Of a stretch of 64,000 bases of DNA, positions 1 to 64,000 are shown piece by piece. Both the position numbers and the translations under genes were made by a program. The DNA is from Ruminococcus sp. (GTDB lineage: Bacteria > Bacillota_A > Clostridia > Oscillospirales > Ruminococcaceae). The notes beneath the pieces were generated by a model. It made no database searches. It worked only from the letters and a program-made list of their open reading frames with translations, and was not told the origin of the DNA. Location of the stretch: contig JAFVAN010000023.1 of the NCBI GenBank assembly GCA_017480485.1, positions 1-64,000 on the forward strand, read 5' to 3'. How positions within the stretch are numbered: position 1 is the first letter of the stretch; the number at the start of each line of letters is the position of its first letter.

Positions 1-72
1 GGCAGGTCGCGTGAGCACTCGCAAGCTCGTTTACAACGGTGTAAACCGCGAGGGCTCCCTCGCGATGCGCAC
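1..72 (-). repeat. Dispersed ~70 bp repeat, family A, copy 1
   Basis: Contains the core TTGTAAACGAGCTTGCGAGTG (read on the minus strand) followed by CTCACGCGAC, with a GCGAGGGAGCCC box on the other side of the core. The same arrangement recurs near 11.75, 16.95, 44.4, 49.85, 49.92 and 58.45 kb. No coding capacity is apparent. The left end may be cut by the window edge. Confidence 0.75.
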
Positions 73-188
73 TAAAACTCACAAATTATAGGAAGGCTAT
101 GAAAGACGCGGGCGCAAAAAGCCGCCTTTAACTCCATCTTCACCGCGCGTAAAGGGGCCGACAGGGAGGAAATAAGGAGAAGGGGAGC

Positions 189-297
189 GCGAGGGGGAGG
201 ACCTAAAGAGGGGGGATGCGGTGCAAACTTGTTTTGCTGATCCCCTCTTGCCAACGTGGCTTTCGGGGCTCCTCCCTCTTTTGGTCCTCCCCCTCGC
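189..297. repeat. Imperfect inverted repeat, ~28 bp arms, MITE-like
   Basis: The arms at 189-217 and 271-297 both begin or end with GCGAGGGGGAGGACC and are near-perfect reverse complements, separated by about 53 bp. It lies in the gene-free stretch before the kinase promoter. No transposase is nearby. The rest of 72-400 shows no gene I can support. Confidence 0.6.
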
Positions 298-403
298 AAA
301 CAGGGCGACCGCCGATGTTGGAATTACAACACGGCCAAGAACGTGGTAGTTCTCGAAGTACCCCGACTGAAAAATGAGGGAATGGAATTATAATAAAAAA
401 TTA

Positions 404-432
404 TTGACATTTCTTTATACTTATAGTATAAT
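404..432 (+). promoter_or_regulatory. Sigma-A-type promoter of the kinase/ABC/PP2C operon
   Basis: Perfect TTGACA at 404-409, 17 bp spacer, perfect TATAAT at 427-432. About 90 bp of leader separates it from the kinase start. It is among the best consensus promoters in the window, suggesting strong transcription of the signalling operon. Confidence 0.9.
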
Positions 433-529
433 TTATAAGGGTATGTCTGCGCGGACAACAGACCCGCAGACAGGGCCCTTCTAATTTTTGTTTTACCATT
501 TGTTTCAGATTCAGATCAGGGGTGGAAAA

Positions 530-2362
530 ATGCTTGAAATAGGCGACAGACTGAAATCCTATGAGCCGCTGTGGGAAAACTGGTATAAGGATTCCTACCT
601 CGGCGGAGGAAACTTCGGCAAGGTCTATAAACTGAAGCAGGACTTCCTTGGGGTGGTCACCTACTCGGCCGTCAAGATCATATCTATCAATCTTGAGAGC
701 GAGATGGTGGCGAAGGACAGAAGACAGTCCTACATTGAGGAAAGAAAGCGCTTCGTGGCCGAAGAGATCAAAAATATGTATAAGCTCAAGGGACGCTCGA
801 ACCTTGTGCACTGCCTGGCCCACTCCATAAGGGACGTTTATGACGACAACGGCGACCTTGTGGGCTTCGATGTACTTATCAGGATGGACTTCTACAGAGC
901 CCTTCCCGATTACCTGAAGCACAACGGCGCCCTCGACCAGAACAGCGTTGAAAAGCTTGCCTACCAGATAGGTATGGCGCTGGAGTCGATGCACGACATA
1001 AATATGCTGCACCGTGACATCAAGCCGGATAATATCTATATGGACGAGAAAAACGTCTTTTATCTGGGAGATTTCGGTGTTTCCAAGCAGGTGGATTCCA
1101 GCAGCTATTCCACACTGGCGGGAACTCAGCCCTTTATCGCCCCCGAGGTATGGCAGGTCACAAAGAGCAATAAGAATTACTCCAAGACCGCAGATATATA
1201 TTCCTACGGCATAACGCTGTATTACCTGCTGAACGAGAACAGGCTGCCGCTGGTAACGGCGGAAAGTAACCTGAACCAGATCGAGCAGGCCATCTACGAT
1301 AGACTCAACGGTAAACCCTTCCCGCCGCCGATGCACGGCTCCGAGAAGCTCAAGGCCGTGGTAATGAAGTGCTGCGAGTACAGGCCCGAGGATAGATTCC
1401 AGTCTATGGGCGAGGTGCTGGCAGCCCTGAGGAACGAGGGCTTCCGCTATACCCAGAAGCCTGTTGCACCCCAGATGCAGGACATGGCCCAGAAGACCAT
1501 GTATGCAGGAGCCCAGACAGGCGCCTCCTTCTCGGGACAGCAGCCCCTCTACGGCGGCACTCCCGCGCAGCCTGCTCAGCCCAGGTCGATCAGGCCGCCT
1601 GTGCAGCCTGCGGCCCCGTCAATGGCGCCGATCCCCTCTAACCCCAGCATCCCGCAGAACACCTACGGCAGTATGCCCACCACGGGCTATGCACAGCCTG
1701 CGCCTGTCGGCCCCGCGGCGGCTCCCGCCGCCAAGAAGGGCAGCAAGAAGGGCATCCTGATTGCAGCGATCGTTGCCCTGGTCGCTGCTATCGGCGTGGC
1801 CTGTGCCATTTTCATCCCCAAGCTGCTGGGCGGAGCTAAGGAATACAAGTTCGACGGCACCGTGAACTACGACGGCGACAACAACTATTCTACCTTTAAG
1901 GTGGACTCTGATAAGCTGGCCTACATCCCCGACAAGTATTTCACGGGCTATGACGAGGACGGCTGCTCGATCACCCTGAAGCTGGACACCGCCGATGTTG
2001 AGGCCTTCAACGTTTATAAGCAGTACCTTATCTCGGTGCTGGAGTATGACGCTGATGACAACCTCTACGCGACCAGCTCCGACTACATCGCGGGCGTTCC
2101 GAAGAAGGAGGAGGAGGGCGCCACCCTGTACCTCATCGACTTCGCGGAGCACTGCTATCTGGACGAAAACGGCGTGTTCGTCGTTGATATGTCGAATACA
2201 GGCAAGATAACCTTCAATCTCTCGGCGAAATGCGTCAAGAAGCTGCTGAAATCCTCTAACAAGGGTCTCGCCTTCCAGTGCTACGGCGTCAATATCACTG
2301 AGATAACCATTGACGCGGCAAAGAAGACCAACTCTGACGGCTTTATCAACCAGAGCTTCTAA
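530..2362 (+). CDS. Membrane-anchored Hanks-type Ser/Thr protein kinase
   Basis: Encodes 610 aa. The N-terminal kinase domain (about 1-305) has the glycine loop LGGGNFGKVY (24-33), the ATP-binding Lys in AVKI (49), catalytic loop HRDIKPDN (161-168), DFG (181-183) and APE (204-206), so it looks active. A Pro/Gln-rich linker (306-404) leads to one membrane helix (about 408-430), then a ~180-residue outer domain with no PASTA repeats that I recognise. The ATG at 530 follows AGGGGTGG; a start 42 bp upstream lacks a comparable site. It leads an operon with a double-FHA ABC ATPase, a permease and a PP2C phosphatase, so it probably phosphorylates the FHA-ABC system in response to something sensed outside. 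The outer ligand cannot be deduced. Confidence 0.93.
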   Translation: MLEIGDRLKSYEPLWENWYKDSYLGGGNFGKVYKLKQDFLGVVTYSAVKIISINLESEMVAKDRRQSYIEERKRFVAEEIKNMYKLKGRSNLVHCLAHSIRDVYDDNGDLVGFDVLIRMDFYRALPDYLKHNGALDQNSVEKLAYQIGMALESMHDINMLHRDIKPDNIYMDEKNVFYLGDFGVSKQVDSSSYSTLAGTQPFIAPEVWQVTKSNKNYSKTADIYSYGITLYYLLNENRLPLVTAESNLNQIEQAIYDRLNGKPFPPPMHGSEKLKAVVMKCCEYRPEDRFQSMGEVLAALRNEGFRYTQKPVAPQMQDMAQKTMYAGAQTGASFSGQQPLYGGTPAQPAQPRSIRPPVQPAAPSMAPIPSNPSIPQNTYGSMPTTGYAQPAPVGPAAAPAAKKGSKKGILIAAIVALVAAIGVACAIFIPKLLGGAKEYKFDGTVNYDGDNNYSTFKVDSDKLAYIPDKYFTGYDEDGCSITLKLDTADVEAFNVYKQYLISVLEYDADDNLYATSSDYIAGVPKKEEEGATLYLIDFAEHCYLDENGVFVVDMSNTGKITFNLSAKCVKKLLKSSNKGLAFQCYGVNITEITIDAAKKTNSDGFINQSF

Positions 2363-2470
2363 TTAGAGGTTAGAGGCTAGAGGCTGGGCGCCTTTGGCGG
2401 TTTTTAGAAATCAGTCCGCTTTGCGGACACCTTGTTCTCTAATATCTAATATCTAACATCTAACCTCTAA
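2363..2470. repeat. Heptad-armed inverted element (family D)
   Basis: The left arm is TTAGAGG-type 7-mers starting at the kinase stop codon; the right arm (about 2437-2470) is CTAATAT/CTAACAT/CTAACCT 7-mers ending CCTCTAA. Between them are short hairpins GCGCCTTTGGCG and GTCCGCTTTGCGGAC. The whole 108 bp can fold back. It sits between the kinase and the FHA-ABC gene and could tune readthrough or RNA stability. Confidence 0.7.
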
Positions 2471-2496
2471 AATGTACATTTTAATGAAAGGAAGAA

Positions 2497-4071
2497 ATGA
2501 CCTTGGACTTTAATCAGACAGTTTATTACAAACCGAAGCCGAAGAAAAAAGAAGCAGTCCTGCTGCTTATGGATAAGACCCACGTCCCCCATATGATAAG
2601 GCTGGACCGCAGCATAACGATAGGAAGAGAGTTCCCGGGCTCTACCTGTGACCTGAGAATAAATTCCTCCATCGTCAGCAGGCGCCACAGCGAGATAATC
2701 GTTGACGACTCCAGCGGCAATTATTACTACATCGACAACAACAGCCTCAACGGCTCCTTTGTAAACGGACAGAAGCTGCTGCGCTACAACGAGCGGGGCT
2801 CCTATGCGGCTCAGCTCTCGGACGGCGACATCATCCGCATCGACCAGAACAATCTGAACAACCCTCACGCCGACGCGGTGCTGATGGTGTTCAGCCAGAC
2901 CTTTAGCCTTGACGAGAAGTGGAAGACCTTCCCCATCGGCGCCCTGCCCCAGATAAGCATCGGTCGCGACCCAAGGTGCAACCTGTCCCTGACCGACCCA
3001 ATGACCTCTGCCTTCCACGCCACGATATACAGGGCGGGCGGCAGGACCTTCATCCGCGACGAGCACAGCACCAACGGTGTCGGCGTCAACGGCGTCGAGA
3101 TACAGTATGATACGGAGCTGTTCAATTACGACGTTATCAGACTTGCAAACACCACCCTGATCTTCCTTGGCGACAAGTTCGTTTACAACAGCGCCGAGGC
3201 CCAGACCAACAACGCCCTCTCCGTTACCATCAACGAGCACAGAGTTGACAACAAGAGCAAGCTGCTGCTGCTGAAGGACGTAAAGGCAGAGTTCAACAAT
3301 GGCGACTTCGTGCTGATACTGGGCGGCTCGGGCGCAGGCAAGACCACCCTTATCAACGCCATTCTGGCGGACCAGAGCCGCGGCAAGTACAAGACCGACG
3401 GCAAGATCATCCTCAACGGTCAGGACCTCTATAAGAACCTCAAGACCGTTAAGCCCCAGCTGGCAATGGTGCCTCAGTTCCTGATACTCAGGACCAGCGA
3501 CACCGTGCGCAACACGCTGATGGACAGAGCCGAGATCAAGATGCCCGGCCTCACAAAGGCAGAGCTCAAGCAGAAGGTAGACGATGTTCTCAACCACGTC
3601 GGCATCATGGAGCACGCTGAGAAGTACATAAGCAACCTCTCGGGCGGACAGCAGAAGAAGGCCTCGGTGGCCTATCAGCTCATCGGCTTCGCAAAGGTGT
3701 TCATCTGTGACGAGCCAGACTCCGGCCTTGACGCGGCCTCGAGAAAGCAGCAGATGGAGATCCTTGACGACATCGCCAAGGACGGCAAGATCGTTATGGT
3801 CATCTCTCACGAGCCCGACGACGCCTCCTACATCGACGAGATGGGCGTGAAGCGGTACCGCTTCAACAAGGTGCTGGTGCTCGCAAGGAACTCTGTGGAC
3901 AGAGCGGGCCATCTGGCCTTCTTTGGCAGCGTTGACGAGGCCATGAAGTTCTTCGGTGTAAACCAGCTGCAGGATATAATGATAGAGATCAATCCTCCCG
4001 AGGAGGGCGGCAAGGGCCTTGCCGATATGTATATAAATAAATTCTTAGCAATGAACGGGGGATCTTTATAA
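2497..4071 (+). CDS. Double FHA-domain ABC transporter ATPase
   Basis: Encodes 524 aa. Two forkhead-associated phosphothreonine-binding domains come first: FHA1 about 39-117 (TIGRE...SRRHSEI...NSLNGSFVNG) and FHA2 about 152-228 (SIGRDPRCNL...STNGVGVNG). The ABC ATPase follows with Walker A GGSGAGKTT (276-284), signature LSGGQQKK (381-388), Walker B VFICDEP (401-407) and switch-His in ISHEP. The eye-catching parallel is mycobacterial Rv1747, which has two FHA domains, an ABC ATPase and a membrane domain in one chain and is a PknF substrate; here the membrane part is the next gene. The start follows GAAAGGAAG. Likely an ABCG-type exporter ATPase gated by phosphorylation; the substrate is unknown. 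Confidence 0.92.
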   Translation: MTLDFNQTVYYKPKPKKKEAVLLLMDKTHVPHMIRLDRSITIGREFPGSTCDLRINSSIVSRRHSEIIVDDSSGNYYYIDNNSLNGSFVNGQKLLRYNERGSYAAQLSDGDIIRIDQNNLNNPHADAVLMVFSQTFSLDEKWKTFPIGALPQISIGRDPRCNLSLTDPMTSAFHATIYRAGGRTFIRDEHSTNGVGVNGVEIQYDTELFNYDVIRLANTTLIFLGDKFVYNSAEAQTNNALSVTINEHRVDNKSKLLLLKDVKAEFNNGDFVLILGGSGAGKTTLINAILADQSRGKYKTDGKIILNGQDLYKNLKTVKPQLAMVPQFLILRTSDTVRNTLMDRAEIKMPGLTKAELKQKVDDVLNHVGIMEHAEKYISNLSGGQQKKASVAYQLIGFAKVFICDEPDSGLDAASRKQQMEILDDIAKDGKIVMVISHEPDDASYIDEMGVKRYRFNKVLVLARNSVDRAGHLAFFGSVDEAMKFFGVNQLQDIMIEINPPEEGGKGLADMYINKFLAMNGGSL

Positions 4072-4985
4072 TGAATGACGCTTCATTTGGATTACAGACC
4101 AAGGTATATTTCAAGAAGATAGCGCGTATCGCCATCAAGGAAAAATTCATAAAGTTTTTGGCCTTCGCAGCGGTCATAGCCTTTATGGTAGGCTTTGTTG
4201 TGGGCGAGAAGATGTTCAAGAGCTTTGAGGACACCCAGTCGGGCTTCTTCACCATCGCCTCGGCGGGCATCTGGCTGGGAATATTCAACTCCATCCAGAA
4301 CATCTGCAAGGAGCACAACATAATCAAGGCCGAGTATCGTTCGGGCCTGAATCTGGCCTCCTACGTTACCGCCCACGCCCTGTGGCAGTTCGTTATCTGC
4401 CTTGCCCAGACGGTCATCATCCTGGTGGTCTGCCTGATCTTCGTTGATTTTGAGGGCGGCCAGATAATCGACGACTTCCCCCACCTTGAGAACTTTATAA
4501 CCATCCTGCTCCTCACCTTTGGCGCAGATATGCTGGGCCTTATGATCTCGGCTATTGCCGATACGCCCACCACCGCTATGACCATCATGCCCTTCGTGCT
4601 GATCGTCCAGCTGATACTCAGCGGCGTTCTGTTCCCGCTGGAGGGCCTTGTAGGCGGCGTTGCAAACATCACCTACAGCAAGTGGGGAATGCACGCCTTC
4701 GCCTCTACCTCTCACATTCTTACCCTTCCCACGGCCTCTCAGGGCAAGCTGGGCGAGATGGGTCAGGACGCTCAGAAGAAGGATAACGACACCTTCAAGG
4801 CAGCAGTATACGGCGACGCCGCGAAGGAGTTCAAGCCCGAGAAGAACGAGGTCTTTGACTACAAGCACGATTACAAGGACGAGGTAAGCAACGTCCTTGG
4901 CTCCTGGGGTATAATAATCCTTATCACGGGAGTATGCTACGGAGTGACGATAGGAGTATTGAAATTCAAGAACCGAGGTTCGTAA
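4071..4985 (+). CDS. ABC-2 type transporter permease
   Basis: Encodes 304 aa and starts in a TAATG overlap with the FHA-ABC ATPase, implying translational coupling and a shared complex. About six hydrophobic segments are visible, including AFAAVIAFMVGFVVGE, FVICLAQTVIILVVCLIFV, FITILLLTFGADMLGLMIS, TTAMTIMPFVLIVQLILSG and the C-terminal IIILITGVCYGVTIGVL. A charged, Lys-rich loop lies just before the last helix. The order (soluble N-terminus, core helices, extracellular loop, final helix) fits ABC-2/ABCG half-transporter membrane domains. It would correspond to the C-terminal membrane half of Rv1747-like proteins. Substrate not deducible. Confidence 0.88.
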   Translation: MNDASFGLQTKVYFKKIARIAIKEKFIKFLAFAAVIAFMVGFVVGEKMFKSFEDTQSGFFTIASAGIWLGIFNSIQNICKEHNIIKAEYRSGLNLASYVTAHALWQFVICLAQTVIILVVCLIFVDFEGGQIIDDFPHLENFITILLLTFGADMLGLMISAIADTPTTAMTIMPFVLIVQLILSGVLFPLEGLVGGVANITYSKWGMHAFASTSHILTLPTASQGKLGEMGQDAQKKDNDTFKAAVYGDAAKEFKPEKNEVFDYKHDYKDEVSNVLGSWGIIILITGVCYGVTIGVLKFKNRGS

Positions 4986-5002
4986 AGGAGGGCAGTCAGC
5001 TG

Positions 5003-5857
5003 ATGAGTAATGAGCTTGAAAACGCGAATGTGGCAGAGGCTGCCGCAGCCGCTCCCGCACAGCCCGAGGGTGCGCCCCGCATAAGGGTCGCCGCCGCCTC
5101 TCACAACGGCGCCGTAAGGGCAAACAACGAGGATAACTATTCCATCAACGGACAGTACAGACAGATAGATGACCTTATCGTGGACTTTGAGGACACCCTG
5201 CCCGCAGACGGGCTGATGCTGGAGGTCTGCGACGGCATGGGCGGCGAGGCCATGGGCGAGGTCGCCTCTGAGATCGCCGTTAAACACACCGCCGACCTTC
5301 TTGTAAAGCTTCGCCAGGCCGACGAGAAGGACCTTATAAACGAGATCAACAGTTATGTTGACAGGGCCAACAACGAGATCTGCGAGACCATTGGCAACAC
5401 CGAGACCCGCCGCGGCGGCAGCACCTTTGTGCTGATCTATTTCAAGGGCGACGTGGTCTATCCCTACTCGCTGGGAGACAGCAGGATCTACGCCTTCAAC
5501 GGCACGAAGCTTGTGCAGATAAGCGAGGACCACACCCTCGGCATGAGAAAGTACAAGTCCAACATCATCACCTTTGAGGAGGCCATGACAGGCCCCGACA
5601 GCCACAAGCTGACGCTGTTCCTCGGGGTGGACATCGACAACAACGGCCTTACCGCCCAGCCCTACCGCCCATTCAGGGTAGAAAGGGGCTGGAAGCTGCT
5701 GCTTTGCAGCGACGGCCTCTATGACATGGTGTCGGCGGTGGAGATCGCCGAGACCCTGCAGCTGGATACCTCCGAGGCCTGCAAGCGCCTTGTAGAGCGG
5801 GCCATCGCCCACGGCGGCATCGACAACGTCACGGTCATCGTGGCGGAGATGATCTGA
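5003..5857 (+). CDS. PP2C-family Ser/Thr protein phosphatase
   Basis: Encodes 284 aa from an ATG preceded by AAAGGAGGG; the gap to the permease stop is 17 bp. PPM/PP2C motifs are in order: NGAVRANNEDNY, VCDGMGGEAMGE (metal-binding DGMGG), GGSTFVLIYF, YSLGDSRIYAF, SEDHTL, LLLCSDGLYDMV and the C-terminal GGIDNVTVIVAE. All metal-ligand aspartates of the family appear present. The Ala/Pro-rich first ~35 residues are probably disordered. It most likely reverses phosphorylation by the operon's kinase on the FHA-ABC protein or on the kinase itself. A terminator follows, making this the last gene of the four-gene unit. Confidence 0.93.
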   Translation: MSNELENANVAEAAAAAPAQPEGAPRIRVAAASHNGAVRANNEDNYSINGQYRQIDDLIVDFEDTLPADGLMLEVCDGMGGEAMGEVASEIAVKHTADLLVKLRQADEKDLINEINSYVDRANNEICETIGNTETRRGGSTFVLIYFKGDVVYPYSLGDSRIYAFNGTKLVQISEDHTLGMRKYKSNIITFEEAMTGPDSHKLTLFLGVDIDNNGLTAQPYRPFRVERGWKLLLCSDGLYDMVSAVEIAETLQLDTSEACKRLVERAIAHGGIDNVTVIVAEMI

Positions 5858-5861
5858 ACAG

Positions 5862-5896
5862 AAAAAAGGGACTGCATCGCAGTCCCTTTTATTTTG
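5862..5896 (+). terminator. Bidirectional intrinsic terminator
   Basis: GGGACTGC-ATC-GCAGTCCC stem with an A-run before and TTTTATTTT after. It separates the PP2C gene from the convergent spermidine-synthase-like gene and can serve both. Confidence 0.9.
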
Positions 5897-5903
5897 CCTG
5901 TTG

Positions 5904-7556
5904 TCAGCCTTCCAGCAGGCCCTTGATGCCCTCCTCCTTGAAGACCTTCTTGTAGTGCTCCAGCTCCTTGGAGATAAGCTCGTCGATGACCCGCATACCC
6001 AGCAGCTCCACAGGGGCCTTGTCGTCGGTAAGCAGGCGGTCGCCGGGCTCGTAGCCCTTTAGAGAGCCGTACACCCGCTCCATGCAGTCCCTGAGGTCCG
6101 GGTCCTCCAGACCGTCTATGCGGCCCTCGAAGCGCCCGAGGGCCTCAGCATCCTTGAAGGCAAAGAGCTCGCGGTTGGTGCTCCATGGCACGTCCGAGGT
6201 GCAGACGGACTCGAAAACGCTGCTGATGGTATCTGCAAGATAGTAGTTGATGCTGTCCTCGCTGCGGGACTGCATATTCATGTTCACCACCATCACCCCG
6301 CCGGGCTTCAGGTGGTCATAGACCAGCCTGAAAAACTCTTCCGTGGACATCTGGAAGGGAATTGTGATGTCCTGATAGGCGTCTACCATTATGACATCGA
6401 ACCTGTCCCGCTCAGCCTCGCCCCGCTTGTAGGCACGGTCAAGGCCCTCGAGATAGGCGCGGCCGTCATAGGTGACGACCTTTATATCCTTGTCAAGCTC
6501 AAAATAGGTGTGGGCGAGGGAGGTGATCTTCTCGTCGATCTCTACGCCCTCGGCGGTCATGGCGGGGTAGTAGTGCAGGCACTGCTTGGCGTAGGTCCCG
6601 GTACCCATCCCCAGCACCAGCAGAGAGGACTCCTCGCCGCCCTCGCTCATCAGGGGGGCTGCCATGGCGGTGTCATAGTAGAGGCCCGAGAGGCTGTCGT
6701 TTTTCATATATACCGACTGGACGCCGAAGAGCACGTTTGTGGAGAGGGCAAGCTTTTCATCGTCCTCGTTGACCTGTAGGTAATTGTAGATGCTCTCGCC
6801 CTCGTAGACCAGCTTTGTTTCCCAGAAGGCGAAGCCAAAGCGGGTGCTGAGCACGCAGCAGAGCACGAACAGCACCCCGCATACCGCCAGCCGCACTGTG
6901 CCGCGCTTGCAGGAGATGAAATACACCAGCCCCAGCCCCAGCAGCACTCCCGAGAAGATAAGGAAGGTGACGGAGGTGCCCACTGCGGGGATGGTGATGA
7001 AGGTGGGGGCAAAGGTGCCGATTATGCTGCCGATGGTATTGTAGGCCCCAAGGGTGCCAACGGTGGAGCCGTTGTCCTCGAGGCTCTGGGTGGTGTATTT
7101 TACCAGCGAGGGCGTTACGGTGCCAAGCAGGAACAGGGGATAGACGAAAATTATCATGCAGGCAAGGAAGGCCGCCCAGATCAGGAAACCGGTGCTTATG
7201 GTGACGATAAGCAGGGCCGAGACTCCAAGGATCACCAGCTTGCCGATGAAGGGGATGGCGGCTATCCAGACGGCGGCCACCAGTATCCGCTTGTATAGCC
7301 TGTCGGGGTCGGGGTCCTTATCGGCGCTCCTGCCGCCATAGTAGTTGCCAAGGGCCATGGCGATCATTATGGTGCCGATGATGATGGTCCAAACGATCTG
7401 AGAGGAGCTGAAATAAGGCGCCAGCAGCCTGCTGGCCCCCAGCTCCACCGCCATAACGCTCATCCCCGAGAAAAACTCGGTGAGGTAGAGGAAGAGCTTT
7501 CTTTTAAGCAAAGGAGACTGCATTTTTTTCTGTGTGTTCGCTGTGTTCTCGCTCAT
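5904..7556 (-). CDS. Membrane-fused spermidine-synthase-like protein
   Basis: Encodes 550 aa. Residues about 15-250 hold seven or eight hydrophobic segments of the MFS-like type seen in fused SpeE proteins; about 290-510 form a Rossmann methyltransferase-like SpeE domain with LLVLGMGTGTYAK, GVEIDEKI, VVTYDGRAYL and IMVDAYQDITIPFQMSTEEFF. In true spermidine synthases the VDAYQD region holds the catalytic Asp and binds putrescine. Whether this protein aminopropylates a polyamine or something else cannot be told; no speD is in the window. The start follows GAAAGGA and a good promoter lies just upstream. It is monocistronic. Confidence 0.85.
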   Translation of the reverse strand: MSENTANTQKKMQSPLLKRKLFLYLTEFFSGMSVMAVELGASRLLAPYFSSSQIVWTIIIGTIMIAMALGNYYGGRSADKDPDPDRLYKRILVAAVWIAAIPFIGKLVILGVSALLIVTISTGFLIWAAFLACMIIFVYPLFLLGTVTPSLVKYTTQSLEDNGSTVGTLGAYNTIGSIIGTFAPTFITIPAVGTSVTFLIFSGVLLGLGLVYFISCKRGTVRLAVCGVLFVLCCVLSTRFGFAFWETKLVYEGESIYNYLQVNEDDEKLALSTNVLFGVQSVYMKNDSLSGLYYDTAMAAPLMSEGGEESSLLVLGMGTGTYAKQCLHYYPAMTAEGVEIDEKITSLAHTYFELDKDIKVVTYDGRAYLEGLDRAYKRGEAERDRFDVIMVDAYQDITIPFQMSTEEFFRLVYDHLKPGGVMVVNMNMQSRSEDSINYYLADTISSVFESVCTSDVPWSTNRELFAFKDAEALGRFEGRIDGLEDPDLRDCMERVYGSLKGYEPGDRLLTDDKAPVELLGMRVIDELISKELEHYKKVFKEEGIKGLLEG

Positions 7557-7593
7557 AGTGATTTCCTTTCGGTGGGTGTGTTCTGACTGTATG

Positions 7594-7622
7594 ATTATAC
7601 CATATTATTCACATGATTGCAA
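7594..7622 (-). promoter_or_regulatory. Promoter of the spermidine-synthase-like gene
   Basis: On the minus strand: TTGCAA (7617-7622), 17 bp spacer, TATAAT (7594-7599). Confidence 0.8.
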
Positions 7623-7639
7623 GTGCTGACGGCGTCCAG

Positions 7640-7770
7640 TATGCGGAGATGCCTTTGTAACCCCTCCGTCTCGGCTGACGCCGAGCCACCTCCCCTTTCA
7701 GGGGAGGCAAAAGTGCGTGGCCGCAGCAGCGCCGCGACCACGCTTTTCGAGAAGACCGATGTCTGCGGAA
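7640..7770. repeat. Intergenic multi-hairpin repeat with AGGGGAGG box
   Basis: Contains three consecutive hairpins: GTCTCGGCTGACGCCGAGCC, CCTCCCCTTTCAGGGGAGG, and a GTGGCCGC/GCGACCAC stem. Elements reading CTCCGTCTCGGC...CCACCTCCCCT are a familiar extragenic repeat type of gut clostridia (recalled, not searched). It occupies most of the gap between the divergent promoters at 7.6 and 7.85 kb. Confidence 0.55.
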
Positions 7771-7839
7771 ACCCTCATATTTACTAATTTTACCACAGGA
7801 TAAAATGTATGAAAAATTTAAATTTTTTATAAAAAACTG

Positions 7840-7868
7840 TTGCAATCTGTCGGGATTTGTGGTATAAT
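7840..7868 (+). promoter_or_regulatory. mscL promoter
   Basis: TTGCAA (7840-7845), 17 bp spacer, TATAAT (7863-7868), about 30 bp before the mscL start. Confidence 0.85.
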
Positions 7869-7899
7869 TTAATAAAATTTAATAGCGAGGTGTTTTCCT

Positions 7900-8313
7900 A
7901 TGAAAAAGTTCTTAGAAGAGTTCAAAGCGTTTGCATTAAAGGGAAACGTTATGGACATGGCCATCGGTGTTATCATCGGTGCTGCGTTCGGTGACATCGT
8001 TACCGCGCTCACCGATAGCTTCATCAACCCCCTGCTGGGCCTCATCCCCGGCAACGGCGAGGTAGGCGGAGCCTTCACTGTCAAGGGTCAGGTGTTCAAC
8101 TACGGTGCGTTCATCACTGCCGTTATCAACTTCCTTATCATGGCGCTTGTCCTCTTCCTGCTGCTCAAGGCCATCAACAAGGCCATGACAATCGGCAAGA
8201 AGAAGGAAGAAGAGGCCGCTCCCACAACCAAGGCCTGCCCCTTCTGCAAGACCGACATCAATATCGAGGCTACAAGATGCCCGAACTGCACTTCTGTTCT
8301 CGAGGAGCAGTAA
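7900..8313 (+). CDS. mscL: Large-conductance mechanosensitive channel MscL
   Basis: Encodes 137 aa. The N-terminus (FLEEFKAFALKGNVMDMAIGVIIGAAFGDIVTAL) is the S1 amphipathic helix plus TM1; TM2 is at about 68-90 (YGAFITAVINFLIMALVLFLLLKA). The C-terminus carries a Cys4 zinc ribbon, CPFCKTDI...CPNC (about 114-129), an extension seen in many clostridial MscL proteins and absent from E. coli MscL. It releases solutes on hypo-osmotic shock as a homopentamer in the cytoplasmic membrane. Monocistronic, with its own promoter and terminator. Confidence 0.97.
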   Translation: MKKFLEEFKAFALKGNVMDMAIGVIIGAAFGDIVTALTDSFINPLLGLIPGNGEVGGAFTVKGQVFNYGAFITAVINFLIMALVLFLLLKAINKAMTIGKKKEEEAAPTTKACPFCKTDINIEATRCPNCTSVLEEQ

Positions 8314-8327
8314 AACCTATCTAAACC

Positions 8328-8362
8328 CAAAGGGGCTGACAAAAGTCACGCCCCTTTGTTTT
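8328..8362 (+). terminator. mscL terminator
   Basis: AAAGGGGCTGAC-AAAA-GTCACGCCCCTTT stem-loop followed by GTTTTA. Confidence 0.85.
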
Positions 8363-8402
8363 AGGCAAAAATTGTAAGATCTTTCAGAAAGGCTGAGGCT
8401 AT

Positions 8403-9878
8403 ATGAAGCTTATATATGACGTTGGCGATAAGCCCAAGGCGGGGCAGCTGGTGGTCTTTGCCATGCAGCAGATGCTGGCCATCCTTGCAGCGACCATCGC
8501 CGTGCCGATGATAATCGGAAACGGCCTGACCCCTGCGGCCGCAATGTTCGGCGCGGGCGTCGGCACCCTTGTGTACATCCTGTTTACTAAAAGGCGCAGC
8601 CCTGTGTTCCTGGGATCCTCCTTTGCGTTCCTGGGCTCGATGGCGGCGGCCTTTGCGGGCGGCGTTTCAATGCAGCTCGGGGCTCTGGGACTTATAATCG
8701 GAGCCGTGGCTGCTGGCCTTGTTTATGTTGTTATCGCTCTGGTCATCAAGGCCGTAGGCGTGGGCTGGATAAACAAGCTTATGCCCGCTGTGGTCATCGG
8801 ACCCACGGTGGCTATAATCGGTCTCTCGCTGGCGGGCAACGCCATCGGCGACCTGCAAAAGGGCGACGTGGTGGACGCAAGCGGAAACATGGTGGCTTCG
8901 CCCTATGCGGCGCTGTGCTGCGGCCTTGTTACCCTTGCTGTGACCATGCTCTGCTCCACCTACGGCAAGAAGATGGTAAGGCTGATACCCTTTATCCTTG
9001 GTATCCTTGCAGGCTATGCGGCAGCGGCCTGCCTGACCCTCATCGGCAACAGCGCCGACATCGACGCTTTGAAGCTGGTGGATTTCAAGATCTTTGAGAA
9101 CTACCTGCTGGAGGACGGCAGCGTTACGCTAAAGACCTTCCTCTCGGTGCCGGACCTGACCTTTGTTTCCGCATTTAAAGGCACGGGCGAGCTGACGGGC
9201 TCATATATCGCTACCATCCTTGTGGCCTATGTGCCTGTGGCCTTTGTGGTCTTTGCCGAGCACGTTGCGGACCACAAGAACCTCTCCTCCGTTATCGGCA
9301 GGGACCTGCTGGAGGACCCTGGCCTGTCCAACACCCTGCTGGGCGACGGCGTGGGCTCTATGGTGGGCGCTTTCTTCGGCGGCTGCCCAAACACCACCTA
9401 TGGCGAGAGCGTGGGCTGCGTTGCCATCACCCGCAACGCCTCCATCGTGACTATAATCGCGGCGGCGGTGGGCTGCATCATCGTGTCCTTTATCACGCCG
9501 CTGGTGGCCTTTGTGGACTCCATTCCCGCCTGCGTGATGGGCGGCGTGTGCGTGGCCCTCTACGGCTTCATCGCTGTGTCGGGACTTAAGATGCTGCAAA
9601 AGGTGGACCTTGACAAGAACAGGAACCTCTTTGTGGCCTCCGTCATCCTTATCGCGGGCATCGGCGGGCTGAGCGTTTCCTTTGGCAAGGTCACCGTTAC
9701 CGAGATCGCAGCGGCGCTGATACTTGGAATACTTACAAACATCATGCTCTCCGGGGAAAAGGACGAGCCCGCCGAGGCCACGGCTGGGAAGGGAAGCGCC
9801 AAAAGCGGAGGCATCCCCGCAAAGGGCAATAACAACCGAAACAAGAGCAGGAAAAAAAGAAGATCGAAAGGAAGATAA
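8403..9878 (+). CDS. uraA: Uracil permease (NCS2/UraA-type nucleobase transporter)
   Basis: Encodes 491 aa with about 12-14 hydrophobic segments. NCS2 hallmarks include [20 protein letters not shown] at the start, [12 protein letters not shown] (TM3), VFAEHVADH (the substrate-binding Glu of TM8) and [13 protein letters not shown] (TM10). [17 protein letters not shown] are uracil-type rather than xanthine-type signatures. The C-terminal ~40 residues are Lys/Arg-rich and cytoplasmic. It ends 2 bp before upp, so uptake of uracil is coupled to its conversion to UMP. No PyrR-type attenuator is visible upstream. Confidence 0.95.
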
Positions 9879-9880
9879 AA

Positions 9881-10510
9881 ATGAGTAGAGTTGTAATTAT
9901 GGAGCACCCGCTGATAAAGCACAAGATATCACTGCTGCGGGACGAGAGAACGGGGACCAAGGACTTCCGCGTGCTGGTTGAGGAGATCGCCATGCTGATG
10001 GGCTACGAGGCCCTGCGGGACCTTCCCACCGAGCTGGTGGAGGTAAAGACCCCTATTGCCGAGGCCTATGTACCAATGCTTGCTGGCCGCAAGCTGGCGG
10101 TGGTGCCTATCCTCCGCGCGGGACTTGGGATGGTCAACGGCATACTGGCCCTTGTGCCCTCGGCCAAGGTCGGCCACATCGGCCTCTACCGCGACGAGGT
10201 GACTCACGAGCCCCACGAGTACTATTGCAAGCTGCCCGAAAACATTGACCAGCGCCTCGTTATCCTGCCGGACCCCATGCTTGCCACCGGCGGCTCTGCC
10301 ATACAGGCTGTGGATTTCATCAAGGCCAAGGGCTGCAAGAACATCAAGTTCATGTGTATAATCGCGGCTCCCGAGGGCCTCAAGGCTCTGCAGGAGGCCC
10401 ACCCGGATGTTGACATCTACGTCGGCAACCTTGACGAGAGGCTCAACGAGAACGCCTATATCGTTCCCGGCCTCGGCGACGCGGGTGACAGGATTTTCGG
10501 AACTAAGTAA
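9881..10510 (+). CDS. upp: Uracil phosphoribosyltransferase
   Basis: Encodes 209 aa, the usual size. Uracil + PRPP gives [15 protein letters not shown] opens the protein as in other Upp; [10 protein letters not shown] is the flexible/PRPP-binding stretch, [14 protein letters not shown] the PRPP loop, and [17 protein letters not shown] the uracil-recognition C-terminus. All active-site motifs are present. Translation starts 2 bp after the uracil permease stop with GAAAGGAAG upstream. Confidence 0.98.
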
Positions 10511-10587
10511 TGCCAAAAATGGTATCTCCCCCGAAAGGGGGAGATACCATTTTTGGCACTTTGCGGCGCTGCGCAGCAGCGCCGCAA
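10511..10587. repeat. Composite double-hairpin repeat (family C), also upp terminator
   Basis: A perfect 22 bp stem with GAAA loop (10511-10558, arm begins TGCCAAAAATGG) starts at the upp stop codon, followed by a perfect 12 bp stem with GCA loop (10561-10587, arm TTGCGGCGCTGC). The same two-stem architecture recurs at about a dozen other places in the window with different arm sequences. Confidence 0.85.
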
Positions 10588-10658
10588 TTATTTCAGTGTA
10601 ATACATTCGTGCGGGAAAGTATTTTATTTTTCGGGGCACCATTTAGCAGGCGGCGCCG

Positions 10659-11561
10659 TCACTCCACCTCGTCCTCCGAGGCATCAAGCCCCTGCTCAAG
10701 CCTGTCCTGCTCCCAGTCGAACTCATCATACTTGTCCAAAAAATTGTACCGTTTGCCCTTGTACTCGTACTCGATGACGGTGCGGAGGTTCACGTTGTAG
10801 ACGCTTTTGAAGATATTTGTCTCAACAAAATCGTTGTTCTTTGCAAGGCCTGCTATGAGCTGCTTTATCTCCTGCCGCTTGGAGATGCTGCCCTTGTCCT
10901 CGGTCTCGGCAAGGCGCTCGGTAAGGCGGCAGGCGCAGGCTATGAACTCCAGAGCGTTATAATTGACCCACTGCTTTATATGCTCCTCTCTCACCATGTA
11001 GAGGGGCCTTATCAGCTCCATGCCCTTGAAGTTGCGGGAGTGGAGCTTTGGCATCATGGTCTGGACCTGACCGCCGTAGATCATGCCCATGAGTATGGTC
11101 TCGATGACGTCGTCGAAGTGGTGGCCAAGGGCGATCTTGTTACAGCCCAGATCCCGCGCGAAGGCATAGAGGTGTCCACGGCGCATACGTGCGCAGAGGT
11201 AGCAGGGGTTCTGCTTCTGGTTCGCAACAATGCCGAAGATACGGGTATCGAAGAAGCGGATGGGGATGTTCATAAGCTCCGCATTCTCCTCTATGCGGCG
11301 TCTGTTGCTATCGTTATAGCCCGGGTCCATGCAGATAAACTCCAGGGAGAAGTCGGTAGGGGAGTACCTTTGCAGGTGCTGCATACACTTTGCCAGCAGC
11401 ATGGAGTCCTTTCCTCCCGAGATGCAGACGGCTATCCTGTCCCCGTCGTTTATCATTTTATATTCCTTTATGCCCATTACGAATTTATTCCAGATATCCT
11501 TGCGAAAGCGTTTGATTATGCTTCGCTCGATAAGCTGGTAGGGCTGCAGCTCTCTTGCCAT
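10659..11561 (-). CDS. ttcA: TtcA-family tRNA 2-thiolation protein
   Basis: Encodes 300 aa. PP-loop ATP pyrophosphatase motif SGGKDS at 48-53; a CYLC pair at 120-123 followed by ARMRRGHLYAFARDLG, the Fe-S/sulfur-transfer region of TtcA-type enzymes; and LGHHFDDVIET, the second family motif. TtcA makes 2-thiocytidine at tRNA position 32; Gram-positive relatives are broadly called TtcA-like, so the exact base is inference. The acidic tail (DASEDEVE) is unusual. Its own promoter is just upstream and the gene is convergent with upp. Confidence 0.85.
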   Translation of the reverse strand: MARELQPYQLIERSIIKRFRKDIWNKFVMGIKEYKMINDGDRIAVCISGGKDSMLLAKCMQHLQRYSPTDFSLEFICMDPGYNDSNRRRIEENAELMNIPIRFFDTRIFGIVANQKQNPCYLCARMRRGHLYAFARDLGCNKIALGHHFDDVIETILMGMIYGGQVQTMMPKLHSRNFKGMELIRPLYMVREEHIKQWVNYNALEFIACACRLTERLAETEDKGSISKRQEIKQLIAGLAKNNDFVETNIFKSVYNVNLRTVIEYEYKGKRYNFLDKYDEFDWEQDRLEQGLDASEDEVE

Positions 11562-11591
11562 TTATCCCACTCCTTACATTTGTTACCTACT

Positions 11592-11620
11592 ATTATACTA
11601 TGTTTCCCCCAATAAGTCAA
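11592..11620 (-). promoter_or_regulatory. Promoter of the ttcA-like gene
   Basis: Minus strand: TTGACT (11615-11620), 17 bp, TATAAT (11592-11597), about 30 bp before the start codon. Confidence 0.85.
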
Positions 11621-11744
11621 GGTCCTAGGTACTAGCGCGGACGGCGCAATGCCGCCTTTGGGGAGAATTGAGCAAGGAGTAGGATTTGTGTGACGGCGGG
11701 TCGCAGCTTGGTGGGAGCTCTTGTAAGCTAGGTCGGTACCTAGA

Positions 11745-11815
11745 CTGGGCAGGTCGTATGAGCACTCGCAAGCTCGTTTACAGCCGCGGGGTGTTTGGGG
11801 GCTCCCTCGCGGAGA
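11745..11815 (-). repeat. Family A repeat, copy 2
   Basis: Minus-strand copy with CGAGCTTGCGAGTGCTC intact, then a diverged middle and the GCGAGGGAGCCC box. It is preceded at 11621-11743 by short inverted CTAGGTAC/GTACCTAG segments. The remainder of this ~395 bp gap holds only repeats and two promoters. Confidence 0.7.
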
Positions 11816-11837
11816 AGGGGAGTAGAGTGAGGTTTTT

Positions 11838-11873
11838 GTTTCTAACCTCTGATCTCTAACTTCTCACCTCTAT
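11838..11873. repeat. Single heptad-repeat arm (family D)
   Basis: Degenerate 7-mers in a row (CTAACCT, CTGATCT, CTAACTT, CTCACCT, CTA) with no opposite arm nearby. Confidence 0.55.
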
Positions 11874-11889
11874 TGTAATAAACCTGTAA

Positions 11890-11919
11890 TTGACTTTTGG
11901 CGGCGGGGTGGTGTATAAT
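11890..11919 (+). promoter_or_regulatory. Promoter of the cytidylate-kinase-like gene
   Basis: TTGACT (11890-11895), 18 bp spacer, TATAAT (11914-11919). Confidence 0.8.
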
Positions 11920-11957
11920 TATATCAACAGAATTTTATCTGAACGGGGGTTTGAAAA

Positions 11958-12563
11958 ATGGGTAAGATCAGCGTTGTTGCCATCGAAAGGCAGTATTGCA
12001 GCGGAGGCAGCGAGATCGGCAGGCTCGTGGCCGAAAAGCTCGGTATCAACTGCTATGACAGGGAGATAATCGAAATGGCTGCCGAGCGCATGGGTATCTC
12101 CTTCGAGGAGGTCAAGAAGCTGGAGGAGTCGGTCATCAATCCGCTGATGACGCCTATCTCCTTCCGCCTGAGGCGCGAGAAGGAGCTGGACTCCTTTGAA
12201 AAGGTTTTTGCTGCCGAGACCGAGATAATCACCGAGATCGCCAAGAGAGAGCCCTGCGTTATCGTTGGGCGCTGCGCGGGGTATATTTTGAAGAACGTTG
12301 TTCCCACGCTGAAGGTCTATATCTATTCTACTCAGGAGAGCCGCAAGGCCCGCGCCATCGACGAGCACGGCATCGACCCCGATGACGTTGAGAGCGTGCT
12401 CAGGCGCTACGACAAGAAGCGGGGAGACTTCTTCAATGTCAACACCCAGAAGAACTGGTCCTCAATGCTGACCTATGACGTATGCTTCAACAGCTCGACC
12501 CTTGGCACACAGGGCTGCGCCGACGCTATCGTTGCAATGGCCTCTGCGGCAAAGAAAAAGTGA
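11958..12563 (+). CDS. Cytidylate kinase-like family protein
   Basis: Encodes 201 aa. The N-terminus ISVVAIERQYCSGGSEIG replaces a standard Walker A with the GSGGxxIG-like loop typical of this family, then LGINCYDREIIEMAA, the stretch that follows in cytidylate-kinase-like proteins. It is shorter than canonical Cmk (about 225 aa) and lacks the usual GPAGAGKS. Such proteins are common in clostridia and their substrate is not established. The start follows GAACGGGGG. Alone in its transcript, ending at two tandem hairpins. Confidence 0.8.
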   Translation: MGKISVVAIERQYCSGGSEIGRLVAEKLGINCYDREIIEMAAERMGISFEEVKKLEESVINPLMTPISFRLRREKELDSFEKVFAAETEIITEIAKREPCVIVGRCAGYILKNVVPTLKVYIYSTQESRKARAIDEHGIDPDDVESVLRRYDKKRGDFFNVNTQKNWSSMLTYDVCFNSSTLGTQGCADAIVAMASAAKKK

Positions 12564-12573
12564 AAGATCAAAG

Positions 12574-12648
12574 GCTCGGCGCTCCGTCCTGGGGCGTCGG
12601 GCTTTTTTGCAAATCAAAGGCCCCTGTGGTTTCCCACAGGGGCTTTTT
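12574..12648 (+). terminator. Two tandem terminators
   Basis: First GCTCGGCGCTCC/GGGCGTCGGGC + TTTTTT (12574-12608); second AAAGGCCCCTGTGG-TTT-CCCACAGGGGC + TTTTTG (12616-12648). The second may also stop the convergent pilin transcript. Confidence 0.85.
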
Positions 12649-12687
12649 GTCTAAGCTGATGTTATCAATAATTTGCAGCCGATTTGC

Positions 12688-13428
12688 TTAGTACCAGCCG
12701 CCAAGGCTTCCGTTGCTTATCTGCTTGTTGGACAGGTTTACCTTTGTGAAGGCCTCGGGCGAACTCTTGCCGGTGTCCTCGTAGATCGTGCTCCAGTTGC
12801 CAGTACCAACAAAGTGCGCATTATTGTTAGTATTAGCAATATACTCGCCGTTGATATACGTAACCAGTATGCCCTTTCTGTAGATCTGGAGCAAGCGCAC
12901 GCTTCCTGTCTGGTTGTAAACAACGACCAGGCCAAAGTTGGTGTTATTGTTCTTCAGATACTTTTCGCAGTTGTTGCTTTCAGAATTGTAGCCCATCGGG
13001 TTTACCTTCTTGCCGGTTTTCCAGGTCTCGGAGAACGTGTTGTCCAGAGCGCCTGCAATGACCTTGTCAAGGGCCTGAGAACCGTTCGCTGCGCCTCCGG
13101 TCTTGTAAACATACCAGCTCAGGTTCGTGAATGCGCCAACGACCTCATGCTCTCTATCCTTGTAGTTGCTCTTTGTGGTGTCATTGTCATAATAGAGCAC
13201 CTTGTTGAAGGCGGCCTCGGTGTTACCGGGGTTCAGCAGCAGGTAGTCGATAAGCGCGTTCTCAACCGATACCTTGATAACTCTTGCGTCCTCGATGGCA
13301 GCTTTGATCCTTGCCTTTCTTACATAGCTTACAAGTGCGGGGATCAGGATGGCCGCCAAGATGCCGATAATGGCGATCACCGTGATCAGTTCGACCAGGG
13401 TAAATCCTTTCTTGTTATTGTTTTTCAT
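12688..13428 (-). CDS. Type IV pilin-like prepilin (class III N-terminal motif)
   Basis: Encodes about 246 aa. MKNNNKKG^FTLVELITVIAI is a classical prepilin leader with cleavage after Gly and Glu at mature position 5, followed by a long hydrophobic helix. The C-terminal part is a soluble head without recognisable homology to me. A start 18 bp further upstream (MKWDES) is possible but has no better ribosome site. No pilB/pilC/pilD genes are nearby, so this is an orphan pilin/pseudopilin, probably assembled by machinery elsewhere. A strong promoter lies 70 bp upstream. Confidence 0.85.
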   Translation of the reverse strand: MKNNNKKGFTLVELITVIAIIGILAAILIPALVSYVRKARIKAAIEDARVIKVSVENALIDYLLLNPGNTEAAFNKVLYYDNDTTKSNYKDREHEVVGAFTNLSWYVYKTGGAANGSQALDKVIAGALDNTFSETWKTGKKVNPMGYNSESNNCEKYLKNNNTNFGLVVVYNQTGSVRLLQIYRKGILVTYINGEYIANTNNNAHFVGTGNWSTIYEDTGKSSPEAFTKVNLSNKQISNGSLGGWY

Positions 13429-13495
13429 ACTCTCATCCCATTTCATTTCTTCTAATTTCCAGCATTGGAAATATCACAATACCTTCCTACAGTAT

Positions 13496-13524
13496 ATTAT
13501 AGCACATTTGGCAAAAATAATCAA
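13496..13524 (-). promoter_or_regulatory. Pilin gene promoter
   Basis: Minus strand: TTGATT (13519-13524), 17 bp, TATAAT (13496-13501). The AT-rich DNA up to about 13720 contains no gene I can see. Confidence 0.8.
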
Positions 13525-13737
13525 TTTGTAAATCAATATTTTGTATGCCTGCACAAAATACATGTCTATATTTACACATTTTAAATAAAAATAATGTTAA
13601 CAACTTTTATCAATTAAAAATCGAAAACGTTATAGTAGCGGCCGGATCTTGTATGTTCTTTTTGGCAAGCTTTTGGGGTCTAAATATTGGCCTTCGAGGC
13701 AATTTACACAAACAAGTTTAAAATTTTTATATAACAC

Positions 13738-13777
13738 AAAAAGGCCCCCGCAGTTGCCCACGGGAGCCTTTTGTTTT
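13738..13777 (-). terminator. ppdK terminator
   Basis: Minus-strand stem AAGGCTCCCGTGGGC/GCGGGGGCCTT followed by TTTTTG; A/T runs on both sides. Confidence 0.8.
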
Positions 13778-13807
13778 AATTTATGACTTTTGCTTTGCAG
13801 AGGTCAA

Positions 13808-16432
13808 TTACTTAGCCTCGGCGATTGCAGCCTGAGCGGCAGCCAGTCTTGCGATCGGAACGCGGAAGGGCGAGCACGATACATAGTCAAGACCGATCTT
13901 GTGGCAGAACTCAACGGACGAAGGATCGCCGCCGTGCTCGCCGCAGATACCGCAGTGAAGCTTAGGATTAACGGGCTTACCAAGCTCGATAGCCATCTTC
14001 ATCAGCTTGCCAACGCCAACCTGGTCCAGCTTAGCGAAGGGATCGCTCTCGAAGATCTTCTTGTCATAGTAAGCGTTCAGGAACTTGCCTGCGTCGTCTC
14101 TCGAGAAGCCGAAGGTCATCTGAGTGAGATCGTTTGTGCCGAAGCAGAAGAAGTCTGCGTTAGCAGCGATCTCGTCAGCAGTCAGAGCAGCTCTCGGGAT
14201 CTCGATCATTGTACCAACCTCATACTGGAGGTCAGCGCCTGCCTCAGCGATAACAGCATCGGCGGTTTCAACAACGATCTTCTTAACGAACTTGAGCTCC
14301 TTGACATCGCCAACCAGCGGGATCATTATCTCGGGCTTAACGGTCCAGTCAGCGTGAGCCTTCTGAACGTTGATAGCAGCCTTGATAACAGCCTTGGTCT
14401 GCATTGCAGCGATCTCAGGATAAGTAACAGCCAGACGGCAGCCTCTGTGGCCCATCATGGGGTTGAACTCGTGCAGGGAAGCGATGAGAGCCTTGATGTC
14501 CTCAACTGTCTTGCCCTGTGCGTCTGCAAGAGCCTTGATGTCAGCCTCTTCGGTGGGTACGAACTCGTGGAGAGGAGGATCGAGGAATCTGATGGTAACA
14601 GGGTTGCCCTCAAGAGCCTCATAGAGAGCCTCAAAGTCAGCCTGCTGCATGGGCTCGATCTTAGCCAGAGCAGCCTCTCTCTCTTCAACTGTGTCAGCGC
14701 AGATCATCTCTCTGAAGGCGGCAATTCTGTCAGCCTCAAAGAACATATGCTCTGTACGGCAGAGACCGATGCCCTCGGCACCCAGCTCTCTTGCCTTCTT
14801 AGCGTCAGCAGGAGTATCGGCGTTGGTCCTTACCTTGAGCTTCCTGTACTTGTCAGCCCAAGCCATGATCCTGCCGAACTCGCCGGCGATAGTAGCGTCA
14901 ACTGTGGGGATAACGCCCTCGTAGATGTTACCGGTGGTACCGTCGATGGAGATGTAGTCACCCTCAACGAAGGTCTTGCCGGCCAGCTCAAACTTCTTGT
15001 TAGCCTCGTCCATCTTGATGTCGCCGCAGCCGGAAACGCAGCACTCGCCCATTCCTCTTGCAACAACGGCAGCGTGAGAGGTCATACCGCCGCGTACGGT
15101 CAGGATGCCCTGTGCAGCCTTCATACCTGTGATGTCCTCAGGAGAGGTCTCAAGTCTAACAAGGATAACCTTCTCGCCCTTTTCAGCCCAAGCTACAGCG
15201 TCGTCAGCTGTGAACACAATCTTGCCGCAGGCAGCTCCGGGAGAAGCACCCAGACCCTTGCCAAGAGGAGTTGCAGCCTTGATGGCCTTAGCGTCGAACT
15301 GAGGATGGAGAAGTGTGTCAAGGTTTCTGGGGTCGATCATCGCAACGGCTTCCTGCTCGGTCTTGTGGCCCTCGTCAACGAGGTCGCAAGCGATCTTCAG
15401 AGCAGCCTGTGCGGTTCTCTTACCATTTCTGCACTGCAGCATATAGAGCTTGCCGTCCTCAACGGTGAACTCCATGTCCTGCATATCGTGATATCTGTTT
15501 TCAAGGGTCTCGCAAACCTTTACGAAATCCTGGTAAGCCTGCGGGAACTTCTGAGCCATCTCTTCGATAGGCATAGGAGTACGAACGCCGGCAACAACGT
15601 CCTCGCCCTGTGCGTTGGTCAGGAACTCGCCCATCAGCTTGTTCTCGCCTGTTGCAGGGTCACGGGTGAAGGCAACGCCTGTGCCGCAGTTGTCGCCCAT
15701 GTTACCAAAGGCCATGGACTGAACGTTAACAGCAGTGCCCCAGCTGAAGGGGATATCGTTGTCACGTCTGTAAACGTTGGCTCTGGGGTTGTCCCAAGAA
15801 CGGAATACGGCCTTGATAGCGCCCATCAGCTGCTCCTTAGGATCAGAGGGGAAGTCAGAACCGATCTTGTTCTTGTACTCGGCCTTGAACTGGAATGCCA
15901 GCTCCTTCAGGTCGTCAGCGGTGAGCTCAACGTCCTGCTTAACGCCTCTCTTCTCCTTCATCTCGTCGATCAGCTGCTCAAAATACTTCTTGCCGACCTC
16001 CATAACAACGTCGGAGTACATCTGGATGAATCTTCTGTAGCAGTCCCATGCCCACCTGGGATTGCCGCTCTTAGCAGCGATGGTCTCAACAACGTCCTCG
16101 TTAAGGCCAAGGTTAAGGATAGTATCCATCATACCGGGCATCGAAGCTCTTGCTCCCGAACGAACGGAAACGAGAAGCGGATTTTCCTTATCTCCGAACT
16201 TCTTGCCTGTGATCTCTTCCATCTTAGTGATGTACTCTCTGATCTCAGCCTGGATCTCATCGCTGATACCGCCGTCCTCATAATACTGAGTGCAGGCCTC
16301 AGTGGTGATGGTGAAGCCCTGAGGAACAGGGAGGCCGATGTTTGTCATCTCAGCCAGGTTTGCACCCTTACCGCCGAGAAGTTCTCTCATGTTGGCATTA
16401 CCCTCAGAGAAAAGATAACAATACTTTGCCAT
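13808..16432 (-). CDS. ppdK: Pyruvate, phosphate dikinase
   Basis: Encodes 874 aa, full length for the family, from an ATG preceded by GGAGGTAGAAAACC. Interconverts pyruvate + ATP + Pi and PEP + AMP + PPi. The N-terminal ATP-grasp domain opens with LLGGKGANLAEMT and contains GMMDTILNLGLN; the swivelling domain carries the phospho-His in GGMTSHAAVVARGMG; the C-terminal PEP-binding barrel ends with FGTNDLTQMTFGFSRDDAG and LHCGICGEHGGDP. All motifs intact. In such anaerobes PPDK often works in PPi-linked glycolysis. It has its own promoter and terminator, next to the malQ/glgP cluster. Confidence 0.98.
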   Translation of the reverse strand: MAKYCYLFSEGNANMRELLGGKGANLAEMTNIGLPVPQGFTITTEACTQYYEDGGISDEIQAEIREYITKMEEITGKKFGDKENPLLVSVRSGARASMPGMMDTILNLGLNEDVVETIAAKSGNPRWAWDCYRRFIQMYSDVVMEVGKKYFEQLIDEMKEKRGVKQDVELTADDLKELAFQFKAEYKNKIGSDFPSDPKEQLMGAIKAVFRSWDNPRANVYRRDNDIPFSWGTAVNVQSMAFGNMGDNCGTGVAFTRDPATGENKLMGEFLTNAQGEDVVAGVRTPMPIEEMAQKFPQAYQDFVKVCETLENRYHDMQDMEFTVEDGKLYMLQCRNGKRTAQAALKIACDLVDEGHKTEQEAVAMIDPRNLDTLLHPQFDAKAIKAATPLGKGLGASPGAACGKIVFTADDAVAWAEKGEKVILVRLETSPEDITGMKAAQGILTVRGGMTSHAAVVARGMGECCVSGCGDIKMDEANKKFELAGKTFVEGDYISIDGTTGNIYEGVIPTVDATIAGEFGRIMAWADKYRKLKVRTNADTPADAKKARELGAEGIGLCRTEHMFFEADRIAAFREMICADTVEEREAALAKIEPMQQADFEALYEALEGNPVTIRFLDPPLHEFVPTEEADIKALADAQGKTVEDIKALIASLHEFNPMMGHRGCRLAVTYPEIAAMQTKAVIKAAINVQKAHADWTVKPEIMIPLVGDVKELKFVKKIVVETADAVIAEAGADLQYEVGTMIEIPRAALTADEIAANADFFCFGTNDLTQMTFGFSRDDAGKFLNAYYDKKIFESDPFAKLDQVGVGKLMKMAIELGKPVNPKLHCGICGEHGGDPSSVEFCHKIGLDYVSCSPFRVPIARLAAAQAAIAEAK

Positions 16433-16516
16433 TGGTTTTCTACCTCCAATATTATTTTGTGATCCCAAAAGACAGCGCACTGACATGCAGGCGCACTGTC
16501 CTACGGTAACAATAAT

Positions 16517-16525
16517 ATTATAACA
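16517..16525 (-). promoter_or_regulatory. Probable ppdK extended -10 promoter
   Basis: Minus strand TGTTATAAT (extended -10). No good -35 at 16-18 bp. A perfect palindrome ATTTTGCCCAAAAT lies immediately upstream at about 16527-16540 and could be an operator. Confidence 0.55.
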
Positions 16526-16705
16526 GATTTTGCCCAAAATTACTATAGTTTTTCTCAATTTTTTCACACTGATTTTTACACAATATTTAGTATTGGTTTT
16601 TATGTATTCTGCACAAATATAGGGTTTGCGTTTTCAAAATTCCAATAAAAGTTTATAAAGTTTACAATAAATTTACATAGGCGTATAGAAGCAAGAACGC
16701 TGCGC

Positions 16706-16912
16706 TTTAAGAGGCAAGAGGCAAGACATGGTGCGCCTGCGGTGCTGTATTTTATTTGTCCGCTGCGCGGACAGCGTATAGATCTTCATTGCCCCAAAGT
16801 CATAATTGACAATATCCAATAAATAATGTATAATTATCTTTTAAAGAGCGGGCTTTGATATCCCGCATTTGATAACAGCCCAACTCAACTATCAATTATC
16901 AACTATCAACTT
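16706..16912. repeat. Heptad-armed element (family D), long copy
   Basis: Left arm AAGAGGC-type 7-mers at about 16710-16727; core hairpin TCCGCTGCGCGGA at about 16758-16771; right arm of CAACTAT/CAATTAT 7-mers at about 16884-16912. The arm sequences differ from those at 2.4 and 63.5 kb, but the period and core hairpin are the same. The malQ promoter lies inside it. Confidence 0.55.
16806..16834 (+). promoter_or_regulatory. malQ-glgP operon promoter
   Basis: Perfect TTGACA (16806-16811), 17 bp, perfect TATAAT (16829-16834). It leaves a ~180 nt leader to malQ made mostly of repeat sequence. Confidence 0.85.
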
Positions 16913-16947
16913 CCCTCGCCCCGCACGCCCCTTCAAAAGGCCACCGT

Positions 16948-17008
16948 CTCGCGAGGGAGCCCTATCACATCACACCGCTGTATGCCGGCTTGTCGGCGGC
17001 ACGCGACA
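16948..17008 (+). repeat. Family A repeat, copy 3 (diverged)
   Basis: Begins GTCTCGCGAGGGAGCCCT and ends GCACGCGAC; the core between them has diverged (GCCGGCTTGTCGGCGG instead of CGAGCTTGCGAGTGC). It ends about 20 bp before the malQ start. Confidence 0.6.
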
Positions 17009-17024
17009 TAAAAAGGAGAAAAAT

Positions 17025-18512
17025 ATGAGAGCAAGCGGAATACTTATGCACATATCCTCGCTGCCGGGGGACTACGGCATCGGGAAGATGGGCCGCGAGG
17101 CCCGCGCCTTTGCAGATTTTCTTAAAAAGAGCGGACAGAGCTACTGGCAGATACTGCCGGTTTCCCCCACCAGCTACGGCGACTCCCCCTACCAGAGCTT
17201 CTCGGTCTATGCGGGAAATCCCTATTTCATCGACTTTGAACAGCTGGAGGCCGAGGGCCTGCTGAAAAAGAGCGAATACAGCCGCGTAAAATGGGGCTCA
17301 GACCCCGCCAGCGCGGACTATGAGACCCTCTACAAAAAGACCTTCCCGGTGCTTAGAAAGGCCTTCGCTCGCTTCGAGCCCGACGAGGACTTTAACGCCT
17401 TCTGCATTGATAACGCAGGCTGGCTCAGTATATACGGCCTCTTTATGGCCTTGAAGGACGCCCACGGCGGCGGGGCCTGGACCGAATGGGAGCAGCCCCT
17501 ACGGATGTACGAGCAGAAGGCCGTAAACGAGGCCCGGAAGAAATACAGCAAGGACATAGCCTTCTGGCAGTTTGTCCAGTACGAATACTTCAAGCAGTGG
17601 AAGAGCCTCAAGGCCTACGTCAACTCTCTGGGGATAGATATAATCGGGGATATACCCATCTATGTGGCCTATGACAGCGCCGAGGTCTGGGCCACGCCGA
17701 AATACTTCCTGCTGGACGAGAACAAGGACCCCATCGACGTGGCGGGCTGCCCGCCGGATGTTTTCACCGCCAAGGGCCAGCTCTGGGGCAACCCCCTCTA
17801 CCGCTGGGACGTGATGGAAAAGGAGGGCTTCCGCTGGTGGATAGACCGCATAGCCGCCGCCTGCAAGATGTATGATGTGGTCCGCATCGACCATTTCAGG
17901 GGCTTCGAGAGCTATTACACCATCCCCTGCGGCCGCCCCGACGCCATCATCGGCGAGTGGCGCAAAGGCCCGGATATGGCCCTGTTCAAGGCCGTAAAGA
18001 AGGAGCTTGGAAAGTGCCGCATAATCGCCGAGGACCTGGGCTTCATCACCCCAAAGGTGGCAAGGCTCTTAAAGGCCAGCGGCTTCCCCGGCATGAAGGT
18101 GCTTGAATTTGCCTTTGATGCCTCGGGGGACAGCAATTACCTGCCCCATAATTTCACAAGCACCAACTGCATCGCCTATACAGGCACCCACGACAACGAG
18201 ACTCTGGCGGGCTGGGCCAAGGGCCTGCGCCGCAAGGACGCTAAGTTCGCCCGGGAGTATCTGAATATCAAGCGCAACAGTGAGATACCCGCAGCGGTCA
18301 TTCGGGCCGCATGGGCCAGCATCGCAGAGACGGCCGTGGCCCAGATGCAGGACTTTTTGGAGCTTGACAACTCCGCCCGAATGAACACCCCCTCCACCCT
18401 TGGGGGCAACTGGCAGTGGCGGGCCTCGAAGGATATGTTCTCGGACGAGCTGGCGGCGCGCATTTACGATCTGACCCGAATATATGGTAGGCTGCCGAAG
18501 GAGAAGAAATGA
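17025..18512 (+). CDS. malQ: 4-alpha-glucanotransferase (amylomaltase)
   Basis: Encodes 495 aa, the usual length, from an ATG after AAAGGAGAAAA. MRASGILMHISSLPGDYGIG is the GH77 N-terminus; DIPIYVAYDSAEVW, DVVRIDHFRGFESYYTIP (nucleophile Asp in RIDHFRGF), IAEDLGFITP (acid/base Glu) and YTGTHDNETLAGW complete the GH77 set. It transfers maltosyl units between 1,4-glucans and together with GlgP degrades glycogen or maltodextrin in the cytoplasm. Its last four bases overlap the next gene (ATGA). Confidence 0.97.
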   Translation: MRASGILMHISSLPGDYGIGKMGREARAFADFLKKSGQSYWQILPVSPTSYGDSPYQSFSVYAGNPYFIDFEQLEAEGLLKKSEYSRVKWGSDPASADYETLYKKTFPVLRKAFARFEPDEDFNAFCIDNAGWLSIYGLFMALKDAHGGGAWTEWEQPLRMYEQKAVNEARKKYSKDIAFWQFVQYEYFKQWKSLKAYVNSLGIDIIGDIPIYVAYDSAEVWATPKYFLLDENKDPIDVAGCPPDVFTAKGQLWGNPLYRWDVMEKEGFRWWIDRIAAACKMYDVVRIDHFRGFESYYTIPCGRPDAIIGEWRKGPDMALFKAVKKELGKCRIIAEDLGFITPKVARLLKASGFPGMKVLEFAFDASGDSNYLPHNFTSTNCIAYTGTHDNETLAGWAKGLRRKDAKFAREYLNIKRNSEIPAAVIRAAWASIAETAVAQMQDFLELDNSARMNTPSTLGGNWQWRASKDMFSDELAARIYDLTRIYGRLPKEKK

Positions 18513-19147
18513 AAAATTATTTTGGGGCTCTCTCAAAGCCATGGCAGCGGATCTTCGAGCTTGAATGGCTCTCCCTCTGCGAGGGCAGCAAGGCCATAGC
18601 CGCCGTCATCACCGATCCCGAGGGGAATATCGTATCCGAGGGACGTAACGGAACGGGCGAGGCCGCAGTCCCGAACCCCCGCACCGCCCACGCCGAGGCC
18701 GAGGCCGTCAGGGCCTTCGATATCGCCTCGGGCGCTGACATCAAGGCCTGCACCCTTTACGCGGGCCTCGAGCCCTGTGTGATGTGCATGGGGACCCTCG
18801 TTATGGGGGGCATCAGGAAGGTGGTCATTGGCGCCCGCGACGACTTCGGCGGCGCCATGAAGCTCATCCCCGCCTTCGACTTTGCCCGCAATAAGTGCAT
18901 CGAGGTCATCTGGACCGACGACAGCACGGGCGACATCCAGCGGGCCATGCAGACCCTCAGGGAGCTGCTGTACAACAAGGACGAGGAAAAGCTTTCGCGG
19001 ATGCTTGAGGACTTCTCGGTCCACAACAGAGCGGGAGTCGAGGCCGCAAGGGCCCTTTTCGACGAGGGCGTCTTCAAGGCCCGCCGCCCCGCCGACTGGT
19101 CAGCGGAGGAGATCTATAACAGGCTGATGGAGAAGATCGAAGCTTAA
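18509..19147 (+). CDS. Cytidine/deoxycytidylate-family deaminase with C-terminal extension
   Basis: Encodes 212 aa. Zinc-deaminase motifs TAHAEAEAV (His61/Glu63) and PCVMCMG (Cys90/Cys93) place it with the TadA/guanine-deaminase branch; the length from the HAE to the PCxxC box is typical. After the ~150-residue deaminase core there is a ~65-residue helical tail (DKDEEKLSRMLEDF...) not found in TadA. It overlaps malQ by 4 bp and precedes glgP by 38 bp, so it sits inside a glycogen operon, an odd place for a nucleobase or tRNA deaminase. Substrate unknown. Confidence 0.82.
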   Translation: MKNYFGALSKPWQRIFELEWLSLCEGSKAIAAVITDPEGNIVSEGRNGTGEAAVPNPRTAHAEAEAVRAFDIASGADIKACTLYAGLEPCVMCMGTLVMGGIRKVVIGARDDFGGAMKLIPAFDFARNKCIEVIWTDDSTGDIQRAMQTLRELLYNKDEEKLSRMLEDFSVHNRAGVEAARALFDEGVFKARRPADWSAEEIYNRLMEKIEA

Positions 19148-19185
19148 AATTTGCATTGCAAAAAATTGGATTCGGAGGAATAAGA

Positions 19186-21552
19186 ATGGACAAACAGTAT
19201 TTGCTTGACGAGATAAACAAGGACCTGACAGGAAAGTACGGCACCGACGCCCACAGGGCCACAGCCGTGCAGCTCCACGAGAGCGTGTCCTCGGTGGTGA
19301 TGCGCGAGATCGCAGAGCGCTGGGGCGTCAGCCGCGAAAAGCACCTTGCAAACCGCCGTGCCTGCTACCTTTCAATGGAGTTTCTGATGGGCAGGGCAGT
19401 CTATAACAACCTGCTGGTGCTGGGCATAAAGAACGACGTTGACGAGGCGTTAAAGGCCTCGGGCCGCTCCTTGGCGGAGCTTGAGGAGATAGAGGATGCA
19501 GCCCTCGGCAACGGCGGCCTCGGAAGGCTGGCGGCCTGCTTCCTGGATTCTGCCGCCACCCACGACATCCCCTTGGACGGCTACGGCATAAGATACAAAT
19601 ACGGCCTGTTCCGACAGGCCATCGAGAACGGCTTCCAGCGGGAGTACCCCGATGACTGGCAGCGTCAGGGCGACCCTTGGAGCAAGCGCAACGATGCCGA
19701 GGCCGTGACCGTCTGCTATTCCGACATGACGGTAAAGGCCGTGCCCTACGATATGCCTATAATCGGCTACGGCACCGAGAACATCGGCACCCTGCGTCTC
19801 TGGCAGTCCGAGGCCCCGGAGGGCTTTGACTTCGACAAATTCAACTCCGGCGACTACGACGGCGCCGTTAAGCCTGCCACCGATGCCGAGAACATCTGCA
19901 AGGTCCTCTACCCCAACGATAATTTCTACGAGGGCCGTGTCCTCAGGCTCAGGCAGGAGTATTTCTTCTCCGCAGCCTCCTTGGCAGACATCACCGCCAA
20001 GCATTACAGCCGCTTCGGCACTCTGGATAATTTGGCGGATTATGTTACAGTCCAGCTCAACGACACCCACCCCGTGATCTCTATCCCCGAGCTCATGCGC
20101 CTGCTGGTGGATAAGTACGGCTACGGCTTCGAGCAGGCCTTTGAGATGACCCGAAAGGTATTCAACTACACCAACCACACCGTTATGCAGGAGGCTCTGG
20201 AAAAGTGGGAGGCCGCACTGGTGGAGAAGCTGCTGCCCCGTGTTTACGCCTTTGTGCTGATGATAAACGAGCGCTTCATCAAGGATATGTACGCCCTTGG
20301 CAAGGACAGAAAGTTCATCGAGAAGCTGGCGCCCATGGCGGGCGGTCAGGTAAGGATGGCGAACCTTGCCTGCTATGCATCCAGCTACGTCAACGGCGTG
20401 GCCCAGATACACACCGAGATACTAAAGGCCGACACCCTCAAGGAGTGGTACGAGCTCTATCCCGACAGGTTCCAGAATAAGACCAACGGCATCACTCAGC
20501 GCCGCTGGCTGGCTCTGTGCAACGAGGAGCTCTCGGCCCTTATCACCCGCCTGCTGGGCAGCGACAGCTGGGTGCGGGACCTTGATGAGCTCAAAAAGCT
20601 TGCCCCCTACGCCGACGACGAGGCGGTGCTGAGAGAGTTCATCGACATCAAACGGCAGAAAAAGCAGCAGCTGGCGGACTTCATCGAGAAGCACGACGGC
20701 GTTAAGCTTGACCCCGATTCCATTTTCGATATCCAGATCAAGCGTCTTCACGAGTACAAGAGACAGCTGCTGAACGCCCTGTCCATCCTCTATATCTACT
20801 ACGGCATCAAGGACGGCAGCATAAAGGACTTCACCCCCACCACCTTTATCTTTGGGGCCAAGTCCGCCCCGGGCTACAGAAGGGCCAAGGCCATAATCAA
20901 GCTTATCGGCGAGATCGGTAAGCTCATCGACGCCGACCCTGAGGTCAAGGGCCTTATAAAGGTGATCTTCATCCAGAATTACAACGTAAGCTTTGCCGAG
21001 AAGCTTGTGGCCGCCACAGATATCTCGGAGCAGATCTCCACAGCAGGCACCGAGGCCTCCGGCACAGGCAATATGAAGCAGATGCTCAACGGCTCCGTAA
21101 CCCTTGGCACCCTTGACGGCGCAAATATCGAGATCGCCGAGGAGGCAGGGGAGGAGAACGAGTATATCTTCGGCGCGAAGGTGGAGGAGCTTGAAAAGCT
21201 CATGCCCGAATATGACCCACGAGAGATACTCTTCAAGGACGAGAAGATCAATCGCGTGCTTAACAAGCTCATAGACGGCGAGCTTGAGGACGGCGGCGTG
21301 CCCTCTAACGAGGAAGGCAGCTTCAAGGAGCTCTACAAGGCCCTGACGGACGGCGCCTCTTGGCACGTTCCCGACCACTATTATGTGCTTGGAGACCTGA
21401 ACGACTACGTCCAGACCAAGCTGCGCGCCAACGCCGACTATCGCGACGAGCTCTCCTTTGCCCGCAAGTGCTGGATGAATATGTGCAGCGCCGGAAAATT
21501 CTCCTCCGACCGCACCATCAAGGACTACGCCCGAAACATCTGGAAGCTCTGA
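19186..21552 (+). CDS. glgP: Glycogen/starch alpha-glucan phosphorylase
   Basis: Encodes 788 aa, somewhat short for the family but complete, from an ATG after GGAGGAATAAGA. Phosphorolysis of alpha-1,4-glucans to glucose-1-phosphate. Visible: NRRACYLSMEFLMGRAVYNNL, GNGGLGRLAACFLDS (family motif), QLNDTHPVISIPELMRLL, IQIKRLHEYKRQ, and the PLP site EASGTGNMKQMLNGS with the Schiff-base Lys. It works with MalQ encoded two genes upstream. Confidence 0.97.
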   Translation: MDKQYLLDEINKDLTGKYGTDAHRATAVQLHESVSSVVMREIAERWGVSREKHLANRRACYLSMEFLMGRAVYNNLLVLGIKNDVDEALKASGRSLAELEEIEDAALGNGGLGRLAACFLDSAATHDIPLDGYGIRYKYGLFRQAIENGFQREYPDDWQRQGDPWSKRNDAEAVTVCYSDMTVKAVPYDMPIIGYGTENIGTLRLWQSEAPEGFDFDKFNSGDYDGAVKPATDAENICKVLYPNDNFYEGRVLRLRQEYFFSAASLADITAKHYSRFGTLDNLADYVTVQLNDTHPVISIPELMRLLVDKYGYGFEQAFEMTRKVFNYTNHTVMQEALEKWEAALVEKLLPRVYAFVLMINERFIKDMYALGKDRKFIEKLAPMAGGQVRMANLACYASSYVNGVAQIHTEILKADTLKEWYELYPDRFQNKTNGITQRRWLALCNEELSALITRLLGSDSWVRDLDELKKLAPYADDEAVLREFIDIKRQKKQQLADFIEKHDGVKLDPDSIFDIQIKRLHEYKRQLLNALSILYIYYGIKDGSIKDFTPTTFIFGAKSAPGYRRAKAIIKLIGEIGKLIDADPEVKGLIKVIFIQNYNVSFAEKLVAATDISEQISTAGTEASGTGNMKQMLNGSVTLGTLDGANIEIAEEAGEENEYIFGAKVEELEKLMPEYDPREILFKDEKINRVLNKLIDGELEDGGVPSNEEGSFKELYKALTDGASWHVPDHYYVLGDLNDYVQTKLRANADYRDELSFARKCWMNMCSAGKFSSDRTIKDYARNIWKL

Positions 21553-21565
21553 CCGCATTTAACAG

Positions 21566-21744
21566 TCGGTCTTTAATTCAAGCCTTCGGAAGGGGGCTTA
21601 TGTCAAGAACAGACTTCTTCAAATACTGAAAAGAACAGCGCGGCAGCTCTGTTCGGCTCCTTTATGTTCATGCAGTTCACGCTGCTGAACGGCACCACAT
21701 ATTACGGCAGCTACAGCGCCGTGAGGTCAGTGAAGACGAAGTAA
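21566..21744 (+). pseudogene. Possible 3' remnant of a coding sequence
   Basis: The frame ending at the TAA at 21742-21744 reads without a stop for about 50 codons and includes TEKNSAAALFGSFMFMQ and TTYYGSYSAVRSVKTK, which vaguely resembles a C-terminal membrane anchor, but it has no start codon or ribosome site and no 5' portion. It could be decayed coding DNA after glgP, or chance. Confidence 0.25.
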
Positions 21745-21778
21745 TAGCCGCAGGTGTTTTCATCAGTCAAATGCTAAA

Positions 21779-21823
21779 AAAAGAAATCCCACCCCCCTGC
21801 GGGGTGGGATTTCTTTTTTTGAA
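21779..21823. terminator. Bidirectional terminator between glgP and the HD-GYP gene
   Basis: AAAGAAATCCCACCCC-CCTGC-GGGGTGGGATTTCTTT with A-run before and T-run after. Confidence 0.88.
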
Positions 21824-21834
21824 GGCTATGGTCC

Positions 21835-24800
21835 TTATTTGCTCTCCTTGCTGAGACGCTTGTGGATGTTGTCGATATCCTCCATGCTGCCGCCGCCGTG
21901 GTCCTCGGGGTCGCGGAACTCGCCCTTGTCCACCAGCCGCAGGAAGGCGTCAACTACGTCCTCGGTCAGCTGAGTGCCGCGGACCTCCTTCATTATGGAG
22001 ACTACCTTTTCAAAGTTCATCCGCTTGCGGTAGGGTCGGTCGGAGTACATGGCGTCGAAGGTGTCAGCCACCGCGATTATCTGTGCAACGCGGGGTATCT
22101 CGTCGCCCTTGAGGCCCTTGGGATAGCCCTTGCCGTCGGGGCGCTCGTGATGGGCGCCTGCACCTATGGCCAGCTCCGGCATTATGCTGATGTCCTTCAA
22201 TGCGTTATAGCCCAGCGCCGAATGGGACTTGATGACAGCGAATTCCTGATCCGTGAGTTTGCCCGGCTTGTTGAGCACCTCGGGCGGAACGCCTATCTTG
22301 CCAATGTCGTGCATGAGGGCGATGTTGTAGTATCTGTCGATGGTCTCCTCGTCATAGCCAAGCTCTCGGGTGAGCATTGAGGTGTACTCGGCAACTCTTG
22401 TGGAGTGGCCGTTGGTGTACTTGTCCTTCATATCTATCACCTTCGCGAAGGCCTCCACGATCTCGCGGATAAGTGTCTTCTGCTCCTGCTCCTTCTGGCG
22501 GAACCTCCTCATGCGGATATGGATATAATAGGTCACAGCCATTCCGATGAACAGCAGCCCGACCAGGGTCACGGTGATCTTGAACCAGAGTGTTTCCCAG
22601 ACAGCCTTTTCCTTGACGATCTTAACCGAGATCTGCTTGGTGTCCTGACTGTGAGGATCCTGTATCTTCATCTGGAAGCTGTATTCGCCGCCCTTGAGGT
22701 TTGTGTAGTCGATAGCGGCAAGCTCGCTGCGCTTAACGGTCGTGGAGTTCTTTTCAAAGCCCTCCAGCCTGTAGGTGACGTTCGGATTGGTCAGCGAGTA
22801 GTTGTAGACGAAGCTGTAAATGGTAAGCCTGCTCACCTTCGAGGAGATACGGAAACTGCCGTCCTCCTCGGGATAGATATACTCGCCGTCGGCCTCGATG
22901 AATGGCACCGCAAGCTTTATGTCGCTCACCTTTTCGTAGTGATCCTCGATATTGACTTTGCACACACCTGTTGTACAGGAGATGTACAGGTCGCCGTCCT
23001 CCGTCAGCTCGCTGTAGGAGTTGGAGGTGGTGATGCAGGGCAGACCGTTGTCCCTGCCATAGTAAAGAGGAGTGATCTCGCCGTTTTCCAGCAGCTCGTC
23101 AACATCTGTAACATAGATGCCGTTGCTGCTGAGTATCCACATCTCGCCGTGGCTGTTCTCGTAGAGGTCAAAGTTGTTGGAGTAGGGGAATTTTTTGATA
23201 GTGACTATGGAGTCGTCCGACTTGATGTAGGAGATGGAGTTGCTGGTGACTATCCAGCAGAGGTCGCGGGTGCGGTCCCGCTTTATCCTCATTACAACGT
23301 CGGAGCTGAGGCCTGCTTCTGTGCCAAGGTGGACGATGCCCTTGTCGTTGACCACATAGATGCCGCCGCCGTCGGTGCCAACAAGCAGCTCGCCGTTTGG
23401 CGCCTCAACAGCCGTCAGCACCTCGGTGTTGCTGATGCCCGAGGTCTCGTCCAGCACCTCGATGACCTTGTCATCCTTGATTATTGCAAGGCCGCCCGTG
23501 CAGGCCACCAGTATCCGCCCGTCCTCGCACTCGCTCACGGCCCTTATCCTCTCCGAGGGAAGGCCGTCGGCGGTGGTGAACTTTGTGACCCTTCCGTGGT
23601 CGTAGCGCACCAGCCCCTGCTCGCCAAAGGTCGAGAACCATACCCGCTCCTTGCTGTCCCGGATTATGGAGCGTATCTTGCTGTCCTTGAAGAGCTCCAG
23701 AAGGTCCGTGTCCTCGCATTTCTGTCCCGAGGCCGTAACGCAGGAGCTTATAGGCAGGCTCTCGAGGATCCCTCCGCTTTGCAGGGCAATGAGGCCGCCC
23801 GTCTTTGTGCCGATGAAGAGCTTGTTGTCGCTGATGCAGGTGGAGTAAACGACCTCTCGGGATAAATTATACTTGTCAAAGATATCCGTGAACTGGTCGG
23901 GGACTATCTTCATCACTCCCTGCTGAGAGGAGGCGAACCAAAGGTTCCCCTGATAGTCCAGCATTACGTTCTCTACCGAGGTGGTCATGGGAACGTTGTC
24001 CACAAGCGTCAGCCTGTGGTTTTGTACATATCCGATACCGAAGTCGGTGCAGACCCAGACCATGTCCTCCACTTGGATGATGGAGTTTGTGTAGCCCAAG
24101 GGGCTTATGTCGAAGCTCTCGGCGTTGCGCATCGCGCCTGCAAGATCGCCGTGATAAAGCTTTGAGCCCTGGGTGCCAACGTAGATATACCCGAGCTTTT
24201 CGGGGTCGGGCAGTATTGCGTGGATGTCGGAGATGCCAAGCTTGCGGGCGTCGTAGAAGGATGTCACCCTCTTATCCTGAAGCGTGAAGATGGCGCCCTC
24301 GATGGTAAGGCCGTAGATGATGCCGTCTCTGCCCCGCTTGAGCATACGGATGTATTCCTCGTTTATCTGGGGCTCGTCGATAGGAACGAGCTCGAGGTCG
24401 GAGTTTATATATGCTATGCCGTGGGTGGTGGCAAGGTAGATATTGCCCTCGTTGTCCTCGGTTATCGAGCGGACGGAAAGGGAGGAAAGGCCGTCGCTCT
24501 TGTTGTACATCCGAACCTCTCCGTTGTTCATCAGGGCGGCGCCGCTGTCGTTGGTGCCCACCCACAGACGGTTCTTCGAGTCGCAGTAGAGGCTCACCAC
24601 GCTGGCGATACCGCCCGTGGAGTCGACGCGCTCGAAGGTGTTGCCGTCGTAGCGGATAAGGCCGCTGTAGCTGCCTATCCAGATAAAGCCCTCGTCGGTC
24701 ATGGCTATGGCGTTGGCCTCAGAGGTAGGCAGGCCGCTGGTGTTGTCGTAGAGCACTGCAGTGTAGCCGTCGCCGTTGCCCGAGGGATCGACCGAAAGCT

Positions 24801-24939
24801 CCTCGGCATAAATGTCGGAGGCCGCAAAGGCCCTGCTGCCCTCGGGGAGCATCGGCAGCACCGCCGCCCCAAGCATCAGCGCCGCAAGGATGCAGACGCA
24901 CATCCTGAGCGCAATGTTCTTATTTGCCTTTGTGTTCAT
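21835..24939 (-). CDS. Membrane beta-propeller sensor with HD-GYP phosphodiesterase domain
   Basis: Encodes about 1034 aa; the ATG of MNTKANKN is better spaced from CAGGAG than the one 6 bp upstream. A signal peptide (to AFA, about 40) leads to many ~45-residue two-component-propeller repeats (e.g. EGFIWIGSYSGLIRYDG, ENVMLDYQGNLWFASSQQG), then a Y_Y_Y-like domain, one TM (VTLVGLLFIGMAVTYYI, about 790-815) and a cytoplasmic HD-GYP domain with HDIGK, HHERPDGKGYP and VADTFDAM. It likely hydrolyses cyclic-di-GMP in response to an extracellular ligand, in a single chain with no kinase or receiver domain. Active-site motifs appear intact. Confidence 0.9.
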   Translation of the reverse strand: MNTKANKNIALRMCVCILAALMLGAAVLPMLPEGSRAFAASDIYAEELSVDPSGNGDGYTAVLYDNTSGLPTSEANAIAMTDEGFIWIGSYSGLIRYDGNTFERVDSTGGIASVVSLYCDSKNRLWVGTNDSGAALMNNGEVRMYNKSDGLSSLSVRSITEDNEGNIYLATTHGIAYINSDLELVPIDEPQINEEYIRMLKRGRDGIIYGLTIEGAIFTLQDKRVTSFYDARKLGISDIHAILPDPEKLGYIYVGTQGSKLYHGDLAGAMRNAESFDISPLGYTNSIIQVEDMVWVCTDFGIGYVQNHRLTLVDNVPMTTSVENVMLDYQGNLWFASSQQGVMKIVPDQFTDIFDKYNLSREVVYSTCISDNKLFIGTKTGGLIALQSGGILESLPISSCVTASGQKCEDTDLLELFKDSKIRSIIRDSKERVWFSTFGEQGLVRYDHGRVTKFTTADGLPSERIRAVSECEDGRILVACTGGLAIIKDDKVIEVLDETSGISNTEVLTAVEAPNGELLVGTDGGGIYVVNDKGIVHLGTEAGLSSDVVMRIKRDRTRDLCWIVTSNSISYIKSDDSIVTIKKFPYSNNFDLYENSHGEMWILSSNGIYVTDVDELLENGEITPLYYGRDNGLPCITTSNSYSELTEDGDLYISCTTGVCKVNIEDHYEKVSDIKLAVPFIEADGEYIYPEEDGSFRISSKVSRLTIYSFVYNYSLTNPNVTYRLEGFEKNSTTVKRSELAAIDYTNLKGGEYSFQMKIQDPHSQDTKQISVKIVKEKAVWETLWFKITVTLVGLLFIGMAVTYYIHIRMRRFRQKEQEQKTLIREIVEAFAKVIDMKDKYTNGHSTRVAEYTSMLTRELGYDEETIDRYYNIALMHDIGKIGVPPEVLNKPGKLTDQEFAVIKSHSALGYNALKDISIMPELAIGAGAHHERPDGKGYPKGLKGDEIPRVAQIIAVADTFDAMYSDRPYRKRMNFEKVVSIMKEVRGTQLTEDVVDAFLRLVDKGEFRDPEDHGGGSMEDIDNIHKRLSKESK

Positions 24940-24961
24940 CAGCATCCACTCCTGTTCTGTA

Positions 24962-25789
24962 TCAGGTCTCGGTCATAGAGTATATGCGCACGCAAACGCC
25001 CTTGTCGGTGGGCTGGATGTGTGCGGAGAGGTCGGCGCCCTCATACCTTGCAAGCAGGGGGCTGTCGGTAACTATCTCGGGGCGCAGACTGCCGTCCGTG
25101 GTGGTCTGGTTCTGGATGAATACCTTGCAGCCTCTGCCCTCGGCGTCCTCGCCGGAGAGCATATATCTTGCGGAAAGGCGGCAGGCGCCGTCCTTCGAGA
25201 TCTCCTGAGTGTCAAAGCCGCTGCCTACAACGCTTCCCATGAACAGCGCGCCCTCGGCCCTGCCCGTAAAGGGTATCATTACGATGTCCCGCAGCTTACC
25301 GGTGACAGAGATAGGAATCCCACAGTTCACGTTAACCGTGAGCACCCGCTCCTCGAGGCCGATGGCGCAGTGGAGCTCGTGCTTTAGGTACTCGTAGCGT
25401 CTCAGCTTTTCTTCCTTTGCAAAGTGCTCCTCTCGGGTCTGGATGGGGTTGTCGGTGTAGTCCAGCTCCTCGTCCCCGAACTGCTCGCTGGTCAGGTCGA
25501 ACACAGCGCCGTCCACAACGTTGTAGCAGTGGTAGTTCCCGCCGGGCCGCAGCACGCCCCTTACCTCGCCCCCGAAGATATCCTGAACGAGGAAGGCTGT
25601 TATGGAGCACTGGCCCAGGGTCATGTTCTCCTTGGACCAGCTTTCCCGCAGCCGCGGCGCACAGGTGTAGCTGCACCATATCCCGCAGAGCAGGTCGTAG
25701 AGGGCTCGGGGAGTCTGTACCGCGCTGTAGCGCTTGTCGGCGGGTGCCGCATTAGCAACGCCGTGCCCGTAAAATCTGTAGCTTGCCAT
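24962..25789 (-). CDS. YunG-like domain fused to a DUF3237 (UPF0311)-like domain
   Basis: Encodes 275 aa from the ATG 8 bp after AAAGG (a start 9 bp upstream abuts the ribosome site). Residues about 20-130 resemble YunG proteins: SKENMTLGQCSITAFLVQDIFGGEV and HCYNVVDGAVFDLTSEQF, reminiscent of a cysteine-peptidase-like fold. Residues about 150-270 resemble DUF3237: GIPISVTGKLRDIVMIPFTG, GALFMGSVVGSGFDTQ and ARYMLSGEDAEGRGCKVFIQNQ. Both families are recalled from pattern, not searched. Function unknown; it lies between the HD-GYP sensor and a HAD hydrolase on the same strand. Confidence 0.7.
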   Translation of the reverse strand: MASYRFYGHGVANAAPADKRYSAVQTPRALYDLLCGIWCSYTCAPRLRESWSKENMTLGQCSITAFLVQDIFGGEVRGVLRPGGNYHCYNVVDGAVFDLTSEQFGDEELDYTDNPIQTREEHFAKEEKLRRYEYLKHELHCAIGLEERVLTVNVNCGIPISVTGKLRDIVMIPFTGRAEGALFMGSVVGSGFDTQEISKDGACRLSARYMLSGEDAEGRGCKVFIQNQTTTDGSLRPEIVTDSPLLARYEGADLSAHIQPTDKGVCVRIYSMTET

Positions 25790-25802
25790 AACGCTCATCC
25801 TT

Positions 25803-25834
25803 TCAGAGGTCAGATGTTAGATGTTAGAGGTTAG
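25803..25834. repeat. Heptad-repeat arm (family D) overlapping a gene end
   Basis: GAGGTCA/GATGTTA/GATGTTA/GAGGTTA 7-mers. The stop codon of the downstream HAD gene is supplied by the last repeat unit, suggesting insertion at, or replacement of, that gene's 3' end. Confidence 0.6.
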
Positions 25835-26544
25835 AAGTGGGTCCTGTCGAATATGAAGCCCCTTAGCTCTTCTATGCTGCCGTGGGGCCAGCTGCTAAGG
25901 TCACGGCCGTGCTTGTTTATCAGGTGGTCCGTCAGCAGAAAGACCTCCATGCCCGTCTCTTGGGCGGGGGTGTCCTCGTCGGCGTCGTTGCCGATCATCA
26001 GGCACTCGGAGCCCTCGAGGCCCGTGCGCCGCAGCAGCTCCCGGTAATAGTCCACATTGGGCTTGCAGTAGCTGATGTTCTCGTAGGTGGTGTAGAGCTC
26101 GAAGTCCTCGGGCTCCAGCCCCGCCCAGCGTATCCTGTTCTCGGTGGCAACGGCAGGGAAGAGGGGATTGGTGGCAAGTATCACTCTGAGTCCCCGCTCC
26201 TTTATTTCATTAACAAGAGCTATCAGCTCCTCGCTCCTGCCGCAGAGGGCCTGTGCACCGTTGAACTCGTTGGCATAGAACTCGTCAAAGACGGGCATAT
26301 CCTTGTATACCCGCTCGCCCTCGATGGCCGCGAAGGTCTCCCAGAAGGCGTCGTAGTTGGAGCGGCTGCCGTCGTTTTTCACCATGGCCGCCGTGCCCGC
26401 CCAGATGGAGCTCACAAGTCTCTCACCGTCATAGCCCAATGGCATCAGCTTCTTCACCAGCAGCTTGAAATAGCCCTTGGTGAACTCCTCGTTGTCCATA
26501 GGCAGCAGCGTGCCGTCAAGGTCAAAGAATATCGCTTTTATCAT
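25831..26544 (-). CDS. HAD-superfamily hydrolase
   Basis: Encodes 237 aa. HAD motif I FFDLDGTLLP (nucleophile Asp8), motif II VILATNP, motif III/IV region KPNVDYYRELLRRTGL...MIGNDADEDTPAQETGM. The helical cap after motif I (type C1) fits phosphoglycolate-phosphatase-like enzymes. Substrate unpredictable. Its final residues are encoded next to a heptad-repeat arm, and its start follows AGAGGAC. Confidence 0.88.
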   Translation of the reverse strand: MIKAIFFDLDGTLLPMDNEEFTKGYFKLLVKKLMPLGYDGERLVSSIWAGTAAMVKNDGSRSNYDAFWETFAAIEGERVYKDMPVFDEFYANEFNGAQALCGRSEELIALVNEIKERGLRVILATNPLFPAVATENRIRWAGLEPEDFELYTTYENISYCKPNVDYYRELLRRTGLEGSECLMIGNDADEDTPAQETGMEVFLLTDHLINKHGRDLSSWPHGSIEELRGFIFDRTHF

Positions 26545-26576
26545 GTTAGTCCTCTTTTCGTTTTTGCTTTGTATGC

Positions 26577-26644
26577 CTTCGCCGCAGGCGGCTCGGGGAA
26601 GAACGGAAAAGGTATTCTCCCCTACGGGGGAGATACCATTTTCC
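26577..26644. repeat. Family C double hairpin
   Basis: A short GC stem CGCCGCAGGCGG followed by a long stem GGAAAAGGTATTCTCCCC/GGGGGAGATACCATTTTCC with TAC loop. It is inverted relative to the copy after upp and ends at the stop codon of the next minus-strand gene, for which it is a plausible terminator. Confidence 0.75.
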
Positions 26645-27057
26645 TATTTTAATTCTTCGATAGTATAGCCGTTTGACAGGTAATAGAGCCTGAACCAGTG
26701 GCAGCCTTCGTTGCCGATGACAAGGTTGAAGTCGTAGCGCCTGCCGTCGTCGGAGGCGTCTCCCTTTTTATAAAACAGGTCAATGCCCATCTGGTCCACC
26801 TTTTTATAGCCCCTGTCCTCCAGCATATCCTCGTAGATAATGGCGTTCCTGCCGATGAAGGTCGATTCGCCGTTTTTCTCCTTCACGGTGAAGCCATTGT
26901 TCAGATGAAAGTACACAAGGGTCGTCCGGGGCAGCTCCTTCATGCCGTAGCCGTACTCTCGGAGATATGTGTAGATGCAAACCTCGGTCAGCAGCAGGAA
27001 GGCCAAGAGGCCAACGGCCAGCACGATGAGCACTCTCTTTATTATCTTCATTTTCAT
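26644..27057 (-). CDS. Small membrane-anchored protein of unknown function
   Basis: Encodes 137 aa from the ATG after GGAAGGAGAGACAGG. A short basic start (MKMKIIKR) leads into one membrane helix (VLIVLAVGLLAFLLLTEVCIY, about 9-29), then a ~105-residue outer domain with alternating aromatic/charged residues (FNLVIGNEGCHWFRLYYLSNG near the end). Looks like a signal-anchored extracytoplasmic protein. I do not recognise the family. Monocistronic, with a strong promoter. Confidence 0.75.
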   Translation of the reverse strand: MKMKIIKRVLIVLAVGLLAFLLLTEVCIYTYLREYGYGMKELPRTTLVYFHLNNGFTVKEKNGESTFIGRNAIIYEDMLEDRGYKKVDQMGIDLFYKKGDASDDGRRYDFNLVIGNEGCHWFRLYYLSNGYTIEELK

Positions 27058-27096
27058 TCCTGTCTCTCCTTCCGATAAGTGGGTACTCTCTATTAT

Positions 27097-27125
27097 ATTA
27101 TACCATAATATAGCGCGGCTGTCAA
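27097..27125 (-). promoter_or_regulatory. Promoter of the small membrane-anchored protein
   Basis: Minus strand: TTGACA (27120-27125), 17 bp, TATAAT (27097-27102), both perfect. Confidence 0.88.
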
Positions 27126-27193
27126 TTTGTCGGAGCTCTTTTTGTGAGGGTTTTGCACGAGCAAACAGATAGTTATGAAAAGGCAATATTCGG

Positions 27194-27270
27194 TCAGAAA
27201 TGATATCTCCCCCGCAGGGGGAGATATCATTTCTGAAATCCCGCTCTCCGCCGCGCAGCGGCGGAGAGCG
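27194..27270. repeat. Family C double hairpin, perfect copy
   Basis: A perfect 20 bp stem with GCA loop (27194-27236, arm TCAGAAATGATATCTCCCCC) and a perfect 13 bp stem with GCA loop (27242-27270, arm CGCTCTCCGCCGC). It lies between two divergent promoters rather than at a gene end, so termination cannot be its only role. The rest of this 485 bp gap holds no gene. Confidence 0.85.
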
Positions 27271-27435
27271 CAGACCTTTTTATGCGGCGTCTTCGGGAAG
27301 GCTTTCCGGGGCGGTCTCTGCTGCTAAAAGGCCCCGCGCGAGCCCCAGAAGCGCCCCGGATATGTATATCATGCACAACTCCGCGGCGACTGGCGGCTGT
27401 TCTGTTATGCACCTATACAAATCTCTAATATTCTC

Positions 27436-27466
27436 TTGACAAACAATATTATATCACGTATAATAT
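27436..27466 (+). promoter_or_regulatory. padR operon promoter with overlapping palindromic operator
   Basis: TTGACA (27436-27441), 17 bp, TATAAT (27459-27464). A perfect palindrome ATATTATA-TCACG-TATAATAT spans 27446-27466 and covers the -10, a layout expected for PadR autorepression. Confidence 0.85.
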
Positions 27467-27542
27467 AGTCAATGAAACAGTATATGACAAAAGCCGGAGG
27501 GGCTCAGGCCCGTCCGACAGACAGAAGAAAGGAGGACAAACG

Positions 27543-27860
27543 ATGAGTTTTCCGATAAGCTCGGGGCTGCTGGATGCAATGGTGCTTTCAACAGTGGACA
27601 GCAGCGACACCTACGGCTACGAGATAACCCAGTACCTGAGAGGCGCTGTGGACATCTCGGAATCCACACTCTATCCGGTGCTGCGGCGGCTGCAAAAGGG
27701 TGGCCTGCTGGAGACCTACGACAAGGAGTACATGGGCCGCAACCGCCGATACTACAGGATAACCGACCAGGGGCGGGCAGTGCTGCTTGAGTCCCTTGCA
27801 GAGTGGAAGAGCTATAAGCTGAAGATCGACAGCATCCTATTAGGGGAGGAAGAAGAATAA
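27543..27860 (+). CDS. PadR-family transcriptional regulator
   Basis: Encodes 105 aa. Winged-helix core: DAMVLSTVDSSDTYGYEITQYL and ISESTLYPVLRRLQKGGLLETY, then NRRYYRITDQGRAVLLESLAEWKSY, the standard PadR signature. This short (subfamily-2) type commonly represses the operon that encodes it, and a palindrome sits on its own promoter. The stop overlaps the next start (TAATG). Start after AGAAAGGAGG. Confidence 0.93.
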   Translation: MSFPISSGLLDAMVLSTVDSSDTYGYEITQYLRGAVDISESTLYPVLRRLQKGGLLETYDKEYMGRNRRYYRITDQGRAVLLESLAEWKSYKLKIDSILLGEEEE

Positions 27861-28525
27861 TGACAAGAGAGGCATTTATCTCAGAGCTTAAAGAGAAGCT
27901 GAACCGACTGCCTCAGGGGGAGCTTGAAGCCGCCCTGGATTACTACAACGAGCTGTTTCTGGACGCGGGAGAGGACAAGGAGGAGGCCACAGCCGCCTCC
28001 CTCGGCAGCATCGACGAGATTGCGAGACAGATATATATTGACAACGGCATCGACCCCGACGGCAAGCCTGAGTTCCTGCTGGAGGAATATAACGAGCCGG
28101 AAAAGCAGGAGGAGCCTAAGGCAGGCCCCCTGCCGATACAGCAGCCCGGTCCCGCCCCCCGCTATCAGCAGCAGGGCGGCCTGAACGCCACAAAGCTTCT
28201 GCTGCTCATACTGCTGTTCCCCATCTGGCTGCCGATACTTATCGTCTGCCTGGTGCTGAGCTTCGTGGGCATCATCCTTGCCTTTGTGTTCGAGATCGTG
28301 CTCATCGCTGTGGGCGGCAGCCTGATAATCGAGGGCATACTCACGGTGGGCTACATCCCGCCCCTTGGCATAATCTACATCGGCGCGGGGCTGATACTTA
28401 CAGGCCTTTTCGTACTGACACTGCCCCTTATCGGCAAGGGCTTCTTCCGGGGCCTGAGAGGTGCTGCAAACCGCATTGCAAACAGTGCTCACAACATTCT
28501 TTTCGGAGGTGCTTACAATGGATGA
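27860..28525 (+). CDS. DUF1700 (HAAS-type) membrane protein
   Basis: Encodes 221 aa. Residues 1-60 form the helical HAAS/DUF1700 module (FISELKEKLNRLPQGELEAALDYYNELF...SIDEIARQI), followed by a Pro/Gln linker and three or four membrane helices (about 108-200). DUF1700 proteins typically follow PadR regulators in Firmicutes and are thought to partner with them or with DUF4097 proteins in envelope responses. Coupled at both ends: 1 bp overlap upstream, 8 bp overlap downstream. Confidence 0.88.
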   Translation: MTREAFISELKEKLNRLPQGELEAALDYYNELFLDAGEDKEEATAASLGSIDEIARQIYIDNGIDPDGKPEFLLEEYNEPEKQEEPKAGPLPIQQPGPAPRYQQQGGLNATKLLLLILLFPIWLPILIVCLVLSFVGIILAFVFEIVLIAVGGSLIIEGILTVGYIPPLGIIYIGAGLILTGLFVLTLPLIGKGFFRGLRGAANRIANSAHNILFGGAYNG

Positions 28526-29279
28526 GAATATGAGGCCCAAGCATTTCCCCGTGGGCGGCTGGCTCATCATCGTCGGTGTGGTGATCCTGATCATTGGCAT
28601 CATCTTCTGGAAGGTCTCGGGGGGCGCCGAAAAATACATCCCCCTCTCCACCGTCAGCGAGGAGCTTGACGCAGGAGACCTCACAGGCATAGATATCGAC
28701 GTTGGCACCTGCAAGCTGACAGTCAAGACCCACCAGAGCGACAAGGTCATGATCGAGGCCACGGACTTCCCCAAGGACGAGTACGGCTACAAGGTAGAGG
28801 ACGGCGTCTTCAAGATCTACAGCAAGCGCAATGTCCATGTTATCGGCCTTTCCTCTATGGGCCTGCCCGGCAGGAGCACAGAGATGACCGTCACCGTCCC
28901 CGAGAAGGTCTATGATCTCTTTGAGCTGGACCTCGGGGCAGGGGAGGCCGACATCAGCGGCATCAGCGCCCGGACCGCAGATCTGGACCTTGGAGCAGGG
29001 AATGTGAAGCTGGAGGACTTCGTGATCGACAAGCTTGACATCGACTGCGGCACCGGCGACCTCAAATACACCGGAGAGATCAACGAGAGCGGCGACATCG
29101 ACTGCGGCACAGGAAATGTTGAGCTAAAGCTCAGCGCCTCCTACAGCGACTATACTCTTGACATCGACAAGGGTATCGGCAGTGTGGACATCAACAAGGG
29201 CAGCGCCCCCGCCACCGGCAGAGATATAAAGCTGGACATTGACTGCGGCATAGGAAATGTCACATTAAGCTTTGAATAA
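28518..29279 (+). CDS. DUF4097 beta-helix-like membrane-anchored protein
   Basis: Encodes 253 aa from the ATG after CGGAGGTG. One TM (GGWLIIVGVVILIIGIIFW, about 13-31), then an outer domain of short repeats such as IDIDVGTCKLTVKT, LDLGAGEADISG, LDLGAGNVKLEDF and IDCGTGNVELKL, the DUF4097 pattern that forms a beta-helix. Third gene of the PadR unit; probably an envelope-stress sensor or effector facing outside. Confidence 0.88.
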   Translation: MDENMRPKHFPVGGWLIIVGVVILIIGIIFWKVSGGAEKYIPLSTVSEELDAGDLTGIDIDVGTCKLTVKTHQSDKVMIEATDFPKDEYGYKVEDGVFKIYSKRNVHVIGLSSMGLPGRSTEMTVTVPEKVYDLFELDLGAGEADISGISARTADLDLGAGNVKLEDFVIDKLDIDCGTGDLKYTGEINESGDIDCGTGNVELKLSASYSDYTLDIDKGIGSVDINKGSAPATGRDIKLDIDCGIGNVTLSFE

Positions 29280-29287
29280 TATATCAT

Positions 29288-29356
29288 AGGAAAATGCCCC
29301 TCCCCGCAGGGGGAGGGGAGCATTTTCCGAACTATCCCGAGCCGCTTTGGCGGCGC
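29288..29356. repeat. Family C double hairpin after the DUF4097 gene
   Basis: Long stem GGAAAATGC.CCTCCCC/GGGGGAGG.GCATTTTCC (29289-29328) then GCCGCTTTGGCGGC (29341-29354). Probable attenuator or terminator between the DUF4097 and PspC genes. Confidence 0.75.
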
Positions 29357-29387
29357 GGAAACTAACTAATAAATGGAGGTGATCTAT

Positions 29388-29570
29388 ATGAAACAGTTAT
29401 TCAGATCAAAGAGAAACAGGATGCTCTGCGGCGTGTGCGGAGGCCTCGGCGAGTACCTTAACGTTGACCCCAACGTTATCAGGCTGCTGGCGGTGCTCTT
29501 CGGCTGCACAGGCGCAGGCGTCATCGCCTACATCGCGGCGGCTGTCATCATCCCCGAAGAGCAGCTCTGA
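29388..29570 (+). CDS. Small PspC-domain membrane protein
   Basis: Encodes 60 aa from the ATG after GGAGGTGAT. MKQLFRSKRNRMLCGVCGGLGEYLNVDPNVIRLL is the PspC N-terminal motif; the rest is one membrane helix (GAGVIAYIAAAVIIPEEQL). PspC domains act in phage-shock/envelope stress responses. It follows PadR-DUF1700-DUF4097 and plausibly belongs to the same regulon. Confidence 0.9.
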   Translation: MKQLFRSKRNRMLCGVCGGLGEYLNVDPNVIRLLAVLFGCTGAGVIAYIAAAVIIPEEQL

Positions 29571-29580
29571 GAGAGCAAAA

Positions 29581-29648
29581 AGAAAGAGTAGCCTACCCCG
29601 CAGGGGGTAGGCTTTCTCGGAATATTTCCGAGCCGCGCAGCGGCGAGG
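29581..29648. repeat. Family C double hairpin after the PspC gene
   Basis: Stem AGAAAG..AGCCTACCCC-GCA-GGGGGTAGGCTTTCT (29581-29617) plus CGAGCCGC-GCA-GCGGCGAGG (29629-29648). Confidence 0.75.
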
Positions 29649-29654
29649 AACAAA

Positions 29655-29694
29655 AAAGGGATACTCCACCCGGCGGGGCGGAATATCCCTTTAT
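29655..29694. terminator. Bidirectional terminator between the PspC gene and rubrerythrin
   Basis: AAGGGATACTCCACCC/GGGGCGGAATATCCCTTT stem, A6 on the left and TTTATT on the right. The minus-strand U-run serves rubrerythrin. Confidence 0.7.
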
Positions 29695-29764
29695 TCGTGT
29701 TTTAGTTTGCAAGGTGACAAGGCAGAACGAAGCCCATGGCGTTCGGTCTATTCAGCCATTGTCT

Positions 29765-30424
29765 TTAGTAGTTCTCCTCGCGGACCTCGAAGTAGCTCTG
29801 GGGATGATTGCAAACGGGGCAAACGTCGGGGGCCTTGGTGCCAACTACGATGTGTCCGCAGTTGCGGCACTCCCATACCTTGACTGTGCTCTTCTCAAAG
29901 ACCTCCTTGGTCTCAACGTTCTTGAGCAGTGCGCGGTAGCGCTCCTCGTGGTGCTTCTCTATTGCAGCAACGCCGCGGAACTTGGCTGCCAGCTCCGCAA
30001 AGCCCTCGGCCTCGGCGGTCTTGGCAAAATCCTCGTACATATCTGTCCACTCGTAGTTCTCGCCGTCGGCAGCAGCCTTAAGGTTGTCGGTGGTCTTGCC
30101 TATGCCGCCCAGCTCCTTGAACCACATCTTGGCGTGCTCCTTCTCGTTGTCGGCGGTCTTGAGGAACAGCGCTGCGATCTGCTCGTAGCCCTCCTTCTTC
30201 GCAACAGAGGCGAAGTAGGTGTACTTGTTCCTGGCCTGGCTCTCGCCCGCGAAGGCGGCCTGCAGGTTCTTTTCGGTCTGGGTTCCTGCGTACTTGTTGG
30301 CCTTGGGGGCGTCGTCAATGCGCTCCAGCTTGTCGCCGGACTGCTTGCACTTTGGACAGACAGGGGTCTCTCCATCCTTTACCTCAAAGATCTCTCCGCA
30401 TACCTTGCATCTGTACAATGCCAT
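29765..30424 (-). CDS. rbr: Rubrerythrin with rubredoxin-like domains at both ends
   Basis: Encodes 219 aa. A rubredoxin-like Cys4 site at the N-terminus ([10 protein letters not shown]...CPKCKQ, about 5-25), the diiron four-helix domain in the middle ([48 protein letters not shown] supply the Glu/His ligands), and a second rubredoxin site at the C-terminus ([10 protein letters not shown]...CPVCNHP). Normal rubrerythrin has only the C-terminal site and 'reverse' types only the N-terminal one. It reduces hydrogen peroxide in anaerobes. Start after AAAGGAGGATAATAATT. Confidence 0.95.
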
Positions 30425-30445
30425 AATTATTATCCTCCTTTTTTT

Positions 30446-30515
30446 AATTCCCCACCCCTCTTTACCTTGGCGTAAGAGGCGGGGTATATCAGCCCCTCCC
30501 GGAGGGAGGGGTTTT
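30446..30515. repeat. Diverged family B-like element upstream of rubrerythrin
   Basis: CCCCACCC...GGCGGGG followed by CCCCTCCCGGAGGGAGGGG, resembling the family B copies at 33.9 and 44.3 kb in layout. Nothing else in the gap is recognisable. Confidence 0.45.
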
Positions 30516-30574
30516 CACTTTGTTTAAGCCGCAGCGTTGCTCTGACGAGACTTGCGGGCTTTTATTGTGCGCGC

Positions 30575-31015
30575 TCAGAGCTCCTTCTGCATCGGAAGGC
30601 ACTCGAATGGCCCACAGACTATCACCTCTCCGGAGACGGGGCTGTAGCCCAGCTTTTCATAAAAGCCTACAGCGGTCACCCGACTGTCGATGAGCACCCT
30701 CTTGTACCCAAGCTCCCTTATCCAAAGCTCGGCCTCGGTGACGGCCCTGCGGCCAAGGCCCTTGCCCCGATATTCGGGAAGCACCACCACGCGCCCGATG
30801 GAGACCTCACCCTCGCCAACCTCGTAAAACCTACAGGTGGCCACGGGATAGAGCCCGTCCAGCAGCACGATGTAGCGGGCGTCGGTGCCGTCGTGTTCGT
30901 CAAATTCCTCTCTCAGGGAGATGCCGTGAGCGCGGTTCATGCCCTCTACCCTTACGGAATAGGCCCCCGCTCGCTGCCACTCCTCGCTGGCTCTGATGAC
31001 CTCGATATCGCTCAT
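30575..31015 (-). CDS. GNAT-family N-acetyltransferase
   Basis: Encodes 146 aa from the ATG after GGGGAGGATAAT. The acetyl-CoA loop is VVLPEYRGKGLGRRAV (about 80-95), followed by the GNAT beta-bulge VTAVGFYEKLGYSP. Substrate unknown. It overlaps the upstream deformylase-like gene by 4 bp (ATGA), a pairing that suggests N-terminal processing and acetylation, but that is only inference. Confidence 0.9.
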   Translation of the reverse strand: MSDIEVIRASEEWQRAGAYSVRVEGMNRAHGISLREEFDEHDGTDARYIVLLDGLYPVATCRFYEVGEGEVSIGRVVVLPEYRGKGLGRRAVTEAELWIRELGYKRVLIDSRVTAVGFYEKLGYSPVSGEVIVCGPFECLPMQKEL

Positions 31016-31422
31016 ATTATCCTCCCCTCCAGATGGTCGCACTCGTGCTGGATGGTCTGGGCGGTAAAGCCAGTGAAGCTGCGGCGCCGCTTTACAAAGC
31101 TCTCATCCAGATACTCAACTGTGATCTCGGAGAAGCGGGTGACTGGGCGTGTGCCCTCCAGCGAGAGGCAGCCCTCCTCGGTCTCATAGGGCCCGGTTTT
31201 TTTGATGATCTTCGGGTTCACCATGATGTGATCCGAGGCGCCGTCGTGGAAGATTATTATCCTTTTCAGGCTGCCGATCATATTCGCGGCCATTCCCACG
31301 CAGCTGCGCCTGTTGGCCTTTAGTGTGTCGCAGAGGTCGTTTATGATCTCCCTGTCCTTGTTGGACGCGGGGGCGCTTTTTTGTGAAAGGAACTCCACGT
31401 CCCTTACGATCTCCTTTACCAT
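31012..31422 (-). CDS. Peptide deformylase-like protein with altered motif 1
   Basis: Encodes 136 aa from the ATG after AAAGGAGGCCGAA. Motif 2 EEGCLSLEG (metal Cys) and motif 3 QHECDHLEGRI (HExxH) are intact. Motif 1, normally GxGLAAxQ, reads CVGMAANMIG: the catalytic Gln is Met. This class (short, no N-terminal extension) probably binds metal but may be a weak or different hydrolase; another def may exist elsewhere. Coupled to the GNAT gene. Confidence 0.85.
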   Translation of the reverse strand: MVKEIVRDVEFLSQKSAPASNKDREIINDLCDTLKANRRSCVGMAANMIGSLKRIIIFHDGASDHIMVNPKIIKKTGPYETEEGCLSLEGTRPVTRFSEITVEYLDESFVKRRRSFTGFTAQTIQHECDHLEGRII

Positions 31423-31465
31423 TTCGGCCTCCTTTTGAAACTGCCCGCTGTATGCTATGGAAATC

Positions 31466-31494
31466 ATTATAACATACTTTTCACCAAATGTAAA
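31466..31494 (-). promoter_or_regulatory. Promoter of the deformylase-like/GNAT operon
   Basis: Minus strand: TTTACA (31489-31494), 17 bp, TATAAT (31466-31471). Divergent from the next promoter. Confidence 0.82.
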
Positions 31495-31525
31495 GGACTT
31501 AAAGATTAAAATTTTGTGCAGGCTA

Positions 31526-31554
31526 TTGAAAAAGCACACAGATTATGTTATAGT
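31526..31554 (+). promoter_or_regulatory. Promoter of the 114-aa hypothetical gene
   Basis: TTGAAA (31526-31531), 17 bp, TATAGT (31549-31554). Confidence 0.78.
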
Positions 31555-31589
31555 ATTTTCAGAAATAATTTTTTGCGGGGGTAGGGAAG

Positions 31590-31934
31590 ATGTTATTTTT
31601 CAAAAAGAAGCAGCCCGAGGGCGACTCGCCCATAAAGCAGAAGATAAAGACCATGAAGTGCCGCCAGATAAGCTATGTGGACACGGACTTTTCGGAGCTG
31701 GTGACGGCCATGCGGCGGGACCCTGCGGCTATCCTAAAGCTAAAGCCCGTGAACTACTACGCCGTGAAGAACCAGTACATAATGGCTCACATCTACACAA
31801 ACGCCGACCTGACGGAGAACTATGTTTTCTTCACCCGCATCGACTTTGAGAAGCGCACGGACAAAAGCGACTTCTTCCCCCTTGACACCGACACCTTGAA
31901 ACGCGCCCTTGCCAAGGTCGGGATAATTCTATAG
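31590..31934 (+). CDS. Hypothetical 114-aa protein
   Basis: I do not recognise this family. The start (MLFFKKKQPEGD) follows GGGGGTAGGGAAG. The sequence is soluble and mixed alpha/beta, with a conserved-looking centre (KCRQISYVDTDFSELVTAM, YAVKNQYIMAHIYTN) and no membrane helix or signal peptide. It has its own promoter and terminator, so it is a real single-gene unit. Confidence 0.75.
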   Translation: MLFFKKKQPEGDSPIKQKIKTMKCRQISYVDTDFSELVTAMRRDPAAILKLKPVNYYAVKNQYIMAHIYTNADLTENYVFFTRIDFEKRTDKSDFFPLDTDTLKRALAKVGIIL

Positions 31935-31936
31935 AA

Positions 31937-31976
31937 AAACAATACCCACCCCCTGCGGGGTGGGTATTGTTTTTTG
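31937..31976. terminator. Bidirectional terminator
   Basis: AAACAATACCCACCCC-CTGC-GGGGTGGGTATTGTTT with T6 on the plus side and A-run on the other. A CGGCGCTGCAGCGC hairpin follows (31983-31996), so it resembles family C elements. Confidence 0.85.
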
Positions 31977-32008
31977 TATCCTTCGGCGCTGCAGCGCAAT
32001 GCCGAAAA

Positions 32009-32497
32009 TCAAGATTTCTTGCCAACGTTGATAACGGCGGCCTTGGTGGATGTCACATCTGCAAGGCTCTTGGAGAGCACCTTCTCGGCCTCCGAGAGGG
32101 TCTTTTCCAGATTTGTGGAAAGCGCCTGACGGATGCTCTTTTCCTTGGCTCTTGCATCTGCAACGATGCCCTCGGCCTCCTCCTTGGCGCGCTTTACCTC
32201 GTCTCTTGCGACCTCCTTGGCCTGCTTGATGATCTCCTCCTGAGCCACCATTGCCTTTGCTCTTTCCTCGGCCTTGCGGACGATCTGCTCGGCATCCCTG
32301 TGGGCCTGAGCAATAATGCTCTTCTGCTCGGCCTCGGTCTCCTTGGCCTTTGCGATCTCCTCGGGCATATTAAGCCTGATGCTGTCTATGTACTCGCGCA
32401 TCTGGTCGCAGTCGATCATCTTCTTGCTGGAGAAGGGTACAGCTGTGGATTTTTCAAGAAGTCCGTCCATAAGCTCAAGAATCTCATCAATAGTCAT
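32009..32497 (-). CDS. Coiled-coil protein, DivIVA/ATPase-subunit-like
   Basis: Encodes 162 aa. About residues 45-145 are a continuous charged coiled coil (KETEAEQKSIIAQAHRDAEQIV...EEAEGIVADARAKEKSIRQAL). Such short proteins are often labelled ATPase or DivIVA-like because of the coil and are commonly found near coaD/rsmD in clostridia. No membrane helix. Role unknown, possibly cell-division scaffolding. Confidence 0.75.
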   Translation of the reverse strand: MTIDEILELMDGLLEKSTAVPFSSKKMIDCDQMREYIDSIRLNMPEEIAKAKETEAEQKSIIAQAHRDAEQIVRKAEERAKAMVAQEEIIKQAKEVARDEVKRAKEEAEGIVADARAKEKSIRQALSTNLEKTLSEAEKVLSKSLADVTSTKAAVINVGKKS

Positions 32498-32587
32498 TAT
32501 AATTACATCCTTTCATTATTGATCATTCAGCTGACCGCAGGACTTTGACTTCACTTCGCCTTGTGGTTCAGCATTATTACTGTGTTG

Positions 32588-32671
32588 GTTGTTCCTCGCC
32601 GCCTGCGGCGGCTCGGAGAGATGCGAAAATGCACTCCCCCGCCTACGGCGGGGAGAGCATTTTCGCCGGAA
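32588..32671. repeat. Family C double hairpin, inverted orientation
   Basis: CGCCGCCTGCGGCGG stem (about 32598-32612) then GCGAAAATGC.CTCCCC/GGGGAG.GCATTTTCGC (32625-32668). Confidence 0.75.
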
Positions 32672-32727
32672 ATCACAACTCGGGAAAGCTTCTGCGGCGC
32701 CTCACAAAGCTGCGGCGCTTTCGCCGT

Positions 32728-33216
32728 TCACTGGCCGCCCGTCATTCTCTCTATGATAGCAGATCTTATCTGCGGGGGAACGAAGTCGCTGATGTCGCCG
32801 CCGAGGCGGGCGATCTCCTTTGCCATGCTGGAGGAGAGGTACATATTCTCGGTGCTGGTGGTAAGGAACACGGTCTCGGCCCTTGGGCAGAGCTTCTTGT
32901 TTGCCAGCGCCTGCTGGAACTCGTACTCAAAGTCGCTGACGGCCCTGAGGCCCTTGACTATGGCACAGGCTCCCGTGCGCTCGAGGTAATCCGCCAGCAG
33001 ACCGTCGTGGCAGTCCACCACAACGTTTGTCAGGTCCTTGGTCACCGCCAGTATCATTTCCACCCTCTCGGCAATGGAGAAGCTGGCGCTCTGCTTGTTG
33101 GGGTTAAAGCTCACCAGAACTATCACCTTATCAAAGAGCCCTGCGGCCCGCCTGATAATGTCCAAATGTCCGTTGGTTACGGGGTCAAAGCTGCCCGGGC
33201 AGACTGCTATCCTCAT
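32728..33216 (-). CDS. coaD: Phosphopantetheine adenylyltransferase
   Basis: Encodes 162 aa, standard length. Catalyses the fourth step of CoA synthesis (phosphopantetheine + ATP to dephospho-CoA). The nucleotidyl-transferase motif is CPGSFDPVTNGHLDII (T/HxGH at residues 14-18), and the C-terminal YLSSSMAKEIARLGGDISDFVP is the ISSTxVRE-equivalent region. Start overlaps the rsmD stop by 4 bp. Confidence 0.97.
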   Translation of the reverse strand: MRIAVCPGSFDPVTNGHLDIIRRAAGLFDKVIVLVSFNPNKQSASFSIAERVEMILAVTKDLTNVVVDCHDGLLADYLERTGACAIVKGLRAVSDFEYEFQQALANKKLCPRAETVFLTTSTENMYLSSSMAKEIARLGGDISDFVPPQIRSAIIERMTGGQ

Positions 33217-33767
33217 AGCTCGTCATCCTCCGTCCTGATGTCATATACGCTAAGGGCGATCTTGCCGTAGCGATAGCGCTTTCTTAGCCTTAGCCTGCCT
33301 TGCTCCTCGGGGGGCTCGTGCTCCCGCTCGTGCTCGCAGACCACCACGCCGCCCGCGTTCATAACTCTGTCCAGAAGGGGCAGGGCCTTGTCGATGAGCC
33401 CCTGCCTGTAGGGCGGGTCCAGAAGCGCTATGTCAAAGCGCTCGCGCGTGAGCTTCAAGAAGTTCAAGCTGTCGGTGTTCTCGGCGCGGGCTGTGTCTGT
33501 GAGCTTGCAGTGTTCAAGGTTCTCCCGCACAACTGCTATGCTCTCCTTGCTCCTGTCCACAAAGGTGCAGGAGGCGGCGTCACGGCTCAGGGCCTCAATG
33601 CCAAGCTGTCCGCTGCCCGCAAAAAGGTCCAGCACTCTGGCCCCGGGGACATCGAACTGTATTATTGAATAGATGGCCTCCTTGACCATATCAGTGGTCG
33701 GCCTGACATCCTCACCCTCGAGGGTCTTGAGCTTCATGCCTCTTGCGCGGCCCGTAATAACTCTCAT
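33213..33767 (-). CDS. rsmD: 16S rRNA (guanine966-N2)-methyltransferase
   Basis: Encodes 184 aa. SAM-binding LDLFAGSGQLGIEALSR (motif I), LLDPPYRQG (catalytic DPPY) and the opening MRVITGRARGMKLKTL are the RsmD signatures. rsmD-coaD is a near-universal gene pair in Firmicutes. Its promoter is visible upstream. Confidence 0.96.
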   Translation of the reverse strand: MRVITGRARGMKLKTLEGEDVRPTTDMVKEAIYSIIQFDVPGARVLDLFAGSGQLGIEALSRDAASCTFVDRSKESIAVVRENLEHCKLTDTARAENTDSLNFLKLTRERFDIALLDPPYRQGLIDKALPLLDRVMNAGGVVVCEHEREHEPPEEQGRLRLRKRYRYGKIALSVYDIRTEDDEL

Positions 33768-33797
33768 CCAAATACCTCATTCAAACGATATACAACT

Positions 33798-33826
33798 ATT
33801 ATACTATATATTTTCTTTTTTGTCCA
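33798..33826 (-). promoter_or_regulatory. rsmD-coaD promoter
   Basis: Minus strand: TGGACA (33821-33826), 17 bp, TATAAT (33798-33803). Confidence 0.78.
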
Positions 33827-33845
33827 TACTTTAGGCGAAATTTTT

Positions 33846-33965
33846 TTAAATTCCTCCACCATCTCTCACCTGTGCGCCTGACAAGGGTCTCAGCGCCTCC
33901 CCGGAGGGGAGGCGGGTGCCTTGGTGAATGAGGCGGCGGTGCAGCCGTTCGGAAGGCTTGCGCCG
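33846..33965 (+). repeat. Dispersed ~105 bp repeat, family B, copy 1
   Basis: Core CTCAGCGCCTCCCCGGAGG continuing GGAGGCGG, then a conserved tail containing GAATGAGGCGGCGGTGCAGC and CCGTTCGG. Nearly identical to 44244-44352 and, for the tail, 44508-44575. Confidence 0.8.
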
Positions 33966-33971
33966 TATGTG

Positions 33972-34934
33972 CTAATACTCGTGGGGCGGGAAATAATGAA
34001 ACGCATCAAACACCTCGCCATCGTCGCTGCGGGTGTACCATTCCGTGAGCTCAAGCTGGGGAAGGTATTCCTCAGGGTCGAAAAGGACCTCGGCGCCCGG
34101 GGCGTGGGAGAATTCTACCCGATGCATACAGCCGCCGCTGAGTATCCAGTAGACCTCTTTCTCGGCCTTGACGCCGTAACGGGTCTGAGTGTAGCTTATC
34201 TTTATGGCAAAGCGCCCGTCGGAAAGGTCAAGGGCCTCGTAGACCGGCTCGCTGCGGTCGGTGTCTGGGGGCGTTTGCTTGTGGGTGGTCGAGTCCCCGG
34301 AAACGCCGAAAAACATCATGTCCGGACTTTGAGGAATGTCCTTGAAGGCCTCGTCTGAGGGGTCTGACTCGATGGTCCCGTCCGGCAGGTCGAAAAAGTC
34401 GTAGCAGTACATTACCTCGTGGGCCGCAAAGTAGGGGGCGCATTGGCCTATCTCCCGCTTGAGCTCCGCCATGTAGTCCCCCTCGGTGGCAAGGGAGGGC
34501 GTGCCCTCGGGCATTATCTCCAGCGCCCGCTCGTAGGTGATTATATAGGGCTCGATGTCCGTGAAGGGCTGGATGAGCACATAGTCAGTGAGCTCCGGGA
34601 AGAACTCGCTGGTCACCAGCACCGCCGCCTGACAGAAGATATTGGTATGCTCCATCTCCCAGGGGTCCCGCTCGTAGACGTAGACGTTCCCGTCCTCCGG
34701 CAGCCGAACGCCCATTTTTTCATAGGTCATATAGCCGTCCCCGCTGCCCTCGAGCTTTTGGACGTGTTCACTGTCCTCAATATCCACCCCGTCCGGGAGA
34801 AAGCAGTAGGGGTGCTCTGTTCGGTAGCTTTCAAGCTGCTCTTCAAGGGTCATTGAGGCAGCTCCGCTGCTGCCACCGCCCCCGCAGCCCGTAAGCAGCA
34901 GGCAGACGGCAAGTATCAACGTGCTCTTTTTCAT
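33972..34934 (-). CDS. Lipoprotein of a tandem pair (copy 2)
   Basis: Encodes 320 aa. Lipobox LLLTGC with Cys17 after MKKSTLILAVC. The first ~57 residues (to DIEDSEHV) are almost identical to the upstream paralogue; the remainder diverges strongly but keeps shared short motifs such as YVYERDPWE, FPELTDYVLI and FAIKISYTQTRYGVKAEKEV. Outer-face lipoprotein of unknown function. It follows copy 1 by about 90 bp on the same strand. Confidence 0.8.
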   Translation of the reverse strand: MKKSTLILAVCLLLTGCGGGGSSGAASMTLEEQLESYRTEHPYCFLPDGVDIEDSEHVQKLEGSGDGYMTYEKMGVRLPEDGNVYVYERDPWEMEHTNIFCQAAVLVTSEFFPELTDYVLIQPFTDIEPYIITYERALEIMPEGTPSLATEGDYMAELKREIGQCAPYFAAHEVMYCYDFFDLPDGTIESDPSDEAFKDIPQSPDMMFFGVSGDSTTHKQTPPDTDRSEPVYEALDLSDGRFAIKISYTQTRYGVKAEKEVYWILSGGCMHRVEFSHAPGAEVLFDPEEYLPQLELTEWYTRSDDGEVFDAFHYFPPHEY

Positions 34935-34979
34935 GTGTCTTCCTTTCTTGATCTACCATACGCCTTCTTCGTTGTTTAA

Positions 34980-35020
34980 GCCCTCACCCCCTGCGGGGGA
35001 AGATTTACCATTATTCCTAA
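34980..35020. repeat. Truncated family C element between the paralogous lipoproteins
   Basis: CCCTCACCCCCTGCGGGGG followed by AGATTTACCATTATTCC, one arm of a family C long stem with the other arm decayed. Confidence 0.45.
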
Positions 35021-35023
35021 GCT

Positions 35024-35995
35024 TTATTCCTCTTCATCCTTGAAGGGGTTCTCGCCGAAGTAATGCTCGCGGCTGCCGCCCTCGTCCTTTATCACGGGGT
35101 CCGTCAGCACCAGCCCCTCCAAAAAACCTTGGATATCGAACTGGTCAACGGCGCTGTCGTCGGAGGAGAACTCCACCCGTGTGAAGAAGCGTCCGCCGTG
35201 CCCCAGCCAGTAGACCTCCTTGGTGCTTTGCAGGCCGTAGCGCCGCTGGGTGTAGCTGAAATGCAGACCATAGCAGCCGTTTTCAAGCTCCACGGCCTCA
35301 TAGGTCAGGTCCCGCCGGCCGCTGTCGGGGGCCTCACGGCGCTTGGTGATAAAGTTCGCCTCGGGGAAAAGCAGCTTGTTGGGCTCCTGCAAAACAGTCG
35401 CCAGAGAGGGGTCCCCGAAGGGCTCTGTGACGTTCTCGGCCTCGTCCACTCCGATGTAATCGTAGCAGTAGAAGCTCTCGTGGGCCCCAAGGTATTCCGC
35501 TGCCCCCCAGAGCTCTTCCTTCAGCAGCTTGTCATATCCTGCCTGAGTTATCATGGGGTCGTCGTAGAGGGCCATCTCGTAGGTGTTGCATTCCGGCTCC
35601 ACATCCGTGAAGTAGGAGAGCATGATGTAGTCCGTCACCTGAGGGAAATAGGGGTTGGTGATGAACACCGCCGCCTCGCAGCAGGGGTCCGTCTCTTTTT
35701 CGTACCAGGGGTTTCGCTCGTAGACATAGGCCTTCCAGCCATCCTCCAGCGGAAAGCTTACGCCAAACTGCGGCAGTGTGATATTGCCGTCCATATCGGC
35801 AGCCTCAGCCGTAACGTGTTCACTGTCCTCAATGTCCACCCCGTCCGGGAGAAAGCAGTAGGGGTGCTCCGTGCGGTAGCTTTCAAGCTGCTCTTCAAGG
35901 GTCATTGAGGCAGCCCCGCTGCTGTCACCGCCCCCGCAGCCCGTAAGCAGCAGGCAGGCGGCAAGTATCAATGCGCTCTTTTTCATGTGTTTCAT
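35024..35995 (-). CDS. Lipoprotein of a tandem pair (copy 1)
   Basis: Encodes 323 aa; the start is fixed by a 4 bp ATGA overlap with the upstream gene. Lipobox LLLTGC in MKHMKKSALILAACLLLTGC. After the shared block up to DIEDSEHV it is distinct from copy 2, though both keep the YVYERNPWY, FPQVTDYIML and LHFSYTQRRYGLQSTKEVYW positions, so they are duplicates with a homogenised N-terminus. Unknown function at the membrane outer face. Confidence 0.8.
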   Translation of the reverse strand: MKHMKKSALILAACLLLTGCGGGDSSGAASMTLEEQLESYRTEHPYCFLPDGVDIEDSEHVTAEAADMDGNITLPQFGVSFPLEDGWKAYVYERNPWYEKETDPCCEAAVFITNPYFPQVTDYIMLSYFTDVEPECNTYEMALYDDPMITQAGYDKLLKEELWGAAEYLGAHESFYCYDYIGVDEAENVTEPFGDPSLATVLQEPNKLLFPEANFITKRREAPDSGRRDLTYEAVELENGCYGLHFSYTQRRYGLQSTKEVYWLGHGGRFFTRVEFSSDDSAVDQFDIQGFLEGLVLTDPVIKDEGGSREHYFGENPFKDEEE

Positions 35996-36396
35996 TGGTC
36001 CTCTTTCTGTTTTTCGCGTTCCTCGCGATTTTTTCTTCTCTGCCCTCTGTTCATCTCCTCGGAGGCGAACACCTGCACTGCCGCGTCGGTCAGCTCGTCG
36101 GGCCATTCCCTTCCGCTTTTTATTACGCTTGCCCAAGGGCAGAGCCTTTCGTATTCATCATCAAAGATCACAGTATAGGGCGGGCCGCAGCGGTCGTTCA
36201 CAGACATATACATATGTCTTCCGTCATGTATGATGTTCCCGGCATCCCATTCCCCCATTTTTTCATCCAGCCGCTCAAACAGCTCCTTTGTGATCTCGTA
36301 CAGGTGATAATCCTGTACCCCGCCGTATTCGCCGAAATATCTTCCGCTGTCCTCGTCAAAGCAGGCCTTCCAGCCCGAGCTTTTCTTGAATATCAT
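35992..36396 (-). CDS. Hypothetical 134-aa soluble protein
   Basis: The ATG follows ACGGAGGATATCT. MIFKKSSGWKACFDEDSGRY begins a soluble protein with a central GQYGG-like segment (YFGEYGGVQDYHLYEITKEL) and a very basic/acidic tail (GQRRKNREEREKQKEDQ). I do not recognise a family. First gene of an operon with the two lipoproteins, linked by ATGA; small cytosolic partners of this sort are sometimes immunity-like, but nothing here proves it. Confidence 0.7.
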   Translation of the reverse strand: MIFKKSSGWKACFDEDSGRYFGEYGGVQDYHLYEITKELFERLDEKMGEWDAGNIIHDGRHMYMSVNDRCGPPYTVIFDDEYERLCPWASVIKSGREWPDELTDAAVQVFASEEMNRGQRRKNREEREKQKEDQ

Positions 36397-36555
36397 AGAT
36401 ATCCTCCGTTTCTGTACGCTCTCGCTGCCTGCGTCGGCTTGATAGCTCCATTTGCACAACGGCTGCGCAGGCGAAGCCAAAGCCCCTCCCACACAGCCGA
36501 TAATTCATTATTCTGTCTGTTCTGCGCGGGATATCCCGCAGTTATTTTTCCGATA

Positions 36556-38040
36556 TCAAACGAAGGGGTTCTCGGTCCTGTAAAGCATACCCTTGGGCTG
36601 GTTGAAGCCGATCTCCTCGCAGCCCAGATAGCGGAACACGCTGTGCAGGGCCTTGCCGAAGTGTCCGAAGGCCACAGCGCCGTGGTGAGGGAAGTTGCCC
36701 TCGATGAGCACATGGCGGTAGAAGCGGCCCATTTCGGGGATGGCAAAGATGCCGATGCCGCCGAAGGAGCGGGTCGCAACAGGCAGCACCTCGCCGTGGG
36801 CGATGTAGGCGCGGAGCTTGGCATCAGCCGTGGATTGCAGCCTGTAGAAGGTGATGTCTCCCGGGATGATGTCGCCCTCGAGAGTGCCGCGGGAAATGTC
36901 GGGCTCGCTGTCGGGCTCCAGGGTGCGGTGCATTATCAGCTGGTAGCTCATCTTGGAGCTTGTGAGCTTGCAGGAGGCGGTGTTGCCGCAGTGGAAGCCC
37001 ATGAAGGTGTCATGCTGGGTGTAGTCGAACCTGCCCTCTATCTCCTCGCGGTAGATGTCGCCGGGAACGGAGTTGTTGATGTCCAGCAGGGTAACAACGT
37101 CGTCGGAAACGCAGGTGCCTATGTACTCGCTGAGTGCGCCGTAGATGTCCACCTCGCAGGAAACGGGGATGCCCTTGGCGGTCAGGCGGCTGTTGACGTA
37201 GCAGGGAACAAAGCCGAACTGGGTCTGGAAGGAGGGCCAGCACTTGTTTGCAAAGGCAACGTACTTCCGCTCTCCCTTGTGCTCCTCTATCCAGTCAAGC
37301 AGAGTGATCTCGTACTGGGCAAGCTTGGGCAGGATGCCTGCCATCTTGTTGCCGTCGCCCAGCTCTCGCTCCATGTCTGCGATGACCTCGGGGATGCGGG
37401 GGTCGTCCTTGTGGTCGTTGTAGGCCGCAAAGAGGTCAAGCTCCGAATTCTCCTCGATCTCCACTCCAAGGTTATACAGCTGCTTGATGGGGGCGTTGCA
37501 GGCAAGGAAGTCCTGAGGTCTGGGTCCGAAGCTTATGAGCTTCAGGTTCCTAAGGCCGATGATCGCCCGCGCCACGGGGATGAACTCTGCAATCATCTTG
37601 GCCACCTCGTCGGCGGTGCCAACGGGATATTCGGGGATGTAGGCCTTTATGTTGCGCAGGGCAAGGTTGTAGCTGGCGTTGAGCATACCGCAGTAGGCGT
37701 CGCCTCTTGCGTCGACAAGGGTGCGGCCGCAGTCCTCCTCGGCCGCCGCCGCGAACATCACGGGGCCGTCGAATTTCTTTGCCAGCAGGGTCTCGCTGGT
37801 CTCGGGCCCAAAGTTGCCCAGATAGACCACAAGCGCATTTACGCCCGCCTTGTTCACGTCCTCAAGGGCCTCCAGCATTTCATTCTCGTTCTCAACGGTC
37901 ACGGGGCACTCGTAGAGCTCGCCGTATTTGGCGAATTCCTTACAGACCCGCTCTCTTCTGCTGGCCGAAAGGCTCTTGGGAAAGCAGTCGCGGGAAACGG
38001 CAACGATGCCAAGCTTTACAACAGGGGTGTTTTCAAACAT
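36556..38040 (-). CDS. L-fucose/L-arabinose isomerase-family protein
   Basis: Encodes 494 aa from the ATG after AAGGAGGACTTGAAA. The N-terminal Rossmann-like part starts VVKLGIVAVSRDCFPKSL; NALVVYLGNFGPET, LKLISFGPRPQDF, CEVDIYGALSEYIG (metal-site region), FMGFHCGNTASC and NFPHHGAVAFGHFGKAL are family-like. The family interconverts aldoses and ketoses with a divalent metal. The specific sugar is unclear and no transporter or kinase for it is adjacent. Own promoter; probably monocistronic. Confidence 0.85.
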   Translation of the reverse strand: MFENTPVVKLGIVAVSRDCFPKSLSASRRERVCKEFAKYGELYECPVTVENENEMLEALEDVNKAGVNALVVYLGNFGPETSETLLAKKFDGPVMFAAAAEEDCGRTLVDARGDAYCGMLNASYNLALRNIKAYIPEYPVGTADEVAKMIAEFIPVARAIIGLRNLKLISFGPRPQDFLACNAPIKQLYNLGVEIEENSELDLFAAYNDHKDDPRIPEVIADMERELGDGNKMAGILPKLAQYEITLLDWIEEHKGERKYVAFANKCWPSFQTQFGFVPCYVNSRLTAKGIPVSCEVDIYGALSEYIGTCVSDDVVTLLDINNSVPGDIYREEIEGRFDYTQHDTFMGFHCGNTASCKLTSSKMSYQLIMHRTLEPDSEPDISRGTLEGDIIPGDITFYRLQSTADAKLRAYIAHGEVLPVATRSFGGIGIFAIPEMGRFYRHVLIEGNFPHHGAVAFGHFGKALHSVFRYLGCEEIGFNQPKGMLYRTENPFV

Positions 38041-38076
38041 TTTCAAGTCCTCCTTGGAATAAATTTCTTCTGTTAT

Positions 38077-38106
38077 ATTATAGCATAAGGTGAGGGGCCT
38101 TGTAAA
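38077..38106 (-). promoter_or_regulatory. Promoter of the isomerase-family gene
   Basis: Minus strand: TTTACA (38101-38106), 18 bp, TATAAT (38077-38082). A duplicate of the -35 region (CAAGCCTTTACAAGG) lies at about 38219-38237. Confidence 0.75.
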
Positions 38107-38156
38107 GGCTTGATAGTAATTTTTTTCGCTTATTCTCTCGGCTGCTGCCGTAACGC

Positions 38157-38206
38157 TAAAAAGGATACCCGCTCTGCCCTGCGGCGGAGGGATACCTTTT
38201 TAGCCA
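38157..38206. repeat. Family C hairpin upstream of the zinc-ribbon gene
   Basis: GCTAAAAAGGATACCC/GAGGGATACCTTTTTAGC stem around GCTCTGCCCTGCGGCG. It lies between divergent promoters. Confidence 0.65.
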
Positions 38207-38257
38207 AAGAAAAAAGAGGGCCCTTGTAAAGGCTTGCAGAAAAATTTTTGGTCCCTA

Positions 38258-38286
38258 TTGAATTTATCGGAAACGGATGGTATAAT
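38258..38286 (+). promoter_or_regulatory. Promoter of the zinc-ribbon membrane protein
   Basis: TTGAAT (38258-38263), 17 bp, TATAAT (38281-38286). Confidence 0.8.
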
Positions 38287-38351
38287 AATAATGTGAACAA
38301 AAACGGGCCGCTGATGCAGCCCATACTAATCCAATAACAGGGGGAATAGAA

Positions 38352-39557
38352 ATGTTTTGTCCTAATTGCGGGACCGAAATGGCCGAGGGCTCGAGATTTT
38401 GCCGCAGCTGCGGAGCGCCGCTTGATGAGCCCGCACAGCCTCAGCCCGAGCAGGTGACCGATGCCCGCTTTGAGTATTATCCCGAGCAGGAGGCCCAGGC
38501 CGAGACCCGCACCATGTACGCAGGGCCGCAGGAAACTGCCGCTCCCGAACAGCCTCAGACCGAGTACGCGCAGCCTGTGATCTCACAGCCTGCATATGAG
38601 CAGCCTGCTTACACCCAGCCTCAGACCTACGCTCAGCCGACCTACGAGCAGCCTCAGACCTACGCCCAGCCGACGCAGCCTGCACCGACTTATACAACTG
38701 CGGCCGCTGTCAAGGGCTCAAACGTCAAGGGCAGGGCCTTCCTTTGGATGGTGCTGCTGTTCTTCCTTTGCATCCTGCTGTTTATCTCTCTACTTGCAAG
38801 GTTCCTGACCTCTAAGGACTACTTCAAGGGCGTGTTCAAGGACGCCAGCGATCAGGCCGCCCAGTCCGACGCGGTCATCGACATGATCGAGGAGAATTCC
38901 ACCCTCGATCACGACGACATCGAGGAGATCCTTGAAAAGACTGACTTCTCAAAGCTGCTCACCAAGTACAGCACCCGGATAACCACCTTCGTTTTCGAGG
39001 GCGGCAAGAATCCCAAGCTTGACCCCGACGAGATAATCGACGCCATCGAGGACAATCAGAAGGACATCGAAAAGGTCATCGACAAGCGCCTTGGCGACAA
39101 GGATTGGGAAAAGATCGAGAATGAGACCTACAAGTTCACCGATGAATTCAACGACAACATCAAGGACGTCAAGAGGGATCACAGCATCGTTTTCAGCATC
39201 ACAAGCGTTATCGGCTCCTTCTGGTTCATGTGGGTCATAATCGGCCTGATGCTGCTGATACTTGTAAGGCTCCTGTTCCTCTACAAGAAGGACGGCTCGG
39301 GAGTCTACAGGGCCTTCCGCGGCTACTCCATCGTTTACGGCATCCACGCCCTTATCCTCATCGTTGTATCTGTTGTCATCCCCTCGGTGCTCTCAAACAT
39401 CAGCGGCGAGACTGCGGGCGTTGTAGCGGCTGTCATCAAGCCCATGATGAAGGCCCCGATGTACGTCGGCTTCATCTTCCTTGGCCTCTGCGTGCTTTGC
39501 ATAGTGCTCTGCATCGTGATGAACGTGCTTTACAACAAGAAGCGAAGGCCCGCATAA
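38352..39557 (+). CDS. Zinc-ribbon, QP-repeat membrane protein
   Basis: Encodes 401 aa. N-terminal Cys4 ribbon MFCPNCGTEMAEGSRFCRSC, then a long Gln/Pro/Tyr-rich linker with repeats of YEQPQTYAQPT type (about 45-110), a TM (FLWMVLLFFLCILLFISLLA, about 130-150), an extracytoplasmic acidic helical domain (about 155-285) and three further TMs to the C-terminus. Zinc-ribbon plus QP linkers are common in clostridial membrane proteins of unknown role. The linker composition resembles that of the kinase at 0.5-2.4 kb. Confidence 0.82.
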   Translation: MFCPNCGTEMAEGSRFCRSCGAPLDEPAQPQPEQVTDARFEYYPEQEAQAETRTMYAGPQETAAPEQPQTEYAQPVISQPAYEQPAYTQPQTYAQPTYEQPQTYAQPTQPAPTYTTAAAVKGSNVKGRAFLWMVLLFFLCILLFISLLARFLTSKDYFKGVFKDASDQAAQSDAVIDMIEENSTLDHDDIEEILEKTDFSKLLTKYSTRITTFVFEGGKNPKLDPDEIIDAIEDNQKDIEKVIDKRLGDKDWEKIENETYKFTDEFNDNIKDVKRDHSIVFSITSVIGSFWFMWVIIGLMLLILVRLLFLYKKDGSGVYRAFRGYSIVYGIHALILIVVSVVIPSVLSNISGETAGVVAAVIKPMMKAPMYVGFIFLGLCVLCIVLCIVMNVLYNKKRRPA

Positions 39558-39603
39558 GCTAAAGCTATAATAATTATCTCAATTCATTGTTGATAGTTAT
39601 TCG

Positions 39604-39678
39604 GCTGAAAAAGCTCTCCCCCGCGTCAGCGGGGGAGAGCTTTTTCAGCACTTTCCCGAGTCGCCGAAGGCGACGAGG
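39604..39678 (+). terminator. Family C double hairpin acting as terminator
   Basis: A perfect 21 bp stem GCTGAAAAAGCTCTCCCCCGC with GTCA loop (39604-39648), then CGAGTCGCC-GAA-GGCGACGAGG (about 39656-39677). Confidence 0.82.
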
Positions 39679-39728
39679 GTGTAATAAAATACGATGAACA
39701 ACACAGATCAAAATTGGGAGTAATGATT

Positions 39729-39768
39729 AAAGGATACTTCTCCATGGGGGGGAAAGTATCCTTTTTTA
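39729..39768. terminator. Second hairpin, T-rich on the plus side
   Basis: AAAGGATACTTCTCC-ATG-GGGGGGAAAGTATCCTTTTTT. Probably the bidirectional stop between the zinc-ribbon gene and the amidohydrolase. Confidence 0.75.
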
Positions 39769-39814
39769 TTGGTATAAGTATTTTATTTCGGGCGCACAGC
39801 CCCGAAGGCCTTGG

Positions 39815-41095
39815 TCATCTTCTTTTCAGGTCCTCCGCCAGCTCCTCGCAGCGGGCGTAGATGCGGGCCTCGTCCTCGCCTATCTGGAAGCGGCCGTTTT
39901 CATAGAGCACGCGGCCTGCGCACATGGTCAGCTTTACGTTCTGCTTGGAGCCGCTGTAGACCAGATTCTTGGGAAGGTTGTTGAAGGGCCTCATGTTGGG
40001 CCTGTCAAGGTCGATGACCGTAAGATCCGCCTGCTTGCCCTCAGCGATGCAGTCGCAGTCCGAGAGGCCCATTGCAAGGGCCGAGCCCCGAGTAGCCGCC
40101 ATCAGCACCCTGTCGGCGGGCAGGGCAGAGGCATCCTCAAGCTTTATCTTTTGCAGGGCGGTCATCAGGAACATCTCCCGGAACATATCAAGGCAGTTGT
40201 TGGAGGCGGCGCCGTCGGTGCCAACACCAAGGGTAATGCCCCTGTCGATAATTTTTGTAAGGGGAGCGATGCCGCTGGCAAGCTTTGAATTGGACCCCGG
40301 GCAGGTGACAGCGCAGGCGCCGTGGGCCTTGAATATCTCAATGTCCTCGTCGGTGAAGTGAACGCAGTGGAAGCCCGTGCCGCCGTAGTCCAGCAGGCCC
40401 ATGCTGCTGAAAAGGGCAGGGGGCGTCATGCCGTATTTTTCAACGCAGTCCGCCACCTCTTTGCGGGTCTCGGACATATGGGTGCAGACGGGGGCCTTGT
40501 ATTTTTTGGCAAGGTCCGCGATGGCCTCCAGCAGGCCGTGCTCTGCGGTGTACTCGGCGTGAAAGCCCAAGCGATAGCTCACAAGGGGATGAGCACCGTT
40601 GAATTTAAGGTAGTTTTCCTCCAGCCTGTGGGCGTTCTCGGCGCCGCCGCTGACAGCCCCGCACATAACGGTGCGAAAGCCGCTCTCAACGTTTGCCTTG
40701 AAGTAATCGTCCAGCTCGAAATACATATCAAAGCTGGCGGTCATGCCGCTGGAAAGATATTCAAGTATGGCAAGCTTGGTGAACCAGTATACGTCCTCGC
40801 CGGTTAGCTTGGCCTCCATGGGGAACACCTGATCGAAGAGCCATGCCTGAAGAGGCAGGTCGTCGGCGTAGCTGCGCAGGAAGGTCATGGCCGAATGGGT
40901 GTGGGCGTTTTTGAAGGAGGGCATCAGCAGCCCGCCGTTCAGGTCTATCTCCCGCTCAAAGGCGGCGCTTTTCAGCTGCTCGTCCGTGGGGACACCCACA
41001 AAGGCTATCCTGTCCCCCTCGGTCCAGACCTCCTTTTTCTCCACCGTCACGGCGGTATTCATGTCCATCACAAGGCCGTTTTTGAATCTTATCAT
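39815..41095 (-). CDS. mtaD: Amidohydrolase, MTA/SAH deaminase (MtaD)-like
   Basis: Encodes 426 aa. Metal ligands in NAHTHSAM (HxH), FHAEYT, CTHMSETRKE and GTDGAASNN; VTCPGSNSKLASGIAP completes the set. MTFLRSYADDLPLQAWLFD is typical of the 5'-methylthioadenosine/S-adenosylhomocysteine deaminase and SsnA/AtzB branch. Likely a cytosolic adenosine-type deaminase salvaging methionine-cycle products; a guanine or cytosine deaminase role cannot be excluded. Last gene of a long minus-strand block. Confidence 0.85.
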   Translation of the reverse strand: MIRFKNGLVMDMNTAVTVEKKEVWTEGDRIAFVGVPTDEQLKSAAFEREIDLNGGLLMPSFKNAHTHSAMTFLRSYADDLPLQAWLFDQVFPMEAKLTGEDVYWFTKLAILEYLSSGMTASFDMYFELDDYFKANVESGFRTVMCGAVSGGAENAHRLEENYLKFNGAHPLVSYRLGFHAEYTAEHGLLEAIADLAKKYKAPVCTHMSETRKEVADCVEKYGMTPPALFSSMGLLDYGGTGFHCVHFTDEDIEIFKAHGACAVTCPGSNSKLASGIAPLTKIIDRGITLGVGTDGAASNNCLDMFREMFLMTALQKIKLEDASALPADRVLMAATRGSALAMGLSDCDCIAEGKQADLTVIDLDRPNMRPFNNLPKNLVYSGSKQNVKLTMCAGRVLYENGRFQIGEDEARIYARCEELAEDLKRR

Positions 41096-41147
41096 GCTCT
41101 TACCTCTGTCTATTATTTTTAGTTATCACAGAGCCGCGAAAGCTCCG

Positions 41148-41226
41148 CCTCGCCCCATGCCGGGGGCTCGGGGATGTGCGAAAAAAGGTATTCTCCCCCT
41201 ACGGGGGGAGATATACCATTTTTTCG
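41148..41226. repeat. Family C double hairpin between ricT and mtaD
   Basis: GCCCCATGCCGGGGGC stem followed by GCGAAAAAAGGTATTCTCCCCC/GGGGGGAGATATACCATTTTTTCGC around TAC. Confidence 0.75.
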
Positions 41227-41239
41227 CCGAATTATCAGC

Positions 41240-42103
41240 TCAGTTATCTTCCAGCTTCTTGAGCTCCTTGAACTCGTTTTTGTTTATGCGGCCCGAGGCC
41301 TCCTTGATGAGCTCCACGTCCTTCTTGTCAACAGTGACGACGTTGTCGCTCTTGTCGATCTTGACACGCAGCTTCCCTGTGAGGAGGTTTGCCTCTTCCA
41401 CTACTCCGCGGCCCTCGGCTGTCTTGACGATAGAGCCCGCCTTTGGGGTGGTCTTGTAGAGCTGCTCGTAGCTGTCCTGCTCGTACTTTAAGCAGCACAT
41501 GAGCCGCCCGCAGGCGCCGGAGATCTTTGTGGGGTTCAGGGACAGTGACTGCTCCTTTGCCATCTTTATTGAAACAGGCTGGAACTCTCCCAGAAAACGG
41601 GCGCAGCAATAGGGCTGGCCACAGATTCCCAGACCTCCAAGCATTTTAGCCTCGTCCCGAACACCTATCTGCCTAAGCTCTATGCGGGTATGGAACTCGC
41701 CCGCCAGATCCTTTACAAGCTCTCTGAAATCCACCCTCGACTCTGCGGTGAAGTAGAACAGCAGCTTTGAATTATCGAAGGTGCACTCTACGTCGATGAG
41801 GTTCATTTTCAGCCCGTGCTTTGCGATCTTGTGCTTGCAGATCTCGAAGGCCTCCTTTTCGCGGCGCTTGTTGCGCTCGATGGTATCGAAGTCCTTGCTG
41901 GTTGCCACGCGGATAACGGGCTTCAGGGGGTTCTGGAATTTGGTCTCGTCGATCTCGCGGTCAACGAGCACAACGCTGCCGCACTCGACCCCACGGGCGG
42001 TCTCAACGATGACCTTATCGTTCTCCTGTATCTCGAGGCCGTGCGGGTCGAAGTAATATATCTTTCCGACAGACTTGAACCGCACGCCGATTATTTTCAT
42101 CAT
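41240..42103 (-). CDS. ricT: RicT/YaaT (PSP1-domain) regulator of RNA processing and sporulation
   Basis: Encodes 287 aa. The PSP1 core has DVECTFDNSKLLFYFTAESRVDFRELV, GICGQPYCCARFLGEF and SGACGRLMCCLKYE; the CxxxxCC/CxxxxxCC cysteines match those that bind Fe-S in the B. subtilis RicAFT complex. RicT helps RNase Y processing and Spo0A activation. Located directly after holB, the usual Firmicute order. Starts after GGAGGATCATACTA. RicA and RicF genes are not in the window. Confidence 0.94.
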   Translation of the reverse strand: MMKIIGVRFKSVGKIYYFDPHGLEIQENDKVIVETARGVECGSVVLVDREIDETKFQNPLKPVIRVATSKDFDTIERNKRREKEAFEICKHKIAKHGLKMNLIDVECTFDNSKLLFYFTAESRVDFRELVKDLAGEFHTRIELRQIGVRDEAKMLGGLGICGQPYCCARFLGEFQPVSIKMAKEQSLSLNPTKISGACGRLMCCLKYEQDSYEQLYKTTPKAGSIVKTAEGRGVVEEANLLTGKLRVKIDKSDNVVTVDKKDVELIKEASGRINKNEFKELKKLEDN

Positions 42104-42117
42104 TAGTATGATCCTCC

Positions 42118-42195
42118 TTTTTTAATTTCCCCACCAAGGCATCAATTCAGCGCACGGCGGGGCTTAACTGCGCCTCCACGGAGGGGAGTTTCTCC
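42118..42195. repeat. Family B-like element upstream of ricT
   Basis: TTTAATTTCCCCACC...GGCGGGG, then GCGCCTCCACGGAGGGGAG, partly matching the 30.4, 33.9 and 44.3 kb elements. Confidence 0.45.
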
Positions 42196-42227
42196 TCCTG
42201 CGGGGGGATACCGTTATTCCTGCGAAT

Positions 42228-43208
42228 TTATACAAACATCCTGTTGCGCAGCCTTGCGGTGAAGCTGTTCACCGTCAGGCTCAGGTTGCAGTTGCGGTCT
42301 ATACGAAGGGCGTAGTCCTCGGCCAGGGAGAACAGCGCCTGAGCCCCTGCGGGGGACACGCTGTCCAGCAGCCGCTGCATCAGCGCCTCGGGGACTATGC
42401 ACCTGCCCTCCAGCCCCAGCTGGCGGCGGGTGAGGGCGTTGGCAGCCTCGGCAATGTACATAAACACCTGCCTCAGCACCGCTTTTTTGCCGTCGGCCTC
42501 CGTCAGGGCCTTTAGCAGCAGGTACTCGTCCTTGGCGGCAATGGCCTCGCAGCAGGAGATGGCGCAGTCGGCGGCGGTGTCGTTTTCCTTGCTCTCAATG
42601 AGCTCGATGCACCGACCCAGACACCCGCCGCAGGCAGCCGCAGCGCGGGAGATATCCTCGTCATCATATTTATCCAGCGACCTCAGCCATTCCTCGGCGT
42701 CGTCTCGGGAGACAGGCTCTGTGGAAAGGCTCAGCACACGGGAGATGACGGTCTTTAAGAATATCTCCTTGGCCGCCGCGGTGATGATGACGAAGCAGTG
42801 CTCCGGCGGCTCCTCGATGAGCTTTAACAGCACGTTCTGGGCGGCTGCCGCCGTGTTTGGCGAGCGGTCCAGATCAGCGATAAGATAGACCTTCGCCCGC
42901 CCCTCGTTTGGCGAGATGACGGCGTCCCCCACCAGAGCGCGCATGGTGTCGATCTGGTAGTTGCCGTTCTCGTTGGGCCGGACGTTGATGAAATCCGGGT
43001 GGTTCCCGTGGAGCTGCATCCTGCACTGGCGGCAGCGCCCGCAGGGCACTCCTGTATGCTCCTCGCAAAACAGCGCCTGTGCTATATATCCCGCCAGCGT
43101 CCGCTTGCCCGAGCCGCTCTCGCCTGTTATTATGATGGAGTGGGGCTCCCGCCCCTTGCTTATCATAGAGGCTATAAGCTGCTTTGTCCTTTCGTTACCG
43201 TACAGCAT
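42228..43208 (-). CDS. holB: DNA polymerase III delta' subunit
   Basis: Encodes 326 aa from the ATG 6 bp after GCAGG (an upstream TTG would overlap darA). MLYGNERTKQLIASM, the Walker A ITGESGSGKRTLAGYIA, the zinc cysteines CGRCRQC, IADLDRSPNTAAAAQNVLLKLIEEPP and sensor-1 TVISRVLSL are clamp-loader features. Binds DnaX in the replisome clamp loader. The darA-holB-ricT order is conserved in Firmicutes. Confidence 0.93.
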   Translation of the reverse strand: MLYGNERTKQLIASMISKGREPHSIIITGESGSGKRTLAGYIAQALFCEEHTGVPCGRCRQCRMQLHGNHPDFINVRPNENGNYQIDTMRALVGDAVISPNEGRAKVYLIADLDRSPNTAAAAQNVLLKLIEEPPEHCFVIITAAAKEIFLKTVISRVLSLSTEPVSRDDAEEWLRSLDKYDDEDISRAAAACGGCLGRCIELIESKENDTAADCAISCCEAIAAKDEYLLLKALTEADGKKAVLRQVFMYIAEAANALTRRQLGLEGRCIVPEALMQRLLDSVSPAGAQALFSLAEDYALRIDRNCNLSLTVNSFTARLRNRMFV

Positions 43209-43209
43209 T

Positions 43210-43530
43210 TCAGACCTGCTCAAATCTTTCGATGTCCGTCACGAAGATGGTGGCGCCGCCTATGGTTATCTCCACGGGGTCGGCGGCCACTGCCCCCTCG
43301 GTCACTGCCGAGGAGGAGACGAACTGCTTTCTCTTCTTGGAATACTTCTTGCAGGCCTCGATGACTGCATCCACCTGGCTGTCCTCGCAGCAGATCATAA
43401 AGGTGGTATTTCCCCGGGAGAGGAAGCTGCCCGTGGAGGCCAGCTTTGTGGCCCTAATGCCATTTTTTTGCAGCCCCTTGGAGACTGCATAGGTGTCCTC
43501 GTCGTTTACTATCGCATATACAAGCTTCAT
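43210..43530 (-). CDS. darA: Cyclic-di-AMP receptor DarA (PstA)
   Basis: Encodes 106 aa from the ATG after GAAAGGGAAAAACC. A PII-like fold with MKLVYAIVNDEDTYAVSKGL, NGIRATKLASTGSFLSRGNTT (the c-di-AMP-binding stretch with the Gly-Phe-Leu loop) and ITIGGATIFV near the end, matching the trimeric c-di-AMP receptor family. Stop and holB start are 1 bp apart. Confidence 0.93.
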   Translation of the reverse strand: MKLVYAIVNDEDTYAVSKGLQKNGIRATKLASTGSFLSRGNTTFMICCEDSQVDAVIEACKKYSKKRKQFVSSSAVTEGAVAADPVEITIGGATIFVTDIERFEQV

Positions 43531-43556
43531 GGTTTTTCCCTTTCTTTTCAATGCAC

Positions 43557-44108
43557 TCAGCTCTGCAGCTTGATATAAATATACTCCTCCGGCTGCTCGT
43601 CGCCGTCGTCGGTCTCGTACCGGGTGCCAAGGCTGTACTCGTGGGCGTAGCCAAAGCTTACGCCGTAGGCCCTCTCGAACACAGTCCGTGCCTCGTCAAG
43701 GCTCTTGCCGTACATGGCGTTGGCGGTCTCAAAGAGCTTGTCCATATTGTCTGCCGCCGCAGATGCGGGGGCAGGGGAGGCGGTAGTGGTCGCCTCCGCA
43801 GGCGTTGTGACCTGAGGTGCAGGTGTCGTTTGCGCTGTGGTCGGGGCTGTGGCCTGTGTGTCCGGTGTGACGGCGGGGGCTTCTGTAGCTGCGGTGGTCT
43901 GCTCCTGCTCCGAGGTCTCGGTCTCGGCCTCGCTTTCAGGGGCCGTGGTCTCGGCAGTGCTTTCCTCCAACAAAGCAGAGTCGGCAGCAGCGGAAGTGGT
44001 GGTGGTTGTGGTAGCAGCCTTGCTGCCTTCCTCGGAGCTGTCAACGCTCCCGCACCCCGAAAGCGCCAGCGCCAACACCAGCGCGATATATAACCTGTAA
44101 GCCTTCAT
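43557..44108 (-). CDS. Thr/Ala-rich lipoprotein
   Basis: Encodes 183 aa. Lipobox LALSGC (Cys19) after MKAYRLYIALVLA; residues about 20-120 are a disordered Thr/Ala/Glu/Pro tract (TTTTTTSAAA, ATEAPAVTPDTQATAP), then a ~60-residue folded end (MDKLFETANAMYGKSLDEA...GYAHEYSLGTRY). Anchored outside the membrane with a stalk-like linker. Unknown function. It leads the darA-holB-ricT unit but ends 26 bp before darA and has its own promoter. Confidence 0.8.
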   Translation of the reverse strand: MKAYRLYIALVLALALSGCGSVDSSEEGSKAATTTTTTSAAADSALLEESTAETTAPESEAETETSEQEQTTAATEAPAVTPDTQATAPTTAQTTPAPQVTTPAEATTTASPAPASAAADNMDKLFETANAMYGKSLDEARTVFERAYGVSFGYAHEYSLGTRYETDDGDEQPEEYIYIKLQS

Positions 44109-44198
44109 TTCGGTTCTCCTTGGGTTCGTTCTGTTTGTTATTTGTTGGGCTCTCTCGGCGCCGCTCCTTCGAGCATGGCGCCAATAAGCTTTCTTATA

Positions 44199-44227
44199 AT
44201 TGTACCATATATTTTAAATATTGTAAA
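44199..44227 (-). promoter_or_regulatory. Promoter of the lipoprotein/darA/holB/ricT unit
   Basis: Minus strand: TTTACA (44222-44227), 17 bp, TACAAT (44199-44204). Confidence 0.72.
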
Positions 44228-44243
44228 GACTTTTTTTATTTTT

Positions 44244-44352
44244 AATTCCCCTACCATCTTTCAGTCGTGCGGACACGCAGCGTCTCAGCGCCTCCCCGGA
44301 GGGGAGGCGGTTGCCCTTGTGAATGAGGCGGCGGTGCAGCCGTTCGGTGGGC
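44244..44352 (+). repeat. Family B repeat, copy 2
   Basis: AATTCCCCTACCATCTTTCA, then the core CTCAGCGCCTCCCCGGAGG and tail TGAATGAGGCGGCGGTGCAG. It matches 33846-33965 along most of its length. Confidence 0.8.
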
Positions 44353-44387
44353 TTTGTGCGGGTGGTTTCCCGCTGGCTGCTGGTTCG

Positions 44388-44508
44388 CGAGGGAGCCCTC
44401 TCACATCACATCGTTGTAAACGAGCTTGCGAGTGCTCACGCGACATGCCCCGTCGGGGCACCGACCGAGCTTGCGAGTGCTCACGCGACATGCGCCGTGC
44501 GCGCTAGC
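44388..44508 (+). repeat. Family A repeat, copy 4, with an adjacent partial copy
   Basis: A full copy (TCGCGAGGGAGCCCTCTCAC, then TTGTAAACGAGCTTGCGAGTG, ending ACGCGACATGC) is followed at 44468-44498 by a second CGAGCTTGCGAGTGCTCACG with no preceding half. Families A and B are interleaved here, making 44240-44600 a repeat-only stretch with no gene. Confidence 0.78.
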
Positions 44509-44575
44509 ACCCCCGGAGGGGAGGCGGGTGCCCTTGTGAATGAGAAGGCGGTGCAGCCGTTCGGTGGGCTTTCAA
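44508..44575 (+). repeat. Family B repeat, partial copy 3
   Basis: CCCCGGAGGGGAGGCGG, then GTGAATGAGAAGGCGGTGCA; the 5' portion present in copies 1 and 2 is absent. Confidence 0.75.
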
Positions 44576-44633
44576 TTTACCTGCCATTTTTCAGTTGGGC
44601 GCACGCAAAATCTCAGTTCCTCTTTTTGTTCTG

Positions 44634-45986
44634 CTACCCTTCAACTACCCAGACCTTTTCCATCCCGTAATATTCCAGCACCGCCAGCACATTCTTGTCA
44701 AATACCTCGCCGCTGACGACAACGGGGACAGAGGGCTGGCAGGAAAGGGCAGAGCGGCCGCAGATAAGGCCCTCGGCGTCCTTGGCGGGTATCAGCCTTT
44801 GGGGGGAGAAGTATGCCTCACGGGGCAGCAGGGCGCGGCGGGGGACGGTGAGCGTCGGGACAGCATCGGTGGGAAGGGGAGACCCCTTCGGTATCGCCCC
44901 AAGAGCCTCCGTAAGGCGCTCAAGGTCCTCTTCGCTGTTGCAGGGGGAGGGCATCAGCACCACACAGTCCGGGTCGGAATACTCGCACTCGATGCCGCTT
45001 TCCCGCAGCAGATCGGCGAGCTCGTTTCCCGTATAGCCCTGCTCTCGGGGCTCGATGCAAAGCTTCATGGGCTCGTCTCCCGTGAGGGTCCAGCCCAGCT
45101 CAGAGAGCTCTCGGCGCAGCACAGCGACCCTTTCACAGCAGGCCCTTATCTTTTCGGGAAGGCCCTCGGAGAGCTCACCTGCGCAAAGGTCAAGGCTCTG
45201 CATTATCAGGTAGCTGGGGCTGGTGGAGGCGAAGAGGGACATCTCGGCCTTTGCGCAGGCTGCAAAGCCCTCGGGGGCCTGCCCCGAGATATGCAGCATA
45301 CTTGCCCCCGTGTAGCAGGGCAGTGTCTTGTGGGCCGAGTCTGTGCATATATCCGCCCCCAGAGACAGGGGGTGCAGGCAGGGCTCTGTGAACCGCAGAT
45401 AGGCCCCGTGGGCGTTGTCCACCAGCAGCAGCACTCCGCGGGCCTTGCAGACCCTTGAGATACCAGCCACGTCCGCCAGCCTGCCCGTGTAGTCGGGAGA
45501 GGTGATGTAGACCGCCGCGATATCCTTGTCATTGTCAAGGGCCGCGGCCACATCCTCGGGAGTCAGGGAGCTGGAGCAAATGCCGGTGCTCGGGGTCTTG
45601 GGCCATATCCAAACGGGTTCGATGTCCAAGAGTATCAGGGCGTTCAGGAAGGCCCTGTGGCAGTTGCGGCCTGCGGCTATTTTTATCCTGCCGCCGCCCG
45701 CGCAGCGCTTTGCAATGGCCAGCATGGCCTTTATGGACAGTGAGGAGCCCTCGGTGGAGTAGCAGGTCATGGCGGCGCCGTAGAGCTCCGCCATGCGCTC
45801 CTCGCTTCGCCTGATGATCCCCTCGGACTCGAAGAGGTAATCGGCGCCCTGTATCTCGGTGAGGTCAAGGGGCTCAAGGCCGTGGAGCGGCACTCCCTTG
45901 TGTCCGGGCATATGCAGCCGCACCGTTCCCGATGCGGCGTACTGCTTTGCAAAATCGTATATCTCAGTTTTCTTCGTTTTGCTCAT
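44634..45986 (-). CDS. Orn/Lys/Arg decarboxylase-family PLP enzyme
   Basis: Encodes 450 aa. LHMPGHKG near the N-terminus, GSSLSIKAMLAIA (PLP phosphate), LVDNAHGAYLRF and DSAHKTLPCYTGASML (Schiff-base Lys) are family motifs. Clostridial/Bacillus YaaO-type members of this length are annotated as arginine/lysine decarboxylases. Substrate unproven. It overlaps the upstream small gene by 23 bp and commonly sits just before holB-like genes, as here. Confidence 0.88.
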   Translation of the reverse strand: MSKTKKTEIYDFAKQYAASGTVRLHMPGHKGVPLHGLEPLDLTEIQGADYLFESEGIIRRSEERMAELYGAAMTCYSTEGSSLSIKAMLAIAKRCAGGGRIKIAAGRNCHRAFLNALILLDIEPVWIWPKTPSTGICSSSLTPEDVAAALDNDKDIAAVYITSPDYTGRLADVAGISRVCKARGVLLLVDNAHGAYLRFTEPCLHPLSLGADICTDSAHKTLPCYTGASMLHISGQAPEGFAACAKAEMSLFASTSPSYLIMQSLDLCAGELSEGLPEKIRACCERVAVLRRELSELGWTLTGDEPMKLCIEPREQGYTGNELADLLRESGIECEYSDPDCVVLMPSPCNSEEDLERLTEALGAIPKGSPLPTDAVPTLTVPRRALLPREAYFSPQRLIPAKDAEGLICGRSALSCQPSVPVVVSGEVFDKNVLAVLEYYGMEKVWVVEG

Positions 45987-46278
45987 GGTTCAAGGCCTCC
46001 GTAAGTCGGTGAAGGTTCTCGGTGCGGCGCCTCTGCTCCAGCAGGCGCTGTCTGCCGCGGTTTATGGTGCGGGTGACGGTGGAGCGGTTGACGCCGAAGC
46101 GCCGCGCGATCTCGGCGGGCCGCAGCCCGTCTCTGTAGTATAATATTATATAACATTTTTGCTTTTTCGTCAAATTATCCTCCAGCACGGCCCGAAGCAG
46201 TCTGGCATCCTCGAAGGCGGGGCGCCCTGCGGGCCTGTCCTCGCCGTGCATGAGCTCATTGAACGAAACACTTCTCAC
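45964..46278 (-). CDS. Sigma-70 region 4-like helix-turn-helix protein
   Basis: Encodes 104 aa. Residues about 36-80 contain LTKKQKCYIILYYRDGLRPAEIARRFGVNRSTVTRTINRG, a sigma region-4 HTH without regions 2 or 3, so it is not a complete sigma factor. It overlaps the upstream gene by 4 bp. A LexA-like box lies at the operon promoter, so it may be damage-inducible. DNA target unknown. Confidence 0.8.
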   Translation of the reverse strand: MRSVSFNELMHGEDRPAGRPAFEDARLLRAVLEDNLTKKQKCYIILYYRDGLRPAEIARRFGVNRSTVTRTINRGRQRLLEQRRRTENLHRLTEALNHEQNEEN

Positions 46279-46514
46279 GCGGCATCACCCGACCTGCCGC
46301 CTCGGCGGGCGGGCTCAGTCTGTTCAAGATAGTCCCGTATCTGGGCGATGACCTGCATGAGCTCGTATTTTTCGCATACCAGAGTGTCGATGCGCTTGCG
46401 CAGCAGGTTAAGTGCCTCAAAGGGGATGAAGTCCTGCCGCATGGCCCGCAGCTCTTCTATCCTCCCCTCTATCAACCTAAGCTGCTCCTCGTAGTTTTTA
46501 AGTATCTCTTTCAT
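46275..46514 (-). CDS. Small coiled-coil hypothetical protein
   Basis: Encodes 79 aa. Two amphipathic helices (MKEILKNYEEQLRLIEGRIEELRAM; LLRKRIDTLVCEKYELMQVIAQIRDYLEQ) typical of dimeric coils; no HTH. It precedes and overlaps (4 bp) the sigma-region-4-like gene, so the two probably act as a pair. I do not recognise a named family. Confidence 0.72.
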   Translation of the reverse strand: MKEILKNYEEQLRLIEGRIEELRAMRQDFIPFEALNLLRKRIDTLVCEKYELMQVIAQIRDYLEQTEPARRGGRSGDAA

Positions 46515-46526
46515 TAATGTTACCTC

Positions 46527-46612
46527 CGCTTCATAGAGGTTAGAGGTCAGAGGTCAGAGGTGAGATAAGGTGCGCCGTTGGCGCGATTTTTTCTGTCCTC
46601 TGTCCTCCGGTT
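46527..46612. repeat. Heptad-armed element (family D)
   Basis: Arm of AGAGGTT/AGAGGTC/AGAGGTC/AGAGGTG 7-mers (46535-46565), hairpin GGTGCGCCGTTGGCGC, then CTGTCCTCTGTCCTCCGG. Lies between the small operon and its promoter. Confidence 0.6.
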
Positions 46613-46734
46613 TCCAACCTCGTGTAAAATATCTCCGTTGTGGTCGTGTTCTTCTCGGGGTCATCGGCTATGTTCCTTTCTCTGAAAGCTGAGAGCTCTA
46701 TCCTCGGGGCAAGGATAGAAGAGCCTTCAGAAAC

Positions 46735-46792
46735 AGAACAAACGTTCGATATCCTCTATCTAATATAATACCATATCTCTGGAAAATGTCAA
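46735..46792 (-). promoter_or_regulatory. Promoter with downstream LexA-like operator
   Basis: Minus strand: TTGACA (46787-46792), 16 bp, TATTAT (46765-46770); then CGAACGTTTGTTCT at 46748-46735, about +8 to +21. The core CGAAC-N4-GTTC of the Firmicute SOS box is intact; two outer/degenerate positions differ from CGAACRNRYGTTYG. Would control the small-gene pair and probably the PLP decarboxylase. Confidence 0.65.
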
Positions 46793-46864
46793 GAAGCAGT
46801 GCAAAAATATTTATTTTTGTGTAATTTGAGGGTTTTTTAATGGACAGTTTGTGTAAATTGCTTG

Positions 46865-46893
46865 TTGCATTCTGCGAAAAAGTGTGCTATAAT
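46865..46893 (+). promoter_or_regulatory. Promoter of the UPF0291/WYL unit
   Basis: TTGCAT (46865-46870), 17 bp, perfect TATAAT (46888-46893). It starts a leader of about 185 nt. Confidence 0.8.
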
Positions 46894-46899
46894 GTAAAT

Positions 46900-47080
46900 T
46901 ACCGACCCATTGTGGGCATTTTTGTGGACTGCATAAACAGAAAAGGACCCGTTTTCGCGGTCAAAAAATACAGCTGTCCAAAAGAACGCACCAAAAAGGG
47001 CGAAGGCTTGTGAACGCCCGAGTCGGCCCGCAGAGCAGGAGCGAGAATAAATAAATGCCCCGCCTGCACGAGAGGTAAAA
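46900..47080 (+). ncRNA. Structured 5' leader or small RNA (unassigned)
   Basis: Outer helix CCGAC (46902-46906)/GTCGG (47022-47026), inner helices TTTTTG/CAAAAA (46919-46924/46992-46997) and GGAC/GTCC (46926-46929/46976-46979), apical hairpin GACCCG-TTTT-CGCGGTC, and a side hairpin GGGCG...CGCCC (46998-47019). A further GCAGG/CCTGC stem is near 47034-47067. I cannot match it to a known riboswitch; a 6S-like rod is one possibility. Confidence 0.4.
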
Positions 47081-47084
47081 ATTT

Positions 47085-47305
47085 ATGGAGAAAAAAAGCT
47101 TGACAGATTGTCGGAGCTTACAAGGATCTCGCGCCGGAGAGAGCTTACAGAAAAAGAAAAGGCCGAGCGGGAAGAGCTCAGGAATGAGTATCGCCGCGCA
47201 GTCACAGGCAACCTCAGAGCGCAGCTTGAAAGCATGACGATTATAGAGCCCGACGGCTCGAAAATCAAAGTTTCGGATATGAAACGAAGCGGGGAGGAAA
47301 GTTAA
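47085..47305 (+). CDS. UPF0291 (YnzC-like) protein, apparent -1 frame break at an A7 run
   Basis: A UPF0291 protein is readable as LDRLSELTRISRRRELTEKE...VSDMKRSGEES, but the best start, ATG at 47085 (9 nt after AGAGG), is in another frame: one extra A in the run at 47091-47097 would give MEKKKLDRLSELT, the expected N-terminus. As it stands the frame would have to begin at a non-standard codon such as ATT at 47081 or at TTG 47108, too late. Either an assembly error, a mutation, or slippage on the A-run. In B. subtilis ynzC sits in an SOS-regulated operon. Immediately followed by the WYL gene. Confidence 0.75.
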
Positions 47306-48298
47306 TTGGCAGGACAGTCTAAACAAAAGCAGAAGCTGCTCAGAATGGAGCAGATATTCAAAACTCAGACCGACGAGGACCATACCCTCACGGGAAACCA
47401 GCTTATAGATATCCTCGAGAAGGAGGGCATCAAGGCCGAGAGAAAGACCATCTATGACGACATCGCAACGCTCTGCGACAGCGGCGTTACCATCGAGACC
47501 GTCAAGAAGGGCCACTCCAACGCCTATTTCTATGCCAACAACAACGACTTCCAGAGCGAGGAGCTTTTCATCCTTGCAAGCGCCGTGGCGTCCTGCAGGT
47601 TCCTCACCACCAAGAAGTCCAACGAGCTTATCTCGAAGCTGCAGCAGACCACTAACCAGTATACTGCCGGCCAGCTGGGCAGACAGATATACGTCGGTAT
47701 GCGCTCCCGCAACAAGTCGGTCAACGAGACCATATACTACAGCATCAACACCATCCAGAACGCCATCGCCAAAAAGCGCAAGATAACCTTCAAGTATTAT
47801 ACATACAATACCATGAAGAAGCGCCACCTCAAGCACGGCGGCGAGCCCTATCTGGTTTCTCCCTACGAGCTTGTGTGGGAGCAGGACAATTACTACCTCA
47901 CCTGCCTCTGCCACAACCACGGAAACGTGGTGCGCTATCGGGTGGACCGCATGGCGGATGTGACTATAACCGAGAACAAGATAGCCACCTTCACCGACGA
48001 GGAGAAGCGGGAGCTTGAAAGCTTCAAGTCCCTCTATTCCATGTTCGGCGGCGAGAAGAAGGAGCTCAGGATACAGTTCCACAGCTCGCTGATGGACGCA
48101 GTCATCGACCGCTTTGGCGAGAATGTCGAGTGCCAGAAGGCCTCCGAGGACAGCTTCATCATCCGCGTTGAAGTGCAGATCTCGCCACCCTTCTGGGGCT
48201 GGCTCTTCCAGTTCGGCACCAAGGCCCGCATCATCGAGCCCTTCGACGTGGTCTCCACCGCCCGCCAGATACTTCTGGACATCGCCGAGCTTTATTGA
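47306..48298 (+). CDS. WYL-domain transcriptional regulator
   Basis: Encodes 330 aa, TTG start 8 nt after GGAGG. N-terminal winged helix (LTGNQLIDILEKEGIKAERKTIYDDIATL) and C-terminal WYL domain with YLVSPYELVWEQDNYYLTCL and RYRVDRMADV (about 190-225). WYL proteins bind nucleic acid or nucleotide ligands and regulate DNA-damage or defence genes, among others. It directly follows UPF0291 with no gap, so the two are co-translated. Regulon unknown. Confidence 0.9.
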   Translation: MAGQSKQKQKLLRMEQIFKTQTDEDHTLTGNQLIDILEKEGIKAERKTIYDDIATLCDSGVTIETVKKGHSNAYFYANNNDFQSEELFILASAVASCRFLTTKKSNELISKLQQTTNQYTAGQLGRQIYVGMRSRNKSVNETIYYSINTIQNAIAKKRKITFKYYTYNTMKKRHLKHGGEPYLVSPYELVWEQDNYYLTCLCHNHGNVVRYRVDRMADVTITENKIATFTDEEKRELESFKSLYSMFGGEKKELRIQFHSSLMDAVIDRFGENVECQKASEDSFIIRVEVQISPPFWGWLFQFGTKARIIEPFDVVSTARQILLDIAELY

Positions 48299-48307
48299 GA
48301 ATACTTA

Positions 48308-48345
48308 TAACAAAGACCCTTCGTAAACGCGGAGGGCCTTTGTTA
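48308..48345 (+). terminator. Terminator after the WYL gene
   Basis: AACAAAGACCCTTCG/CGGAGGGCCTTTGTT stem-loop. Confidence 0.75.
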
Positions 48346-48395
48346 TTCCGGCATTTTCGCACCCCTCAGCGCTGCGGAGCAGCGCGAAAACAAGT

Positions 48396-48430
48396 AAAAA
48401 AGGAGACCACCGCAGGTGATCCCCTTTTTC
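48396..48430. terminator. Bidirectional terminator
   Basis: AAAAAGGAGACCACC-GCA-GGTGATCCCCTTTTT with flanking A and T runs; probably ends the minus-strand Ala-rich gene. Confidence 0.75.
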
Positions 48431-48467
48431 AGGAAAGTATGAAAAAGAAAAATTCGTGTTATCTGAA

Positions 48468-48776
48468 TTATTCCTCGATGGCGTCAGCGATCTCCTCGGC
48501 CTTCTCTGCAACCTCATCAGCTGCTTCTTCAACAGCCTCGGCAGCGTCAGCAGCAACGTCCTCGGCGGCCTCCTTGACCTCCTCGGCAGCATCCTCAGCG
48601 GCTTCCTTAGCCTCCTCGGCGCAATCCTCGCAGTCGCATACGCAATCGTCAAAATCGTCGTCTAACTCTTCGTAATCATAATCCTCAAGCTCTTTTCTCT
48701 TCTTCAGTGCGAGCACAGCAGCAGTACCGGCAGCTACAGCAGCACTAACGGCAAGAAACTTCAGACCCTTTCCCAT
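48468..48776 (-). CDS. Small Ala/Glu-rich membrane-anchored protein with a Cys cluster
   Basis: Encodes 102 aa from the ATG after AAGGAGAGTGTTTATC. A short hydrophobic anchor (LKFLAVSAAVAAGTAAVLAL), an acidic patch (EDYDYEELDDDFDD), then CVCDCEDC, four cysteines in eight residues, and a long Ala/Glu heptad helix (EEAKEAAEDAAEEVKEAAED...). The Cys/Asp cluster could bind a metal; the helix resembles YtxH/apolipoprotein-like coils. Unknown role. Confidence 0.75.
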   Translation of the reverse strand: MGKGLKFLAVSAAVAAGTAAVLALKKRKELEDYDYEELDDDFDDCVCDCEDCAEEAKEAAEDAAEEVKEAAEDVAADAAEAVEEAADEVAEKAEEIADAIEE

Positions 48777-48841
48777 GATAAACACTCTCCTTAATTTTAA
48801 GATATGCCTTGCGGCTAACAAATCCGTAATAGATCGTTATT

Positions 48842-48870
48842 ATTATAACACGGTGCTCCGCAATAATCAA
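48842..48870 (-). promoter_or_regulatory. Promoter of the Ala-rich gene
   Basis: Minus strand: TTGATT (48865-48870), 17 bp, TATAAT (48842-48847). Confidence 0.8.
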
Positions 48871-48956
48871 GCTTTTTTCAAAAAAATAAAAAAATAAAAC
48901 AATAATTTGTGGAGCTTGCACAAAAATGTTGTAATATTTTGTACATGCAAAAATTT

Positions 48957-49018
48957 TCCGAGCCGGGAAGTTCAAAAAAGGATGCTGCTTCCCCTGCGGG
49001 GGATGAGCATCCTTTTTC
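48957..49018. repeat. Family C hairpin and rsmE terminator
   Basis: CCGAGCCGGG stub followed by AAAAAAGGATGCTGCTTCCCC/GGGGGATGAGCATCCTTTTT around CTGC. Confidence 0.7.
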
Positions 49019-49026
49019 ACTGAATT

Positions 49027-49746
49027 TTACATATTGCCTGTCAGTATCAGCAGGGCAGTGGCGGCAGCCAGAGGCGCCGTCTCGCAGCGAAGTATGCGCC
49101 TGCCGAGGGAGGCTGTCAAAAGCCCCGCCTGCTCGGCAGCACTGGCCTCCTCGGGAGAGAAGCCCCCCTCGGACCCGATGATCATCCCGACACGCCGCTC
49201 GCCTACGGGGGGCTGCCGCGTAAGGGAGAGCCCGCCCAGCTCGTAGAAGAAATAGCTTATATCCTGAGCCGCCGCAAGCCGCAGACATTCCTCAAAGCTC
49301 ACGGCCCCGCAGACCTCCGGGATTATGCCTCGCCCGCTCTGCATGGCAGCACCCTCGGCAATCTTCTGCCAGCGCTCCTGCTTCTTTGCAAGGCTCTTGG
49401 GGTCGGGGCGGGAAACGCAGCGCTCGCTGATAAATGGCACTATCCGCGACACCCCAAGCTCCACCGCCTTCTGGATGATGAATTCCATCTTGTCCCCCTT
49501 CGGCAGGGCCTGAAAGAGGGTAAGCTCAAGGCTGGGCTCGTTCTCGCAGGGAGAGGAGGAAAGCACCTCGCACCTCACCTCGTCGGAGGTCATGGCCCCT
49601 ATTCGGCAAAGGTAGTCCACTCCGCCGTGGCAGAGCACAAGCTCGTCCCCCACCCGCATCCGCAGGCTCCGCCCGATATGAGCGGCGGTCTCCCCGCTAA
49701 GTGTAATGCCCTCGGCGGGCGCAGCATCTATAAAAAATCTCGGCAT
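49027..49746 (-). CDS. rsmE: 16S rRNA (uracil1498-N3)-methyltransferase
   Basis: Encodes 239 aa from the ATG after GGGGTGAGATC. SPOUT-fold with an N-terminal PUA-like domain (MPRFFIDAAP), LTLFQALPKGDKMEFIIQKA, VELGVSRIVPFISERCVS, IGSEGGFSPEE (SAM knot) and LGRRILRCETAPLAA, all RsmE signatures. Often paired with prmA, which is not here. It has its own promoter and probably a family C terminator. Confidence 0.96.
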   Translation of the reverse strand: MPRFFIDAAPAEGITLSGETAAHIGRSLRMRVGDELVLCHGGVDYLCRIGAMTSDEVRCEVLSSSPCENEPSLELTLFQALPKGDKMEFIIQKAVELGVSRIVPFISERCVSRPDPKSLAKKQERWQKIAEGAAMQSGRGIIPEVCGAVSFEECLRLAAAQDISYFFYELGGLSLTRQPPVGERRVGMIIGSEGGFSPEEASAAEQAGLLTASLGRRILRCETAPLAAATALLILTGNM

Positions 49747-49783
49747 GATCTCACCCCACATTTTTTGCCTTGCGGCTGTTATA

Positions 49784-49812
49784 AGTATAGCACAGATGGG
49801 AGACTTTGTAAA
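49784..49812 (-). promoter_or_regulatory. rsmE promoter
   Basis: Minus strand: TTTACA (49807-49812), 17 bp, TATACT (49784-49789). Confidence 0.75.
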
Positions 49813-49837
49813 GAGCCCCGCCCCCTCTGAGTGCCGC

Positions 49838-49992
49838 CGTCTCGCGAGGGAGCCGCTTCGCACTACACCTTTGTAAACGAGCTTGCGAGTGTCACGCGAC
49901 TTGCGCGCCCGCGCCCGGGACGCGAGGGAGCCCCAGTTCATTACAACGTTGTAAACGAGCTTGCGAGTGTCACACGACTTCGGCCGTGCGCC
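49838..49992 (+). repeat. Family A repeat, two tandem copies (5 and 6)
   Basis: Copy 5 at 49838-49908 (GTCTCGCGAGGGAGCCGC...TTGTAAACGAGCTTGCGAGTG) and copy 6 at 49918-49985 (ACGCGAGGGAGCCCC...same core). Both carry the variant GTGTCACGCGAC/GTGTCACACGAC, lacking a C-T after GTG, so they are a local duplication or sub-family. Confidence 0.8.
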
Positions 49993-49999
49993 GTCAGCA

Positions 50000-50125
50000 C
50001 AAAAAAAGAGCTCTCACGAAAAGGTGGTGTGAGAGCCTAAAAAATATAGGGGGAGAAGATCGGTTTGCACCGATCGTATATGAAGGCCTGGGGTTAAGCC
50101 TTGCATATCATTATGATACTAGTAT
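50000..50125 (-). ncRNA. Candidate small RNA with intrinsic terminator
   Basis: On the minus strand three stem-loops follow each other: AAGGC...GCCTT (50083-50102), GATCGG-TGCAAA-CCGATC (50058-50075), and GCTCTCAC/GTGAGAGC (50009-50035) plus U7. Between the last two is unpaired CTTCTCCCCCTATA, a C-rich stretch able to pair with GGGGGAG ribosome sites. A 10 bp palindrome ATACTAGTAT precedes it; a TATACT -10 is present but no convincing -35. No ORF. Confidence 0.45.
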
Positions 50126-50209
50126 AATATCAGACGTTTGTGAAAGGCTTGTGATAGGGGAGTGTCTTATTCTTAAAATCTTATGCTTTTTTGTATTAAG
50201 GCCGACACA

Positions 50210-50252
50210 AAAGGCAGGTGACCCCTCGGGGCCTCCTGCCTTGCTTTTTTTT
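50210..50252. terminator. Bidirectional terminator, end of the dap operon
   Basis: GGCAGGTGACCCC-TCGG-GGCCTCCTGCC followed by TTGCTTTTTTTT on plus and TTTTGTG on minus. Confidence 0.85.
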
Positions 50253-50257
50253 ATTGC

Positions 50258-51013
50258 TTATGCCTCCGCCAGCATATCGCTCATGGCGTAGAGACCCGCG
50301 GGCTTGCCGCTGAGGAACACCGCCGCATTCACCGCGCCCACCGCAAAGACCGATTTTGAGTGGGCCTCGTGAATCAGGCTTATGACTTCGTCGCGGCCCG
50401 CGAAAAGTATCTCGTGCTCGCCCACGATGGTGCCGCCGCGGATGGAGTGCAGGCCGATCTCGGTCTTGCTCCTCTTCGCCCTAACGGAGTGGCGGTCGTA
50501 GACGTAGGTGTACTTGCTGTCCAGCTCCTTGTTGATGGTCTCCGCCAGCATTATGGCTGTGCCGCTGGGAGCGTCTATCTTCTGGTTGTGGTGCTTCTCG
50601 ATTATCTCGATGTCGAACTGGCCCCCAAGCACTGCCGCGGCCTTTTTCGCAAGCTCCGCCAGCAGGTTGATGCCAAGTGACATATTGAAAGTAAAGAACA
50701 CCGGGATGCTCTCGGCGGCCTTGTGTATCTTTGCAAGCTGCTCCTCGTTGTAGCCCGTGGTGGCGACCACAACTGGCACGCCGTTGGTCAGGCAGTAGTC
50801 AAGCATCTCGTCCAGCACCGAGGGGTGGGAGAAGTCGATGATGACATCGGGCTTTTCGCTGAGCTCCTTAAAGCTCTCGTATACCGGGAAGCCCAGCTCG
50901 GCCTTTACCTTGTCGATGCCCGCGATAACTCTCGCGTCGTCTCGTCCGGAGATTATATCGTTTATTACGCGGCCCATTTTTCCGCAGGCCCCGCAGATAA
51001 CTACGTCTGTCAT
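50258..51013 (-). CDS. dapB: 4-hydroxy-tetrahydrodipicolinate reductase
   Basis: Encodes 251 aa. N-terminal NAD(P)H fold VVICGACGKMGRVIND (GxxGxMG), DFSHPSVLD, ATTGYNEEQ, and the C-terminal substrate loop EIIEKHHNQKIDAPSGTA, all diagnostic. Makes tetrahydrodipicolinate for diaminopimelate and lysine. Third gene of asd-dapA-dapB and ends at a strong terminator. Confidence 0.97.
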   Translation of the reverse strand: MTDVVICGACGKMGRVINDIISGRDDARVIAGIDKVKAELGFPVYESFKELSEKPDVIIDFSHPSVLDEMLDYCLTNGVPVVVATTGYNEEQLAKIHKAAESIPVFFTFNMSLGINLLAELAKKAAAVLGGQFDIEIIEKHHNQKIDAPSGTAIMLAETINKELDSKYTYVYDRHSVRAKRSKTEIGLHSIRGGTIVGEHEILFAGRDEVISLIHEAHSKSVFAVGAVNAAVFLSGKPAGLYAMSDMLAEA

Positions 51014-51129
51014 TTTTATCAGTCCTTTCTGTTGGTGAGCCTTGCGGCTCGGGAGGTCCTCCGCCGAGCTTAAAGCTAAACGGATTTAAAAATACAGTGC
51101 GAAGCAAAAGCGCTCCGCACTGTAACGTC

Positions 51130-52020
51130 TTACTTGATGAGCCCTAAGTCTCTCATGGTGGCTTCCAGCTTTGCCTTGTTGGCGTCACTGAGCTCGATGA
51201 GGGGCATACGCGGCTTGCCGCAGCTGTAGCCCATGGCGTTCATTGCGTGCTTTACGGGTATGGGGTTAACGTCGCAGAACAGGTCCTTTGCCAGCTGCTG
51301 AACTTTGAACATCTTCTCCCTTGCCTCGTCGTACTTGTTCTCCAGACAGAGCTGTGCGATCTCGTGGGTCTCGAAGGGCATAACGTTCGAGAGCACAGAG
51401 ATAACGCCCTTTGCGCCCAGCGCCATGATAGGCAGGATCTGGTCGTCGTTGCCGGAGTAGATGTCAAGGTCCTTGCCGCAGAGGGCCGCGATCTGTGCGA
51501 TTTGGCTGATGTTGCCGCTGGCCTCCTTGATGGCCACGATGTTAGGCACCTTCGAGAGCTTTACGCAGGTCTCGGGAGTGATGTTCACGCCGGTGCGGGA
51601 GCCCACACTGTACATGATGATGGGCAGGGAAACGCTCTCGGCGATCATGGTGTAGTGAGCCACAAGACCGTCCTGAGAGGTCTTGTTGTAGTAGGGGGTT
51701 ACCACAAGCAGTGCGTCGGCGCCCAGCTTCTCGGCCTCCTGAGAAAGATGGATGGCGTAGTGGGTGTCGTTGGAGCCTGTGCCCGCGATGACGGGAACTC
51801 TCTTTGCGGTGTGGTCGATGGCGAACTTGATGGCCTCAAGGTGCTCCTCATCGGTCATGGTGGAGCTTTCGCCCGTGGTTCCGCAGATGATGATGGCATC
51901 CGTGCCGTTGTCAATGTTAAAATCTATCAGGCGCCCCAGCTCTTCATAGTTGATGGAGCCGTCCTCGTGCATGGGTGTTACGATGGCAACGCCCGCGCCT
52001 GTGAAGATAGTGTTTTTCAT
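51130..52020 (-). CDS. dapA: 4-hydroxy-tetrahydrodipicolinate synthase
   Basis: Encodes 296 aa. TIM barrel with ICGTTGESSTMTDEEH, VIAGTGSNDT, VVTPYYNKTSQDG, YSVGSRTGVNITP and the Schiff-base Lys in IVAIKEASGNI. Condenses pyruvate with aspartate semialdehyde. YSVGSRTG replaces the usual YNVPxRTG. Second gene of the lysine-riboswitch operon. Confidence 0.97.
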   Translation of the reverse strand: MKNTIFTGAGVAIVTPMHEDGSINYEELGRLIDFNIDNGTDAIIICGTTGESSTMTDEEHLEAIKFAIDHTAKRVPVIAGTGSNDTHYAIHLSQEAEKLGADALLVVTPYYNKTSQDGLVAHYTMIAESVSLPIIMYSVGSRTGVNITPETCVKLSKVPNIVAIKEASGNISQIAQIAALCGKDLDIYSGNDDQILPIMALGAKGVISVLSNVMPFETHEIAQLCLENKYDEAREKMFKVQQLAKDLFCDVNPIPVKHAMNAMGYSCGKPRMPLIELSDANKAKLEATMRDLGLIK

Positions 52021-52058
52021 TACAGGTCTCTCCTTTCGGTAAAGAGTAGTCTTAGGTC

Positions 52059-53141
52059 TTAGTCAAAATAGCCCTTTGCAGCAAGCAGCTCGGCCAGCAG
52101 CACGGCGCCGCCCGCAGCGCCTCTCAGCGTGTTGTGAGAGAGGCAAACGAATTTGTAATCATACTGGGTGTCCTCACGCAGTCTGCCGATGGAAACGGCC
52201 ATGCCGCCCTCCAGCATACGGTCAAGCTTGGCCTGAGGCCTGTTGTCCTCGGTAAAGTAATTGAGGAACTGCTTGGGGGCGGAGGGGAGCTCCAGCTCCT
52301 GAGGAACGCCCGCAAAGTTCTTCCAAGCGTCCAGAATCTGCTCCTTGGTGGGCTTCTTTTCAAAGCTTACGAAAACAGCTGCGGTGTGGCCGTCGGAAAC
52401 AGGGACTCTCAGGCACTGGGCGGTGATGGAGGGCTCTGTGGCCTCAACTATCCTGTCGCCCTCTACGCGGCCCCAGATCTTCAGGGGCTCCTTCTCGCTC
52501 TTCTCTTCCTCGCCGCCGATGAAGGGGATAACGTTATCAAGGATCTCGGGGAAGGTCTCGAAGGTCCTGCCTGCGCCGGAAATAGCCTGATAGGTGCAGA
52601 CCAGCGCCTTTGTTACCTTGAATTCATCCATCAGGGGAGCAAGGGCGGGAACGTAGCTCTGCAGCGAGCAGTTGGACTTAACGGCGATGAAGCCGCGCTT
52701 GGTGCCAAGGCGCTTGCGCTGTGCCGCAATTACCTCGATATGCTCGGGGTTGATCTCGGGGATCACCATAGGAACATCGGGGGTGAAGCGGTGGGCCGAG
52801 TTGTTGGAAACGATGGGGCACTCTGCCTTTGCGTACTTTTCTTCAAGGACGCGTATCTCGTCCTTCTTCATGTCTACTGCGCAGAAGCAGAAATCTACCA
52901 TAGCGGCGATCTTCTCCACGTCCTCCTCGGCGTTGAGGATGACCATATCCTTCATGGACTCGGGCATCGGGTCCTGAAGCTTCCACTTGCTGCCCGCAGC
53001 CTCGGCGTAGGTCTTGCCCGCACTTCTGGGAGAAGCCGCCAGACAAACTACGTCAAACCAGGGATGCTTGTCGAGGATGAGAGAAAATCTCTGTCCCACC
53101 ATGCCCGTTGCGCCGATGATTCCGACCTTGTACTTTTTCAT
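52059..53141 (-). CDS. asd: Aspartate-semialdehyde dehydrogenase
   Basis: Encodes 360 aa. GATGMVGQRFSLIL (NADP-binding), SNNSAHR, catalytic Cys in VKSNCSLQSYVPAL, and VPVSDGHTAAVFVSF (substrate His region) mark the archaeal/fungal-type Asd used by many clostridia. Reduces aspartyl phosphate. First gene after the lysine riboswitch. Confidence 0.97.
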   Translation of the reverse strand: MKKYKVGIIGATGMVGQRFSLILDKHPWFDVVCLAASPRSAGKTYAEAAGSKWKLQDPMPESMKDMVILNAEEDVEKIAAMVDFCFCAVDMKKDEIRVLEEKYAKAECPIVSNNSAHRFTPDVPMVIPEINPEHIEVIAAQRKRLGTKRGFIAVKSNCSLQSYVPALAPLMDEFKVTKALVCTYQAISGAGRTFETFPEILDNVIPFIGGEEEKSEKEPLKIWGRVEGDRIVEATEPSITAQCLRVPVSDGHTAAVFVSFEKKPTKEQILDAWKNFAGVPQELELPSAPKQFLNYFTEDNRPQAKLDRMLEGGMAVSIGRLREDTQYDYKFVCLSHNTLRGAAGGAVLLAELLAAKGYFD

Positions 53142-53245
53142 ACTAAAAACTCCTTTTTATCCTGTTTTTTGCAATGTGCATTTTGCCCAAAAATCAAATA
53201 TCGAAGGCCCCACAACTGCTCAAAACATAAAAATTGACGAGATAA

Positions 53246-53483
53246 TAAAAAAACCGGTTGAAAACCGGAGCATCATACAATATAATAAGAATGTTGACAC
53301 AAATAAATTATGCCGATAGCACTCCATCATAAGTAATGATGACAACCGAAGCTCTATTAAAGCAGCAGTCAGCTGCGGCATCCCACACCGCGCTTCGGCG
53401 ATCTCACCTTTCGCGTTTCCGAGCCCTTGGGAAGGCCTTGGCTTTCGCCCCGGGAACGCTACTCATCTTGACCGCGCCTCTAT
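53246..53483 (-). promoter_or_regulatory. Lysine riboswitch (L-box) with terminator
   Basis: Minus strand from 53483: AGAGGCGCGGTC, AAGATGAGTAGC, GAAAGGTGAGATCGCCGAAG, then GTCATCATTACTTATGATGG and AGTGCTATC, the conserved L-box segments. An intrinsic terminator CTCCGGTT-TTC-AACCGG + T7 follows at 53246-53272. High lysine should stop transcription before asd-dapA-dapB. Confidence 0.95.
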
Positions 53484-53494
53484 CTCTAAACAAT

Positions 53495-53523
53495 AATATA
53501 TCAAATATTTTCTGATATGTCAA
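53495..53523 (-). promoter_or_regulatory. asd-dapA-dapB promoter
   Basis: Minus strand: TTGACA (53518-53523), 17 bp, TATATT (53495-53500); start expected near the riboswitch 5' end. Confidence 0.88.
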
Positions 53524-53641
53524 TACTGTATCAAAAAAATATTTGAATATTTTGTAAACATCGCTTCAGCTTCGGCGGAAAAATGGTATATCTCCCCCCG
53601 CAGGCGGCGAGGGTATTCTGACCTCAATTAGGAGAATTATT

Positions 53642-54685
53642 ATGCTTGATATAAACAACATGAAAAAAAGCGACTTCTACTATGACCTGCCGGAGGAGCT
53701 CATCGCCCAGACCCCCATCGAGCCCCGCAACGCCTCGCGCCTGTTAAAGCTGGACCGCGCCACGGGCGAGGCCGAACACTCCCGTTTTTACAATCTATGC
53801 GATTATCTTAAAAAGGGTGACCTGCTGGTGCTCAATGACTCCCGTGTCATCCCCGCCCGCATCTATGGCGAGAGGGAGGACACGGGCAGCTTCATAGAGT
53901 TCCTGCTGCTGGAGCAGAAGGAGAATGACATCTGGGAGATACTCTGTCGCCCGGGCAAAAAGGCAAAGATCGGCACCCGATTCGTTTTCGGCGGCGGGCG
54001 GCTCCGGGCCGAGATCACAGACGTCCTTGAGGACGGCAACCGCCTTGCCCGCTTCGAGTGCGAGGGCAGCATCTTCGCCGCCTTGGACGAGATCGGCCAG
54101 ATGCCCCTGCCCCCATACATAAAGGAAAAGCTACAGGACAAGGAGCGCTACCAGACAGTCTATTCCCATGAACTGGGTTCTGCCGCCGCACCCACAGCGG
54201 GTCTGCATTTCACAAAGGAGATGCTTGCGGAGATCGAGGCAATGGGCGTGGATATCGCCTATGTTACCCTTCATGTGGGGCTGGGTACCTTCCGCCCCGT
54301 CAAGGAGGAGAAGGTGCTGGATCACAAGATGCACTCCGAGCATTACGAGCTCCCCGAGCGCACCGCAAGGCTCATAAACGAAACAAAGGCCCGGGGTGGA
54401 CGGGTCATAGCTGTGGGCACCACCTCCTGCCGCACACTGGAGAGCGTGGCCACCTTCAAGGGCGGCATCGTTCCCTGCGAGGGCTATACGGATATCTTCA
54501 TCTACCCCGGCTATGAATTCAAGGTGCTGGACGGGCTCATCACAAATTTCCACCTGCCGGAGAGCACCCTCATCATGCTGGTCTCCGCCTTCTTCGGCTA
54601 CGAGAACACCATGCGGGCCTACAAGCTGGCGGTGCAGGAGCGCTACCGCTTCTTCTCCTTCGGCGATGCTATGCTGATAATCTGA
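53642..54685 (+). CDS. queA: S-adenosylmethionine:tRNA ribosyltransferase-isomerase
   Basis: Encodes 347 aa. [22 protein letters not shown] is the QueA start; [53 protein letters not shown] and [18 protein letters not shown] are family motifs. Converts preQ1-tRNA to epoxyqueuosine-tRNA. The ATG at 53642 follows AGGAGAATTATT. First gene of queA-GNAT-tgt. Confidence 0.97.
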
Positions 54686-54701
54686 GGGAAGGTTACGGGC
54701 T

Positions 54702-55160
54702 ATGGATAATTTTGATATAATTGATTTTTACACCTCTCCCGACCGTGAGCACTGGCTCTCGCAGCTGCGACTCTGCGACTGGCGGGCAGGGGACTATCTC
54801 TGTTATCTTATCGACTCCGGCAGCTTTTTTGAGGTGCTGGGGGAGAGCTCTAAGCTCCTGCTGCTCTGCGAGGGGGAGAGGCTTCTGTCCTTCTGCACTC
54901 TGACTGAGAGAGACCAGGTAGACACCGATTTTATGCCTTGGGTCGGCTTTGTATATACCTTTCCCGAAGCGCGCGGCAGGAGACTTATGGGTCAGCTGCT
55001 TGAAGAAGCCAAAAATATAGCCGCAGAGCGCGGCTATAATACGCTGTATCTTACAACAGACCACATCGGCCTGTATGAAAAATACGGCTTTGAGTTTGTC
55101 GGAATAATGAAAGAACGCAGCGGCGAAGATACGCGAATTTATAAGATAAGCACAGAATAA
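54702..55160 (+). CDS. GNAT-family N-acetyltransferase
   Basis: Encodes 152 aa. Acetyl-CoA loop VYTFPEARGRRLMGQLLEEA (about 84-103) and the C-terminal IGLYEKYGFEF bulge. WxxxL-type N-terminus and LLLLCEGERLLSFCTL strands fit GNAT. Lies between queA and tgt, possibly a passenger. Substrate unknown. Confidence 0.9.
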   Translation: MDNFDIIDFYTSPDREHWLSQLRLCDWRAGDYLCYLIDSGSFFEVLGESSKLLLLCEGERLLSFCTLTERDQVDTDFMPWVGFVYTFPEARGRRLMGQLLEEAKNIAAERGYNTLYLTTDHIGLYEKYGFEFVGIMKERSGEDTRIYKISTE

Positions 55161-55169
55161 GGAGTTAAT

Positions 55170-56309
55170 ATGTTCAAATTACTGAAACAGGAAGGCAGAG
55201 CCCGCCGCGGCGAGTTCTCCACCGTCCACGGCACCATAGAGACCCCCGTCTTCATGAACGTAGGCACAGCCGCGGCCATCAAGGGCGGGATATCCTCCGT
55301 TGATCTTGCAAACGACCTGAAGACCCAGGTGGAGCTCTGCAATACATACCACCTGCACGTCCGCCCGGGAGACGATGTTATCTATCAGCTTGGGGGCCTG
55401 CACAAGTTCATGAACTGGCACAAGCCCATCCTCACCGACAGCGGCGGCTTTCAGGTCTTCTCTCTGGCGAAGCTGAGGAAGATAAAGGAGGAGGGCGTGT
55501 ACTTCAACTCCCACGTTGACGGCCGCGCCATCTTCATGGGGCCCGAGGAGAGTATGCGCATACAGTCCCATCTTGCTTCTACTATCGCAATGGCCTTTGA
55601 CGAGTGCGTGGAGAACCCCGCGCCCTATGAGTACGCCAAGTCCTCCTGCCAGCGCACTACCCGCTGGCTCATCCGCTGCAAGGAGGAAATGGCAAGGCTC
55701 AATTCCCGTGAGGATACGATCAACCCACACCAGCTGCTCTTCGCCATCAATCAGGGCTGCACCTTCGACGACCTGCGCATCGAGCACATGAAGGCCATCC
55801 GGGAGCTGGGTCTTGACGGCTACGCCATCGGGGGCCTTGCGGTGGGCGAGCCCACGGAGGTAATGTACCACATCCTCGAAGAAGTGGTCCCCTACGCCCC
55901 CGAGGACAAGCCTCGCTATCTTATGGGCGTGGGCACCCCAAGCAATATCATCGAGGCCGTTTACAGGGGCGTTGATTTCTTTGACTGCGTGATGCCAAGC
56001 CGCAACGCCCGCCATGGCACCATCTTCACATGGAACGGCATAATGCACGTTGGCAACGAGCGCTACAAGCTGGACCGGCGCCCCATCGACCCCCAGTGCG
56101 ACTGCCCCGTCTGCCGCAATTTCTCCCGCGCCTATGTAAGGCACCTCTTCAAGGCGGGAGAGCAGCTTGCGGGCCGCCTTGCCGTGATGCATAATCTCTA
56201 TTTCTACAACACCCTTACCGAAAGGATAAGAGAGGCTCTGGACAACGGCACCTTCACGGAGTTCCGCAATAAATATTCCGCCCTCTTGGCCTCAAAGTGT
56301 GAGGACTGA
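55170..56309 (+). CDS. tgt: Queuine tRNA-ribosyltransferase
   Basis: Encodes 379 aa. TPVFMNVGTAAAIKG, LTDSGGFQVFSL (catalytic Asp), FDECVENPAPYEYAKSS, GGLAVGEPTEVMY, FFDCVMPSRNARHG (nucleophile Asp in DCVMPSR) and the zinc site CDCPVCRNFSRAYVRHLF are all intact. Exchanges guanine-34 for preQ1. Three-gene unit with queA. Confidence 0.98.
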   Translation: MFKLLKQEGRARRGEFSTVHGTIETPVFMNVGTAAAIKGGISSVDLANDLKTQVELCNTYHLHVRPGDDVIYQLGGLHKFMNWHKPILTDSGGFQVFSLAKLRKIKEEGVYFNSHVDGRAIFMGPEESMRIQSHLASTIAMAFDECVENPAPYEYAKSSCQRTTRWLIRCKEEMARLNSREDTINPHQLLFAINQGCTFDDLRIEHMKAIRELGLDGYAIGGLAVGEPTEVMYHILEEVVPYAPEDKPRYLMGVGTPSNIIEAVYRGVDFFDCVMPSRNARHGTIFTWNGIMHVGNERYKLDRRPIDPQCDCPVCRNFSRAYVRHLFKAGEQLAGRLAVMHNLYFYNTLTERIREALDNGTFTEFRNKYSALLASKCED

Positions 56310-56313
56310 AAAA

Positions 56314-57018
56314 ATGAAAAAAGCAAACAAAAAAGGCGAGAGCCTTGAGAGCATCATGGGCTTCCTTTTCATGATCGGCTTTATGGTGTGGTTCTTCTGG
56401 CCCTTTGTGTTCGGGACCTTTACCGTGACCACGGCCCTGGACCGGGAGATCTCCGCCTGCCTTGGCTGCGTGTTTGCCCTTGCCGCTTGGGTGACCTTTA
56501 CGGTGTGGTTTGTAAAGAGCGACCCCGAGCGCGTTGCAAAAAAGAAGGCCGCACAGCGAGCCCTGCACGCAACTGAATTCGAGCTTGTATCCGTGAGCTA
56601 TGGCACACTGCGCTTCGAGCACCTTGACTATGAGATCGGCAGCCACCTGATCGGCGAGCCCCCTCCGCTGTTTTACGGCAATACGGGATACAGCCTCTAT
56701 GTCAGGAGAGCAAAGCCCGATATCGTCTTCGTCACAAAGCAGCTCAAGTGGCTGGACGGTATGTACGATATTATCTGCGAGAAGATGATAGACCGCCTTG
56801 AATACGTCTGCGGGTATCGCGGCCTGCCTCTGAGCGGGAGACCCGAGGGCTACGATATCACCTCCGTTTCCCTGCCCGAGAGCAAAAAGGAGGATATAAT
56901 GCTCTACGGCTTTTTCACGGGGATAAAGGAACGCTACGCAGGCGAGGCTATACTGCATATATTTGAAAAGGGCGTGAAGTGTACGATAGACACCGGCCGC
57001 GACGATGACTGTGAATAA
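56314..57018 (+). CDS. Hypothetical two-TM membrane protein
   Basis: Encodes 234 aa from the ATG 9 nt after GAGG (a GTG is 15 bp upstream). Two adjacent TMs at about 12-32 (LESIMGFLFMIGFMVWFFWPFV) and 45-65 (ISACLGCVFALAAWVTFTVW) then a ~165-residue cytosolic part (ATEFELVSVSYGTLRFEHL...). I recognise no family. It follows tgt directly and precedes a HAD gene. Confidence 0.7.
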   Translation: MKKANKKGESLESIMGFLFMIGFMVWFFWPFVFGTFTVTTALDREISACLGCVFALAAWVTFTVWFVKSDPERVAKKKAAQRALHATEFELVSVSYGTLRFEHLDYEIGSHLIGEPPPLFYGNTGYSLYVRRAKPDIVFVTKQLKWLDGMYDIICEKMIDRLEYVCGYRGLPLSGRPEGYDITSVSLPESKKEDIMLYGFFTGIKERYAGEAILHIFEKGVKCTIDTGRDDDCE

Positions 57019-57049
57019 AGTACGACAGATCCCGGATAAGGAGAGAACA

Positions 57050-57727
57050 ATGACCAACCGTATAAAGCTTGCAATATTTGACCTTGACGGAACGCTGGTG
57101 AACTCCGTCTATGATCTGGCGGACGCCACCAACCGCGCCCTTGCGGATCTGGGCCTGCCCACCTTTGAGACCGAGAGATATTATCACTTTGTTGGCAACG
57201 GTACTCGAAAGCTCTGCGAGAGGGTGCTGCCCGAGGAACTTCGCACGGACGAGAACATTGACCATCTCCACGCCATGTTCGCCGAGAACTACGAGCGCTG
57301 CTGCTTTGACAAGACCGAGCCCTATGGGGGCATCTCAAAGCTGCTCTTTGAGCTCCGGGGCAGGGGAGTGAAGTGCGCCGTGGCCTCCAACAAGCCCGAT
57401 GGCTTTTCATGCAGGATAGTGGAGCATTACTTTGGGGACACCTTCGATTTTGTAGTCGGCAAGCGAGAGGGGACCCCCACCAAGCCCGACCCCGCCATAA
57501 TAAACTACATCATGACCGCCCTCGACGCCTCCCCGGAGGAGACAGTCATCATCGGGGACTCGGATGTAGATATAATCACCGCCCGCAATTCCGGCACAGC
57601 CTCCATCGGCTGCGTCTGGGGCTTTCGGGGAGAGGAAGAGCTCACCGCTGCGGGCTGCACTCACCTTGCCCGCGAGCCCTTGGATATACTTGCCTTCATA
57701 GACGAGATGAACAGAACGGAGAACTAA
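57050..57727 (+). CDS. gph: HAD phosphatase, phosphoglycolate phosphatase-like
   Basis: Encodes 225 aa from the ATG after AAGGAGAGAAC. Motif I FDLDGTLVNSVYDL, motif II VASNKP, motif III KPDPAIINY and motif IV GDSDVDIITARNSGT with an alpha-helical C1 cap (LADATNRALADLGLP...) fit Gph/PgmB-like enzymes. Substrate is inference. Confidence 0.88.
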   Translation: MTNRIKLAIFDLDGTLVNSVYDLADATNRALADLGLPTFETERYYHFVGNGTRKLCERVLPEELRTDENIDHLHAMFAENYERCCFDKTEPYGGISKLLFELRGRGVKCAVASNKPDGFSCRIVEHYFGDTFDFVVGKREGTPTKPDPAIINYIMTALDASPEETVIIGDSDVDIITARNSGTASIGCVWGFRGEEELTAAGCTHLAREPLDILAFIDEMNRTEN

Positions 57728-57728
57728 A

Positions 57729-58349
57729 ATGCTTCTTTATGAATATCCCCCAAAGCTCAGCCGCAGGGACAGGCAGCTAAAGGCCGCAAGCGACTTGGCC
57801 GAGCACAAGAAGATGCAGAAGGGCCTTTATAAAAGCCTTGTCCTTGGGGCAGTCATACTGGTCATAGCCGTTATCGTGAAGCCCCTGCTGCTGCGGGTGG
57901 TGTTCGCCCTTATCGGCGGCGGGAACATTGCGGTGGCGCTGCTTTTGTACCGCTATTCGGCCCTCTCCCGCAGCACCGAATGTTATACACGCATTTACGA
58001 CGACCACTTGGAGCACCGTCAGGGCAGCGTGCTGACCGGAAGATACTTTTCCTGCGCCCTGCGCTACGAGGACATTGAAAAAAGCGAACAGACCCCCCAG
58101 GGGGACATGACCTTTTATTTCAAGGATGGAACCGACACCTCGGCAGTCATCACCGAGCCCTCGCCCCGCCGCGCCCGCGAGCTGGGCCAAGGCAGCCTGA
58201 CCCTGCACTTTCAGGACACCAAGTCCAAGCTCTACCTCATCGAGAACCTCCACGAGCAAATTCATTACCCGAAGAAGAGCTACAACGTGATAGAGGACGA
58301 GGAGGACGAGGACGACCTCTGGGACCCGCTGCACAAGCACGGGCTATGA
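57729..58349 (+). CDS. Hypothetical membrane protein with PH-like (YcxB-type) domain
   Basis: Encodes 206 aa. Two TMs at about 36-70 (SLVLGAVILVIAVIVKPLLL, VVFALIGGGNIAVALLL) and a beta-rich domain with YTRIYDDHLEHRQGSVL and LRYEDIEKSEQTPQGDMTFYF, the pattern of bacterial PH/YcxB-like domains. An acidic C-terminus (EDEEDEDD) follows. Starts 2 bp after the HAD stop. Confidence 0.68.
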   Translation: MLLYEYPPKLSRRDRQLKAASDLAEHKKMQKGLYKSLVLGAVILVIAVIVKPLLLRVVFALIGGGNIAVALLLYRYSALSRSTECYTRIYDDHLEHRQGSVLTGRYFSCALRYEDIEKSEQTPQGDMTFYFKDGTDTSAVITEPSPRRARELGQGSLTLHFQDTKSKLYLIENLHEQIHYPKKSYNVIEDEEDEDDLWDPLHKHGL

Positions 58350-58429
58350 GCAATTAGTTTTCGGCGGAAAATGGTATCTTCCCCCACAGGAGCCGGCTGG
58401 GGGCGAAACAAAGTCAGCACGACCTCACT

Positions 58430-58525
58430 GAGAGCCACCGTTCCGCGAGGGAGCTCCCCGGGGCTCACACAGTTGTAAACGAGCTTGCGAGTGCTCACGC
58501 GAATTGCGCCGTGCGCGCCAGCACA
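58430..58525 (+). repeat. Family A repeat, copy 7, and family C remnant upstream
   Basis: ACCGTTCCGCGAGGGAGC, then TTGTAAACGAGCTTGCGAGTG, ending GCGCCGTGCGCGCCAGCAC, the same flank as copies 4 and 6. A single arm of a family C stem (GGCGGAAAATGGTATCTTCCC) lies just before at 58362-58383. The gap has no gene besides the T-box leader. Confidence 0.78.
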
Positions 58526-58553
58526 TGGATTGTAAACTTTTTGTTACAGCCCC

Positions 58554-58581
58554 TTGAAATGCACGGCGTGCTGTGCTATAA
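58554..58581 (+). promoter_or_regulatory. pheS-pheT promoter
   Basis: TTGAAA (58554-58559), 16 bp, TATAAT (58576-58581). Confidence 0.8.
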
Positions 58582-58607
58582 TCAGTTTGTATCATTATAT
58601 TGAAACA

Positions 58608-58861
58608 CGATGACCAAGAGAGTAGTTCCGCTCAGAGGTTTTCAGAGAGACACCGCAGCAGCTGAAAGCGGCGTTAAACGGAGATCGGAATGAAGTTCAC
58701 TTGCGAGTGGTCCCGCCGAAGTATGCACCCTTTCCTTTTATTGTAAGCGGGGACGCAGAGCCTGCGTTAAGGGCGCGGGAGTGTTGGCTCCTTTTTGACG
58801 ATAGGTGGTTTATAAGCAAGCGCTGAGTCTTGTCCTGTTTTGTCGGGGCAGGGCTTTTTTT
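58608..58861 (+). promoter_or_regulatory. tRNA-Phe-responsive T-box leader
   Basis: GACCAAGAGAGTAGTT opens stem I, AGAGAGACACCGCAG lies in its distal part, and the specifier TTC (Phe) is at 58696-58698. The T-box TAGGTGGT is at 58802-58809, with TGGT pairing to an A-CCA acceptor end as tRNA-Phe has. A terminator GTCTTGTCCTG/CGGGGCAGGGC + T7 (58827-58861) competes with it. Uncharged tRNA-Phe should allow readthrough to pheS. Confidence 0.93.
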
Positions 58862-58904
58862 AATGCACACAAAAAGCAAATTATTAAAAATTGGAGGAAT
58901 AGAA

Positions 58905-59924
58905 ATGAAGGAACAGCTCAAGAGCATCGAAGAGCGCGCCAGACAGGAGCTTGATCAGGTCTCCGACATGAAGCTGCTCGACGAGATCAGAGTAAGGTTT
59001 TTAGGCAAGAAGGGCGAGGTCACTGCGATACTCAAGCAGATGGGCAAGCTCTCCGCCGAGGAGAGGCCCGTCATCGGACAGCTGGCCAACAAGGTGAGAG
59101 AGAGCATCGAGACCGCCATTTCCGACAAGCAGCAGAGCCTTAAATCGGCCCTTGTTGCAAAGAAGCTGGAGGCCGAGACAGTTGACGTCACCATGCCCGG
59201 CAGGGCAGTGAAGCTCGGCAGGCCCCACCCCCTCAACGCCGTACTGGCTGAGGTGGAGAGCGTCTTCCTCGGTATGGGCTTCGACATCGTTGAGGGCCCC
59301 GAGGTGGAGACCGACCACTACTGCTTTGAGGCGCTGAATATGCCCAAGCACCACCCCGCCCGCGACACTCAGGACACCTTCTACATCAACGAGAACGTGC
59401 TGCTTCGCACCCAGACCTCCAGCGTTCAGATCAGGACCATGGAGAAGATGAAGCCGCCGATAAGGATAATCTCGCCGGGCCGCGTTTACCGCTCCGACGC
59501 CGTTGACGCCACCCATTCACCCCTCTTCCACCAGATCGAGGGCCTTGTGGTGGACAAGGGCGTTACCATGGCGGACCTCAAGGGCACCCTTGAGCTGCTT
59601 ATGAAGAGGCTCTACGGCGACGAGGCAAAGATCAGGCTCCGTCCCCACCACTTCCCCTACACCGAGCCCTCGGCAGAGGTTGACCTTGTGTGCTTCAACT
59701 GCCACGGCAAGGGCTGCTCCATGTGCAAGCAGGAGGGCTATGTTGAGCTGCTGGGCTCCGGCATGGTGCACCCCAAGGTGCTGGCCGACTGCGGCATCGA
59801 CCCCGAGGTATATTCCGGCTTTGCCTTCGGCATCGGCCTCGAGCGCATCACCATGGGCCGCTACAACATCAACGATATGCGTCTGCTCTACGAGAACGAC
59901 ATGAGATTTTTGGAGCAGTTCTGA
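58905..59924 (+). CDS. pheS: Phenylalanyl-tRNA synthetase alpha subunit
   Basis: Encodes 339 aa from the ATG after TTGGAGGAATAGAA. Coiled-coil N-terminus, VTMPGRAVKLGRPHPLNAV, class-II motif 2 PIRIISPGRVYRSDAVDATH, FHQIEGLVVDKGVTMADLKG, and motif 3 FAFGIGLERITMGRYNI. Complete and typical. Controlled by the T-box. Confidence 0.98.
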   Translation: MKEQLKSIEERARQELDQVSDMKLLDEIRVRFLGKKGEVTAILKQMGKLSAEERPVIGQLANKVRESIETAISDKQQSLKSALVAKKLEAETVDVTMPGRAVKLGRPHPLNAVLAEVESVFLGMGFDIVEGPEVETDHYCFEALNMPKHHPARDTQDTFYINENVLLRTQTSSVQIRTMEKMKPPIRIISPGRVYRSDAVDATHSPLFHQIEGLVVDKGVTMADLKGTLELLMKRLYGDEAKIRLRPHHFPYTEPSAEVDLVCFNCHGKGCSMCKQEGYVELLGSGMVHPKVLADCGIDPEVYSGFAFGIGLERITMGRYNINDMRLLYENDMRFLEQF

Positions 59925-59937
59925 GGGGGGAAATGCG

Positions 59938-60537
59938 ATGAATCGTAAGATCAGCTGGATGGGATATAAGGCGAAGTCCCAGACCGTTTCTGAGTGCGGC
60001 AAGATTTGCCTGATGGCCGCCATCCTGATCGTCATCGGAGTCGTGATGATGCTCGATATCATTGAGCTAAACTCCGATACGACCGTTGTCTCAGTTATAC
60101 TTTTTATAGTTGCGGCTTTACTTATCACGGTTATAGTCCTGAAGGTCAGAAAATATCTTGATTATATAAGGCAGCTCAACGAACTGCCCGAGGACGAGTA
60201 TGAGCTCCTTCATAAATCAGAGAATAAATCTCATTTCGGGATATGGTTCTCCAAGCACTATATAGTTGCCCCCGAGGGCTTTCTTATCGATAAGATCAGC
60301 AACGTGCTGAAATTTGATATAATAAAGCATCACACCAACGGCACCCTGGATAAGGTTTATATCAATGTTCGCTTCAACAATTCCAGAAACGACGTTCGCG
60401 TCCCTGTTAACGGGAGCTATGGCGCCTTCTCGGATATCGAGCTTCCCGGAGCCGAGCTTGGGCTGGTGCTCAAGAAGGTAAAGGAAGACGAATACAAGGC
60501 CTCGCAGAAGGAGGCCCAAAAGGCTAAGAAGAAATAA
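59938..60537 (+). CDS. Membrane protein inserted between pheS and pheT
   Basis: Encodes 199 aa. Two TMs (about 25-45 ICLMAAILIVIGVVMMLDII; 50-68 VVSVILFIVAALLITVIVL) and a ~130-residue domain with IVAPEGFLIDKISNVLKFDI and VYINVRFNNSRNDVRV, ending in a Lys-rich tail. Its layout resembles the gene at 57729-58349 but the sequence does not. Start after GAGGGGGGAAATGCG. pheST are normally adjacent, so this is an insertion in the operon. Function unknown. Confidence 0.75.
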   Translation: MNRKISWMGYKAKSQTVSECGKICLMAAILIVIGVVMMLDIIELNSDTTVVSVILFIVAALLITVIVLKVRKYLDYIRQLNELPEDEYELLHKSENKSHFGIWFSKHYIVAPEGFLIDKISNVLKFDIIKHHTNGTLDKVYINVRFNNSRNDVRVPVNGSYGAFSDIELPGAELGLVLKKVKEDEYKASQKEAQKAKKK

Positions 60538-60551
60538 CGGAGGAAATATAC

Positions 60552-62963
60552 ATGGATCTTTCAATGAGATGGCTCGCAGATTATGTTGACTGCGATATGC
60601 CTATAAAGGATTTTGTTTCGGGCATCACCCTCTCGGGCTCTAAGGTAGAGTGCTATGGTGAGGAGGGCGACTACCTCGAAAATGTTGTAGTCGGACAGGT
60701 GAAGGACATCGTGCCCCACCCCGATTCCGACCATATGTTTATCTGTCAGGTTGACGTGGGCGAGGAGGAGCTTGTCCAGATCGTCACCGGCGCCCAGAAC
60801 GTCAAGAAGGACGACTTCGTCCCCGTTGCAAAGCACAAGTCTCAGGTGCTGCACGAGGGTAAGCCTGTCAAGATAACCAAGGGCAAGCTCAGGGGAGAGG
60901 TGTCTAACGGTATGCTCTGCTCCCTCGCCGAGCTGGGCCTGACCCTCCACGACTTCCCCTACGCCATCGAGGACGGCATCTTCATCCTTGGCGAGGACTG
61001 CGACAGGACCGTGGGCAAGGACATAAGAGAGGCCATCGGCTTCAACGACACCACCGTTGAGTTCGAGATCACCTCTAATCGCCCCGACTGCCTCTCGGTG
61101 ATCGGACTGGCAAGAGAGACCTCCGCCACCTTCGACCTGCCCCTCAAGGTCAAGAAGCCCGAGTACAAGGGCGTGGACGGGGACGTGAACGACTATCTTA
61201 AAGTCAAGATACACAACACCGACCTCTGCAAGCGCTACATCGGCGCCATCGTCAAGAACGTAAAGATCGAGCCCTCGCCCCGCTGGATGAGGGAGAGGCT
61301 CCGCGCCAGCGGCGTGCGCCCCATCAATAATTTCGTTGATATCACTAACTTTGTAATGCTGGAATACGGCAGGCCCATGCACGCCTTCGACCTGCGCTAT
61401 GTCGAGGGCGGCGAGATAAACGTCAGAAACGCCAAGGCAGGGGAGACCATCACAACTCTCGACGGCATCGAGCGTGAGCTCTCCGAGGAGATGCTGGTCA
61501 TCGCGGATGCTAAAAAGCCCGTGGCCGTAGCAGGCGTTATGGGCGGCGAGTACAGCGGCATCATGGACGACACCACAACAGTTGTTTTCGAGTCCGCCTG
61601 CTTTGACGGAGCCAGCGTTGCCACCACCGCCAAGAAGCTGCGTATGCGCACCGACGCCTCCTCCAGATACGACAAGGGCCTTGACCCCCACGAGTGCTAT
61701 GAGGCACTTATGCGCGCCTGCCAGCTGGTAGAGGAGCTGGGTGCAGGTGAGGTCATCCACAACTACATCGACGAGAACTACCAGTGCGAGCAGCCAAGGA
61801 CCGTTGATTTCAGCGCCGAGTGGATCAATAACTTCCTCGGCACCGACATCCCCGAGGCCCAGATGATCGACTACCTGAACAAGCTGGACATAAAGGTGGA
61901 GAACGGCAAGGCCATCTCCCCCTGGTTCAGAGTTGACCTCAATATCAAGTCCGATATCGCCGAGGAGATCGCAAGGCTCTACGACTATAACAATATCCCC
62001 GATACCATCATCCGCGGAGTGGCTCAGGCCCAGTACACCCCCAAGCAGAAGTTTGAGAGAAAGCTGACTCAGGCCGCCCTTGCAATGGGTCTCAACGAGA
62101 TCACCACCTTCTCCTTCATCTCGCCCAAGTATTTCGATAAGATAAACCTCCCCGCAGACTCAAAGCTTCGGGAGACCGTTGTCATCTCCAACCCTCTGGG
62201 CGAGGACACTAGCGTTATGAGGACCACCCTTCTGCCTTCGGTCTGCGAGGTGCTGGCAAGGAACTACAGCTACCGCAACCCCGAGGCCTATGTCTTCGAG
62301 ATGGGCAATGAGTACCTGCCTGTACAGGGCGAGGTGCTGCCCACCGAGCCTATCAGAATGGGCATCGGCGTTTATGACACCGAGAGCGACTTTGACTTCT
62401 TCTCCCTCAAGGGCATGGTAGAGGGCATCCTTGACAGAGCAGGCCTCACGGATTACGAGGTCTCCCGCCCCGACGCTGACTGCGTCTTTGACGAGGCCTC
62501 GGCCTTCCATCCCGGAAGAGTTGCAGTCATCACCGCCGAGGGCGAGCAGCTTGCCATCTTCGGCGAGCTCCATCCCGCAGTATGCGAGAACTACGGAATC
62601 GGCACAAGGGCCTACGCCGCAAAGATAAACATCCCCGAGCTGATGAACAGGTCTCAGGGCGACAAGAAGTACCGCCCGCTGCCTAAGTTCCCCGCCACCA
62701 CCAGAGACATCTCTGTGGTCTGCGACGCAGCCACTCCCGTGGCCCAGCTTGAAAAGGCCATCCGCGGCGCTGTGGGCTCCATCCTCGAGAAGGTGACGCT
62801 GTTCGATGTCTACACAGGCGAGCAGATCGAGCAGGGCAAGAAGAGCGTTTCCTATTCCATCTCCATGCGCTCTCACGATGCCACCCTCACCGACGAGCAG
62901 GCAGACAAGGCCATGGACAAGGTAGTCAAGGCCCTCTCGGCTCTTGGCGCAGAGAGAAGATAA
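60552..62963 (+). CDS. pheT: Phenylalanyl-tRNA synthetase beta subunit
   Basis: Encodes 803 aa. N-terminal EMAP-like tRNA-binding domain (VVVGQVKDIVPHPDSDHMFICQVDVG), B3/B4 editing domain (EFEITSNRPDCLSVIGLARE; YGRPMHAFDL), B5 (RAVD equivalent at YIDENYQCEQP), class-II-like core (RYDKGLDPHECYEALMRAC) and C-terminal FDX-ACB anticodon domain (PLPKFPATTRDISVVCD). Full length. Starts after CGGAGGAAATATAC. Confidence 0.97.
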   Translation: MDLSMRWLADYVDCDMPIKDFVSGITLSGSKVECYGEEGDYLENVVVGQVKDIVPHPDSDHMFICQVDVGEEELVQIVTGAQNVKKDDFVPVAKHKSQVLHEGKPVKITKGKLRGEVSNGMLCSLAELGLTLHDFPYAIEDGIFILGEDCDRTVGKDIREAIGFNDTTVEFEITSNRPDCLSVIGLARETSATFDLPLKVKKPEYKGVDGDVNDYLKVKIHNTDLCKRYIGAIVKNVKIEPSPRWMRERLRASGVRPINNFVDITNFVMLEYGRPMHAFDLRYVEGGEINVRNAKAGETITTLDGIERELSEEMLVIADAKKPVAVAGVMGGEYSGIMDDTTTVVFESACFDGASVATTAKKLRMRTDASSRYDKGLDPHECYEALMRACQLVEELGAGEVIHNYIDENYQCEQPRTVDFSAEWINNFLGTDIPEAQMIDYLNKLDIKVENGKAISPWFRVDLNIKSDIAEEIARLYDYNNIPDTIIRGVAQAQYTPKQKFERKLTQAALAMGLNEITTFSFISPKYFDKINLPADSKLRETVVISNPLGEDTSVMRTTLLPSVCEVLARNYSYRNPEAYVFEMGNEYLPVQGEVLPTEPIRMGIGVYDTESDFDFFSLKGMVEGILDRAGLTDYEVSRPDADCVFDEASAFHPGRVAVITAEGEQLAIFGELHPAVCENYGIGTRAYAAKINIPELMNRSQGDKKYRPLPKFPATTRDISVVCDAATPVAQLEKAIRGAVGSILEKVTLFDVYTGEQIEQGKKSVSYSISMRSHDATLTDEQADKAMDKVVKALSALGAERR

Positions 62964-63040
62964 CGCGAATAACTGTCCGTAAATTTGCACAGAAAAATTG
63001 GTTAGTATTTGTGCAATCCTACTGTTTTTTATCAAAAGAC

Positions 63041-63069
63041 TTGTTATTTGCCCCGCTTCGGTATATAAT
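63041..63069 (+). promoter_or_regulatory. ireB promoter
   Basis: TTGTTA (63041-63046), 17 bp, TATAAT (63064-63069). Confidence 0.78.
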
Positions 63070-63115
63070 ATAAGAGGAACAAAAGGAATCCCACAAGGGC
63101 AAAGGAGTTGATCGT

Positions 63116-63367
63116 ATGCACGAACAGACAATGGAGTTTTCAGTAGTTCGGGATAAGAACGACGAGATCAAGCTGACCCTTACCAAGATCTATGACGCAC
63201 TCAAAGAAAAGGGCTATAATCCCATCAATCAGATCGTGGGCTACATCCTCTCGGAGGACCCGACCTACATAACCACCTACAACAGCGCGCGCAGTCTGAT
63301 ACGTCATATTGATCGCGATGAGCTGCTTCAGGAGCTTGTCAAGAATTATCTTGACGTGGACAAGTGA
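63116..63367 (+). CDS. ireB: IreB-family regulatory phosphoprotein (UPF0297)
   Basis: Encodes 83 aa. [45 protein letters not shown] is the IreB/YrzL pattern. IreB is phosphorylated near its N-terminus by the IreK Ser/Thr kinase in enterococci and regulates cell-wall stress; Thr5 here is the candidate site. Often part of ireB-yrrK-yrzB, but the neighbours are not in the window. Good SD GGAGTTGATC. Confidence 0.93.
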
Positions 63368-63393
63368 AACGCGGCCGCAATTAAATGTTTATA

Positions 63394-63438
63394 TTCAAGG
63401 CACTTGTGTCAGGCACCTGACATAGGTGCCTTTTTGTT
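63394..63438 (+). terminator. ireB terminator
   Basis: AAGGCACTTGTGTCAG-GCAC-CTGACATAGGTGCCTT followed by TTTGTTTC. Confidence 0.88.
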
Positions 63439-63454
63439 TCTTTGTGCAGCGGCC

Positions 63455-63590
63455 GCTCAATGAATAGTGAATAGTGAAAAAAGAATAATGAATAATCAAG
63501 GTGTCCGCTGCGCGAACGAATTAAATATCATCGCCGAAGGCGATACCTTAATTATTCATTATTCACTATTCATTATTCATTTTTACAGTA
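63455..63590. repeat. Heptad-armed inverted element (family D), best copy
   Basis: Left arm of GAATAGT/GAATAAT 7-mers (63461-63500), core GTCCGCTGCGCGAAC and ATCGCCGAAGGCGAT hairpins, and right arm of ATTATTC/ACTATTC 7-mers (about 63549-63582). The arms are largely reverse complements. It abuts the spoIVA stop codon. Confidence 0.75.
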
Positions 63591-64000
63591 TAAAGCATAT
63601 GAGCCCCGAGCAGCCCTCGTTTATCATCCGCTCGATGGTCTCGGCCAGCTTGCCCTTGGCGGCGGGGTCAAGGCGGGAGAGCTTGGTGTGCAGGCCCTCG
63701 TTCACCAGCTCGTGCAAAGACTTGCCGAAGATATTGCTCTCCCAGATCTTCTCCGGGGCGTCCTCGAATTCGTCCAGCATATACATCACAAGCTCCTCGC
63801 TCTGGCGCTCAGAGCCGACTATGGGGCTCACCTCCGTGTTGATGGTGGCCTTCATAAGATGGATGGAGGGAGCGCTGGCCCTGAGGCGCACGCCGTATTT
63901 GCCCCCCTGCTTGATGACCTCGGGCTCCTCCAGCCGCAGCTCCTCCATGGAGGGCATCACTATGCCGTAGCCCGTCTCCTCCACCTCGCTGAGGGCCTTG
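63583..64000 (-). CDS. spoIVA: Stage IV sporulation protein A, C-terminal part (5' cut by window)
   Basis: About 139 residues are visible. GYGIVMPSMEELRLEEPEVI, VRLRASAPSIHLMKATINTE, IWESNIFGKSLHELVNEGL and the C-terminal GCSGLICFIL are a clear match to the SpoIVA C-terminus, which anchors the spore coat basement layer on the forespore membrane. The ATPase domain and start lie beyond 64000. Confirms an endospore-forming lineage. Confidence 0.95.
   Translation of the reverse strand, partial: KALSEVEETGYGIVMPSMEELRLEEPEVIKQGGKYGVRLRASAPSIHLMKATINTEVSPIVGSERQSEELVMYMLDEFEDAPEKIWESNIFGKSLHELVNEGLHTKLSRLDPAAKGKLAETIERMINEGCSGLICFIL

Follow-up and report, generated by a model that had tools for sequence, protein, structure and literature searches.

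The window, a 64,000-nucleotide stretch of a Ruminococcus sp. contig, carries four neighbouring plus-strand genes that encode a membrane Ser/Thr kinase, an FHA-FHA-ABC ATPase, an ABCG-type permease and a PP2C phosphatase (Table 1). The first-pass annotation had placed four such genes at 530..5857, and both the open reading frames and the Pfam matches at these positions bear this out, including the claim that a phosphatase (PP2C at 5003-5857) is part of the cluster.

The annotation also described the genes as co-transcribed, which the sequence supports only in part. Genes two to four are tightly packed: the ATPase and permease reading frames overlap by 1 nt, and the permease is followed after a gap of 17 nt, with a AAAGGAGG site, by the PP2C gene. 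The kinase, in turn, is followed by 134 bp that hold a dispersed heptad-repeat element. Because this repeat with its terminator-like hairpin lies between the kinase and the ATPase, co-transcription of the two is uncertain and a single four-gene transcript is not established. The promoter and terminator scans rely on consensus matching alone; they returned 8 promoter-like sites where shuffled sequences gave 3.6, and 11 terminator-like sites where these gave 5.4.

Table 1. Positions of the genes, domains, motifs and signals of the cluster in the window
Feature	Position	Strand	Details
Sigma-70-like promoter, TTGACA-17-TATAAT	404..432	+	12/12 consensus matches; consensus match only
Membrane Ser/Thr kinase, 610 aa	530..2362	+	Pkinase 9.4e-38 (Pfam)
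Kinase linker motif T323-M-Y-A-G	1496..1510	+	candidate phospho-Thr docking site
Predicted kinase transmembrane helix	1754..1810	+	hydrophobicity scan
Kinase outer domain	1844..2359	+	predicted all-beta, low-confidence model
Dispersed heptad-repeat element	2363..2481		includes terminator-like hairpin 2376-2398
FHA-FHA-ABC ATPase, 524 aa	2497..4071	+	FHA, 2 stretches, 8.7e-32; ABC_tran 3.3e-24 (Pfam)
Conserved N-terminal tail motif T8-V-Y-Y-K-P	2518..2535	+	
FHA1 (residues 40-115)	2614..2841	+	
FHA2 (about residues 151-223)	2947..3165	+	
ABC nucleotide-binding domain (residues 259-408)	3271..3720	+	
ABCG-type permease, 304 aa	4071..4985	+	ABC2_membrane 1.7e-18 (Pfam)
PP2C phosphatase, 284 aa	5003..5857	+	PP2C_2 7.5e-10 (Pfam)
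Terminator-like hairpin downstream of PP2C	5864..5890	+	12 pairs

Components of the cluster

The catalytic motifs of the kinase look intact in the translated sequence, with a G-loop at 25-30, K49, HRD at 161, DFG at 181 and APE at 204, which we take to be the functional sites. With the PASTA kinase model NF033483 the protein scores 94.3 bits, below the cut-off of 450, and Pfam matches no PASTA repeats in it. The motif in its linker is kept as T-[MLV]-Y-A-G in all four sequences available, the window included.

The suggestion that a novel outer domain replaces PASTA is supported: the domain is not PASTA, and it was seen in only 4 protein clusters, among them the window's own, by a search that reaches only relatives with shared exact 5-residue words. 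An AlphaFold2 model built from 4 sequences was poor (pLDDT 58.4), and Foldseek found nothing at E <= 0.001 for it. Eph-receptor ligand domains and some cohesin or carbohydrate-binding entries topped its list; they do no more than hint at a beta-sandwich, and we did not use them. A sequence profile search of the PDB yielded two matches at chance level (E 1.8 and 2.5), and Pfam, searched up to E 5, yielded one (0.23). In relatives, similar kinase domains are joined to different outer domains, and several of the kinases adjacent to the transporter carry SH3, PASTA or F5/8-type ones.

The ATPase has Walker A and B motifs, LSGGQ, and D- and H-loops. The residues of the phospho-Thr site are intact in both of its FHA domains (G43, R44, S61, H64 and N85 in FHA1; G156, R157, S171, H174 and N193 in FHA2) and conserved in relatives, with one exception: 93 of 120 relatives have Gly in place of Ser61 of FHA1, so that in most family members this domain may be unable to bind phospho-Thr. 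Among solved structures, FHA2 is best matched by an FHA domain of Rv1747 (6cah, 2.5e-6); the matches of FHA1 are weaker and include GarA, OdhI and Rv1747. About 35 residues link the two domains, given that the FHA1 match ends at 115 and a Yop-YscD_cpl match on the second domain starts at 151. In the tail that precedes FHA1, position 8 is Thr in 116 of 120 relatives. The general form of this tail motif is T-x-Y-[YF]-x-P, in which positions +2 and +3 relative to the Thr are hydrophobic. The nucleotide-binding domain (NBD) resembles the ABCG-type model TIGR00955 (5e-42), below the cut-off of that model.

The AlphaFold2 model of the permease (pLDDT 86.6) matches ABCG transporters in Foldseek, with a best E-value of 1.3e-6, and the protein is predicted to have the ABC-2/ABCG membrane fold. 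No FtsX- or MacB-type fold is among the 50 matches listed. The motifs NED, DGMGG, DGLYD and DN were found in the phosphatase by eye. Its score with the Stp1/IreP model NF033484 is 159.2 bits (E 1.2e-46), under the cut-off of 230, and its top match among solved structures is PstP (2cm1, 1.6e-24).

Gene neighbourhood in relatives

Neighbourhoods were counted in the 48 relatives whose flanks were complete, meaning 3 kb or more on each side. Within 5 kb of the FHA-ABC gene we found a permease at 43 loci, a PP2C gene at 34 and a same-strand kinase at 27. When both strands are considered, 40 kinases fall in the 589 kb surveyed within 5 kb of the gene and 3 in the 408 kb beyond, a density about nine times higher close to the transporter. 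The cluster is not a chance arrangement. At the remaining 21 of the 48 loci there is no kinase within 5 kb, which means that other kinases must act there, or that none does.

The earlier proposal depended on the kinase and the FHA-ABC gene occurring together in related genomes. Adjacency at 27 of 48 loci speaks for this, and each of the 36 FHA-ABC genomes of one genus has at least one kinase; but so have 121 of 125 others. Carriers of FHA-ABC have many kinases elsewhere (median 7). Within that genus FHA-ABC was found in 36 of 161 genomes and outside it at low rates (5/295, 4/200 and 11/297), all of which are lower bounds because scoring was limited to the 5 to 9 top candidates of each genome. 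At the locus L004, which has no local kinase, we considered the neighbours (a Na/Pi cotransporter, a Big_2 protein, a Na-solute symporter, alanine racemase and DNA polymerase I) as parts of the module and judged them to be housekeeping synteny at the genus level.

A threonine motif in kinase linkers

The motif T-x-x-A-[DEN] occurs in the linkers of 18 of the 33-34 adjacent kinases, while shuffling predicts 3.9 (of 34); control patterns, namely a Ser version and the reversed motif, stay near the shuffling expectation. The window kinase is not counted as a carrier, having Gly rather than D, E or N at +4.

In the first batch, Fisher tests fell short of significance (p 0.07 and 0.08). In a second sample, for which the motif had been fixed beforehand, 7 of the 15 unlinked kinases from FHA-ABC genomes had it, and 0 of 12 from genomes that have no FHA-ABC (p=0.008); this sample leaves out the PrkC orthologues L279, a motif carrier, and L282, with which the first fraction becomes 8/17. 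The pooled figures are 20/38 and 2/22 (p=0.0008), for kinases that are related to one another. Clustering of the kinase domains at 60% identity gives 7 adjacent, 5 unlinked and 4 negative clusters, with summed motif fractions of 3.6, 1.5 and 0.2, and these are too few for a test. With a looser form, T-x-x-A-[DENSQG], the sets could not be told apart (p 0.7), and we gave it up. Enrichment of T-x-[YF]-A was confined to adjacent kinases (13/34, as compared with 1/23 and 0/17 in unlinked ones).

These counts bear on the possibility that phospho-Thr on unrelated proteins, or on general PrkC-type kinases, is what the FHA domains read, with the neighbouring kinase regulating something else and the cluster being a loose association. 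The loci that lack a nearby kinase, the abundance of kinases elsewhere in the carriers and the hairpin-bearing repeat in the window would all fit. We nevertheless think it unlikely, since kinases are so much denser beside the transporter, and since very different ones, whose domains share about 22-64% identity with that of the window kinase, recur beside the same transporter. Additionally, the motif is present in 0 of 9 PrkC-orthologue linkers, although one further orthologue, L279, does carry it.

Peptidoglycan enzymes and the function of the transporter

In 14 relatives, peptidoglycan-type enzymes lie beside the kinase. In the cultured commensal relative Claveliimonas bilis (L016), the adjacent gene is beta-lactamase2-like. 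The YkuD matches in L134, L135, L023 and L155 are under the Pfam cut-off, L142 has the same order of genes, and a 291-aa gene in L002 has no Pfam match. Neighbours of other kinds are a DUF3597 protein (L189), a calcineurin-like phosphoesterase (L022) and an SH3_3 protein (L186). No cell-wall enzyme adjoining the cluster was found among the window's reading frames; the connection comes from the relatives.

Such neighbours, together with the SH3, PASTA or F5/8-type domains of several adjacent kinases, raise the question of whether the ABC complex is a signalling or mechanical device, FtsEX-like in role, whose ATP use controls neighbouring extracellular peptidoglycan enzymes while the kinase sets its state. 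This strikes us as decidedly unlikely: the modelled permease fold and the similarity of the NBD to TIGR00955 are both of the ABCG type, FtsX/MacB-type folds are absent from the listed matches, and the window, as well as many other loci, has no such enzyme beside the cluster. An efflux pump for a drug, bacteriocin or antimicrobial peptide, tuned by cell-wall stress, is very improbable: drug pumps do occur among ABCG transporters and the NBD matches the bacteriocin/drug export models TIGR03608 and TIGR01188, both below cut-off, but its similarity spreads broadly over ABC ATPases (210 families matched), and inspection of the reading frames by eye recognised no immunity, precursor-peptide or resistance gene beside the window cluster.

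Proposed mechanism

On balance we favour the reading that the cluster encodes an Rv1747-like exporter of the ABCG type under phosphorylation control, which is split into an ATPase and a permease chain and has a kinase and phosphatase of its own. What the sequences show is the domain content, intact motifs, the conserved neighbourhood, the conserved Thr, motif enrichment and the ABCG fold of the permease model; the cycle that follows is a proposal. The kinase would sense something extracellular through its interchangeable outer domain and autophosphorylate a linker Thr, within T-M-Y-A-G in the window and T-x-x-A-[DEN] in relatives. Motif enrichment and the PknG-GarA precedent suggest that the ATPase docks on the phosphorylated linker through one of its FHA domains, whereupon the docked ATPase would itself be phosphorylated on Thr8. 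Conservation of this residue and the precedents of GarA, OdhI and DgcB point to a latch: the phospho-Thr8 tail would be captured by an FHA domain, either in its own subunit or in an adjacent one, leaving the transporter latched or clustered in another activity state, and PP2C may then reset it. The role of the exporter is probably related to the cell envelope, and its cargo perhaps an envelope precursor or a lipid-linked molecule. This is the weakest step of the reading, and the window offers no clue to the substrate.

More tentatively, the exporter with its two FHA domains and Thr latch might belong to a modular phospho-tether system and plug, in cis and in trans, into any kinase bearing a short docking tag of the T-x-x-A-[DEN] type. 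Outer sensors (SH3, PASTA, F5/8-type, leucine-rich repeats, binding-protein-like or the all-beta domain of the window) could then be swapped freely, and the exporter would be a hub at which numerous surface signals converge on a single envelope output.

Taken as a whole, the first-pass interpretation is partly supported. It did not contain four points that, judging from the sequences, are new here: the near-invariant Thr before FHA1, T-x-x-A-[DEN] in kinase linkers, peptidoglycan enzymes near the kinase in relatives, and varied outer domains on similar kinase domains. To our knowledge, work on FHA-gated ABC transport has centred on a single tuberculosis protein, and narrower literature searches found nothing on such a cluster in Clostridia. 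The split version in gut and rumen Clostridia brings kinase, reader, transporter and phosphatase together in a small cluster with specific candidate threonines. If the proposal is true, it would offer a safe model for phospho-Thr/FHA gating of an ABC transporter and, outside Actinobacteria, a candidate docking tag for kinases, and it would link surface sensing, peptidoglycan enzymes and export.

Comparison with known systems

The permease model shares its fold with ABCG5/G8, ABCG2 and ABCG25, and the NBD is similar to TIGR00955. Unlike these exporters, the window encodes a split half-transporter with FHA domains, which stays under the TIGR00955 cut-off. The pairing of a membrane Hanks-type kinase with a PP2C phosphatase resembles PrkC/Stk1 and Stp1/IreP of Firmicutes, and PASTA is present on the adjacent kinase in several relatives, whereas the window kinase lacks it and scores far below the PASTA kinase cut-off, as given above.

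The short Thr-bearing tail ahead of an FHA domain, hydrophobic at +2 and +3 from the Thr, recalls GarA and OdhI, the partners of PknG, and DgcB of Bdellovibrio; binding of such an N-terminal Thr tail by the FHA domain, with hydrophobic +2/+3 positions, is described in one report (PMC6733907). In PknG, too, a Thr motif lies in a disordered kinase segment, and the account given in PMC8546545 is that the autophosphorylated segment recruits the FHA substrate. In contrast to GarA and OdhI, the tail in the window belongs to an ABC ATPase with two FHA domains rather than to a small stand-alone FHA protein, and it reads T-x-Y-[YF]-x-P instead of ETTS.

The closest parallel is Rv1747/PknF of Mycobacterium tuberculosis, a two-gene operon in which FHA-1, FHA-2, the NBD and an ABCG-like membrane domain form one polypeptide, encoded beside the kinase. 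PknF is reported to condense the FHA region of Rv1747 and PstP to reverse this (PMC9312465). An Rv1747 mutant is reported to have a cell wall without visible change and unaltered drug sensitivity (PMC3908365); export of a cell-envelope (PIM-type) lipid by Rv1747 is put forward only as a proposal (PMC5549992). The cluster appears, from its encoded proteins, to be a little-studied relative of this cell-envelope transporter that various gut and rumen Clostridia possess, often next to cell-wall enzymes. Two FHA domains, an ABC ATPase, an ABCG-type membrane part and a kinase gene next door are common to both, and the split Rv1747/PknF-like architecture originally suggested is upheld by the separate ATPase and permease reading frames and the adjacent kinase gene. 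The window differs from Rv1747 in that ATPase and permease are separate chains and a PP2C gene lies within the cluster. Its FHA domains are not joined by a long disordered linker, a conserved Thr tail precedes FHA1, and the kinase has a swappable outer domain.

Gene layout and integrity of the cluster

The four genes of the first-pass annotation were all found in the window, at their annotated places and on the forward strand. The ATPase stop codon overlaps the permease start by one base, and the 17-base gap between permease and PP2C contains a AAAGGAGG site before the PP2C start. These three genes very likely form a single unit, in agreement with part of the co-transcription proposed earlier for all four. 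The kinase gene may or may not share their transcript: the 134 bases between it and the ATPase gene hold a heptad-repeat element (arms TTAGAGGTTAGAGG... and ...CCTCTAA) with a terminator-like hairpin inside.

Coordinates of the features in the window
Feature	Position	Strand	Remarks
Sigma-70-like promoter	404-432		12/12 match; upstream of kinase gene; consensus scan only
Membrane kinase, 610 aa	530-2362 (ATG at 530)	+	ORF scan; Pfam, NCBIfam and PDB sequence searches concordant
FHA-FHA-ABC ATPase, 524 aa	2497-4071	+	as for kinase
Permease, 304 aa	4071-4985	+	as for kinase
PP2C, 284 aa	5003-5857	+	as for kinase
Hairpin, 12 pairs	5864-5890		after PP2C gene; consensus scan only
Heptad-repeat element copies	2363-2481; about 25816-25840; about 46533-46625		intergenic, dispersed
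1036-aa protein	21835-24945	-	propeller-type sensor and HD-type (HD-GYP-like) output domain (by eye)
Lipoprotein-like genes	33972-34934; 35024-36136	-	neighbouring; nearly identical N-terminal stretch EEQLESYRTEHPYCFLPDGVDIEDSEHV, divergent after (by eye)
Zinc-ribbon membrane protein	38352-39557	+	by eye
Gene resembling aspartate-semialdehyde dehydrogenase	52059-53141	-	followed by dapA-like gene (names by eye)
Lysine riboswitch (RF00168)	53309-53490	-	91.8 bits; upstream of gene 52059-53141

Partial copies of the repeat element occur near 25819 and 46535. It consists of TTAGAGG-type units and a GC hairpin, with inverse units in two copies; a window scan for AGAGGYTAGAGG with at most one mismatch gave 9 matches vs 0.85 expected. 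Elsewhere in the window, the two lipoprotein-like genes are likely a tandem duplication.

The kinase retains its G-loop, K49, HRD, DFG and APE, and PP2C motifs were recognized by eye in the phosphatase. ATPase conservation was assessed in an alignment of 120 listed homologues, the window's own included; scoring of 7997 candidates had yielded 1618 in all. The Walker A, signature, Walker B, D-loop and H-loop motifs hardly vary in this alignment and are intact in the window. The phosphopeptide-binding residues of the FHA domains, whose loss would speak against phospho-gating, are all present in the window protein. Among the listed homologues, all five in FHA2 are kept (each 120/120), as are G43 and N85 of FHA1 (120/120 each), while R44 and H64 occur in 113/120 each; position 61, Ser in the window protein and in 26/120, is often Gly (93/120). 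We take these residues to form the phospho-Thr sites, following the FHA literature.

Gene neighbourhood and distribution

Related loci were drawn from GTDB-based collections. From the initial 80 we kept L001-L028 and L080, and excluded L029-L079, whose similarity is nearly confined to the ATPase domain; the scored set comprised 68 loci, including the window, after removal of 11 duplicates and the weak locus L173. Four counted loci (L025, L026, L027 and L028) match the ATPase only from residues 257, 234, 206 and 153 on, respectively, and either or both of the FHA domains may therefore be missing from them.

Rare co-occurrence of kinase and FHA-ABC gene, which would have spoken against the first-pass reading, was not seen: where each flank covered 3 kb or more (48 loci), the same strand carried a permease (43), PP2C (34) and kinase (27) no more than 5 kb away. 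The corresponding numbers for all 68 loci are 62, 48 and 37; these loci are not independent because some share one genome and many one genus. On either strand, 40 kinases lie within 5 kb (589 kb) vs 3 further out (408 kb).

The FHA-ABC gene is carried by 36 of 161 genomes of one genus and is rarer outside it, where frequencies are lower bounds. At least one kinase occurs in 157/161 genomes of the genus, including all 36 carriers. The median is 7 kinases per genome in carriers vs 3 in the other 125 (counts with a ceiling near 14), a difference that also follows lineage and is not proof of function.

Threonine motifs in the ATPase tail and the kinase linkers

FHA1 of the window ATPase is preceded by a short tail that contains T8-V-Y-Y-K-P. 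Thr8 is kept in 116 of the 120 listed homologues, followed by Tyr at +2 (91/120), Tyr or Phe at +3 (114/120) and Pro at +5 (111/120), while residues 4-7 just before it are variable. The pattern T-x-[YFM]-[YFV] occurs within the first 30 residues of 96/120 homologues vs 4.6 expected by shuffling.

In the fast-changing cytosolic linkers of the kinases, T-x-x-A-[DEN] recurs. It was present in 18/34 linkers of kinases encoded beside the FHA-ABC gene (3.9 expected by shuffling; the window kinase is among the 34, not scored as a carrier), in 13/23 unlinked kinases of four FHA-ABC genomes (2.2 expected), in 2/10 kinases of five genomes without the gene (0.9 expected) and in 0/9 PrkC orthologue linkers. 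In the same four groups, the reversed pattern gave 3, 4, 2 and 0 linkers vs 4.0, 2.3, 0.8 and 0.2 expected, and a Ser pattern 3, 0, 1 and 1 vs 3.5, 2.3, 1.1 and 0.3. First-batch Fisher tests of enrichment were not significant. In a second sample, with the motif fixed beforehand, it occurred in 7/15 unlinked kinases vs 0/12 from gene-free genomes (p=0.008); pooled, the counts are 20/38 vs 2/22, and for adjacent kinases 18/33 vs 2/22. These kinases are related, and after clustering at 60% the groups are not numerous enough to test. The counts exclude kinases that are PrkC orthologues or duplicates, have no tail, or have a linker that is short or without a TM (excluded: 7/30 unlinked and 15/25 gene-free in the first samples, 15/30 and 18/30 in the second).

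The window kinase carries K-T323-M-Y-A-G, and T-[MLV]-Y-A-G is found in 4/4 related sequences, window included. The linker of the zinc-ribbon membrane protein reads R-T54-M-Y-A-G, with the same T-M-Y-A-G five; the kinase or the FHA domains might thus have this protein as another client. Related locus L184 encodes a second kinase close to its cluster (3809-4945, +); it has no long linker, and its C-terminal Y-K-T-T-D-A-N-K agrees with the candidate docking motif.

Outer domains and neighbouring peptidoglycan enzymes

Kinases similar to the window's in the kinase domain (64% identity in L184, 60% in L022, 59% in L165) differ in their outer parts: predicted all-beta in the window, SH3-like in L184 (by eye) and almost nothing in L022. 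That of L165 (7714-9012, +) shows weak similarity (6e-4) to 8bfy, a secreted cellobiose-binding protein, a hint that this Ser/Thr kinase has a sensor of the solute-binding-protein type. More distant adjacent kinases bear PASTA, SH3_3, F5/8-type, leucine-rich or TPR regions.

A peptidoglycan-type enzyme adjoins the kinase in at least 14 of 36 kinase-bearing loci besides the window (neighbours scanned in part), 10 with an above-cut-off match: M15 (L014, L024, L188), beta-lactamase2-like (L015, L016, L018, L184), C39 (L019, L139), Amidase_3 (L170) and YkuD-like (L019 above cut-off; L134, L135, L023 and L155 below). None lies beside the cluster in the window. In L184, where the kinase domain resembles the window's more than any other found, the beta-lactamase2-like gene sits exactly between kinase and ATPase, the position occupied in the window by the first repeat copy. 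A cell-envelope role of the cluster is likely, not proven.

Proposed mechanism and comparison with known systems

From anatomy, conservation and enrichment we infer, for every biochemical step, the following as the most likely mechanism. An outside signal would lead the kinase to autophosphorylate in its linker, onto which the ATPase would dock via an FHA domain. Thr8 would then be phosphorylated, and capture of the phospho-tail by an FHA domain, in cis or in trans, would alter the state of the transporter until PP2C resets it. We favour the reading that phosphorylation would turn export on rather than off, because PknF is a positive modulator of Rv1747 (PMC3908365, in excerpt); sequence alone cannot tell the direction.

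Among the papers listed by searches of open literature, titles and abstract openings contained no description of such a cluster in Clostridia. There are precedents for its two Thr motifs. As in DgcB, GarA and OdhI, which share a Thr in the tail before the FHA domain and hydrophobic +2 and +3 residues (PMC6733907, in excerpt), the ATPase has a Thr ahead of FHA1 with hydrophobic +2 and +3. For the kinase-linker Thr motif, the precedent is the autophosphorylated segment of PknG, which recruits the FHA proteins GarA or OdhI (excerpt of PMC8546545).

The best solved match of FHA2 is one of the FHA domains of Rv1747, the tuberculosis transporter (6cah, 2.5e-6; PDB sequence search). For FHA1 the top match is SLMAP (8.2e-8), ahead of CHFR and others; GarA, OdhI and Rv1747 match more weakly (0.002 to 0.008). 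The predicted permease model (31 sequences, pLDDT 86.6) matches ABCG5/G8, ABCG25 and ABCG2, and the best solved match of PP2C is PstP. According to partial texts, Rv1747 is a proposed PIM exporter whose loss lowers PIM glycolipids (PMC5549992), and phosphorylation by PknF makes its FHA region condense, an effect that PstP reverses (PMC9312465). The split Rv1747-like architecture put forward at first pass stands: ATPase and permease are separate chains, and the cluster looks like an Rv1747-type machine in separate parts. On checking, it differs from Rv1747 in two respects: its parts are not joined in one polypeptide, and no long linker separates the FHA domains. Presumably it works like Rv1747, and we file it as a variant of the Rv1747 kind.
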